DNA of 38,102 nucleotides from positions 1 to 38,102 of the IMG/VR virus record IMGVR_UViG_3300045971_000124, one strand, 5' to 3'. Source of the DNA: a virus. This document shows positions 1 through 38,102 of this stretch, in pieces. Under the pieces are notes generated by a model. That model was not told the DNA's origin and made no database searches. It saw only the letters and a program-made list of their open reading frames with translations. Position 1 is the stretch's first letter. Each line of letters begins with the position of its first letter. A program made the position numbers and the translations under genes.

Positions 1-577
1 TTGCTAAGGATAGTTTTGCTTTATGTTCAGCAGATAGAGTTTTTCCTTTTTTGTAGGAATGATTTCTACCTTTATGTTCAGCAGATAGAGTTTTTCCTTT
101 TTTGTAGGAATGATTTCTACCTTTATGAGATACTGACATTTTTATTTTAGTTTCTACAGAAAATATTTTGCCTTTGTTAGCAGCAGACTTTTTTGCTATA
201 ACTTCTGGTCTATTCTGTGCCTTTATATTTGCTTCTGATATTTTCGCCTTATGCTCCGCAGAAGGAGTTATTCCTTTTCTCGATGGTGGTGAATCACCAC
301 CAGCAGTTATGTTAAATAACGTTCCTTCGCCTGTCTTTTCTCTACCATATTGTTCAATCCAAACTTCTTCCATAAAGTGTGCGTGTTTCTCATCTACTTC
401 GTTATGAATAATTGGTTGCGGGTTATATCCTTCACTTATTCGTTTTCGAAGTAAGTTACCTATCCTTGTATTTTCTTTTAGGTGCTTCCAAGCTCGTTTA
501 TTACAACCTTTACCTACATATATAGGCAGATTTGTTTTTGGGTCTTTCCAAAGATATGTGTAATATTGATTTGTCAT
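1..577 (-). CDS. GIY-YIG homing endonuclease with NUMOD3 repeats, N-terminal part (continues at the right end of the contig)
   Basis: The gene starts at the ATG at 577-575 and runs off the left end; it continues in frame at 38102 down to 37744, because the contig is circular. The N-terminus carries the two nuclease motifs (YTYLW at residues 6-10, IYVGKG at 19-24), then the conserved Arg (R28 in KRAWKH) and the metal-binding Glu in EEVWIEQYG. From about residue 100 follow NUMOD3-type DNA-binding repeats (SAEHKAKIS, SVETKIKMSVSHKG, SAEHKG). Two exact 51-bp (17-residue) tandem copies lie at about 23-124. The closed gene would encode 248 residues with two copies or 265 with three. Freestanding enzymes of this family cut a specific site in DNA lacking the gene and spread by repair. 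The upstream leader resembles that of the endonuclease at 16151-16537. Confidence 0.9.
   Translation of the reverse strand, partial: MTNQYYTYLWKDPKTNLPIYVGKGCNKRAWKHLKENTRIGNLLRKRISEGYNPQPIIHNEVDEKHAHFMEEVWIEQYGREKTGEGTLFNITAGGDSPPSRKGITPSAEHKAKISEANIKAQNRPEVIAKKSAANKGKIFSVETKIKMSVSHKGRNHSYKKGKTLSAEHKGRNHSYKKGKTLSAEHKAKLSLA
23..124. repeat. 51-bp tandem repeat (2 copies) inside the endonuclease gene
   Basis: Two exact 51-bp units begin at 23 and 74. They encode a 17-residue NUMOD3-like unit (GRNHSYKKGKTLSAEHK) on the minus strand. The right end of the contig (37936-38088) carries three copies of the same unit, so the copy number is ambiguous or variable. Confidence 0.95.
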
Positions 578-672
578 AATGTTGCCTCATTTGTGCCGCT
601 TATTAGTAGGGCAGCAAGTGGGCATCACTTGTTTTTGGACTCGATTTCCTATCCCTATAAGTATTTATGCAT
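578..672 (-). promoter_or_regulatory. Endonuclease leader: ATAAATA element, conserved 9-mer and two hairpins
   Basis: Read on the minus strand, this leader holds ATAAATA (668-662), then TAGGGATAG (657-649), a hairpin with arms 649-647/639-637, a hairpin CAAGTG/CACTTG (631-626/620-615), and the start codon at 577. The same elements occur in the same order and with the same spacings before the endonuclease gene at 16537. Compensatory differences in the stems suggest a conserved RNA structure. The function is inferred: a promoter plus translational control of a toxic nuclease. Confidence 0.6.
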
Positions 673-686
673 CGACAAACAGGCGC

Positions 687-715
687 AAAAAAAGCGACCT
701 AAGTCGCTTTTTGTA
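687..715. terminator. Bidirectional Rho-independent terminator
   Basis: Ten-base arms at 689-698 and 703-712 (AAAAAGCGAC / GTCGCTTTTT) with loop CTAA, flanked by an A run on one side and a T run on the other. It lies just below the stop of the leftward gene 729-1151. On the minus strand the stem GCGAC/GTCGC ends in a T7 run. Confidence 0.85.
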
Positions 716-728
716 GAGGGTTTTTTGT

Positions 729-1151
729 TTACTCTTTAACAAGAAAATCCTCATATTTGGCTCCATTTTCCACTAAATCAGCAAGCCATCCTTCAACTCT
801 TCCCTTGCCAACTTTTGATTTGGTGTAAATGTGACCAGTTGCAGGGTCTTTAAAAGACCTACCCCATAGTTCTCGCGGAAAATTGCTCTTAGTGCCTTTG
901 CTTGCACCTCCACCACTACGTGCAGCACGAGAACCTAACGCCTCAATTCCCTCTGCTTTTGTAAAGCCTTTTGTCTCTAATGACTCAACAAAGAGGGAAC
1001 AGATTTCTTTCAGTTCTTCCTTGCACAGTAAACCCCAATCACCACTTTGGTGTTTAGCAAGTAGTTCAAGTGGTTGCAGTTCATTTTCGCTAAAAAACGC
1101 TAAGGCGTTTCTTGTAATGACTGTTTGACCAAGTTTGAAAAGTGCTGACAT
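729..1151 (-). CDS. Small DNA-binding protein with H-NS-like C-terminal domain (putative)
   Basis: 140 residues, starting at ATG 1151 after CGGAG at 7-nt spacing. The first ~45 residues (KLGQTVITRNAL...LELLAKHQSGDWGLL) resemble a small family common on proteobacterial plasmids, recognised by the L(A/L)..HxSGDWG signature; its function is unknown. The C-terminal ~45 residues (FKDPATGHIYTKSKVGKGRVEGWL...GAKYEDFLVKE) look like the DNA-binding domain of H-NS, with a GKGR loop where H-NS has GQGR and an ending like the H-NS DDFL. The gene has its own terminator downstream and palindromes upstream, so it is likely an independently regulated nucleoid-type or regulatory protein. The domain assignment rests on motif resemblance only. 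Confidence 0.7.
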   Translation of the reverse strand: MSALFKLGQTVITRNALAFFSENELQPLELLAKHQSGDWGLLCKEELKEICSLFVESLETKGFTKAEGIEALGSRAARSGGGASKGTKSNFPRELWGRSFKDPATGHIYTKSKVGKGRVEGWLADLVENGAKYEDFLVKE

Positions 1152-1176
1152 AAAGTGCTCCGTTGGTTAGTGAAAT

Positions 1177-1202
1177 TAACAAACGGACTAGTCCGTTTGT
1201 TA
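1177..1202. repeat. Perfect 26-bp palindrome (operator-like)
   Basis: A perfect palindrome centred on ACTAGT with core GGACTAGTCC. It shares the GGACT...AGTCC core with the next palindrome at 1207-1240. Position: 26-51 nt upstream of the H-NS-like gene start. It could be an operator bound by a dimer or a leader hairpin. Confidence 0.9.
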
Positions 1203-1206
1203 CACA

Positions 1207-1240
1207 GTAAACAGATAGGACTAGAGTCCTATCTGTTTAC
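1207..1240. repeat. Perfect 34-bp inverted repeat (operator-like)
   Basis: Sixteen-base arms (GTAAACAGATAGGACT and its complement) separated by AG. It shares the GGACT/AGTCC core with 1177-1202. Confidence 0.9.
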
Positions 1241-1247
1241 AAGCACT

Positions 1248-1277
1248 TATTTTGCTATCACTTTGATAGCAAGTCAA
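1248..1277 (-). promoter_or_regulatory. Candidate sigma70-type promoter for the H-NS-like gene
   Basis: On the minus strand, TTGACT (1277-1272) and AAAATA (1253-1248) are separated by 18 nt. The spacer contains most of a palindrome (arms TTGCTATCA/TGATAGCAA, 1252-1260 and 1264-1272). A start near 1241 would place the 34-bp palindrome at the very beginning of the transcript. Moderate match to consensus only. Confidence 0.4.
1252..1272. repeat. Perfect inverted repeat, 9-bp arms, 3-nt loop
   Basis: Arms TTGCTATCA and TGATAGCAA with loop CTT. It lies within the spacer of the candidate promoter for the H-NS-like gene, a typical place for a repressor site. Confidence 0.85.
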
Positions 1278-2555
1278 GCATTAAAAGAATTTCAGCATGA
1301 TTTATGAGCAAATATGGCTTTCTCAGTATGTAGAAGGCAGGTTTCACTATAAGTTATGCTGAAAATAACTCATTCTCTTGACATGTTCTATAGACGCGGA
1401 ATTGCAAGAACATACTAATGTACTATCTGCTCTGTAAATGTGAAATTAGGGTCAAAAAAGTGGCACGACAGGCATGAAGAATGCAGGTTTTTCCACCTGT
1501 TTTTCAATGGGTACCTTTGCAAATACAGTGAATTACCTTAGTGGTTTTCACAACATCGAAAAAAAATTTAAATGGCTTGACAGATGAAACGGTAGGGTAC
1601 CCTTTTGATTAGCCCCAGTTTTTAAATTGTGAACTAAACCTATTACCTGAGTTGACCTTTTGATACCCAGGTTTGAAAACTGTCAAGACATTTTTGACTA
1701 CCGCCAAGCAGATCACCAACCTAAACGCGGTATACCCCAGCCTGTCAATCGATATATCAGATATATTTCGCCTCCAACCTATTGACAGATTTGAATCACT
1801 GTGGCCTTATGATGACCTACCACACCACCTGTATCAATGTGTGGCATATCTTGTAGCACTGTGTGGTGAATGGTGATGCACGGTCACCAATGGTGACGTG
1901 TGCGTAACCTATTGATATCATTGAGCAATATCAAACGCTTATCTGACCATCACTGACCGTCTGCCCCATAGTTTGTATATGTAGTTATGGGTCGTAACTT
2001 AGTTACATCATAGGCTATGGTATTAATAGCATAGAATAAGTTAGTAACTAAGTTACGATGTCAAGCCATACCAGACTGAATAGGCCTGTCTCTATGATGT
2101 CAAGAACTGTTACATATTTCACTGTACCTATCGGCATATAGATTAGGTTGTTATTCAACCATACGCCGTATCGTATATCAACCATTTGGTAGAACAGCCT
2201 ATCGCACACGCTAACTATTTTTGGTATCGGCAAGTCCATACCGATATCCCTAATGGGTCAGAGGCGGCTATTGATACCATAGCATTGATCTACCTAGATA
2301 ACCTAATCTATTAATCACAATGTCGATGGTTGTTACGAACACTTACAATTGAACTAGATATCGATTTCTTCTGATTATTCAAAATAAGTCAAATAGAGTC
2401 AGACTGAAAAGACCTGATATAGACTTGACAGGTCAGCATGAAGGGGATGATTATTCGAAGGTTACTAAAATAGTGCATGAATGGTTGAGAAGGTTTTGAG
2501 ATGCACTAAAAAAGTGCAGGGGCGCTAGTCAAGTGCAGTCGCCCTCATCGTCATC
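1273..2555. other. Non-coding region dense in inverted repeats
   Basis: No convincing gene is seen in about 1.3 kb; the few short open frames lack ribosome sites and family signatures. Inverted repeats seen: TTTCAGCAT/ATGCTGAAA (1290-1298/1356-1364), CAGGT/ACCTG followed by T5 (1484-1499), CTGTCAAT/ATTGACAG (1742-1749/1781-1788), GTCACC/GGTGAC (1883-1888/1892-1897), TTGATAT/ATATCAA (1912-1918/1928-1934) and a 15-bp pair (1992-2006/2044-2058). The 9-mer CCTTTTGAT repeats at 1601 and 1656. AGTGCA-type elements recur at about 2470-2540. The role is unknown; origin, partition-like site or regulatory hub are possibilities. Confidence 0.7.
1992..2058. repeat. 15-bp inverted repeat with inner stem
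   Basis: Arms TCGTAACTTAGTTAC (1992-2006) and its complement (2044-2058). The 37-nt interval contains an inner GCTAT/ATAGC stem. The arms are themselves near-palindromic (GTAAC...GTTAC), so each could also bind a dimeric protein on its own. Confidence 0.85.
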
Positions 2556-2936
2556 TTAGTCCCCATACACCGTCCCATTGTCTCCCCTACTGCGTGGAGC
2601 CTCCACTCCAATAGGAGCCAAGTTCTTACCCGTCCTATTGCTTGGATCAAAAGAATAGCGTTGCATCTCAAAACCCTCGCTCTCAAACTTCCTTTTCCAA
2701 CGCCATACCGTTTCCCTTGCACAACCAATCTTACGTGCAGTTTTCGATGAACTCCAACCGCACTCTATTAGCGTAGCAAGCACAAGCTTCTGCCAATCGC
2801 TTTTGTATGTAGGCAGCTCTATCTTCTTAACTGCTGTATCAAAACTAACTTTGGTAATGTCTTTTGTCATAATCTTATTTACTTGTATCGTTTGACCTGC
2901 TGTATCAAAACTAACTTTGGTAATGTCTTTTGTCAT
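2556..2936 (-). CDS. Helix-turn-helix protein with duplicated N-terminus
   Basis: 126 residues from ATG 2936, or 104 from ATG 2870. Residues ~46-90 form a helix-turn-helix of the transposase/terminase/regulator type (WQKLVLATLIECGWSSSKTARKIGC, then ARETVWRWKRKF as recognition helix). The first 22 residues (MTKDITKVSFDTA...) are encoded by an exact 66-bp tandem duplication that also copies the start codon and upstream bases, so both starts have the same context and neither has a strong Shine-Dalgarno site. The gene sits between the palindrome field and the iteron/poly-T region, so it is a candidate initiator or regulator of either. The function is not otherwise recognisable. Confidence 0.7.
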   Translation of the reverse strand: MTKDITKVSFDTAGQTIQVNKIMTKDITKVSFDTAVKKIELPTYKSDWQKLVLATLIECGWSSSKTARKIGCARETVWRWKRKFESEGFEMQRYSFDPSNRTGKNLAPIGVEAPRSRGDNGTVYGD

Positions 2937-2965
2937 AATCTTATTTACTTGTATCGTTTGACCTG
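2834..2965. repeat. 66-bp tandem direct duplication
   Basis: Two copies, 2834-2899 and 2900-2965, appear identical at all positions compared. The period is 22 codons, so the reading frame of the HTH gene is kept. The duplicated unit contains the ATG and ~30 nt upstream of it. Confidence 0.9.
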
Positions 2966-2966
2966 T

Positions 2967-3250
2967 TTACCCCTTACACGCGAAACCCCATGAAAACTTT
3001 TAGTAGGGGTACTATACAAATTATTTTTTTTTTTTTTTTTTATTTTTAGAAAATACGTTTTTTTTAATATTTTTTTTTTTTTTTTTTTTTATTTGGACTT
3101 CTACATATACATAGTATAGATTTAAGTGTAAGCTGTAAGCAGTAGTATAAAAGCACTAATAATCGCGTTCCTAGCTACCTAGAATGCCACTTCAACTGCT
3201 TACACACACTGCTTACATGAGCTTACATGACTCATAAAAACATACTGAAT
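2967..3250. other. Candidate replication origin: poly-T tracts plus iterons
   Basis: The region has T runs of 18 (3024-3041), 8 (3058-3065) and 21 (3070-3090) within otherwise A/T sequence, then five copies of GCTTACA: two inverted (3127-3133, 3134-3140) and three direct (3198-3204, 3211-3217, 3221-3227). The last two belong to a tandem GCTTACATGA. An AT-rich unwinding zone next to iterons, beside a primase-helicase gene, is the usual build of initiator-dependent origins such as that of P4. No gene is seen. Homopolymer lengths may be inexact from sequencing. Confidence 0.55.
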
Positions 3251-5119
3251 TTAAGCTTTCCAAGTCCAAATCCAACGTCCAGTGCTGTCAAATACGCCAT
3301 AACTGCTTTCGTCCTCTACTAACTGCCCTAATGTGGCTGCTCTATTGCCTGGAAATTCTGTGGAATTTTCGTTAAACATGGCATTCTTACGCCATGTCGT
3401 GCGTTGGTAGGTGGCAGAAATGCCCGTTTTTATAGTGGAATTACGCTGTTTTACCACTGAATATCCCCTGTCTCTAATGAGCCTTTCTATCTCTTCTGTC
3501 ATAGTTTCACGTGCAGGAGTAAACCCACCCTTGTTGTATTGCATCACCAACTCGCGTAAAAGCTCAGTTCTGATGTATTCAAAGTTAGGATCTTCAAAAA
3601 CCGTTTCAACAATACTTGTCCAACTTGCACGTTGTTTATCAATCAACTTATGATATGCCTCATTCCTAATAGGACGCAGATGCTTAATGTCACCGTAATC
3701 TGCAATTTTGGCGCTCAACCATTTACCCATTTGTATTGGGTCCATTAGGATGTACTGCCCAGCTGAGACAATCCAATTGTCTGCTTCTTCCCGCGTCATC
3801 TTGATGCCTTCCAAGCCCTGCATTGCAGCGATTAGCAAGTCGTAACCATCTCCTGGGGGACTAAAGATGCTGTAGCGTCTATCTTGGTTTTCCCCACTCA
3901 GTGTCACACTGCCTTGTGAGCCGTTACCCACGCTAAACAACATCATCGTATTGTCTGCTTCATAAGGGATTTCAAACTTCTGCTCAACCATCAATTTAGG
4001 TGCATTAAGAATTGATTTCAGCTTGTCTACATTAACTTTATCGCGTTTTACTTCACTTACATGCACTATTGCCTTGCCCGCGATAACTGCGTTAAATTTG
4101 CCCAATAAGTGCTCAATAGAGCCGTTATATAGCACGTTTCCACCAAATAAGTGGCGCAAAAACACGTTTGCAAACAAGTCTTTTAGTGTGGCACCCTTAT
4201 CGTTAATAAAGATACCAGGAAGAAAGGTGTTTTCAGGATGCTGCCATTTAGCAAGTAATAACTTCTCTAAATGCTCTTTAGTATCCTTGCAAGTACCGCC
4301 GCTTAGTGATGTAAAAATCACATCAAAAAACCAGTGATAGTCTTTGCTGCCATCTACGGATGGTTTAGCAAACTCTTTGTTCATAATGTTTAACTCACCG
4401 TTATGAACACCTGCTGGCGCTCTATATGATTGAATTACATTATTAAATGAACGGCCTTGATCCATAAGCAACTTACTAAACTCATCTAATGCACTGTAGT
4501 TAGATTCACCCTTGCGGCCTGGGATGAACAGGGATAATTGAAAATGCTTTGCTTTGACAACTTCTTTTCCAATACTGTCCCAAATGCGATTACCAAACTC
4601 ATCAACCTCGTCCCGCTGGAAATACCACATCAACTTATTACCCTTCTTGATTTGGTGGTAATTGTGTTTGTTAATAATCTCTTGCAGAGTTAATTTGGAG
4701 GTAGCAACTTGATCATTAATTGCATTCCTACGCTCTTGCTCTTCTGCCTCAGTCTCAATCTCGCGTATACGCTGTATCTCTTCCTTTGCAATACGCTCTG
4801 CATCCTTTTCCTGCTCCTTAGCAATGCGATCTTGCACTTTGGCTAACCTTGCTTGCTCCTTCTCTTTAGCCTGCTGCAAACGCTCTTCATCCTTTGCCTG
4901 CTTTACTTTAAGCAGCTCAAGTCTCTCTTGCTCCTTTGCTTGCTTAACCTTTAACACCTCTATGTGCTCAAGTATTTTGATGTAGTTAACATCAAGGGCA
5001 TAACCCTCAATATGTTTAACATACAACTTAGCCAGCTTGTTCATATAAGTCAAACTACTCTTCTCTTTAGGAAGCAGCAACTTCCACTCTTTAATTTTTA
5101 CCGTAGATTCTGTGTTCAT
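3251..5119 (-). CDS. Replicative helicase of DUF5906 type with N-terminal coiled coil
   Basis: 622 residues. Residues ~50-135 are a charged coiled coil (repeats of LLKVKQAKDEERL and AKEQEKDAERIAKEE). Residues ~160-420 match the superfamily-3-like ATPase found in DUF5906 and NrS-1-type phage replication proteins. The P-loop region is at 301-315 (PGIFINDKGATLKDLF, followed by FLRHLFGG), a Walker-B-like strand at 350-357 (AIVHVSEV), a sensor-like N390 segment and the arginines R414/R415. The P-loop lacks the usual GxGxGK(S/T); only a lysine in TLKD remains. The start overlaps the upstream gene's stop by 4 nt, so translation is coupled. It is predicted to unwind DNA with the primase two genes upstream. 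The iteron region lies directly downstream. Confidence 0.8.
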   Translation of the reverse strand: MNTESTVKIKEWKLLLPKEKSSLTYMNKLAKLYVKHIEGYALDVNYIKILEHIEVLKVKQAKEQERLELLKVKQAKDEERLQQAKEKEQARLAKVQDRIAKEQEKDAERIAKEEIQRIREIETEAEEQERRNAINDQVATSKLTLQEIINKHNYHQIKKGNKLMWYFQRDEVDEFGNRIWDSIGKEVVKAKHFQLSLFIPGRKGESNYSALDEFSKLLMDQGRSFNNVIQSYRAPAGVHNGELNIMNKEFAKPSVDGSKDYHWFFDVIFTSLSGGTCKDTKEHLEKLLLAKWQHPENTFLPGIFINDKGATLKDLFANVFLRHLFGGNVLYNGSIEHLLGKFNAVIAGKAIVHVSEVKRDKVNVDKLKSILNAPKLMVEQKFEIPYEADNTMMLFSVGNGSQGSVTLSGENQDRRYSIFSPPGDGYDLLIAAMQGLEGIKMTREEADNWIVSAGQYILMDPIQMGKWLSAKIADYGDIKHLRPIRNEAYHKLIDKQRASWTSIVETVFEDPNFEYIRTELLRELVMQYNKGGFTPARETMTEEIERLIRDRGYSVVKQRNSTIKTGISATYQRTTWRKNAMFNENSTEFPGNRAATLGQLVEDESSYGVFDSTGRWIWTWKA

Positions 5120-5487
5120 AATAGTTCCAATGCTCCCAACCCTGTTATTAGTTCTGAATACTTTTCATCTGCCATAACATAACTTTGCCATTTGCCATCT
5201 ACCTTAGTAGTAAGCACACCAAACTCTTTGAACTCTGCTGTGGACTCATAAGGTATTTGTGCTTTAAGTTGGATGTAGTTTGTTGGAAGATATCTAGCGC
5301 ATGGATGTTCTTGTGGTTCGATTGCAGCAAACTCAAAACGCTTTGCTGCTGAATTCCATTTAACACCTAGCAACTTAGCCTGTTCCTTTTCAGGTGCTGG
5401 CACCCAAGCTTCGTGCTTTGGCATTGTTGCTGCATCTTTTGCATTCTTCAATCTACTTAGTGCTTCGTCTAATCGTGTATTACTCAT
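5116..5487 (-). CDS. DUF5710-domain protein in the replication operon
   Basis: 123 residues. Residues ~27-53 (EAWVPAPEKEQAKLLGVKWNSAAKRFEF) match the DUF5710 pattern of a short beta-rich module (VP..EK..AK.LGA.W....K.W), which is often attached to primases, relaxases and ArdC-like DNA proteins. The rest is unassigned. It overlaps its neighbours on both sides by 4 nt (ATGA), between primase and helicase, so it is probably an accessory DNA-binding subunit of the replication machinery. The role is inferred from context. Confidence 0.7.
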   Translation of the reverse strand: MSNTRLDEALSRLKNAKDAATMPKHEAWVPAPEKEQAKLLGVKWNSAAKRFEFAAIEPQEHPCARYLPTNYIQLKAQIPYESTAEFKEFGVLTTKVDGKWQSYVMADEKYSELITGLGALELL

Positions 5488-6410
5488 TTCCTACTCTCCT
5501 TTAGTTGTTTTAATACTTCCTCTAATTTACTCTCTTGCTTGTATGCTGGCTTTAAGCAATCATCGCCTAACTCGGATTTGATTGTATATATTACAGTGCC
5601 CATAGTGCAATGATTACCTGAACCCCGTGTTGAGTTCCATACTTTGGTTGCCTCTGCTAAGTCTTTCTCATTAGTTGCATACATAAAGTCTGCTAAACTA
5701 AATCCACCAGCACGTAACCCAAACCCAATACGCATCCATGCATCGCGAGTTGCAAAGGGTGAAATTGATCGTAGACAATCAATGATCTTCTTTCTATCTG
5801 CATCTGTTATGTCTTTGTACTCTTCGTTATACATAGACTCTTTTACAGATGGTGTTGATGTTTTACCTACCTCAATAAATGCACTCACAACTTCGTCATT
5901 GACTGTTCTATCAGTTTTGAATTTGTATTGAGCATTTGGAGTACCGTAAAACAGCCGTGTGGGGTCCAGACACTGCGTATCAGCAGCCGTATACCAGTTA
6001 AGTAGCCCTAGGTATAAGCTCACCATGTCGTTAGCGTCTGTAATGGGTCTCGCAAGTCTAAACATCATCCTAAATCGCGGATACGGATCGTTATCGTTGT
6101 GTGAAGGTGTTGTATAAAAGCCAGCGCCATACTCTTGGAACAGCTCGTCGTTGGCTAAATCTTCAAATGTCATTAGACGCTTTGATTTAGTAATATCGTT
6201 ATCAACATCAATCATAATTAACTCACGCGACTTAAATTGCGTAGCATCCCGCCTATCTGACAAAAGCTCAGAACACGTAGCATGACCATCAGTAGTAATT
6301 AAGGCAAACACATCATCCCAACTTGCGTCAATGTTCATCCAATTGCTACCTAACTTCCAACACTCTTGCTTTGGAAGTTTACCTATTGATTTGTGTATAG
6401 ACAGCTTCAT
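5484..6410 (-). CDS. Primase-polymerase (AEP/PrimPol type) with PriCT-2 domain
   Basis: 308 residues. IMIDVDND (65-72) is the likely catalytic acidic pair. TTPSHNDNDPYPRFRMMFRL (100-119) and DPTRLFYGTP (149-158) are characteristic of archaeo-eukaryotic primases in phages and plasmids. Residues ~198-280 (DADRKKIIDCLRSI...WMRIGFGLRAGG...) form a PriCT-2 domain. It would make primers and possibly extend DNA. It is followed, with 4-nt overlaps, by the DUF5710 protein and the helicase. In NrS-1 these activities sit in one polypeptide; here they are split. No other DNA polymerase is seen in the genome. Confidence 0.85.
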   Translation of the reverse strand: MKLSIHKSIGKLPKQECWKLGSNWMNIDASWDDVFALITTDGHATCSELLSDRRDATQFKSRELIMIDVDNDITKSKRLMTFEDLANDELFQEYGAGFYTTPSHNDNDPYPRFRMMFRLARPITDANDMVSLYLGLLNWYTAADTQCLDPTRLFYGTPNAQYKFKTDRTVNDEVVSAFIEVGKTSTPSVKESMYNEEYKDITDADRKKIIDCLRSISPFATRDAWMRIGFGLRAGGFSLADFMYATNEKDLAEATKVWNSTRGSGNHCTMGTVIYTIKSELGDDCLKPAYKQESKLEEVLKQLKESRK

Positions 6411-7162
6411 TTACGCATAGCCTCTGTAATGGTTATGCCAAACTCATCTTCAAAGCGCCTATGCGAGCCACCTAGTTGATTTAATGCAGCTATGTAAAAG
6501 CCTTTATTGAAGAGATTCTGTGCAGCATGGTCTGATGACACTTTGCAGCCAACAGACACTTGATAAGCGGTAGTTTGTTTTGCTCGCTGTATCTTGTCAT
6601 TTTGCTTCTGTCTAGCAATTTCATCCTCACGCATTTCTTTTGCAATACGGCTAGCATTCTTCAACAACTTTTTGCGGCGCATTGCCTCATGCTCTATAGC
6701 CCACCGCTTATGCTTCTCTTCCCTAATACGATCACGCTCTGCATCCTCTATGGCCTTCTTATGGGCTTTGTAACCAGAGTAAGAAGTCATATTGAGATCA
6801 GTCATCTCCTTAGCAGCGGATTCCATTTCTGCCATCCACTGCTGATTACCCTTCTTCATATTTTTAAGTTTATGGCCAGCCTTTATGTTTTTAATAATGT
6901 GGTCATGCTCTTTATCCGTTGGGCCTTCTGTACCGTAGCTATCAACTTTACGCATCTCCCAAGGCACACCAGCAGCATCAAGTTGCCTTGTATGCTTGTA
7001 TACGTCTGTTTGGGAGTGTTTTGTTGAGCTTACGTGACCATTAATCCTACAATCAGGATTATGTGATTCGCCAACATAGAATGGGTTCCAATTTGGACCA
7101 ACAGGCCCAAGCTCATATATAACACCTGGAACAAAGGTGCCATCTTCCTTTCGCTTTGCCAT
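6407..7162 (-). CDS. GIY-YIG nuclease-domain protein with coiled coil, first gene of the replication operon
   Basis: 251 residues, start at ATG 7162 after AAAGGAATCGCT. N-terminal GIY-YIG-like fold: GVIYELG and PFYVGES (residues ~13-38), then R and H in NPDCRINGH, and an E in TDKEHDHIIK. A basic segment (GHKLKNMKKGN, ~95-105) and a helical coiled coil (~120-195) follow. There are no NUMOD repeats, and it is unlike the other endonucleases in the genome. It overlaps the primase gene by 4 nt. This position suggests a role in replication or recombination, or a homing enzyme adopted by the operon; which one is not decided. Confidence 0.7.
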   Translation of the reverse strand: MAKRKEDGTFVPGVIYELGPVGPNWNPFYVGESHNPDCRINGHVSSTKHSQTDVYKHTRQLDAAGVPWEMRKVDSYGTEGPTDKEHDHIIKNIKAGHKLKNMKKGNQQWMAEMESAAKEMTDLNMTSYSGYKAHKKAIEDAERDRIREEKHKRWAIEHEAMRRKKLLKNASRIAKEMREDEIARQKQNDKIQRAKQTTAYQVSVGCKVSSDHAAQNLFNKGFYIAALNQLGGSHRRFEDEFGITITEAMRK

Positions 7163-7354
7163 AGCGATTCCTTTTAGTTTTAGTTACAGCCCAGGGAAAT
7201 TATTTTCTCTTTGTCTTTACGCAGGGCAGCCTAACTGTATTAGGGCGGGAGTTAGCACATCACTACCTTCTCAGCCCAAAGCCCCATTAAAGGGGCAATT
7301 GGCTTTTGTGATGTTTGCGATAAGACAAAACAGGCTTTGCACCTGCACATTTAT
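7163..7354 (-). promoter_or_regulatory. Structured leader of the replication operon (possible attenuator)
   Basis: Inverted repeats: CTAAC/GTTAG (7231-7235/7251-7255), ACATCAC/GTGATGT (7257-7263/7308-7314), AAAGCC/GGCTTT (7278-7283/7301-7306) and GCCCC/GGGGC (7281-7285/7292-7296). The last two share bases 7281-7283 and cannot form together. An ATAAATA element is at 7352-7358. Mutually exclusive stems before an operon resemble an attenuator; this is inference. Confidence 0.45.
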
Positions 7355-7507
7355 TTATACCTCTGTCTTAAATCTGTTATGTACAGAGCCAGCGGCGTAT
7401 TGATGCTCTTTAAAGCGAACGCCTTGCTCACGTGCAGTGCGTCCTACATAAAAGTATTTCTTCTCACCATCTGTATAGTGAGTAAGTGCATATACAAATT
7501 CACTCAT
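7355..7507 (-). CDS. Minimal GIY-YIG domain fragment
   Basis: 50 residues from ATG 7507, preceded by AAGGAG at good spacing and overlapping the end of the upstream ORF. FVYALTHYTDGEKKYFYVGRTAREQGVRFKEH shows GIY (VYALTH), YIG (FYVGRT) and the following R and H. It stops after ~50 residues, before the region carrying the catalytic Glu and Asn. It is either a remnant of a GIY-YIG endonuclease or a stand-alone binding module. The good ribosome site argues that it is translated. Confidence 0.6.
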   Translation of the reverse strand: MSEFVYALTHYTDGEKKYFYVGRTAREQGVRFKEHQYAAGSVHNRFKTEV

Positions 7508-7715
7508 CTGCTTCTCCTTCTGCCATATTGTTAACCAATATTTCCTCAATAGTGTTAACTCGGTCTATGTTGATGGTGTTTAGTTCGTCTTGTGCTAAAG
7601 CAACACCCTCTAACACATCAATACGGTGCTGCAATACTCTAAGTTGTATTTGCAAGTTAGTAATATCGTTAAGCAACTTCTTTGCTCTGTCGTGTACATG
7701 CCCTGTGAACTTCAT
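7500..7715 (-). CDS. Small coiled-coil protein
   Basis: 71 residues (MKFTGHVHDRAKKLLNDI...). The sequence is almost entirely helical with heptad-like spacing (LLNDITNLQIQLRVLQHRIDVLEGVAL), an acidic tail and no known domain. It lies directly downstream of the ORF at 7719-7934 (4-nt gap) and overlaps the GIY-YIG fragment start. Early-region location; function unknown. Confidence 0.6.
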   Translation of the reverse strand: MKFTGHVHDRAKKLLNDITNLQIQLRVLQHRIDVLEGVALAQDELNTINIDRVNTIEEILVNNMAEGEADE

Positions 7716-7718
7716 AAC

Positions 7719-7934
7719 TTACTCCTTATCTGTAGTAATAGTTATTCTCTCAACAAGTGCATTAAATCTCCTAACATTTGCCTGTGCGATAAGCAATTGC
7801 TCTGCTATCTGATCTTGTATGTTAGCGAGTTTGTCCACCATTACGTTTAACCCAAAACGTAATGCATTGATCTCTGCGTTTGTATTGATGTGTACAGTTG
7901 AATAATCTGTGCTGTGTATTGTTGTATTTTCCAT
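7719..7934 (-). CDS. Small helical protein of unknown function
   Basis: 71 residues from ATG 7934 (MENTTIHSTDYS...). This start is preferred over the ATG at 7940 because AGGAG lies 7 nt before it. The C-terminal two thirds (EINALRFGLNVMVDKLANIQDQIAEQLLIAQANVRRFNALVERI) is amphipathic and probably coiled coil. It forms a small operon with the next two ORFs. No family recognised. Confidence 0.6.
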   Translation of the reverse strand: MENTTIHSTDYSTVHINTNAEINALRFGLNVMVDKLANIQDQIAEQLLIAQANVRRFNALVERITITTDKE

Positions 7935-8263
7935 TGCCATTCTCCTAGTATGTAGGGATTTGACGGAATGAAATAAACCGAATGCTTACTCACAACGTCC
8001 ACTGTTCCCCAACAGTGTATAGATTGTTTAGTGAGTGGCTGGGCTGTGAGCGTTAGCAATTGCTGCTAACTAAAACTGGGGATTTATGGACTTTACCCAG
8101 CCACTCACTAAACAATCTATTAAAGACATAATAACAAAATCACTATCTAAAACCTAATATTTTGGCTGGATTCCCAAAAGATAAGCAGTGGGCAAATCTT
8201 TTGGGTTTCCGCTTAGGAAAATAGATATAACAATGTCTTTAGTCTCAATTTATTTATCCTGAT
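7935..8263. other. Intergenic region with three sets of strong hairpins
   Basis: No supported gene. It holds CACTGTT-CCCC-AACAGTG (8000-8017), a perfect 25-bp inverted repeat (8019-8043/8096-8120) with inner stem GTTAGCA/TGCTAAC (8052-8058/8064-8070), and CCCAAAAGAT/ATCTTTTGGG (8173-8182/8196-8205). An ATAAATA element oriented leftward is at 8251-8257. Possible second origin, transcription switch or processed RNA. Confidence 0.6.
8019..8120. repeat. Perfect 25-bp inverted repeat with 52-nt interval (cruciform-like)
   Basis: The left arm (8019-8043) begins ATAGATTGTTTAGTGAGTGG; its exact complement is at 8096-8120. A further perfect 7-bp stem lies in the interval. It sits upstream of the small leftward genes at 7355-7934. 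Confidence 0.95.
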
Positions 8264-8425
8264 TCAAAAACTACCGTAGGAATCGCCCATTTTTGACACA
8301 TTTATCTTCTGAGCAATCAGACCCCTCAAAAACTTAACCATAGCAGACGCTTCAATATCTGCCTTGCTGTAGCCTTTTGATGCCATGTCCTTAATCCGTT
8401 TGTCTAAAAGTTGTTGTGTCCCCAT
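8264..8425 (-). CDS. Small hypothetical protein (low support)
   Basis: 53 residues from ATG 8425 (MGTQQLLDKRIKDMASKGYSKADIEASAM...); a longer version could begin at 8479. It looks helical and soluble, and is basic. No strong ribosome site precedes ATG 8425. No family recognised. The composition is protein-like and it fills an otherwise empty stretch, so it may be real. Confidence 0.4.
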   Translation of the reverse strand: MGTQQLLDKRIKDMASKGYSKADIEASAMVKFLRGLIAQKINVSKMGDSYGSF

Positions 8426-8479
8426 ATCAATATTTAGCCAAAAGAATGCCCCGTGGTAATGGCAATAACCACAGGGCAA

Positions 8480-8578
8480 AGCCGTCTATAAACATGTTAA
8501 GGAGCATCTACGGCTGCAAGATAGGATAACTTGCATCAGTATTTATTAGAGAGTTTTTAACCCACTAAATATTGAACG
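8480..8578. promoter_or_regulatory. Divergent intergenic region with a hairpin over an AAGGAG site
   Basis: AGCCGT (8480-8485) can pair with ACGGCT (8510-8515). The loop holds ATG TTAAGGAG at 8494, opening an 11-codon frame (8494-8529). This separates leftward 8264-8425 from rightward 8579-8767. A leader peptide or a sequestered ribosome site is possible but unproven. Confidence 0.3.
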
Positions 8579-8767
8579 ATGATTAACACTACAGCAATAA
8601 CAATACCACCATATTCAGCATTTGACGAACTAATAAAACTAAGAAAGTTTGTTAAACAATTTGTAGACTTCGCTCCAGCACCTAAGGACGAACAAGAGGA
8701 ATTGCTGCTTATCCTCAAAGGATATGAGAAGTCTATCTACTCAGGTAAATGGGTAAAATACGAGTAA
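8579..8767 (+). CDS. Small hypothetical protein, rightward
   Basis: 62 residues (MINTTAITIPPYSAFDELIKLRKFVKQFVDFAPAPKDEQEELLLILKGYEKSIYSGKWVKYE). A hydrophobic-helical middle is followed by a lysine-rich end. The ribosome site is weak (GAACG). The next gene starts 4 nt after its stop. It is one of only four rightward genes in the genome. No family recognised. Confidence 0.6.
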   Translation: MINTTAITIPPYSAFDELIKLRKFVKQFVDFAPAPKDEQEELLLILKGYEKSIYSGKWVKYE

Positions 8768-8771
8768 CATA

Positions 8772-9122
8772 ATGAAAACACCTGGAGCAAGAAACCTATT
8801 ACCACGCCGTCCTAATGGTCGCCCTGGACGTCCATCAAAGGAAGAGTTATCTAAATTGGGCCGCATTAACATAGTGCCACATACCTATGTTAGACAAAAG
8901 ACCTCTGTGGACAGTGCAGAGGAGAGGGCTGCTATTATTCAAACTCTTAATTTGTTCTTGGCAAAAGAACAAAACCCAACTAACCAGCATAAATTGCTTA
9001 TACTTCGTGAAATGGGGTATTCTCCTAAATGTGTTAAAGAGTTTTGTTTGGATGAATCATTAGATCATCCTGTAGAGGCATTTGCACGTATAGTAACAAG
9101 GCGTAGCCGTAAGCCTGCCTGA
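8772..9122 (+). CDS. Small basic protein with AT-hook-like motif
   Basis: 116 residues. Residues 11-24 (PRRPNGRPGRPSKEE) contain the GRPGRPSK AT-hook core, which binds the minor groove of AT-rich DNA. The middle is helical (AEERAAIIQTLNLFLAKEQNPTNQHKLLILREMGYSPKCV), and the C-terminus is basic (TRRSRKPA). It is probably cotranscribed with 8579-8767. It converges with the leftward gene 9127-10578 with only 4 nt between the stops and no visible terminator. A regulatory or nucleoid role is inferred from the AT-hook only. Confidence 0.65.
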   Translation: MKTPGARNLLPRRPNGRPGRPSKEELSKLGRINIVPHTYVRQKTSVDSAEERAAIIQTLNLFLAKEQNPTNQHKLLILREMGYSPKCVKEFCLDESLDHPVEAFARIVTRRSRKPA

Positions 9123-9126
9123 ACTG

Positions 9127-10578
9127 TTAAATCGTATTTGACGGAACTATAAGCATCTTAACTTCGCCCGTTGTTGAATTAACTTCAATCATTTGGCGAT
9201 GTTTAGCGACATAGTTAAGCGTTTCACTCATATTGGTTAGTTTGCCATTGTTTAAATGGTACTCACGCCATGTCACAATTACAGTAAACCCAGCAGGGTC
9301 AATTGTTGTGCGTTTTAGATCAAATGTCCAGTTAGTAACATTAGCAATGGACTGTAATAACTCTCTAAGTCTATCAAGTGCTACTTCATAACCATCTGTT
9401 TCAGCAATAGTGAATATCTGATTGCGTATACGGTTAAAGTCTATAACAAATGTCGTTATCTCATCGTTACTGTAGCTAACTGCACGTAACCTATCTAATG
9501 AGTTATTAATAGCTTCATGCTCGTCTATTCCATATACAACATTACGCAATCTGTCTAATGAGTTTTGGTAAAACTCATACTCATGCGTTATCTCCATACC
9601 GTTCTCACGTAGGCGTTCTAATGAGTTATTAAACACCTCAAACTCAGGAATATTAAATGTCGCTAACCTGTTGCGATCTAACGCTATCTGCTTAGTATCT
9701 GTTTCAGTAATAGGTAGTAATAATGCTCTTGCTCTATTAAATGACGCTTGCATATTCTCTACTTCATCAATAGTAACAACTGCATTACGAACGCGGCTTA
9801 GCCAGAACGCATTGCCCTGAGTTTCGTTATAAACAAATGCAAAGAGTTTTAACTTAGCAAGCGAAATATTAATTGTTTCTAACTCGTTTACGGTTGTATG
9901 CACTAAACGTAGACGCGATACGCTTGTTGTCACTCCATAGTTCTCTGCGAACCCCAACTGTAAGCCACGAATACACTTTATGGCTGCATTGATAGTCTCT
10001 ACCTCGTCTATGCCCATCTGCACTGTTCTCGCACGTTTTAGAGTGTTGAATGCATAGGCTGTTACTTCATTAATCACCTCAACCAATGTCCTAGTCCTAC
10101 GCAATGCACCAAAACTAAAAGTCTCCAACTCGTTAATCGCTAAACCAAGCGATTTAAGTTTAGTAAGATCAATCGTATACCCTATATGCTCTGCAAGGGA
10201 GAAGGTTAGATATTTCAGCTTACCTAAGAAAACATTAATAGTCTCTGTCTCGTTTATCGTGCCTTGCACACGCCTAAATCGTCTTAGACTTGCTGTAACA
10301 GTTTCTACTTCGTTATTAGTTAAAGCAAATAGCTTCTTCTTTGCTAAGTTAAAGGTAATAGACTCTGCCTCGTTTATATGAGGAATAATGCGTCTATTTC
10401 GTTTTACAGTGTATGAGGTAGACACTGCCTCAGTCACGGTAGGTATAACACGCCTATTGCGTTTTAGTGGAATAGAGCTAACTGCTTCTGCTTCTGCATA
10501 ACTGAATGTCATATCTCTATTTCTGCCACTACCAAGAGCGGATATAGGAGTAGATGCTAATGGAGCAAAGCCTAACAT
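9127..10578 (-). CDS. Tail/appendage protein made of about twenty 20-residue repeats
   Basis: 483 residues. From residue ~17 to ~420 the protein is a chain of about 20 units of 20-21 residues with pattern (R/K)xR/K-x5-(I/V)-x-E-x-E-x5-L; examples are KRNRRIIPHINEAESITFNL and DRLRNVVYGIDEHEAINNSL. The regular alternation suggests stacked beta strands or hairpins with Arg/Glu ladders. The last ~60 residues (FTVIVTWREYHLNNGKLTNM...) are non-repetitive. The end of the protein at 12533-14770 carries two units of the same repeat and a similar WxE tail. It is the last gene of the tail-fibre block. No known family recognised. Confidence 0.75.
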   Translation of the reverse strand: MLGFAPLASTPISALGSGRNRDMTFSYAEAEAVSSIPLKRNRRVIPTVTEAVSTSYTVKRNRRIIPHINEAESITFNLAKKKLFALTNNEVETVTASLRRFRRVQGTINETETINVFLGKLKYLTFSLAEHIGYTIDLTKLKSLGLAINELETFSFGALRRTRTLVEVINEVTAYAFNTLKRARTVQMGIDEVETINAAIKCIRGLQLGFAENYGVTTSVSRLRLVHTTVNELETINISLAKLKLFAFVYNETQGNAFWLSRVRNAVVTIDEVENMQASFNRARALLLPITETDTKQIALDRNRLATFNIPEFEVFNNSLERLRENGMEITHEYEFYQNSLDRLRNVVYGIDEHEAINNSLDRLRAVSYSNDEITTFVIDFNRIRNQIFTIAETDGYEVALDRLRELLQSIANVTNWTFDLKRTTIDPAGFTVIVTWREYHLNNGKLTNMSETLNYVAKHRQMIEVNSTTGEVKMLIVPSNTI

Positions 10579-10579
10579 A

Positions 10580-11107
10580 TTACAACTGCGAGCCTGCTAT
10601 AAACAAGTCATAAACCTGTGCAGTTGTCCAACCCAATGCTGTTGTTAACTGTGCAATTAGTGGATTGCTTCTTTGGACTTCATTACTGAACTCCCACTCA
10701 ATTTGTGCCTGCTGCGAACCTGCTGCAACCGCTGCGTTAACTGTATCTAATAGCCCAGCATTAAGCAATGCTAAACGTGCTTGACGCATAGTTATAGAGG
10801 TTGGAACAGGTGTTGGAGGTGCAACGTATGGAGCAGGAGTATGTGGCTCGTGAACTATTGTTTCAATTACATCACCACCAGATATAACAGTAGGTAAAAC
10901 TTCAGGTATAAATGCTGTTAGTTCAACACCTTCTGAATCAAAAGTAGCAGGGACTTCTGGCACATAGTCAGACCAAACAAACGGTGATCTAATTTCCTCT
11001 ATCCAACCATCACGCCATTTAATAAAATCTGTATTTTCTTGACTAACTAACGCACTATCAGAATCTCTGATAAGCCAAATTCCGTCTGAATGGTATGTGT
11101 AATTCAT
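10580..11107 (-). CDS. Tail fibre-associated protein
   Basis: 175 residues. The N-terminal part is acidic and Pro/Val-rich (e.g. HEPHTPAPYVAPPTPVPTS). The C-terminal ~65 residues (TMRQARLALLNAGLLDTVNAAV...IEWEFSNEVQRSNPLIAQLTTALGWT) match a module common at the ends of phage tail-fibre or fibre-assembly proteins. Its start overlaps the upstream fibre gene's stop by one base (TAATG), so translation is coupled. It probably helps assemble or cap the preceding fibre. Confidence 0.7.
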   Translation of the reverse strand: MNYTYHSDGIWLIRDSDSALVSQENTDFIKWRDGWIEEIRSPFVWSDYVPEVPATFDSEGVELTAFIPEVLPTVISGGDVIETIVHEPHTPAPYVAPPTPVPTSITMRQARLALLNAGLLDTVNAAVAAGSQQAQIEWEFSNEVQRSNPLIAQLTTALGWTTAQVYDLFIAGSQL

Positions 11108-12486
11108 TATAGTTCACTTTCCAAAAGTAATGTCTGTACGCCTGCTGTGGTCTGATAACATATTAAAGCATCAGCAGTTGTGCCTGTAGAGGTAAATCCT
11201 GATCCGTATCCAGATATAGCGTAAGGTGCTACACGCATATCAATTGGGAAGACGGTTTTAGAAGCTGAAGTGCCAACCCATATATCTTGTTTTCGTGTAT
11301 ATCTTTGGCATAACATTTTCTCAATTCCGATTGGGCGTTGTTCAAAAGGAGTTGCTAAACTGCCAGGCTCAAGTTGAACATTAGCTATATCAACTATAGT
11401 GCCAGCAGGAAGTGCAGTTTGAGCATATAGACTAACTGTTATACCCATGGCTCCTGCTGGTACTGTTAATGTAACTGATCTACTTTCCCATACACCAGAT
11501 ACAGGAACAGAACCACTGCCATAACCAGAAATATCAGTTGCAGAACCTGCCATATCTGTTGTTGTAGAAGTAAGTGTCATAGTTCTAAAATATCCTGAGT
11601 AAGCAGTCCCGCTCACACGGACAAGATAACTTAATTTATATAATTTTCCACGCATTCGATAAACAGTCTCTCGTTCTATAGACTGACGTAAGTCAACAAA
11701 CTCTGTTCCTGTTCCTGTTAAACGAATACAATTGGCAATAGTAGAGTCTAAAACTTGGAGTTTTGACATGCTAATACTAGTTCCATTATTCCACCATCTA
11801 TCTGCCAAATAACCATATGTCCCAATAGTCCCGCTAGTTCCACGTAACCATACATCAAACCCGCCGTTAATAATCACGTTCCTAAATCCTGCTAAGTGAC
11901 TTGAGTTTAGTGATCCTACAGTTACCGCACCTGCAATTGTGACTGCACTTGAACTATTTCCAATAGTTACATTACCTCCACCGCCGTTAACAAGTAAGGA
12001 GCTAACAGAAGCACCATTCCATGCTTGTAATGATGTACTATTGAGATATGTATTATTTAAAGAGGTATTGCCTGCTGAAATACCAGATGTCACATTAAGA
12101 CTTGAATTAATTTGTGATGCATCGTTTGCATTAATTGAGTTAACCCAAACATTACCAGTCCCATCGGAATATACAGTTCTACCAGCAGGTATAGTTAGAA
12201 ATATGTTCTTAGTTCCAGCACCCCAACTAACTGCACCGCCTGTGCTTGACCTAATTATTGTCGTTCTTGTTAACATATAAGGATCTGATGATCCTTCACC
12301 TGGAATGACTAATGAACCTTCGCCAATCTCCCAATTAGTTCCATCTTCACAGCAATAAGTGGTCGGTGCTGTTGATCCAAATAATCCAGTATAAAACGAT
12401 TGATAGCCAGCTGATGCACCTAGTAATGCATATGACCCTGTACCTGTGGTTGTTGTTGTCTCTTTAACTCTATCTGCTATTGACAT
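11107..12486 (-). CDS. Tail fibre protein
   Basis: 459 residues. The N-terminus (ADRVKETTTTTGTGSYALLGASAGYQSF) resembles phage fibre or distal-tail attachment segments. The middle is a low-complexity Asn/Ser/Gly region (~125-195). From ~205 a carbohydrate-binding-type module begins: NVIINGGFDVWLRGTS, then YLADRWW, then a beta-rich jelly-roll-like part ending QLEPGSLATPFEQRPIGIEKMLCQRY, a typical ending of such domains. It probably contacts the host surface. It sits between two fibre-like neighbours. Confidence 0.8.
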   Translation of the reverse strand: MSIADRVKETTTTTGTGSYALLGASAGYQSFYTGLFGSTAPTTYCCEDGTNWEIGEGSLVIPGEGSSDPYMLTRTTIIRSSTGGAVSWGAGTKNIFLTIPAGRTVYSDGTGNVWVNSINANDASQINSSLNVTSGISAGNTSLNNTYLNSTSLQAWNGASVSSLLVNGGGGNVTIGNSSSAVTIAGAVTVGSLNSSHLAGFRNVIINGGFDVWLRGTSGTIGTYGYLADRWWNNGTSISMSKLQVLDSTIANCIRLTGTGTEFVDLRQSIERETVYRMRGKLYKLSYLVRVSGTAYSGYFRTMTLTSTTTDMAGSATDISGYGSGSVPVSGVWESRSVTLTVPAGAMGITVSLYAQTALPAGTIVDIANVQLEPGSLATPFEQRPIGIEKMLCQRYTRKQDIWVGTSASKTVFPIDMRVAPYAISGYGSGFTSTGTTADALICYQTTAGVQTLLLESEL

Positions 12487-12532
12487 ATCTTATCCCTTAT
12501 GTTTTGCGAGTCTCTAAGTGGACTCTGAACAC

Positions 12533-14770
12533 TTATAAATTTATGGTAAATGACTTCAATTGTGATGTACCATCTGCATTTGTTACCCATTCATCCCACT
12601 GAACAATCATGCCAGTAGTATTTGCTCGCCTAATATTTAGCGCATCTATATGTCTACTGTTCTCATCAATGCTTACATTTAGCGACTTATTAACACTAAG
12701 TCCCATGCTCATAGTTGTAGACTCATCAAAAACAATATCAATTGGCACACGATTGTTAATACGCGATGCAAATTCAGCAGTTGATGTTGAAATAGCCTCT
12801 ACAGTAAGTTTCCTTACATTGCTTATACCTACACTAGCATCGCTGCTTGGATGTGCAGTCACGCTCGTTGTCGTTGCTTTTAGCAGTGCAGCTACTTGAG
12901 TTGGTGTAGCTGTTACAGACTTTCCAACTTCTTTCGTTTTAGATGCAGCACTAGATGGGGTTGCTGTTACTGAAATTAATGCGTCTTTAACTACAGCAGC
13001 ACTAGAGCTAGGTGTAGCAGTCATGCTCGTCGCTGTTGCTTTAAACAGTGCAGCTACTTGAGTTGATGTAGCAGTTATTGATTTGGTAATTGCTCTTGCT
13101 TTATCTGCAATACTTGTTGGGTTAGCAGTCCAAACAAGTAATGCGTCTTTGGATACGATTACATTTGAAGTAGGTGTAGCAGTTCTATTAGCCTGTATAC
13201 CTTGCGACTTGCTTGCTGTTGATGTGCTTGTCGCAGATAGTGTTATAGGAATAACTAAAGCACTAATCTTAATAATGCCAGCACTTGCCGTAGAAGTAGA
13301 TGTAGCAGTAAGAGTCTTATATTGAGTGCCTACGTGAACACTCGTTGTTATAGAAGCAGTTGATGTCGCAGTTGAACTAAAAGACTTAGTTAAACCTTTT
13401 AATACATTACCTGAGCTCGATGCTGTAGCATTAATCGTCTTAGTAATTGCTTTAACAACACTAAGCACTGATGTCGATGTCGTGCTACGTGTGGTTGGAG
13501 TTGTAACGCTTGCGAGAATTTTGCTTGTCGTTATGGATGCTGTTGATGTAGACGTAACACTTCTAACCTTACCAACACTCTTAGTGATAACTGGTGTACC
13601 GTAAGCAGTCCAATTCCTGTACTTGGTAATAGCAAACTTAGGTGGTCTAGGATTAGATGTCGATGTCGCAGTAAATAAATGTCCAGATATACTACTTGAA
13701 AAAGATGCCGTGCTTGTAGACGAAGTTGAGCATGTTACGGTGTATGTTGTTCCCGTTGATGGAACTTCTCTTGACCATTGCAAAATCTTTGCTGAACCAG
13801 ATGCCACTACATAAGCATATTTGTTATTTGGAGTTATTGCTACCCCGTATAAAGCAGTTCCAGCACCATTTGATGTTGTGGAAATTAGAGTTAATTGACC
13901 ACTGCTAGTATTCCTACTATATTGAAATATGTTATTTGATCCGTATGTTGCAACATATACGGTTAAACCATCAGGTGAAATACTAATTTCTTGAGGATTA
14001 GTAGTACAAGAAATATCACGAGTTGAGAGTGCTGTTAACAAACCGGTAGAACTATTTCTACTATATTGACTAACAACTGATGAACACACGACATAAACAT
14101 GAGCCCCGTCTGGTGATATACATACGAACTTTGTTGCACCTCCAGCAGTTGCAACCGTTGGTGAACTAAGGGCAGTAAGAAGACCAGTTGTTGAATTACG
14201 ACTATATTGTTGCAATGTTGCGGCACTATAGTTAGCAGAATATACGTGGGCACCATCTGGTGATATACATAAACCTACAGGCGACCCACCAGTCCCAACT
14301 GTTGCTGGGCTAAGTGCTGTTAATACACCTGACGTTGTATTCCTGCTAAATTGACTAATTGTATTATTAGAGAGATTTGTACAATATACATGATTATTGT
14401 CAGGGGATACTTGACACCAAAATCCAGTCTTTGTTCCTACTGTTGCAGGGCTTAGTGCAGTTAATAGTCCAGTCGTAGAGTTCCTACTAAACTGCGACAT
14501 CATGTTAGTACCACCGTTATTTGCTACATATACGTGATTACCATCCGGTGCAACCGTAACCATATTTGGTGATGTACCAGTTGTAACAGATACAGGTGAT
14601 AGAGCAGTTAGTAATCCAGTTGATGAATCAATACTAAATTGTGATGAACTTGCTGAACCCGCATTAGCCGTGTATACGTGCTTACCATCAGGTGAAACAA
14701 ATACGCCAGTTGGTGTAGCACCAGTTGATAAACTGGCTGGAGAAAGTATTGTTAAATTACCTGTTGCCAT
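12533..14770 (-). CDS. Appendage protein: seven-bladed beta-propeller plus Ser/Thr-rich repeat stalk
   Basis: 745 residues. Residues ~1-345 contain seven repeats of ~48 residues with signature LLTALSP...SPDGxHVYxAN...(S/Q)QFSRNSTTG, a YVTN/lactonase-type beta-propeller. Residues ~350-660 hold ~21-residue Ser/Thr/Ala repeats (KSVTATPTQVAALLKATTTS-like) of beta-stalk character. The last ~75 residues carry two units of the 20-residue repeat seen in the protein at 9127-10578 and a WDEW...FTINL tail. The gene lies in the fibre block, so it is likely a receptor-binding or decorating appendage. The propeller assignment is firm; its ligand is unknown. Confidence 0.8.
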   Translation of the reverse strand: MATGNLTILSPASLSTGATPTGVFVSPDGKHVYTANAGSASSSQFSIDSSTGLLTALSPVSVTTGTSPNMVTVAPDGNHVYVANNGGTNMMSQFSRNSTTGLLTALSPATVGTKTGFWCQVSPDNNHVYCTNLSNNTISQFSRNTTSGVLTALSPATVGTGGSPVGLCISPDGAHVYSANYSAATLQQYSRNSTTGLLTALSSPTVATAGGATKFVCISPDGAHVYVVCSSVVSQYSRNSSTGLLTALSTRDISCTTNPQEISISPDGLTVYVATYGSNNIFQYSRNTSSGQLTLISTTSNGAGTALYGVAITPNNKYAYVVASGSAKILQWSREVPSTGTTYTVTCSTSSTSTASFSSSISGHLFTATSTSNPRPPKFAITKYRNWTAYGTPVITKSVGKVRSVTSTSTASITTSKILASVTTPTTRSTTSTSVLSVVKAITKTINATASSSGNVLKGLTKSFSSTATSTASITTSVHVGTQYKTLTATSTSTASAGIIKISALVIPITLSATSTSTASKSQGIQANRTATPTSNVIVSKDALLVWTANPTSIADKARAITKSITATSTQVAALFKATATSMTATPSSSAAVVKDALISVTATPSSAASKTKEVGKSVTATPTQVAALLKATTTSVTAHPSSDASVGISNVRKLTVEAISTSTAEFASRINNRVPIDIVFDESTTMSMGLSVNKSLNVSIDENSRHIDALNIRRANTTGMIVQWDEWVTNADGTSQLKSFTINL

Positions 14771-14771
14771 T

Positions 14772-15065
14772 TTATGACTTACTAATATTGTTCATAGCCA
14801 CACCATTTACTGTTATATCTATACCATCGTTAACGTTGAATGTTGTGCCGCTTGTTACTGTATATGTAATAACTGGGAATGAAGATAAGTCTCCATACAG
14901 TTCTTGGGCTAACGCACCTGCCTCAATATTTGTAAGGGTTGTTTGACCATCCATCACAACATTAGATAAAACTGAGGGGACTCCTTGTGTGTATATTGTT
15001 ATAGGTTCACTGCCTACTGTGAAGAAAATCAAATCCTCTTTAATCGTATCGTGGATAGTTGTCAT
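14772..15065 (-). CDS. Small structural protein in the tail-fibre block
   Basis: 97 residues from ATG 15065 (MTTIHDTIKEDLIFFTVGS...), chosen because AAGGGCG precedes it and the longer form would begin almost inside the terminator. It is beta-rich (PITIYTQG, VITYTVTSGTTFNVNDGIDITVNG). It ends one base before the propeller gene. It is probably a minor tail or connector protein; no family recognised. Confidence 0.65.
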   Translation of the reverse strand: MTTIHDTIKEDLIFFTVGSEPITIYTQGVPSVLSNVVMDGQTTLTNIEAGALAQELYGDLSSFPVITYTVTSGTTFNVNDGIDITVNGVAMNNISKS

Positions 15066-15082
15066 AGATTCGCCCTTAGTTA

Positions 15083-15096
15083 CTGATATATTTAGT
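15083..15096 (-). promoter_or_regulatory. CTAAATA element after terminator
   Basis: On the minus strand CTACTAAATATATC lies between the terminator at 15105-15130 and the start codon at 15065. It resembles the ATAAATA/CTAAATA elements at other junctions and may restart transcription here. Confidence 0.35.
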
Positions 15097-15102
15097 AGCA
15101 AA

Positions 15103-15132
15103 TGAAAAAGGCGACCTCAGTCGCCTTTTTAT
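15103..15132. terminator. Bidirectional Rho-independent terminator
   Basis: Eleven-base arms (AAAAAGGCGAC / GTCGCCTTTTT, 15105-15115 and 15120-15130) with loop CTCA. It resembles the terminator at 687-715 in sequence. It separates two leftward structural genes, 15149-15538 and 14772-15065. Confidence 0.85.
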
Positions 15133-15148
15133 GTAACTATATTAGTTG

Positions 15149-15538
15149 TTAAGCGTAAGCAACCTTCATAGTTGCCTGAATGCTGTCGCCTGATGCTAAG
15201 TTAACAACTGGAAAAGTTGCTGACATATACATATTGCCAGCAGTAGATGCATCAAATAAACCTGCCTCATCAACTGCAATTGACGCACCAGCCGTAACTA
15301 ATCCAACTACTTGATATGTGTCATTAGATGTCGTTGTAGTAGCTACAGACGATGTGCCTGTTGCACGAGTGCTATATTGAGTAGATAATGCTGAGTCAGC
15401 AGCGGAAGCAGTGCGAGCCGCTCCTGTTGCGCCTGTGCCTACTCCAAGATATACAGGCTCAGTGCCTGTTCCTTTGATGCGGTTAGCAGTAATTGCTCTG
15501 CCGCTGTTTGTTAAAACTGTTCCTGTTCCGAATGCCAT
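15149..15538 (-). CDS. Tail fibre-like structural protein
   Basis: 129 residues, Ala/Thr/Gly-rich and beta-rich (PVYLGVGTGATGAARTASAADSALSTQYSTRATGTSS). The C-terminal part (AVDEAGLFDASTAGNMYMSATFPVVNLASGDSIQATMKVAYA) parallels the end of the protein at 15703-16101 (LTYGVLYDAATAGNCLGFGVL...AGDTASVAAGGVTITLS), suggesting two related virion components. A terminator follows directly. It is likely a minor tail or decoration protein. Confidence 0.65.
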   Translation of the reverse strand: MAFGTGTVLTNSGRAITANRIKGTGTEPVYLGVGTGATGAARTASAADSALSTQYSTRATGTSSVATTTTSNDTYQVVGLVTAGASIAVDEAGLFDASTAGNMYMSATFPVVNLASGDSIQATMKVAYA

Positions 15539-15699
15539 AATATGGTTTCCTTTATATTTGTATTGCTATCTGATGTAGCACTTATTGTTTGATTTGGTGC
15601 GTAGCGAGCCACGACACCTAAATCCTCTATAGTTCCGTTAGCACGAATTACCACAATTGATAATTCTGCTTCTTTTACTGTTGCTGTCGCGTTATTCAT
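15511..15699 (-). CDS. Small protein between two fibre-like genes
   Basis: 62 residues (MNNATATVKEAELSIVVIRANGTIEDLGVVARYAPN...). It starts 3 nt after the stop of 15703-16101 and overlaps the start of 15149-15538 by 28 nt. The coding potential rests on this tight packing. No family recognised. Confidence 0.55.
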   Translation of the reverse strand: MNNATATVKEAELSIVVIRANGTIEDLGVVARYAPNQTISATSDSNTNIKETILWHSEQEQF

Positions 15700-15702
15700 T
15701 GA

Positions 15703-16101
15703 TTAAGACAATGTAATAGTTACGCCACCAGCCGCTACAGATGCTGTATCACCTGCCAAAATGTTTTTAGCTACTGTCAACACGCCAAAGCCTAAGCAAT
15801 TGCCTGCTGTAGCAGCATCATATAAAACACCATAAGTTAAATTTGCACCTGATAACCAATCTGCTGAAGCAGCGGTGAACGTAATTGCACCAGTGTTAGT
15901 AATAGCACCTGCTGCCGCAGTGCCCCAAACGCCTGCTGTAGCCACGCGAGCATAAGCACCGCCTGTTGGTTCAGTTACGTTAGTTCCACCCACTGTAGGA
16001 GTTGTTGAAGATAGAGCCAAATATGTAGTTGGCATTGTGTAAGCGGTCTTTCCGACCTGATGTTCGAGCAAGGAATTTGCTAAGAAAGTAGTTGCAGGCA
16101 T
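15703..16101 (-). CDS. Tail fibre-like structural protein
   Basis: 132 residues, preceded by TTAAGGAGACATAACA. TTYLALSSTTPTVGGTNVTEPTGGAYARV is a pattern common in small phage tail or baseplate proteins that repeat along fibres. The C-terminus resembles that of 15149-15538. The leader between 16101 and 16151 contains GGCAA/TTGCC and the ATAAATA element of 16152-16158. Confidence 0.65.
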   Translation of the reverse strand: MPATTFLANSLLEHQVGKTAYTMPTTYLALSSTTPTVGGTNVTEPTGGAYARVATAGVWGTAAAGAITNTGAITFTAASADWLSGANLTYGVLYDAATAGNCLGFGVLTVAKNILAGDTASVAAGGVTITLS

Positions 16102-16150
16102 TGTTATGTCTCCTTAATAATTATTTGTTGAGGCAATCTTTGCCTTCAGT

Positions 16151-16537
16151 TTATTTATCCTTTGATTTCTTTTCCCTCATAGCAGCCTTCCACTTTAATG
16201 TTCTGTCTGCAAGAGCCTCAGCGGTGTCTGTATGCTTATATCCAGCAATTCCTTCACCACCATCTGTCTTATTAAGTAATGGCCCTTTACCTAAGTCTTT
16301 CCTACCGATAATATTGATCAAATGCATTTCAAGATCAAATGCACCTTGCTCTGAATCTTGTTTATAGATCATTGGTTCCATAGAAAACCCTTCTTTTGAT
16401 CTCTTTTTATTCACATTCGCTAAATGATGTTTACCCCATTTATGTTTCCAAGCACGATCTTCACAACCTTTACCTATGTATATAGGCAGATTTGTTTTTG
16501 GGTCTTTATAGACGTATGTGTAGAATTGTTGTGTCAT
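16151..16537 (-). CDS. GIY-YIG homing endonuclease, short form without NUMOD repeats
   Basis: 128 residues. FYTYVYKDPKTNLPIYIGKG (5-24) holds both nuclease motifs. R in EDRAWKH, the metal Glu in AFDLEMHLINIIGRK and the N of LLNKTDGGEG complete the catalytic set. After ~105 only a short basic tail remains (WKAAMREKKSKDK), so the DNA-binding repeats are lost or were never present. It sits between two tail genes (16640-17002 and 15703-16101) with its own leader. Its middle is closest to the endonuclease at 34052-34690 (EQGAFDLE.HLI..IGRKDLGKGPLLN). Confidence 0.85.
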   Translation of the reverse strand: MTQQFYTYVYKDPKTNLPIYIGKGCEDRAWKHKWGKHHLANVNKKRSKEGFSMEPMIYKQDSEQGAFDLEMHLINIIGRKDLGKGPLLNKTDGGEGIAGYKHTDTAEALADRTLKWKAAMREKKSKDK

Positions 16538-16640
16538 AACTTACCTTAAGTTGATACCCTTAACCCCAAGTAATGGGAGGGAAGCAAACGGGTAAGCATT
16601 TGTTTTCGTCCTGCAGGAACTATCCCTACAATTATTTATC
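16538..16640 (-). promoter_or_regulatory. Endonuclease leader homologous to 578-672
   Basis: On the minus strand: ATAAATA (16639-16633), TAGGGATAG (16628-16620), hairpin over 16620-16608 (centre TCCTGCAGGA), hairpin CAAATG/CGTTTG (16602-16597/16590-16585), then the start codon at 16537. Order and spacings match the leader at 578-672. The stems differ by base-pair-preserving changes. Confidence 0.6.
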
Positions 16641-17002
16641 TATCGCGTAATCTCTCTATTAATTATAAAAGTTCCTTTTGATGGCTTATATACTTTTCCG
16701 AGAGAACTAACAATTTCGAGGTCATAGAAAGCTTCTAACGTATCATCTTCCTTATTAGCGAATTTGATACCTTTTGTTTCATCAGGGGTAAAGAACCAAA
16801 TGATCGTATTCAATGCAATTACTAATTGAGCATTCTCTGTTGTTGCATCAATAATTGCACTTGTATTTCCATAACTGCGACGAACTTGTGCTCTTGCAGT
16901 AAACCCACTTAAATCAAATACCGCTCCATCCGTATCCAAAAGAGTGAATGTATATGCGTATGTACTGCCTTGATCTATCGTTATATTCTTAATATTTGTC
17001 AT
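16640..17002 (-). CDS. Tail/baseplate-associated beta-sandwich protein
   Basis: 120 residues. It opens ITIDQGSTYAYTFTLLDTDGAVFDLSGFTARAQVRRSYG and ends KGTFIINREITR, the typical layout of an Ig-like or BppU-like minor virion domain found next to host-specificity genes. Leftward, between the DUF4376 protein and a homing endonuclease. The exact position in the virion is unknown. Confidence 0.65.
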   Translation of the reverse strand: MTNIKNITIDQGSTYAYTFTLLDTDGAVFDLSGFTARAQVRRSYGNTSAIIDATTENAQLVIALNTIIWFFTPDETKGIKFANKEDDTLEAFYDLEIVSSLGKVYKPSKGTFIINREITR

Positions 17003-17029
17003 TTGTATCGTCCCTGTAATTGATATTTA

Positions 17030-17608
17030 TTACCAAGTGAATGAACTTGCTGTAGAGATAGATGATGCAGAAGCTATACTCGTCTTTAGCGAATATGAGT
17101 GAGAGTAGTTATAAACTATTTGTGCAATCATAGCCGCGTAAAATGCATTCCATGCAGATACAGTAGTTATAGAAACAAATGTGTTATCTATTGCTCTCCA
17201 TTCACCAACCCAGCCAGAAGGTAATGCATTATTCAATACGACATAAGCATTAATTCCGTCAATATCAATTCTGCTATATTGATCCATTGAAAAGTCTTTG
17301 CTGCTGTAAGTGAAAGTAGATTGATTAGCAGAAATCCGTGCCTGTTTAATCGCTTCCGTTTGTGCTGCTTGGACATCAGCAAGTGTTCTCAAATCTTCCC
17401 ATGTCTTAGTAGTCCAGTTGAATGTGTAGTAAGATGCGGGTTGAGCAGCCATTTGAACCCAAGCAGTTCCGTTATAGTAATAATCTGATGCAGTAGGTTC
17501 ACCCTCAATAAGTGACTCACCGCTTCCTAATGTACCAACGCTGTCTGCTGATGGCATATCATATATTGCTAACTGCTTTCCATCACTATTAATTTTTGTA
17601 TATTTCAT
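17030..17608 (-). CDS. DUF4376-like tail protein
   Basis: 192 residues. The N-terminal half (YYYNGTAWVQMAAQPASYYTFNWTTKTWED) is the usual lead-in, and from ~75 (LADVQAAQTEAIKQARISANQSTFTYSSKDFSMDQYSRIDIDG) it matches the DUF4376 module of phage fibre-associated proteins. Its start overlaps the end of the J-like gene by 4 nt, so it is coupled to tail-tip expression and is probably a fibre or tip accessory. Confidence 0.7.
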   Translation of the reverse strand: MKYTKINSDGKQLAIYDMPSADSVGTLGSGESLIEGEPTASDYYYNGTAWVQMAAQPASYYTFNWTTKTWEDLRTLADVQAAQTEAIKQARISANQSTFTYSSKDFSMDQYSRIDIDGINAYVVLNNALPSGWVGEWRAIDNTFVSITTVSAWNAFYAAMIAQIVYNYSHSYSLKTSIASASSISTASSFTW

Positions 17609-20600
17609 CTCTTAGTTCCTATTGCAAATAATGAAGCACCAGACTTCACTATAGATGTACCTGTTCCAGTAATTCCATCTATATATTGTGATATGCCGCG
17701 TAGTTCAATATGTCTATTTCCACCGCCAGATACAGATGTTGATATAGCAAATGGACCTTCTAAATTTGTCTCAATTTGTTGCACTCCATCTACCCATATT
17801 GATACCTTTGGATATAAAGTAAAACTCACTCCTGAACCACCGCCAGATACTAAAGGAGCGGCGCCCATTGCACATATCCATATCGGTGCCCCTTGGACAT
17901 CAACATAGCAATCTAAGATTACGGTTGTTGAGTATCTGTTACATACAATATCTGATGTCGTTTTAACACTAACAGGGAATGTAATTGCATTACCAGCAAT
18001 CTGTAATGTGTTAACTGCCAAGTCGGCAATAAATGTAGATGCATTACTGCTATTGATTTGCTGGTTCACTGTAAAGTTGAACGGACCATAATCAACCATA
18101 GTTCCATTATTCGGAATACCACCTGGCATTACAGAGTAAGAAGGAATTAAGTAAATCTCAATCTTATAAATTGGCTTTGCTACGCCACTAACAATCGCAT
18201 TAGCAGTAAATGCCATATCTTGCCAACCAGAAACTGTGTTGTCTGTAATTGGAACCCAGTTATCCACCATTTGTGTTAACGATGAATTGGTATACAACCT
18301 AACCAAGAACTGAGGCTTACCACCACCAACATTTGCAACCATAAACATGCTGCAAGTACCAGTAATATATGACCCAGCAGGTAGCGGTTTGGTGTATGTG
18401 TACCCTTTAACCGCCCATGTGTCGCTATATGTTGTTAACCTAACTGAGTGAGGTGCGTTATGTGTATTGCTTGTTGTTTTTGCAATAGTGCCACCTGCAG
18501 GACCATAGAATGTCCATCCGTCAGGTGCTGTTCCTGTTGATGCACCACTCCATGCTGCATAACTTGAGTTGAATCCCATGTGTGCAGAATCGTCTGAACC
18601 CAACACACTACCAGCGGAAAGTATTACCGTTCCATTCGCATCTTTGATACTCAATCCTCGAGCATCAATCTGTGTTGCTGTAATAGTATTAGTAGCAATT
18701 CTGTCACCAGTAATAGTTCCAGCTGCAATTTCAGCGGCAGTAATAGTACCAGCAGCAATCTTAGATGCATCAATAGTATCTGCACCAATATTATTTGCTG
18801 TTAATATACCAACCTGAGCAGTTCCAATTGCAGCACCATCAATATATGTAGTTGCATTAGCGGAAGTGATTTTGCTAAGTGATGCAAATGTACCTGCTCC
18901 AAGTCCAGTTAGTGTGACATTGCTATTCAACCAACCAGCATCTGGTGTTATGTAAGTAGATGTCCATTTAGTAGGAGTACCACCTGAATCAAATAGTAAA
19001 GTTCCATCTGCCTTCTTAATTGTTAATCCACGAGTATCAATCTTTGCTGCTGTTAAAAGTCCTGTTATATGTGCATCGTTGATCGTCGCATTCGCAATTT
19101 GTGCTGATCCAGTAATAACAGCAGAGCCTGTAACTAACTGACTTGAGCCAATTGTGCCAGCCAATATAAAGCCACCATCCATGTATGCATTACCATCACC
19201 ATACTCTAATGACGTGCCGCCTCTATACGTGGCGACAATCATTTTGTTAGTCGCTATTGCATTTGTTATCGTGGACGTAGCAGAGAGCGTGGAAGACCCC
19301 TCCGTGAGGTAGATATAAAGCATTCCACTTGTCCATGCCGCATTGCCAGCACTTACTGCCCAAGTCGTACCTAATCCGCTGCCTTGTGTTTTAGATGCAG
19401 TGCATGAAGTCCACGAAACATAGTTAGTAGATGGACTATTTGGAGTCCAAATGATGCCCGTTAACTTATACTCATTTGTATTATTTGGTGATGATGTTGT
19501 GCCACTTGCTGATGCAGATACATTTAATCCTGTGGCATTTGCTTTATCTGACTCAGCAGTAAAGTGGTCATAAGCCGCAACCTTGTAATAGTAAGTCGTT
19601 CCATCTGCCAACCCAGCGGATAGGAATGCGTTACTATCTAAGTCAGCAATTAAGTTAGCAGCACTTGGTGTAAACGTTGAAGCGACATCACGCCAAATCA
19701 AGTAGCCAGCAAAGTCGTTATCTGCAATAGTATTCCATTTCAAGTTAATACCTTGGAATCCTCCATTAGTTGTTAACCCAGTTACCGCAACAGGTGCTGG
19801 ATTATTAAATGTAGCAGTTACTGGATTAGATATGTTGTTATTTGAATCACGACAACGAACTTGAACCTGCACATTACGACGTGGACCGCTATCAGCCATA
19901 TTCATGGAATATGTGTAGGAGAACGTCTGTGTTTGTCCTGCGTTGACGGACTTAATATATTCCGTTCTTACAGTAGTTGAACCAGTTGTCTCTATAAACC
20001 GAACATCAAAGTCTTTGAGTGTTGCTGCTACTGTTGAATTAGTGGAAGGATTAACCCAAGAGAAGTTTATATCCATACCACTAAACGTAGTACCACCACC
20101 TATAATTTGAAGCGTTGTAGGGGCATTTAATGGGCTTGCTCCACCTCCTGCACTGCTTATGGTGTAAGTGCCTGTCGCATCAGGTCCAATAACTCCGTTA
20201 ACCGCATTTACTGCATACACTTGAACTTCGTAAGTTCCTTCTAATACATTAGATAACTCATAGGACGAAGTAGTTAGCGGAACCTCAACCCATGAAGTTG
20301 CTGACCTGCGATATCTAAGAACATAACTGCTAACAATTCCCTGCGATGGTCTTGTCCAACTTATCATCAATGATCTATGAATGACATTGTTTACATTAGT
20401 AGAAGCCTCACGGAACGCTAAGTTAAGTGGTGCAGATGGGATAGTTACTGGAGTTTGGTAAACAGGCGTTGGTCCTGTTGGTGTATTATCTACACGACCA
20501 AATTTATTTGGGTCATATTCAACAGCAGCGACTTCATATTTGCCTGTACTTGCTTCTGTTACACCAATTACTTTGAATAGGCGAGGGCTAATAGCACCTG

Positions 20601-22323
20601 TAAATATTACATCTGCACCAACGGAAACACTAATAGCACCACCGCTAAATGAGACAGAGAATGTATTAGTAGCAGTTGCAGATACTGTGCGATTGTAAAT
20701 TGTTACTCCATCACTACCTACCACATCAAATGTATTACCTGCGATAACGCTAACTGCACGATCAAGATTAATTGTTGATGTAGACCAAGAAGTAACTTTA
20801 GCCTCGTTCATTACCGAGGCATAGTCTGTGTCCATTAACTTAAACACTTCGCCAGGCTCAAACCCAGCATTAGCAAAACCAACAGTAAATGTAACCGAGT
20901 CTGTATTATTAACACCCGTATCAACAACCCACTTTGCTTTACGCATTGCCTGACCTTCGGTTGTAATACCAATGCCAGTTGTTTCATTCACATTTAGCCC
21001 ATATCGTGATGTTGCTGCTGTATCCTCGTAATAGCAAGGAACGCTTAACCAATTCTCTGCTGGGTTATTCCAATAAACAATAGCAGCGGATGATCTTGTA
21101 TCGCCTGGAGATGAAACATAGGAAAATAAACCATTTTCGACATTTGAGTTAGTAATGATTCGTGAGTAACCAGTAGGACGATCTTGAACTAACTTAACTC
21201 TGTTACCTGATGTATACACGACTGCATTAAATGTAGCTGCTACATTTTGAATAGTTGTCCATGCACTTTCCTGTGTCATGAATTGATAATTGAACGTATA
21301 ACGCGGTTCTGTGCCGCTAATAGAGCCCATTACTAATGCAGGCACATATCCATCGTTATATACCGCAGCGTCATAAAACGAGTATTGATCAATATCGCTT
21401 GCTTGTATAACGTTACCCATTCCGTGCGAGTCATTAGTTAGCAAGTCATATAACACCCATGCTGGGTTATCACATACTTCAGGTAATGACTTAAATGTGC
21501 CATCCCATGTACCGCTATAACTGCGAGTTGATACTGTATAGTTAGAAGGAACTTTAACCTTAATTCCGTAACTGTCCATCGCTACCAATGGATAACTTGA
21601 TCCTGTTGCTTCCGCAGTTACAGTTAACCCAATTACGGCTCGATTGTTATATGACTTACTTACGAGTTGAATTTCAGCAACTGCCTGTAAGTAGATATCA
21701 TTAGCCAAAGTCATTGCTGAGTTATCAGCAGTAATACGAACTACCTTAATAGACCAAGTGCCTGTTCCTGACGGACGATCAATCATATAATCGCAATCAG
21801 CAGGTGAGGTGCATTTATCGTTCTTAGTAATTGTCTTAACTAAACTAAATGCACCTGCACCTAGTCTACGATGTATCTCAAAACTTACAGATGTTCCTGT
21901 CGTATCTCCATTTGTTTGTTGGGCAAATAGTGCAGGGAATCTAATTGTCACACGCATTGCATCAGGTGCAGACGTAGATGAGGTATATGTAACAGATGTC
22001 CCTGTTGTTACCTTAGCACCTACATTGTATGTAGATGAAGCAGACGGATAACCGCTCATTACAGACTGAGAAGGTAATCCATATCGTTCATCTAACGAGA
22101 TATTACTAAAATTTGTCGTTCCATTTGCATTCATTACAGGCACATTATTGAAGTAAACAGATTTCAATTTGTTAGACTGATCCGCTAAACCTCCAACTTC
22201 ACCATCACTTGTAAGAAATATTACTCGTGCAGTGCTTTTAGATATAAGAGTATTTGGTGAATCTACAGGTGTATCTCCACCGCCACCGCCACCCATACCA
22301 ACAATATTTTCTATTTGTTTCAT
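17605..22323 (-). CDS. J: Tail tip / host specificity protein (lambda J-like)
   Basis: 1572 residues. The N-terminus has a Gly-rich linker (GMGGGGGGDTP), a long beta-rich core (~30-620) with WVLYDLLTNDSHGMG and the VRWPSE-like tail-tip architecture, and fibronectin-type modules at ~630-930 (PSAPLNLAFREAS, PVAVTGLTTNGG). A central collagen-like/stem repeat series follows (AATIDASKIAAGTITAAEIAAGTITGDRIA, ~1130-1230), then a C-terminal beta-rich receptor-binding part. The order K-I-J is conserved upstream. It is expected to bind the host receptor and trigger DNA release. Confidence 0.93.
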   Translation of the reverse strand: MKQIENIVGMGGGGGGDTPVDSPNTLISKSTARVIFLTSDGEVGGLADQSNKLKSVYFNNVPVMNANGTTNFSNISLDERYGLPSQSVMSGYPSASSTYNVGAKVTTGTSVTYTSSTSAPDAMRVTIRFPALFAQQTNGDTTGTSVSFEIHRRLGAGAFSLVKTITKNDKCTSPADCDYMIDRPSGTGTWSIKVVRITADNSAMTLANDIYLQAVAEIQLVSKSYNNRAVIGLTVTAEATGSSYPLVAMDSYGIKVKVPSNYTVSTRSYSGTWDGTFKSLPEVCDNPAWVLYDLLTNDSHGMGNVIQASDIDQYSFYDAAVYNDGYVPALVMGSISGTEPRYTFNYQFMTQESAWTTIQNVAATFNAVVYTSGNRVKLVQDRPTGYSRIITNSNVENGLFSYVSSPGDTRSSAAIVYWNNPAENWLSVPCYYEDTAATSRYGLNVNETTGIGITTEGQAMRKAKWVVDTGVNNTDSVTFTVGFANAGFEPGEVFKLMDTDYASVMNEAKVTSWSTSTINLDRAVSVIAGNTFDVVGSDGVTIYNRTVSATATNTFSVSFSGGAISVSVGADVIFTGAISPRLFKVIGVTEASTGKYEVAAVEYDPNKFGRVDNTPTGPTPVYQTPVTIPSAPLNLAFREASTNVNNVIHRSLMISWTRPSQGIVSSYVLRYRRSATSWVEVPLTTSSYELSNVLEGTYEVQVYAVNAVNGVIGPDATGTYTISSAGGGASPLNAPTTLQIIGGGTTFSGMDINFSWVNPSTNSTVAATLKDFDVRFIETTGSTTVRTEYIKSVNAGQTQTFSYTYSMNMADSGPRRNVQVQVRCRDSNNNISNPVTATFNNPAPVAVTGLTTNGGFQGINLKWNTIADNDFAGYLIWRDVASTFTPSAANLIADLDSNAFLSAGLADGTTYYYKVAAYDHFTAESDKANATGLNVSASASGTTSSPNNTNEYKLTGIIWTPNSPSTNYVSWTSCTASKTQGSGLGTTWAVSAGNAAWTSGMLYIYLTEGSSTLSATSTITNAIATNKMIVATYRGGTSLEYGDGNAYMDGGFILAGTIGSSQLVTGSAVITGSAQIANATINDAHITGLLTAAKIDTRGLTIKKADGTLLFDSGGTPTKWTSTYITPDAGWLNSNVTLTGLGAGTFASLSKITSANATTYIDGAAIGTAQVGILTANNIGADTIDASKIAAGTITAAEIAAGTITGDRIATNTITATQIDARGLSIKDANGTVILSAGSVLGSDDSAHMGFNSSYAAWSGASTGTAPDGWTFYGPAGGTIAKTTSNTHNAPHSVRLTTYSDTWAVKGYTYTKPLPAGSYITGTCSMFMVANVGGGKPQFLVRLYTNSSLTQMVDNWVPITDNTVSGWQDMAFTANAIVSGVAKPIYKIEIYLIPSYSVMPGGIPNNGTMVDYGPFNFTVNQQINSSNASTFIADLAVNTLQIAGNAITFPVSVKTTSDIVCNRYSTTVILDCYVDVQGAPIWICAMGAAPLVSGGGSGVSFTLYPKVSIWVDGVQQIETNLEGPFAISTSVSGGGNRHIELRGISQYIDGITGTGTSIVKSGASLFAIGTKR

Positions 22324-22326
22324 TTA

Positions 22327-22884
22327 TTAAGCCTCATCATTTGAGAAGTCTGTGCTAATCACCACACCTGAAGCACGGCTAACCCTGCCATATATCAAAG
22401 GAATAGGACCGCCTTGTGTTATTACATTCACCGCTCCGTTATAGATTGATGAGCCTCGTTGGTCTTGCGGTTGAGAAGGACTGCTATTATTTGGTTTAGT
22501 TAACATTTCCGCAATACCACCTAACACCATTGATATACCAAATTTAACTAACCAGGGTTGAGCAAATACCATTCCAACAACAATCAATACTGCACCTAAG
22601 ATAACTCTTAATGCACCACTTGCTCCCTCTACTGCTGGAAGTAAGTGCAAAATCTTAGCCTTAATCTTTTTGTTTTGTATATCTAACTCATCTAAGTCAT
22701 TACCAGCCTTAACTTTGTTCTCGCATACATGCCAATCGTGTGTGCGTATATCTTCTTTAAACTCAGCACCAAAACGTGACACTAAGCCACTCATAATTTG
22801 ATACATATTTTCACCAGCAAGAATAGCCGTTTTGCCATACTTCTTACCCATAAAGCCATGCAATTGAACTGTTATTAGACTCAT
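22327..22884 (-). CDS. I: Tail assembly protein (lambda I-like)
   Basis: 185 residues. The N-terminal ~95 residues form the ubiquitin-like fold of lambda gpI (ITVQLHGFMGKKYGKTAILAGENMYQIMSGLV). A hydrophobic glycine-rich segment follows (GALRVILGAVLIVVGMVFAQPWLVKFGISMVLGGIA, ~88-123), then a Gly/Asn-rich tail. It overlaps the peptidase gene by 4 nt and precedes J by 3 nt. Confidence 0.9.
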   Translation of the reverse strand: MSLITVQLHGFMGKKYGKTAILAGENMYQIMSGLVSRFGAEFKEDIRTHDWHVCENKVKAGNDLDELDIQNKKIKAKILHLLPAVEGASGALRVILGAVLIVVGMVFAQPWLVKFGISMVLGGIAEMLTKPNNSSPSQPQDQRGSSIYNGAVNVITQGGPIPLIYGRVSRASGVVISTDFSNDEA

Positions 22885-23576
22885 TGTTTATCCTTATATC
22901 TGGCAGCAAACTTTATATAATTTGCCCATTTACCGAAACTTTCAACACATGAAACTCTTCCAAACCAGTGACTTAGAACTTCATTATTTCCAAGGTATAT
23001 ACCAAGGTGATTTACTACGGGACTTCTAACTTGGTAAAAGAGAATTGAACCAATACTCAATTCAGATAGAGCTATTTGCTCAAAGCCCCATTTGGGGTAG
23101 AGTGTTTCCATGTAATCATGTCCACATTCATTCCAATCTGCATCGCGTGGCTCAGTTGGTAATACTATTCCATGCTCGTTATAAAACCAGTCTTGGCATA
23201 AGCATAAGCAGTCTTGAATATTGAATATAAATTCGCGGTCAAGTAGAGGAGGGCGGTTGTTTGGATTGCCCCAGTACAAAGGGTCTTCACATACTTGTCC
23301 ATCAGTTACGCATATACCCCATTCAATTGCTGTTGCTATTTGAGATTTCAAATCAGTAAATGATGGTGAACGTGGGTCGTGTGTTTGTATTTCAAACCCA
23401 GTTGTATGTGAGTGCAGTAAGCAGTCAGGCTCATTAATAAGGAATGAAGGATCAACTTCAAATTGGTGCTTCTTATCCTCTGCAATATTCTCAAGTGGAA
23501 AGAACTCGCTATCTTTCAGATAACCAACTGCCTCTTCTGGCCACTTACTGATAAAGTAATCTTTATAATATGTCAT
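22881..23576 (-). CDS. K: Tail peptidase: JAMM plus NlpC/P60 (lambda K-like)
   Basis: 231 residues. The N-terminal JAB/JAMM-type metalloprotease signature is H55-S-H57 (LLHSHT) with S..D75 (SPSFTD). The C-terminal NlpC/P60 peptidase has candidate Cys nucleophile C123 (NIQDCLCLCQDW), H190 (NHLGIYLG) and H203 (LSHWFG). The pair is typical of lambda gpK, which matures the tail tip and may cut peptidoglycan during entry. It abuts the L-like gene with no gap. No separate endolysin is seen in the genome, so this is the only cell-wall hydrolase recognised. Confidence 0.9.
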   Translation of the reverse strand: MTYYKDYFISKWPEEAVGYLKDSEFFPLENIAEDKKHQFEVDPSFLINEPDCLLHSHTTGFEIQTHDPRSPSFTDLKSQIATAIEWGICVTDGQVCEDPLYWGNPNNRPPLLDREFIFNIQDCLCLCQDWFYNEHGIVLPTEPRDADWNECGHDYMETLYPKWGFEQIALSELSIGSILFYQVRSPVVNHLGIYLGNNEVLSHWFGRVSCVESFGKWANYIKFAARYKDKQ

Positions 23577-24107
23577 TTAGTTTTTACGAAATAAACCTGC
23601 ACCTGGGAATTCAGTCCTAAGCACTTGTTTACTTGGTAGTTTTAGTTGTGGTACATCAATAATGCTTCCTAACTTAAACTCCACTTCAAACTTGGACTGA
23701 TTAACTTTCTGTCTAATCATATATACGCAAGTATTAAACGTCTGAGTTGAATCAGGGGAACTGCCATTGTCTAAGTATTTATCGAACGTCTGATAGCGTG
23801 TTAGTCTTGCACCAACTAAGTCCTTATAACTCGTCAAATAGGACTGTATAAACTTAGTAACATTAGATATTTTTAAACTTGGTTGTGGTGCTTGTCCATT
23901 AATGGAAGTTTCCCAACCACTACCAGATACAGGCATTGCTGTATATGTAACTCCACCAAAACTAATAGATGAGGAACCATTTACTGTTGATGGTGTGAAA
24001 TACAACATCGAGCCGCCCAATGTTGTTAAGTCCAAAACAAATAACTCAATATAGTTTGGTAGGACTGGCTTTTTTAGTTCTTGTTGAATAGTCATATTAG
24101 AGATCAA
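23577..24107 (-). CDS. L: Minor tail protein (lambda L-like)
   Basis: 176 residues. Motifs of the family: YIELFVLDLTTLGGSMLYFTPSTVNG, ISFGGVTYTAMPVSGSGWETSINGQAPQPSLKISNV. It overlaps the M-like gene start region by 11 nt. It lacks the cysteine-rich C-terminal extension of lambda L. It forms part of the tail tip with M, K, I and J. Confidence 0.88.
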   Translation of the reverse strand: MISNMTIQQELKKPVLPNYIELFVLDLTTLGGSMLYFTPSTVNGSSSISFGGVTYTAMPVSGSGWETSINGQAPQPSLKISNVTKFIQSYLTSYKDLVGARLTRYQTFDKYLDNGSSPDSTQTFNTCVYMIRQKVNQSKFEVEFKLGSIIDVPQLKLPSKQVLRTEFPGAGLFRKN

Positions 24108-24444
24108 ATACCTGTTTTAACGAACAACTAACCGTAAACACACTTCCTGCTAATGCAGATCTTGTATATGTTGTAACAATCCACTTCTTGCTGCTACTAT
24201 CCCCAGGTGCAGTCCATGTAAAGTAATCTGTTCCTTTAAATCCATCAAATGCAGCGGTTAGTGTGCCTAACTCACTTGCTGATATATTTTCCCAATTAAC
24301 AGTCCATTCAGCCTGAACGCTGTTATAGCCATCCCCTGCTCGTTGGCTATAGCCATTGCCATAAGCAATTTCAATTACTTTGAAATTTGTAGTAGCTTGT
24401 GATGCTTGGCTTATGTTTGTTGATAACGGTAATGCTTGTGGCAT
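24097..24444 (-). CDS. M: Minor tail protein (lambda M-like)
   Basis: 115 residues, the usual family length. VIEIAYGNGYSQRAGDGYNSVQAEWTVNWENIS and FDGFKGTDYFTWTAPGDSSSKKWIVTTYTRS are family hallmarks (a single-domain beta-barrel joined to the tail tube). It lies directly downstream of the tape measure gene. Confidence 0.9.
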   Translation of the reverse strand: MPQALPLSTNISQASQATTNFKVIEIAYGNGYSQRAGDGYNSVQAEWTVNWENISASELGTLTAAFDGFKGTDYFTWTAPGDSSSKKWIVTTYTRSALAGSVFTVSCSLKQVFDL

Positions 24445-24454
24445 GATTTGATCC

Positions 24455-26734
24455 TTATGCTATTCTGCGATTTAACATGCCGCCTTGACGCATTTCATTC
24501 GCCATTGTTTGCTTGCTTGTATTAATCATCATTCTTTGTATTTCTTGAAGTAACTCTTTCTTTCGCTCGCTGCTATCAACAGAGCCAATAGATACGGTTA
24601 GATTGTTATTAATGACTTGGTTACTGCTACTACCTAATGCACTATTCGGAATAATAGTTCCTGGCATTTTTGGTATAAACAACTCAGCTCCCTTTTCACC
24701 AACAATGCTGGTCTTACCTACTTGCGGTTCACCACCATCAGCAAAGCCAAACATACTTCCTATTGCTCCTAAGAAACTACCTCCACCAGATGTGCCACTT
24801 AGTGACTCTTTAAGTGCTTTAGCAAGTGGTATCATTATGGTGAATTGGATAATCATCTTTAGTATGTCATTGATGATTGATCTTGCGAAGTCTGCAAAAT
24901 TGAACTTCCCACTTGTAAACAATGTATCAAGTGTTGACTCAAATTCTCCAAGTCCCTTATTAACCAATCCAGCCATAGCATCATCCATCTTGCCTATGCC
25001 GTTAATATAAGACTCAACTCCATTACCCATCCAATCTTTCTCTTTAGTAACTAACTTATCGTGAGCAGCACCTGCCTCATCCATAGATGCGTTATAGTTA
25101 TCTTGTGCTGCTGTAATAGACTCTTGAGTAAGTAAACCTTTTTGCTGAAGTTCAAGCAATGTCTTCAAATAGTCTTGTTTGATCTTTAATTGCACATTCT
25201 CAAATGCCAACTCGCTTGCCGACTTCTTAACAGGGTTAATTTGGTCATTAACTGCTTTTGTATAAGCATGGGTTGTCTCTATCAACTTTTGTGAACCGTC
25301 ATTTAACATCTTCTCAGTTGTTAGTCCGTCTTTCATTAAAGCCAATCCTCTTGCTAATGCAAGGTTATATTGATTTGCTTCTTTGTATTTTCCGTTAGTC
25401 AGTTCAAGTGCTAATGTATCAACAGCATTCAACTCTTGTGCAACTGCTAATTGCTTCTGCATTCCAGCGATTAAACTTTCAATTGCATTTTGTGATGTGT
25501 CTTTTACTTCTTTAACTGGAGCCGTAGTTCCACCACCATGTGTATAGTTACCAGCCTTTGGTTTAGCAATTTTGTCGTCGTGTTCCCATACTTTTGTTAC
25601 TCTATTCCAACCAGTTGTTGCTGTGGTAACAATATCGTCGAATGAGTTAGACATATCGTCTTTCCACATTTTGCCCAAGTCTTTCATTACATCACTTGCA
25701 CCAGATACATCACCTCTAAGTAATCTTCCTAATGCAGTTGAAAGTCCATCAATTGTGTATACAGTATCGACTAATGCTCTGCCAAATAATTTGAATGCTG
25801 ACCATAGTGTTTGCACTACACCAACAGCACCCATGAATATTGTCATTACTCCATCAGTCGCAATTCGTATGCCATCAAAAGCCATTGCAACTAATCCACC
25901 TTGTTTATAACTTTCAACGAAATCTTTAGTTAATCCAGTAAATGCAGGAATTACATCAGCCACAATTTTGGAACCCATAGCAGTCATAATGAACGACAAG
26001 TCTTGATTAATTGACTCGTTATCACCAGCGGCTTTAGTTGCTGCTTCTGTTATACCAATACCAATCTCGTTATACTCATTAACTCGCTTTTGTGCATCTA
26101 AAGCACTTTCAATCGCTGGTATATTTTCGAGAAAGTTAGAGCCAAGTATCTTTTGTGCGGCTGCTAAGTCAGCAGTCGTTTGTTCGCCAGTCTTCCACTT
26201 CTCAATAGTTTCAGTTACAAGGTCATTTGTGCTCTTTAATTGACCACTTGCATCCTTAATGTTTATACCTAACTCTTGGAATGCGTAGCCAGTTCCTTTT
26301 AATGGGTCTTTGGCTTTAAATGCTGCGGCTGCTACCTGATTGAATACGCCAATTACTGCTGATAATGAGCCGCCGTTTTCTTCTACTTGCTGCTTCATTA
26401 ACGCCATTTGCGATGCTGTATAACCGTATTTGTCCCCTAAGTCTCCTAACTCATCAATCTTCTCGTTGTATTTGAATGCCATTGCAATGCCTAATGCACC
26501 TAATGCACCAACTAACGCAACTGCACCAACTGCTACCGCTGCTATACCTAACTCAACACCACTAAGGATTTTACCCATATCCTTTGCTATGTCTCCTACT
26601 TTAGAGAACCCATCACCAAGTCCAGGAACTTCTTTAGTAAGGTCTTTAACCTTATCCTTTAACTGATCAATTGACTTTTCAGCAGAGTCAAGTTCTTTTG
26701 TATCAGCCTTAAACAGCAAATCTAAGATATTCAT
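24455..26734 (-). CDS. Tape measure protein
   Basis: 759 residues, which would specify a tail of roughly lambda-like or shorter length. The N-terminal ~45 residues are coiled coil (KELDSAEKSIDQLKDKVKDLTKEV). Hydrophobic Ala/Gly segments lie at ~58-90 (VELGIAAVAVGAVALVGALGALGIAMAF) and ~295-320, with Gln/Lys-rich helices between. The C-terminal ~100 residues have FADGGEPQVGKTSIVGEKGAELFIP, a motif typical of lambda H-type tape measures. The start overlaps the frameshift ORF's stop by one base (TAATG). Confidence 0.93.
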   Translation of the reverse strand: MNILDLLFKADTKELDSAEKSIDQLKDKVKDLTKEVPGLGDGFSKVGDIAKDMGKILSGVELGIAAVAVGAVALVGALGALGIAMAFKYNEKIDELGDLGDKYGYTASQMALMKQQVEENGGSLSAVIGVFNQVAAAAFKAKDPLKGTGYAFQELGINIKDASGQLKSTNDLVTETIEKWKTGEQTTADLAAAQKILGSNFLENIPAIESALDAQKRVNEYNEIGIGITEAATKAAGDNESINQDLSFIMTAMGSKIVADVIPAFTGLTKDFVESYKQGGLVAMAFDGIRIATDGVMTIFMGAVGVVQTLWSAFKLFGRALVDTVYTIDGLSTALGRLLRGDVSGASDVMKDLGKMWKDDMSNSFDDIVTTATTGWNRVTKVWEHDDKIAKPKAGNYTHGGGTTAPVKEVKDTSQNAIESLIAGMQKQLAVAQELNAVDTLALELTNGKYKEANQYNLALARGLALMKDGLTTEKMLNDGSQKLIETTHAYTKAVNDQINPVKKSASELAFENVQLKIKQDYLKTLLELQQKGLLTQESITAAQDNYNASMDEAGAAHDKLVTKEKDWMGNGVESYINGIGKMDDAMAGLVNKGLGEFESTLDTLFTSGKFNFADFARSIINDILKMIIQFTIMIPLAKALKESLSGTSGGGSFLGAIGSMFGFADGGEPQVGKTSIVGEKGAELFIPKMPGTIIPNSALGSSSNQVINNNLTVSIGSVDSSERKKELLQEIQRMMINTSKQTMANEMRQGGMLNRRIA

Positions 26735-27186
26735 TATTTGGTCCTTTCGCTTATGATGCGGTGTATTGTTTCGATATACGCCAAGTCAAGTGCTTTAAGC
26801 GTTTCAATTTCATACTCTGAGAATATGTAATTATTTATAGCAATCCATGATTGCATATCGGACCACGATATTGATTGAACCCCGTTATACCCTGTTTGGC
26901 GACCAGCCGACATAGAGTGATATAGAGTTAATAGAGCAGCACCGTATAGGTGGTATCTATCTGGGGAGTTAAATGCTATTGCATCTAATCTTGTATCACG
27001 CTGCCAATGAGATGGCATATTCTTTGATGCAAATTCTAACGATTGCTTTAATGTATTACCATTCTCATCAGGCGTGTTTAACTCTGTATTATTCTTAATC
27101 AGACCTACGAGGTCATTCGCCAACAGGACGAAAAAAGTTAGATTCGTTTGATACGAATGTATTAACTTGTTTTCGCAGCCATTCAA
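26734..27186 (-). CDS. Frameshift extension of the tail chaperone (GT product, downstream part)
   Basis: This frame has no credible start of its own. Its useful part begins near 27136 and reads FFVLLANDLVGLIKNNTELNTPDENG... to the stop at 26734. It lies in the frame reached by a +1 (or -2) shift from the ORF at 27113-27514. The hexamer TTTTTT followed by CGT at 27136-27128 is the likely slip site. The fused product would be a gpGT-like chaperone that recruits tape measure and tail tube protein. Length and position fit the conserved tail gene arrangement. Confidence 0.75.
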   Translation of the reverse strand: MNGCENKLIHSYQTNLTFFVLLANDLVGLIKNNTELNTPDENGNTLKQSLEFASKNMPSHWQRDTRLDAIAFNSPDRYHLYGAALLTLYHSMSAGRQTGYNGVQSISWSDMQSWIAINNYIFSEYEIETLKALDLAYIETIHRIISERTK

Positions 27187-27514
27187 GTCCTGGGTCGCTC
27201 ATTAACTTAGCAGCATATTCAGGTGTATAAGGACCACCCATTGCTTCGTCATCTGACCAACCTACAATTGCTAATGCTGCAACTTCTGCGGCTGAAGTCT
27301 CAGCAGTCTTAACAAGGTTTGCTAACTCAACTGGCTTGTTTTCCTTTTGTGCAGATTGCAGCCATGCAAGAGTCTCAACTGATTTTTGTCTAACAGATGG
27401 TGTATATCCACCTTGTATCTTTAGAGTAAAATCTAATACCCCATGTGTTGGATGTGTAACGAGCATATCCTGTGCAGTGGGGCGAAGACTTGCTAATGTA
27501 AATTTTGTTGCCAT
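27113..27514 (-). CDS. Tail assembly chaperone (gpG-like)
   Basis: 133 residues (MATKFTLASLRPTAQDMLVTHPTHGVLDFTLKIQGGYTP...). It is beta-rich at the start and helical afterwards. It ends NFFRPVGE shortly after the T6 tract. It lies between the tail tube and tape measure genes, the invariant place for this family. The slip site 11-25 nt before its stop would give a small share of extended protein. Confidence 0.8.
   Translation of the reverse strand: MATKFTLASLRPTAQDMLVTHPTHGVLDFTLKIQGGYTPSVRQKSVETLAWLQSAQKENKPVELANLVKTAETSAAEVAALAIVGWSDDEAMGGPYTPEYAAKLMSDPGLEWLRKQVNTFVSNESNFFRPVGE
27128..27139 (-). promoter_or_regulatory. Programmed ribosomal frameshift site (predicted)
   Basis: Frame-0 codons AAC TTT TTT CGT (27139-27128). 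Moving the Phe tRNA from TTT to the overlapping TTC (+1), or slipping -2 on the T run, enters the 26734 frame. The two give products differing by one residue. Confidence 0.6.
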
Positions 27515-27515
27515 A

Positions 27516-28421
27516 TTAAGAGTTACGAGTAATTACGATTGAAGATGCAGAAGTGTTGTCATAGAGTGCAGTAAAAGGAACAGTTAATGAAATTGGTCCT
27601 TGTCCTGTAATAGTGCGAGTTAATCCTGTGTATCTAACATTTGGAAGATTAAATTCCATTGTGTTAGAGCCATCTGACAAAGTGAAATCCAATGTCGTAG
27701 CCGTTCCATTTAGATACTTGTTAGCAATAACAGCATCTTGGAACATAACAGTCGCTTGACCTGAAACAGTAACAACACCTGACGATAAGTTTTGTGTCGT
27801 TGATCCGCCTAATGTAAAGTTAGACGATGTTTTGTTATCAATATTCAAAGTTAGTGCAGTTAACAATGCTGTGGTTGTTCCTGCTTCTTTAAATGTTCCG
27901 CCTAAGTGAGTATATGGAGCACTTTCCATAACAGCGGTTGGAGTTGCACAAATAGTGGAACTTGCTAATGCTGCCGCTTTACCTAATACAGAGAATTTGG
28001 CACTTACAACACCAGTGGTATTAATAGTTAATGATAACTTGTCCATCATTACACCTGTATAAGTCCAATACTGGTTTACATCTAAAGCACCTTGTTCAAC
28101 AGTAAATGAACTTTGTGTATTACCAAACTTCAATACATTGCTTGCCCAAGAGCCTGTAAGTAATGATGCAAAGAACGGGTCAAAGTTGTGATGAGTTAAA
28201 TTTACATCTAAATCACCAGCGACGTGGGAGTTACCATTAAGTGAGTATCTTTGTTGTCTATCAGCACGGATAGATGCATCAGAGAATTGGTCAATAGTTG
28301 AATTAATATTGAACGATACGAATGGAATTAGTGTTGTTGCTGGCGTTGTTGGTGTCACACCAAAAGTAGATTCTGACACGTATGTAACTTGTGAACGTGC
28401 CCCTTGTGCGAATGTAGTCAT
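27516..28421 (-). CDS. Major tail tube protein
   Basis: 301 residues. It opens TTFAQGARSQVTYVSESTFGVTPTTPATTLIPF, the usual start of the Phage_tube family. Later segments SLNGNSHVAGDLDVNLTHHNFDPFFASLLTG and a C-terminal SLTVPFTALYD match tail tube proteins. The ribosome site is AAGGAG at proper spacing. The ATAAATA element at 28461-28467 lies ~40 nt upstream, so the gene may have a promoter of its own. Confidence 0.88.
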   Translation of the reverse strand: MTTFAQGARSQVTYVSESTFGVTPTTPATTLIPFVSFNINSTIDQFSDASIRADRQQRYSLNGNSHVAGDLDVNLTHHNFDPFFASLLTGSWASNVLKFGNTQSSFTVEQGALDVNQYWTYTGVMMDKLSLTINTTGVVSAKFSVLGKAAALASSTICATPTAVMESAPYTHLGGTFKEAGTTTALLTALTLNIDNKTSSNFTLGGSTTQNLSSGVVTVSGQATVMFQDAVIANKYLNGTATTLDFTLSDGSNTMEFNLPNVRYTGLTRTITGQGPISLTVPFTALYDNTSASSIVITRNS

Positions 28422-28460
28422 TTGTTGGACTCCTTATAATTGTTATTCTTGTCCTGCATT

Positions 28461-28467
28461 TATTTAT
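28461..28467 (-). promoter_or_regulatory. ATAAATA element upstream of the tail tube gene
   Basis: GATAAATAAATG on the minus strand, 40 nt before the start codon of the tail tube protein and just below the stop of 28471-28878. It is one of many similar elements at leftward gene junctions (for example 7352, 8251, 16152, 16633, 30275, 36510). Confidence 0.4.
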
Positions 28468-28470
28468 CTC

Positions 28471-28878
28471 TTATGATCTGTAAACGCTCCACTGCACTCT
28501 GACTGGAATGCAGTAGTATTTATTGATTGTGTATGCTGCCATAACACTTGCAATTTCAACCGTAACTGTTGTTGTGCCACTTGTTAGTGTTAACCCTATT
28601 GGGAAAGTGTTCACAATAGCGTCAGAAAGCGTTCTCGCTGCTTTTGTTCCTATATCGCTTGGGTAGAACACATCTACTTGGTATAAGCCAAGCATCTGCT
28701 TTTCTGCTGTAACACCCAAACTAATTACTGTTGACTGTGATGGCAATAATGTTGCACGAGTAAAGGCAGTTAAATTCTTTGATGCATCTAAGCGAGTGTT
28801 TTCAGTTTGTAATGCAGGTAAATCAACTATTGTTTTTAATTGATCATCCAACGCTGTTTGAATATCTAATGTGTTCAT
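28471..28878 (-). CDS. Tail terminator protein
   Basis: 135 residues. Family features: MNTLDIQTALDDQLKTIVDLPALQTENT at the start, YQVDVFYPSDIGTKAARTLSDAIVNTFPIG in the middle, and YYCIPVRVQWSVYRS at the end, as in lambda U / HK97 gp10-region tail terminators. It overlaps the upstream gene by 4 nt. It caps the tail tube and joins it to the head. Confidence 0.82.
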   Translation of the reverse strand: MNTLDIQTALDDQLKTIVDLPALQTENTRLDASKNLTAFTRATLLPSQSTVISLGVTAEKQMLGLYQVDVFYPSDIGTKAARTLSDAIVNTFPIGLTLTSGTTTVTVEIASVMAAYTINKYYCIPVRVQWSVYRS

Positions 28879-29186
28879 TTGATCCCTGCCTTTTGTTTAG
28901 CCACGGCTGCTATTTGTTCTTTTTCTAATAATGTCGTCGCTACCATTCCCACAGGAGCCATATGTTCCGTTCCCCATTCGACAAAGCCTGCATAAGGTTG
29001 GACATTAGATAAGGTAAATCCTGTTTGCTTTTGATCAGTAACCCAACCTTTTTGTAATGCACCTGTTCGAACTGGTGAACGCTGTTCAACTCTTTGCTGA
29101 AACTCCATAGCAAATTCCTGTTTGAATTTGCGTAGGTTAGTTTTTAAATCAACAAAAAATTGATCAATCTCGCCTTCTGTTTTCAT
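28875..29186 (-). CDS. HK97 gp10-like tail completion protein
   Basis: 103 residues. QRVEQRSPVRTGALQKGWV and PYAGFVEWGTEHMAP are the typical family motifs (SPVxTGxLxxS... and YAxxxExGT). It overlaps genes on both sides by 4 nt. It acts at the head-tail joint. Confidence 0.87.
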   Translation of the reverse strand: MKTEGEIDQFFVDLKTNLRKFKQEFAMEFQQRVEQRSPVRTGALQKGWVTDQKQTGFTLSNVQPYAGFVEWGTEHMAPVGMVATTLLEKEQIAAVAKQKAGIK

Positions 29187-29509
29187 TGCAAACTCAACTT
29201 ATATGCTATTACTACATTCGCAGGGCGATATGCCTCTACTCCAGTAATGTTATATGAACGATTATTACCAGTTAAGTTATCACCTACCTCTGGTGCCTTT
29301 GCTGTTGCTGCTATGTAGCAAACTACTGTGCCAACGGTCATAGGTGACGTAAACGATAATGAGTTAGTTGTATCTGATGATTTTTTATCTTCATCAAATA
29401 CACCATACGTCTTAATACTGCTGCCATTTGCTTTTGTCATGGTAATAGACATACCATAAGTTTGTATTGTTTTAGCAATCTGTTGCCTAGTTACATTTGC
29501 ATTAAACAT
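29183..29509 (-). CDS. Head completion / stopper protein
   Basis: 108 residues (MFNANVTRQQIAKTIQTYGMSITMTKANGSSIKTYGVF...). It is a beta-barrel type sequence, ending NITGVEAYRPANVVIAYKLSLQ as in neck stoppers of the gp16/SPP1 type. It lies between the connector and the gp10-like gene, where such stoppers always sit. Confidence 0.75.
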   Translation of the reverse strand: MFNANVTRQQIAKTIQTYGMSITMTKANGSSIKTYGVFDEDKKSSDTTNSLSFTSPMTVGTVVCYIAATAKAPEVGDNLTGNNRSYNITGVEAYRPANVVIAYKLSLQ

Positions 29510-30040
29510 TTATGCCTTTAGCGACCAATTGCCAGGTTTACGCAATAATGGAAGCATTAATATGTCTATCTTTCTAAATCCGTCAAATGTCTCGCCTTCG
29601 GGTGCTCTTATGTAATCTGTTACTACACCTAATGAGCCTAACTTAACATTGTCTGATTTAACTAATCCTGATGTTGATTGCATTGGGAATATATTTGCAC
29701 CGTTAATCTGCATTAATGCAATTTCACTAACTGCATCCTTTAGTGATAACGGAATAGTATGTTCTGGAATAATACGTCCTGTATTGTCCCAAAAGTATGC
29801 ACGAGGAAACAATAACGGCTGATTTGAATCTGGATACATGAATGACAAGTATTTTGATCCATATAGTAAGTCAACTGCCTTAGTTGCGAGAACTAATGCT
29901 TGTTTCCTAACTTCATCATCTGCTGCATCAGCCCAATCCGTATTGCCGTATAGGCTATGGTATCCTTCTGCTTCTGCAAGAGTTAGATAGGAGTTTGCTC
30001 CTACTACTTTAGTTCCATCTTCTACAATTAGTGTAATCAT
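29510..30040 (-). CDS. Head-tail connector protein (DnaT-like family)
   Basis: 176 residues. EDGTKVVGANSYLTLAEAEGYHSLYGNTDWADA then ALVLATKAVDLLYGSKYLS and QPLLFPRAYFWDNTGR match the phage family annotated 'DnaT-like', whose gene position fits an adaptor (gp6-like) that binds the portal. There is no evidence of DNA replication activity here. Leftward, 0-nt gap to the stopper gene. Confidence 0.8.
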   Translation of the reverse strand: MITLIVEDGTKVVGANSYLTLAEAEGYHSLYGNTDWADAADDEVRKQALVLATKAVDLLYGSKYLSFMYPDSNQPLLFPRAYFWDNTGRIIPEHTIPLSLKDAVSEIALMQINGANIFPMQSTSGLVKSDNVKLGSLGVVTDYIRAPEGETFDGFRKIDILMLPLLRKPGNWSLKA

Positions 30041-30043
30041 TTG

Positions 30044-30256
30044 TTAACTCCTTAATGGCTGGCCTCTAAATGCCCAAGCCTTACCCATTGATGTTCCATC
30101 GCCATTAGCAAAGTGAAACGTAGATGCTGATATAACTTTAGTCATTTGCTCATGTGTTGAATCTTCTGGGCAAGTAGGAATATCTACTTCGCTCTTAACC
30201 ATACGCTCTACATTTACCCCACATTTCAGACAACGATATTCAAATAACCGATACAT
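30044..30256 (-). CDS. FmdB-like zinc-ribbon protein with an altered second knuckle
   Basis: 70 residues. EYRCLKCG gives C9 and C12. The second knuckle reads TCPEDSTHEQ, with C29 but D32 where the family usually has Cys. The following ...MTKVISASTFHFANG is characteristic of the FmdB family. Small zinc-ribbon proteins of this kind occur next to phage head genes with unknown function. Asp or a nearby His might still complete a metal site. Preceded by an ATAAATA element (30275-30281). Confidence 0.7.
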   Translation of the reverse strand: MYRLFEYRCLKCGVNVERMVKSEVDIPTCPEDSTHEQMTKVISASTFHFANGDGTSMGKAWAFRGQPLRS

Positions 30257-30257
30257 A

Positions 30258-30818
30258 TTAATTTCCCCTTTTTCTATTTATCTGTGCATTAATTCTTGCT
30301 TGTGACCAGGGTTTACCTTTTCTGGCTTTGGATAGAGCTTCTTTATGCTCAACAGTAAATGTCTTACCGAATTTCGCTAAAGACATCATTAACTTAGTTT
30401 CATTGCTTCGCTTCCTACCTGTTGTTTGTGAAATTCGTTTGTTGATGGTATATAGTGACTGCTTTTGACCTTTTTGCGATATTGAATTTGCTAATCCAAT
30501 TTTTCTCTTAGTCTCTTCAGTATGTTTTCTTCCACTTTCTCCCTCACCACCGTTAGTCAAATTAAACAGAGTTCCAGTTCCTAAGTCAGCTCTACCATAT
30601 TGTTCAATCCAAACTTCCTCCATGAACAATGCAGTAGCATCATCTATTTCAAAGTTTATTATTGGATATATTTCATATCCTTCCCTAATTCTTTTTCGCA
30701 GCAAATTTCCCAACCGTGTTTTAGCAGATAAGTGGTCCCATGCTCGTTCATTAGTTCCTTTTTCAATATAAACTGGAATATTTGTTTTTGGGTCTTTATA
30801 TAGATATGTATAAATCAT
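30258..30818 (-). CDS. GIY-YIG homing endonuclease with NUMOD3 repeats, altered YIG motif
   Basis: 186 residues from ATG 30818 (MIYTYLYKDPKTNIPVYIEKG); the upstream ATG-like start at 30833 has no better context. The YIG motif reads YIE (G to E). R in NERAWDH, E in EEVWIEQYGR and N in LFNLTNGG are kept. At least three NUMOD3-type repeats follow (HTEETKRKIGLANS, RSNETKLMMSLAKFGK, TVEHKEALSKARKGK). It lies between the capsid gene and the FmdB-like gene, downstream of the capsid terminator. Confidence 0.82.
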   Translation of the reverse strand: MIYTYLYKDPKTNIPVYIEKGTNERAWDHLSAKTRLGNLLRKRIREGYEIYPIINFEIDDATALFMEEVWIEQYGRADLGTGTLFNLTNGGEGESGRKHTEETKRKIGLANSISQKGQKQSLYTINKRISQTTGRKRSNETKLMMSLAKFGKTFTVEHKEALSKARKGKPWSQARINAQINRKRGN

Positions 30819-30837
30819 ATGATATTTATACAAATGA

Positions 30838-30862
30838 GAAAGGGGACATAAAGTCCCCTTGT
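30838..30862 (-). terminator. Hairpin terminator downstream of the capsid gene
   Basis: Eight-base arms AAGGGGAC / GTCCCCTT (30840-30847/30853-30860) with a 5-nt loop, 45 nt below the capsid stop. On the minus strand the stem is followed by TTTCTC, a modest T-tract. It could limit read-through into the endonuclease gene. Confidence 0.65.
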
Positions 30863-30906
30863 CTGTTAGGTAAATGTGCTAAAACATTTTTACCTTACTA
30901 TTTGCC

Positions 30907-31836
30907 TTATACCGCATTAAATGCTGATACCGATGATGCTGATTTGCCTAACCAGATTGATGTCTGATCAAGGATTTGAGTTTGTGATACTTCGTACCAA
31001 CCAACATTGGCAAAACGAGCTAACTTGTCAAACGGACCCGTTAACACAATTGAACCTGGCTTGCTTGTCGCTTTACCTAATGCATTAGCACCAAGAAAGT
31101 AACTGTTATACAAGTCAACAAGTCCAGCACCTGTTTGATCTGCGAAAGTTGCACGGTTGTTGCGAACAACACGGAAACCCTTATACATACCAACTTCATT
31201 AGCCAACACTTCAATTGCACTGGAATACTTAACGACGTCAGTCCAAGAACCAACTGCTGTTGCAGCACGTAAGTCAGCAATAACGTCGTCGTGTGCAACC
31301 ATTACATAGCTACCACCAATCATTGGAACGTTTGCACGAGCCAATTTATTGTAGAAGTAGTTAAGGAATGTATCGCTTGCAACTTGACCAGCAGTTACAG
31401 AACCTTCAGCAGTTCCACCAATAACGTATGTATTGGATGCTGCATCCATTGCTTGAATAGCTAATGCATCCATTGTCTCACCGTAGTTCATACCAACTAA
31501 AGAAGCCGCAGCAGCATCAACTAATCCACCTGTTTGCAATGAAGCAAGAGATGTCAAGGTAACTGCATTACCGTATTCAGCTGGTGTAAATGTCACCTTT
31601 GTATCAGCCAATGCAACTGATGTAATGTCGTCTGTTTCCGTCAATGGAGTTGTAGCAACTGCTAAACGTGCATACTTAGGCATTTGAATGCTCTTAGCAC
31701 CAATGTCAACTTTCTTAGTAATCAATGCGTCAGTGACGTTTGATTGACCGTATGCAATCCAAACCAATTGTTCGAATGCGGTTAATAGCGAGTCATCAAC
31801 TTGTGTAGACCCTGTTAAATTCGTAGTAAAAGCCAT
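30907..31836 (-). CDS. Major capsid protein (HK97 fold, N4 gp56-like)
   Basis: 309 residues. The ribosome site is AAAGGAGACATATT before the ATG. Features: N-terminal arm (FTTNLTGSTQVDDSLLTAFEQLVWIAYGQSN), SIQMPKYARLAVATTPLTETDDITS, the E-loop region, VMVAHDDVIADLRA and the P-domain ending MYKGFRVVRNNRATF. The order after scaffold and portal is standard. It would assemble the shell after scaffold removal. Confidence 0.88.
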   Translation of the reverse strand: MAFTTNLTGSTQVDDSLLTAFEQLVWIAYGQSNVTDALITKKVDIGAKSIQMPKYARLAVATTPLTETDDITSVALADTKVTFTPAEYGNAVTLTSLASLQTGGLVDAAAASLVGMNYGETMDALAIQAMDAASNTYVIGGTAEGSVTAGQVASDTFLNYFYNKLARANVPMIGGSYVMVAHDDVIADLRAATAVGSWTDVVKYSSAIEVLANEVGMYKGFRVVRNNRATFADQTGAGLVDLYNSYFLGANALGKATSKPGSIVLTGPFDKLARFANVGWYEVSQTQILDQTSIWLGKSASSVSAFNAV

Positions 31837-31875
31837 AATATGTCTCCTTTATAGTTATATGTGTGGCGTTATGTA

Positions 31876-32505
31876 TTAGTTCATACCCATGCCGTACTTA
31901 GCCAAAATCTTCTGCACATCAGATGGGTTTTTAGCCATTGCCATCTCTGTCTTAAACGATGCTATTGGAGTTGTTTCTCCTGTTCGTTTAAGTGCTGGCG
32001 TTTGCACTTCCTGAAACAATACACTATCTGTCTTCTTTAATTCTTCAATTACGGACGCAATAGATTTAGTATCCACTTCACCCTTATCATCTAACGTAAT
32101 CTTAGATCGATCAACGACTTTTAATGCAGTAGGTAATGCCTTAACATTCGCCTTAGTTAGTTCCTCTTTTAGAACAGCATCTATGCGAGTGTTTTGTAAT
32201 GCACTTCTTACCTCATTTAACTCATTAACCGTTGCTTCGTATTTGGTTTTAAGATCACCTGCTTCGTCGTCGTTTTTGAGAGCGGCTAATTCCGTCTCAA
32301 GTTCCTTACGGCGTGACTGGTTATCCTTCTCTCCGCGTCGAGCTTTCGCAAGTATTTCCTCAGTCTTAGCAAGTTTCTCTTGTAGTTCTTTTAACTGCTT
32401 TTCAGCATCAGAACTTTCGTTCTTATTAATCGTTTCGTCTTGCTTTGTAGATTCACTACTTACTTCTTTGGATGCATCCGCATCATTAACATTGGTATCC
32501 ACCAT
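31876..32505 (-). CDS. Capsid scaffold protein
   Basis: 209 residues, highly charged and helical. A coiled coil spans ~30-105 (EKQLKELQEKLAKTEEILAKARRGEKDNQSRRKELETELAALKND). The C-terminus (FKTEMAMAKNPSDVQKILAKYGMGMN) is a likely capsid-binding end. It sits between portal and capsid genes, the canonical scaffold position. Confidence 0.83.
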   Translation of the reverse strand: MVDTNVNDADASKEVSSESTKQDETINKNESSDAEKQLKELQEKLAKTEEILAKARRGEKDNQSRRKELETELAALKNDDEAGDLKTKYEATVNELNEVRSALQNTRIDAVLKEELTKANVKALPTALKVVDRSKITLDDKGEVDTKSIASVIEELKKTDSVLFQEVQTPALKRTGETTPIASFKTEMAMAKNPSDVQKILAKYGMGMN

Positions 32506-32541
32506 ATAACTCCTTTATGCCCATCCAGGCTGATCATTTAT

Positions 32542-34059
32542 TTAGTCTTTCTTTTCTTCAGGTGTGCCATCTATCTCAATCTTTTTGCCTTGCTCAATAT
32601 TCTGGTCAATGGTTTCTACTTGTGCAGAATCTAATCCACGAAGTTTCGCGTCTCGCTTTTGAAATTCAATAATATCTAAATACTTTTCTTCTGCTTCTTC
32701 GCATGTAATTCCATATACAGCCATCAGGTAGTCAATAGTTGTTGCCCTACCTTCTGCAATACGCAATGACCAAACAGTTTCTTGGATTTGAATATCAACA
32801 GGCATTACAGGTTGGTTAAACTCTACGAATAGCTGTGAATCAGCAGGGAATGCGTTTACACCTGTCGCAGTATTAAACACTTGTGCCAACACGCGATAGA
32901 GGCGTTTAAAGCCTGCCTCAAACATTCTCTGACGTAGTTTGCGTAGGTCTAAGTTGTCGCCTTCTTCTACAACCAACTGAAAGCCACTCTGTGCTCTGCC
33001 TTGTCCTGCGACTTCAATACGCACTGCCCAATCACCTGCAAAGCCTCTAACAAATTGCTCTACCACTTCTGTTAGTGGTTTAAGATCAATATTTGGGTTC
33101 TCGTATCTAACAAACGGGTTATCAACTCCCATACTGTCTAATACAACTGCTTGACCTGGACCTGCTGTATAACCACTGTTTAGTGATGCAGGTATCATGC
33201 GTGGTAATGGACTACCATATACCTGTGCGACTTCAATATTGTCTACACCATCGCCAGTTGGTCGCATATTCGTGAACAGGGTAGACATCTTGCTCCATAA
33301 AATAGAGTATTCAGAGTCTGTTAAGTGCAAGTTATACATTTCATTCATATTGATGAGTGACTTATCTTGCTCGCACCAAAAGCCATTACGTGGGGTATTA
33401 GTATCGTAAAACACTGCAATAGGAATGATCCCAAATGGGTTTGCTTCTTGACTTACTACTGCAATTGATTGTTTATCTTCCTTTAACTCATATACGTCAG
33501 TTAATGTCCAAACGCAATACGAGTTATCTGATGTTCTATGTACCATTCCAACAGGCTTGCGATTTAACGGATTGATAATTACTTCGCAGTTACCGCGATG
33601 CAATATATCTAATACCCATTTCTTTTCCTCTGAGTCCCACTGCACAAATACAATCGCTGTTTTAAGCAAACGCAATACAGCATCAAAATTGGATGCAAAC
33701 TCAATCAGTTCGTTCTTAGTCAACATTTCGTTGATTAATGCTGTAGCTGCTTCGTTAGTAGTTACTTCGTCTGCGTTATAGATTTCTAATATAGGTGGTT
33801 CGTCTTTAAAAATACGACCAGATTTCTCAATTACCATCCGTGTGATATTACGGAAGCGAGGTATAAGCCCACGCTCACGCCATTTGTTTCTACCTTTAGA
33901 TGGATCGTTAAGAACTTTTATTAGCTCTGCTTCTTGTTGTCCATCCAAATAATTTAGAGCCTTAATAGCGTCCACTGCTCGATCTGTCTGCAACAAATCC
34001 ACCAATTCCTTGGCCGTTCTCCCTAATGCAATGATTTCTTGCTGTGTACTATTAAACAT
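32542..34059 (-). CDS. Portal protein (DUF4055-like)
   Basis: 505 residues, typical portal length. WRERGLIPRFRNITRMVIEKSGRIFKDEPP at ~62-91 is a family feature. RMVIEKSGRIF, NGFWCEQDKSLINMNEMYNLHLTDSEY and the long C-terminal helical barrel region (VVEEGDNLDLRKLRQRMFEAGF) agree. The start overlaps the endonuclease gene's stop by 8 nt, so the portal's ribosome site (GGATTAAAAA before ATG) lies within the endonuclease's last codons. It forms the dodecameric DNA gate. Confidence 0.87.
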   Translation of the reverse strand: MFNSTQQEIIALGRTAKELVDLLQTDRAVDAIKALNYLDGQQEAELIKVLNDPSKGRNKWRERGLIPRFRNITRMVIEKSGRIFKDEPPILEIYNADEVTTNEAATALINEMLTKNELIEFASNFDAVLRLLKTAIVFVQWDSEEKKWVLDILHRGNCEVIINPLNRKPVGMVHRTSDNSYCVWTLTDVYELKEDKQSIAVVSQEANPFGIIPIAVFYDTNTPRNGFWCEQDKSLINMNEMYNLHLTDSEYSILWSKMSTLFTNMRPTGDGVDNIEVAQVYGSPLPRMIPASLNSGYTAGPGQAVVLDSMGVDNPFVRYENPNIDLKPLTEVVEQFVRGFAGDWAVRIEVAGQGRAQSGFQLVVEEGDNLDLRKLRQRMFEAGFKRLYRVLAQVFNTATGVNAFPADSQLFVEFNQPVMPVDIQIQETVWSLRIAEGRATTIDYLMAVYGITCEEAEEKYLDIIEFQKRDAKLRGLDSAQVETIDQNIEQGKKIEIDGTPEEKKD

Positions 34060-34690
34060 TTTTTAATCCTTTGTTCCACGGAACTCGCCCTTTGTAATTA
34101 GGGTTTTCTCTGGCTCTTTGTTTTGCTTCTTCACTCATCTTCCTATTTTCAAAAGTTTTACCTTTAGTAGGAGATGGACGACCTCTTTGTTTTGCTGCTC
34201 TCTTTTCAATAGTTTCTTTGCTTTGTTTTTTGCCAAGATTAGCGATTGAATTTTTTGTACCAATTTTTTGTTTAGTTGTCTCTTTGCAGGCTCTACCTGT
34301 ATTAGAGATTCTCATTGCTTCAATAGCTTTAATGTTTACTCCACGCTGTTTTGCAGATATAGATTGCTTCTCTTTTGTTGACTCTTTAACTACCCAACCA
34401 GAGTTTCCTTCGCCACCATCTGTTAAATTAAGTAATGGACCTTTACCTAAGTCTTTACGCCCGATAACACTAATCAGATGTATTTCAAGATCAAATGCAC
34501 CTTGCTCTGAATCTTGTAGGAATAACTTTGGCTCTACTGCATAATCTTCCTTAGTTCTCTTTTTTATTAAATTACCTAAGTGATGTTTTCCACGAAAGTG
34601 ATCCCAGGCTCTATTTCCATGACCTTTGCCTACATAGACAGGTAGATTTGTTTTTGGATCAAAGTAAACATAGGTATAAAATTGCTTCAT
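34052..34690 (-). CDS. GIY-YIG homing endonuclease with NUMOD3 repeats
   Basis: 212 residues. FYTYVYFDPKTNLPVYVGKG (4-23) has intact nuclease motifs, R in GNRAWDH, E in AFDLEIHLISVIGRK, N in LLNLTDGGEG. Several NUMOD3-like repeats follow (STKEKQSISAKQRG, TTKQKIGTKNSIANLGKK, SKETIEKRAAKQRGR, MSEEAKQRARENPNYKG). It is inserted between the large terminase and the portal; its last codons overlap the portal start. Closest relative in the window is 16151-16537. Confidence 0.88.
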   Translation of the reverse strand: MKQFYTYVYFDPKTNLPVYVGKGHGNRAWDHFRGKHHLGNLIKKRTKEDYAVEPKLFLQDSEQGAFDLEIHLISVIGRKDLGKGPLLNLTDGGEGNSGWVVKESTKEKQSISAKQRGVNIKAIEAMRISNTGRACKETTKQKIGTKNSIANLGKKQSKETIEKRAAKQRGRPSPTKGKTFENRKMSEEAKQRARENPNYKGRVPWNKGLKNV

Positions 34691-34702
34691 CTTATATTTA
34701 GT

Positions 34703-35986
34703 TCAACGATGAATGGTTAGTGAACCCTGCCCAATTACTGGGTAACGATAGGTCAGAAAGTAGCCTAGGGCGTCCAAACAATGGTCAAGGCCACTATCTT
34801 TATCTGGTTTACCATTTTTATATCCTTGCTGCTCAAGTCCCTTTACCAATACTTTGCACTTCTCCAAGTTAACAAAGCATCTAACTTCATCAGCAGCATT
34901 TTTAAATAATGCGTTTACAGATGGAACACGCTCCTTAACGATAGATGGATTATTTCCCTTATAGAAGCATTGGAACCCTGCATCCTTTAGTAGAGTAATG
35001 CTGCTAACAGATGCATTAGCAGAGGCTGATTTACCGCTACTGTCGGGGTATGCGTACATTACGCGGTTTGGGTATTGCCTCTTTAGTCGTGCAATCATCG
35101 TCATAGTGTTCTTCTCAGCAGTAATCTCGTCAATTACATATACCTTACCATTCTCAACCACGTTAATAACTGCACTCATATTCTCAACGTTAAAGTCCAT
35201 TCCAACGTGCAGTATTGCATTTGCAGGGAAGTCTTTTAGTGTCTTGTTTGTGTTGTTAACTGCTGGGTCAAAGCAATAGTAAACAGCACCTGAGAATGCG
35301 TTAACAAACTCACCGTATATCTTAGCTTTCGCTTGCAATGGTGTATAGCGTTTAATCTGATCTTGTATATAGGATGGAGGTAAGAATATATTTTCAGTCG
35401 TAGCGACTTGAATTAGCTTATGCTGTGGAGTTGCATTTTCTACGAATAGGTGATGCACTGCATGAAAGCCCTCAGGCGTTGTGGTGCAAAATGTTTGCCT
35501 TAGTGTTGCCTTTGGGTCTCTGCATCTATCGTTGAGCGCATTCCAGCAGGCTAATGCTTCCTCTTTGTTTGGTATAGTGTCAAACTCATCAATAAACGCG
35601 AATGACACGTTATAACCAACTAATGTTCTACGCCAGTTTTCAGCAGACACTAACCATAGCTTCTGTTGTCCACTTCCTAAATCAAATGTATAAAACGCTG
35701 GGCTGTTTCTACCACCACCGTTATAGGTATATTTAATACCTAATTCTTTGCAGGTGTTATCCATCTCTGAGGTAAAGATGGACAACTGTGGTCCTGTTGG
35801 CTCGCAGCCTATAGCACTGCACCCTTTATTGATTTGAAATAGATGTAATACCTTATAGCAGGCTGCTTTTGTTTTGCCAGAGCCTAACCCAGCTACTAAT
35901 GCAAGGTATCTACTATCGTCGTGAACAAACTTTGCTTGGTAAGGTAATAGCTTTACTTGTTGTATTTTATTCTTCTGAGTTGTCAT
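34703..35986 (-). CDS. terL: Terminase large subunit
   Basis: 427 residues. ATPase: Walker A GLGSGKT (33-39), Walker B FAFIDEFD (129-136, catalytic E134). Nuclease: D in HVGMDFN (~258), D in YAYPDSSG (~313) and D in SGLDHCLDALGY (~405). It starts inside the small-subunit gene (20-nt overlap). It pumps and cuts phage DNA during packaging. Confidence 0.95.
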   Translation of the reverse strand: MTTQKNKIQQVKLLPYQAKFVHDDSRYLALVAGLGSGKTKAACYKVLHLFQINKGCSAIGCEPTGPQLSIFTSEMDNTCKELGIKYTYNGGGRNSPAFYTFDLGSGQQKLWLVSAENWRRTLVGYNVSFAFIDEFDTIPNKEEALACWNALNDRCRDPKATLRQTFCTTTPEGFHAVHHLFVENATPQHKLIQVATTENIFLPPSYIQDQIKRYTPLQAKAKIYGEFVNAFSGAVYYCFDPAVNNTNKTLKDFPANAILHVGMDFNVENMSAVINVVENGKVYVIDEITAEKNTMTMIARLKRQYPNRVMYAYPDSSGKSASANASVSSITLLKDAGFQCFYKGNNPSIVKERVPSVNALFKNAADEVRCFVNLEKCKVLVKGLEQQGYKNGKPDKDSGLDHCLDALGYFLTYRYPVIGQGSLTIHR

Positions 35987-36491
35987 TCGTATCGTTATCG
36001 TTGTTATTCTCTATTGCTATATCACCTTGCACTGCCGCAGCGATAATCTTTTGCTGCTCATCATCACTAAATGCTTCAAAACTAAACTCAGATGCTACGT
36101 TTTCTACTTGCACCTTAACTGTACGTGTTGCTGGTGCCCATGCCTCTAACGTTTTCAAATCGTCACGGATAATCTTTATCTTTAGTCCAGCACTTGTTTC
36201 TGCGTCATTAAGTATTGCGTCCTTCATTTCAACACGAGATATTTCATACTCTGCACGAGCAAGGTCTAATGCCTCTCTTACTTTGTAAACACCTGTTGGG
36301 TATTCATAATCACATAGTTGTTGGAACTGTGCAAGTGTTATGCCTAAACGTGTTGCAATACTTTTGTCGCTAATTCCACGGCTTGCTAAATCACATAAGG
36401 TGACAAACCAAGAGGCATCTTCTTTTGCATTTGCCTTCTTTTTTGGTGGGTTAGTAGCAGTGTATTCCGTATCTTTTAAGTGTTTAGACAT
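35967..36491 (-). CDS. terS: Terminase small subunit
   Basis: 174 residues. Predicted helix-turn-helix at ~28-58 (FVTLCDLASRGISDKSIATRLGITLAQFQQLCDYEYPTG), a helical middle with ARAEYEISRVEMKDAILN, and an acidic, Asn/Asp-rich tail (NNNDNDTNDNSEE). Start at ATG 36491 after GGAAC. It binds the packaging site and hands DNA to TerL. Confidence 0.85.
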   Translation of the reverse strand: MSKHLKDTEYTATNPPKKKANAKEDASWFVTLCDLASRGISDKSIATRLGITLAQFQQLCDYEYPTGVYKVREALDLARAEYEISRVEMKDAILNDAETSAGLKIKIIRDDLKTLEAWAPATRTVKVQVENVASEFSFEAFSDDEQQKIIAAAVQGDIAIENNNDNDTNDNSEE

Positions 36492-36577
36492 AGTAGTTCC
36501 AATAGATCATATTTATTTAGTGTCAAAAATCCGTGATACGGAATCTGGCTAAATATCTGCATCAACAAGGAACTCTA
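36492..36577. promoter_or_regulatory. Divergent intergenic region between terS and the lysis genes
   Basis: It contains a leftward CTAAATAAATA element (36510-36516) 19 nt before terS, and a small inverted repeat TCCGT-GAT-ACGGA (36530-36542). It may hold promoters for both directions and possibly a packaging or operator site; none is proven. Confidence 0.4.
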
Positions 36578-36940
36578 ATGATGGAAATTGACTCAGTAAC
36601 ATTATGGACAGCCGCTGGTTCAATAGGAACGTTAGCTGCAATCGCAGGGGCTATTGTTGGAGCTATAAGGAAAAGTGACATGACTGGATATCATGAACGA
36701 GTTACTGAAGTAGACTCAAAAGTAAATGCCTTATCTAATGTAGTGTCTGAAAAGGCGCATAAAGACGAAGTTAGACGTATTGAGGCTCGCTTTGAGAAAG
36801 ATATTACTGACTTACGCACAGATCAGAAAATAGGATTCTCAGAAGTTCGTAATGATATTAAAGATATGCGATCTGACTTAATGGATGCATTAAGAGCACA
36901 CGAAATCGGGGATAGAAAAAGAAGGCACGACGACGAATGA
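36578..36940 (+). CDS. Membrane-anchored coiled-coil protein (lysis cassette candidate)
   Basis: 120 residues from ATG 36578, with AAGGA 6 nt before it. One membrane segment at ~9-31 (LWTAAGSIGTLAAIAGAIVGAI) is followed by a charged helix (ERVTEVDSKVNALSNVVSEKAHKDEVRRIEARFEKDITDLR...) and a basic-acidic tail. The layout fits a spanin-like or antiholin protein. The next gene, a two-helix holin-like protein, overlaps it by 4 nt. The role is inferred from topology and context. Confidence 0.65.
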   Translation: MMEIDSVTLWTAAGSIGTLAAIAGAIVGAIRKSDMTGYHERVTEVDSKVNALSNVVSEKAHKDEVRRIEARFEKDITDLRTDQKIGFSEVRNDIKDMRSDLMDALRAHEIGDRKRRHDDE

Positions 36941-37206
36941 ACGTAGTCAAACACATACTCACAGGAATTGACGGTGAAACATACGATCCGTCACGTGTGC
37001 TATGGACTATTGGTGTTTTGTTTTTTCTTGTTTGTGAGACTATTACTGTTTATAGGAGCGGTGTTTTTGATCTTGTTAACTACAGTATTGCATTTTCCAC
37101 CTTATTAGCAGGTGGTGCGGTAGGGGTTAAGATTAAGGAAACAACAGAGCCACCCGCTAAGGCATCAATTCAGCCCATCGCTGCAACGAAAGACGTAGAG
37201 CAATAG
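36937..37206 (+). CDS. Putative holin
   Basis: 89 residues. Two probable membrane helices: ~20-38 (VLWTIGVLFFLVCETITVY) and ~47-67 (LVNYSIAFSTLLAGGAVGV), with a charged C-terminus. The start TGIDGETYDPSRVLW is seen in small phage proteins annotated as holin-like. It overlaps the preceding gene by 4 nt and is followed by a strong terminator. Holins form the membrane lesion that times lysis. Confidence 0.7.
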   Translation: MNVVKHILTGIDGETYDPSRVLWTIGVLFFLVCETITVYRSGVFDLVNYSIAFSTLLAGGAVGVKIKETTEPPAKASIQPIAATKDVEQ

Positions 37207-37222
37207 TAGGGCGTATATACAA

Positions 37223-37256
37223 AGAAAAAGCCGCTCTAAGAGCGGCTTTCTTGTTT
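37223..37256. terminator. Bidirectional Rho-independent terminator between convergent genes
   Basis: Ten-base arms (AAAGCCGCTC / GAGCGGCTTT, 37227-37236/37240-37249) with loop TAA. It ends the rightward lysis operon and the leftward gene at 37271-37672. On the minus strand the stem is followed by TTTTTC. Confidence 0.9.
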
Positions 37257-37270
37257 TGTGGTTGTTTACT

Positions 37271-37672
37271 TTAGTCTATTGCTTTCCAACCTCTTGTTTC
37301 TATCCAAGTTACTTTTGTATTTGGAAGATTAACAACTGCTGAATATACGCCTACCATATATGCTATGCAATTAGCGGTATATTTTTTGTTTTCAATTGTG
37401 TATACAACATCTGTTGATGTATAGAATTCAGTTGTATTTGTCTCATCGTCAACTCGTGTCCCACCATATAGATTGACAGTGTTGGGAGTAAATTTTTTCC
37501 CATCAAGTGAGTCACTTATTTTATTAATTAGCAAGTTACTACATGCTTCAGTATTTGATACCAGCATATTAGCAATAAATTTGCTACCACTTGAAGTAAC
37601 TTTGACTCCAGCGTTTGCACTAACTGCACTAACCATAACTAATGCAGCGATAACCGTTTTAATATTTGCCAT
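37271..37672 (-). CDS. Secreted small protein (moron-like)
   Basis: 133 residues from ATG 37672 (an extra 5 residues if ATG 37687 is used). Signal peptide MANIKTVIAALVMVSAVSANA, then a mature ~112-residue protein (GVKVTSSGSKFIANMLVSNTEACSNLLINKIS...) with two cysteines (ACSN and TANCIA) that could pair. It has its own promoter box and a terminator, is opposed to the lysis genes, and shows no known domain. It is likely a periplasmic host-modifying or exclusion protein; this is inference. Confidence 0.65.
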   Translation of the reverse strand: MANIKTVIAALVMVSAVSANAGVKVTSSGSKFIANMLVSNTEACSNLLINKISDSLDGKKFTPNTVNLYGGTRVDDETNTTEFYTSTDVVYTIENKKYTANCIAYMVGVYSAVVNLPNTKVTWIETRGWKAID

Positions 37673-37705
37673 TTTCCTAATCCCCATTAAGTTGTTGATA
37701 TATGT

Positions 37706-37711
37706 ATTATA
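37706..37711 (-). promoter_or_regulatory. Sigma70-type -10 box for the secreted protein
   Basis: TATAAT on the minus strand, in GGAATTATAATACA. A start near 37699 would leave a ~27-nt leader before ATG 37672. No good -35 match is seen at 16-18 nt. Confidence 0.45.
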
Positions 37712-37743
37712 ATTCCACCTTGTGAAATAAGCGAGTCTTTTGG

Positions 37744-38102
37744 TTATATTGCTTTTTCTGTGAAACTAGCATACTCTTCTTTTGATATGTAGTAATACTC
37801 TTTTGGGCGGGATTTTATCCTATTCCAAATAGTTGATATGTTTATATTATTGGCATTTGCAGCTATTGTTGGTGAAGCGTATGGACCAGTATGTGTCATT
37901 ATTGGTTTTTGTTTTGCTAAGGATAGTTTTGCTTTATGTTCAGCAGATAGAGTTTTTCCTTTTTTGTAGGAATGATTTCTACCTTTATGTTCAGCAGATA
38001 GAGTTTTTCCTTTTTTGTAGGAATGATTTCTACCTTTATGTTCAGCAGATAGAGTTTTTCCTTTTTTGTAGGAATGATTTCTACCTTTATGAGATACTGA
38101 CA
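37744..38102 (-). CDS. GIY-YIG homing endonuclease, C-terminal part (continues from position 1)
   Basis: This is the 3' part of the gene that starts at 577. It contains three 51-bp repeats (37936-38088), then LSLAKQKPIMTHTGPYASP, and a C-terminal NUMOD1-like helix-turn-helix (TIAANANNINISTIWNRIKSRPKEYYYIS). The stop is at 37744-37746. The right end joins in frame to position ~128 of the left end. Confidence 0.88.
   Translation of the reverse strand, partial: SVSHKGRNHSYKKGKTLSAEHKGRNHSYKKGKTLSAEHKGRNHSYKKGKTLSAEHKAKLSLAKQKPIMTHTGPYASPTIAANANNINISTIWNRIKSRPKEYYYISKEEYASFTEKAI
37914..38102. repeat. Terminal redundancy of the contig (circular join)
   Basis: 37914-38040 is identical to 1-127. 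The last 62 bases also match the left end when shifted by one 51-bp unit (38102 aligns with 138). The closed molecule would be 37,913 or 37,964 bp, depending on whether two or three repeat units are real. Confidence 0.9.
37936..38088. repeat. 51-bp tandem repeat (3 copies)
   Basis: Exact units begin at 37936, 37987 and 38038; the left end of the contig has only two. In frame, 17 residues per unit. Confidence 0.95.

Follow-up and report, generated by a model that had tools for sequence, protein, structure and literature searches.

A tail-cluster phage protein with a 20-residue repeat of charge-inverted halves behind a shared N-terminal tag: a candidate fibre shaft

The window analyzed here is the whole 38,102-nucleotide stretch of the IMG/VR virus record IMGVR_UViG_3300045971_000124 (positions 1 to 38,102). 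A tail gene cluster headed by a J-type gene ends with a gene encoding a 483 aa protein built mostly of R- and E-patterned repeats (hereafter the R/E protein). The features concerned are the following:

17605..22323, (-) strand, J-type central tail fibre, which opens the cluster (phrog_31, E-value = 3e-182)
11107..12486, (-) strand, 459 aa fibre protein (phrog_4492, "tail fiber protein", E-value = 3.6e-34)
10580..11107, (-) strand, 175 aa gene directly upstream of the R/E gene (phrog_6034, function unknown, E-value = 1.4e-18)
9127..10578, (-) strand, R/E repeat protein gene, 483 aa, at the end of the tail cluster
10540..10578, (-) strand, N-terminal tag (residues 1-13), MLGFAPLASTPIS, a proposed anchor to the virion
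9316..10527, (-) strand, twenty 20-residue units, residues 18-421, each pairing a basic ten-residue half with an acidic one
9130..9315, (-) strand, C-terminal segment outside the repeat, residues 422-483, proposed cap or tip, with no family match

All genes from J through the R/E gene lie on one strand, and the ATG of the R/E gene begins one base past the stop of the preceding gene (TAATATG). The same cluster encodes a 745 aa protein at 12533-14770 (-), which combines a lactonase-type β-propeller (PF10282, E-value = 7.1e-31) with T/S-rich repeats (lags 54 and 18); it was considered as a paralogue of the R/E protein and rejected (BLASTP E-value = 2.3; no match to the unit profile). Elsewhere in the window, four ORFs at 2-577, 16151-16537, 30258-30833 and 34052-34690 (-), perhaps together with 6407-7162, share a start resembling YTYxxKDPKTNLPxYxxKG. 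These are putative GIY-YIG homing endonucleases, although Pfam detected only NUMOD3, in two of them; four such ORFs are many for a 38-kb phage. Both window ends (1-577 and 37744-38102) lie inside a 17-residue tandem repeat of one such ORF, whose halves appear to continue across the ends, thus suggesting a circular map cut within the repeat; no exact terminal repeat of at least 21 bases was found there. Additionally, the 140 aa protein at 729-1151 (-) has a weak match, under the cut-off, to the H-NS C-terminal domain (PF00816, E-value = 0.0062).

The 20-residue repeat of the R/E protein is real. A sequence-only reading of this DNA had proposed about twenty 20-residue units over some 85% of the protein, and both estimates held, as 20 full units occupy 404 of the 483 residues (84%), with the register placed by hand and four one-residue insertions, all L, after units 1, 7, 8 and 16. 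Autocorrelation gave z = 11.6 at lag 20, 9.8 at lag 40 and 5.7 at lag 60, whereas no lag in any of 1000 shuffles exceeded 4.4. Free segmentation reached a score of 440.7; the best of 30 shuffles, which were given fewer starting phases and rounds than the real sequence, reached 331.7. The proposed pattern (R/K)xRxxxxx(I/V)xExE was recovered as well: R/K occupies position 2 in 19 and position 4 in all 20 units, I/V position 10 in 14/20, E position 12 in 18/20 and D/E position 14 in 12/20 (E in 10). Positions 6, 8, 10, 16, 18 and 20 are mainly V, L, F or I, odd positions are variable, and neither Gly nor Pro is conserved at any position. A pentapeptide repeat was ruled out (charge lag 5, z = -0.8; lag 5 outside the top autocorrelation lags). 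Concerning the age of the repeat, mean pairwise identity between units is 24% for protein and 38.7% for DNA, adjacent units (24% protein, 40% DNA) are not closer than all pairs, and redrawing the codons at random with the residues kept gives a DNA identity of 38.3% (sd 0.5). Unit DNA is thus about as similar as random synonymous codons would make it, which agrees with the earlier view of an old repeat maintained by selection at the protein level.

Two features were absent from that reading: the shared N-terminal tag, treated below, and the opposite charge of the two halves of each unit. The unit can be written as x(+)x(+)xΦxΦxΦ followed by x(-)x(-)xΦxΦxΦ, i.e., one plan with opposite charges, and the charge product changes sign at every half-period (z = -11.2 at lag 10, +11.2 at lag 20, -9.3 at lag 30, +9.7 at lag 40 and -7.4 at lag 50). 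Large and charged residues taken together alternate with period two (power 5.53 against a null of 1.04, sd 0.27, max 2.03, in 1000 shuffles). For hydrophobic residues alone the power was 2.01 and the null was invalid (nan, maximum 2.25), so that the alternation is supported only when hydrophobic and charged residues are combined.

Comparison of the R/E protein with Pfam, NCBIfam and PDB gave nothing at accepted scores. NCBIfam had no match above its cut-off for the tagged set described below, PDB sequence searches returned nothing under an E-value of 0.3, and PHROGs matched none of eight tagged or related proteins at E-value 0.01. Two weak rows were seen for the R/E protein, namely Pfam PF25296 Decapeptide (E-value = 0.0012), whose 19.2 bits stay under the curated cut-off of 45, and phrog_14065, which carries no known function (E-value = 9.3e-4, 18.5 bits; residues 32-210 against 749-923 of 1152). 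The profile search that had been proposed for a characterized fibre family matched no such family. In the literature searched, the tag strings were not found and no account of a 20-residue R/E repeat was present among the matches listed; Syn5 horn and Bcep22 came up as side leads.

Concerning the repeat itself, a scan of viral contigs with the whole R/E protein returned 6 stretches, an alignment of its own units 378 and an alignment of five tagged proteins 219, and none of these was confirmed as a relative of the repeat. A tblastn search of 50,697 phage records gave no relative, its single match being a chance one on the antisense strand, and of 4,527 ORFs in the fetched loci the unit profile picked out none at threshold besides the R/E protein itself. 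Single BLASTP comparisons with the tagged proteins of loci L041 and L046 gave E-values of 6e-8 and 8e-6, in alignments that span the tag and the first units with much of the match in the tag. With phmmer against 4,109 ORFs of the fetched loci, L041 came first (E-value = 4.9e-4), and L031 and L005 gave 0.015 and 0.034; an antisense ORF of L002 (E-value = 0.003) was taken as chance. Judging from these sequence searches, the R/E form appears to be known from this one genome only, and a near-identical contig (L003/L004) stops short of the R/E gene. In a related phage (L005), whose J protein is 46% identical in its best segment, a 486 aa repeat protein at 20425-21885 closes the fibre cluster at the same place as the R/E gene. 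It shows a weaker form of the charge pattern (z = -2.5 at lag 10 and +5.5 at lag 20), starts with MSLLLLFKPS instead of the tag, has no Pfam or PHROGs match and is not significantly similar to the R/E protein (E-value = 0.021).

The N-terminus tells a different story. The R/E protein carries the tag M(L/F)GF(A/G)PxAxxP, which matches at least 80 stretches of environmental viral contigs, and columns M1, G3, F4, A5, P6, A8 and P11 are invariant in an alignment of five rows. The earlier reading, which did not recognize the family, made the protein look more isolated than it is: its N-terminus joins it to a large uncharacterized set of phage repeat proteins. In 78 of the 80 tag matches listed, the tag begins a frame of at least 39 aa, and the frames of L020 (9 aa) and L021 (15 aa) were taken as chance. 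The 219 stretches returned with the alignment of five tagged proteins carry M(L/F)GFAP(L/F)A. After removal of 11 near-duplicates and 4 short ORFs, 65 distinct tagged ORFs (at least 60 aa) remained among the matches listed, and in 62 of them the best lag was reached by none of 300 shuffles (exceptions: L025, 20 shuffles; L027, 1; L040, 3). Their periods are mostly 20-23 residues and their repeat chemistries differ widely. A period of 17-24 at z of at least 5 occurs in 51 of 55 tagged ORFs (at least 140 aa) against 10 of 377 other same-strand ORFs of the same loci. The R/E protein thus has in common with these uncharacterized MLGFAPLASxP proteins the tag, the tandem units of ~20-23 residues behind it and the fibre-type neighbours, whereas its R/E halves had no match by the unit profile in the fetched loci and the C-terminal segments are dissimilar. 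Fourteen tagged relatives have 8 or more positive and 8 or more negative charges; none of them changes sign at the half-period, and in three the charges at lag 10 are alike (z = 2.3, 3.5 and 3.8); half-unit symmetry as a general feature of tagged proteins was also dropped, with a half-period z above 2.5 in only 15/40.

Variants and outliers of the tag were also met. The N-terminus of gp68 of Pelagibacter phage HTVC023P (a hypothetical protein), retrieved by similarity to a tagged protein, is a variant tag. A narrow tag pattern matched L041 only, and among cellular genomes a stricter one, requiring I after P, matched a single contig, which belongs to a Lysobacter MAG (L091); the rarity of the tag in cellular genomes rests on this stricter pattern. 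In L091 the tagged gene comes after a TTTTGTG-type gene, as in the genome of the R/E protein. At 2076-3218 (-) of that contig, the tag and repeats are fused to a C-terminal domain that annotated structural proteins of Pseudomonas phage KPP25 and Acidovorax phage AP1 also contain; these two lack the tag, and the domain they share is missing from the R/E protein.

As for the neighbourhood, the 459 aa fibre protein two genes upstream places a fibre-type neighbour within three genes of the R/E gene, and its TTTTGTG-type start recurs beside tagged genes. Of 60 distinct tagged loci, 50 contain one or more of four hallmark neighbour types no further than three ORFs away (TTTTGTG type 23, WGxxxN 19, DTSP 15, NxSFP 13), the motifs having been picked post hoc from the very loci in which they were then counted. 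A Peptidase_S74 fibre as constant neighbour was rejected (motif within three genes in 3/48 loci). In L009, L059, L069 and others, large TTTTGTG-type neighbours are themselves periodic, at 17 residues (z 9-12). Nine proteins were scanned against PHROGs: L015 matched tail fibre assembly, L071 tail fibre, and the downstream gene of L046 head decoration, virion structural protein and tail fibre families; L017 and L005 matched phrog_1084 (function unknown), which is located after J both in the genome of the R/E protein and in L005, and L042, L019, L022 and the upstream gene of L046 matched families of unknown function only. These head-type rows, together with the listing of phrog_26502 (matched by L091) under head and packaging, would fit a virion protein other than an adsorption fibre, such as a head or neck decoration or a whisker. 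We regard this as improbable, given that the R/E gene closes a J-headed cluster and comes after a tail fibre protein.

Structure prediction gave unequal results for the R/E protein and its relatives. AlphaFold2 on residues 261-421, with a seven-row alignment only, yielded a mostly helical model (pLDDT 46, pTM 0.20), which is too poor to be informative and lends β-structure no support. As the only model of the R/E protein, it is what speaks for a helical protein or a non-virion, intracellular late protein (e.g., a chaperone) with incidental alternation; such a protein is very unlikely in view of a period-two pattern beyond the shuffles, the position in a tail cluster and tagged relatives with predicted strands. 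For the tagged relative L047 (14 rows), the mean pLDDT was 79 and the pTM 0.75, with pLDDT 80-97 in ten-residue blocks from 21 to 190 and below 50 in the tag (residues 1-21) and at the C-terminus. The model, which is of good confidence, contains 16 strands of 8-9 residues arranged as stacked β pairs, two strands per 22-residue unit, behind a disordered tag. Its structural neighbours are single-chain β-helices (SufB/D, Z = 11.7, the best; pectate lyase, Z = 10.5), and judged by these, L047 looks like a single-chain solenoid. With Foldseek, none of 63 PDB matches reached an E-value of 0.001, and 2 of 276 in BFVD did, both uncharacterized proteins of uncultured phages; a weaker BFVD row was the Bcep22 virion-associated protein (E-value = 0.04). 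What carries the L047 model over to the R/E protein is the shared tag and the strand-like alternation, rather than any likeness of the repeats.

On balance, we lean slightly toward a reading in which the R/E protein belongs to the tail module and forms the shaft of a fibre on the virion. Its short N-terminal tag, conserved among relatives, would hold it to the particle, the 20 units would build a long β-structured shaft, and the last ~60 residues may cap it or bear its tip. Each unit would form two strands of ~8 residues, one with two basic and the other with two acidic residues, the charged residues sharing a face with the conserved hydrophobic ones; the L047 model supports two strands per unit and a disordered tag. 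Basic and acidic strands would then stack in alternation, as a salt-bridge zipper along the shaft, and the simplest cause of this alternation would be three intertwined chains, as in the T4 gp5 spike, with strand n resting on strand n+1 of the next chain. By geometric reasoning, successive strands on a face of an intertwined trimer are successive repeats of different chains, so that alternating charge makes a zipper. If the protein is a fibre shaft, we rate this intertwined zipper at somewhat less than an even chance. That the protein is present in the virion, is anchored there by its tag, trimerizes, stacks its strands alternately and takes part in adsorption is all inferred.

The zipper competes with a single-chain two-sheet solenoid, in which one sheet would hold all basic strands and the other all acidic ones, giving a polar rod; two or three such rods could pair sideways, basic to acidic, or the basic face could bind a polyanion such as a surface polysaccharide. 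The confident single-chain model of L047 and its β-helical neighbours point this way, although L047 is tied to the R/E protein by the tag and not by repeat sequence. Both arrangements agree with the charge signs seen at lags 10 and 20, but electrostatics favours the zipper: in a single-chain two-strand solenoid like charges would stack on like, and two like-charge ladders at one-strand spacing over twenty coils would be costly without a partner. We rate the solenoid as unlikely. The initial suggestion of a solenoid or trimeric fibre with charge ladders survives in this general form, as the best reading of the pattern, the tail location and the relatives.

A wider proposal, which we hold only tentatively and as less likely than not, is an undescribed architecture comprising a charge-alternating β shaft, an intertwined-chain zipper and a common tag onto which environmental phages graft many unrelated shafts of 20-23-residue pitch. 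The tag unites repeat proteins with seemingly unrelated repeats that the family libraries searched leave unnamed. If it is an anchor, about a dozen residues would suffice to recognize how a large class of fibres in environmental phages attaches to the virion. In the charge-alternating variant, nature would offer a case of strand register fixed by salt bridges, a rule testable by mutation and useful for the design of fibrous proteins.

Among known systems, the triple β-spiral of the adenovirus fibre has repeats of ~15 residues with a conserved Gly/Pro turn, a definition outside which the R/E protein falls, with its units of 20 residues and no such turn. The general plan is nevertheless similar, since adenovirus-type fibres have a short conserved N-terminal anchor, a repeat shaft and a variable end (described in part in PMC12796354), comparable to the short conserved N-terminal stretch, repeat shaft and variable end of the R/E protein. 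The tail fibre of Agrobacterium phage 7-7-1 (9rkv) is a trimeric long fibre with a β-helical middle section (PMC12796354); it aligns with the L047 model (Z = 8.1, rmsd 4.3, 191 residues), a match that concerns this relative, lies within the range of a common arrangement and has a Foldseek E-value of 4.6. The closest parallel for the charges is the triple-stranded β-helix of the T4 gp5 central spike, where one repeat position is occupied by E and K in turn, with salt bridges that span the structure (PMC4576200), and where, as in the R/E protein, the charge sign flips between successive strand-length repeats. Used as a control, the intertwined stretch of gp5 (residues 428-575) gave charge products of z = -3.8 at lag 8, +2.3 at lag 16, -0.9 at lag 24 and +2.5 at lag 32. 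The gp5 helix is made of eight-residue VxGxxxxx units, whereas the R/E protein has ten-residue halves, a period of 20 and no conserved Gly. As it lies outside the sequence definitions of both the gp5 helix and the triple β-spiral, the R/E protein may work like them without being classed with either.
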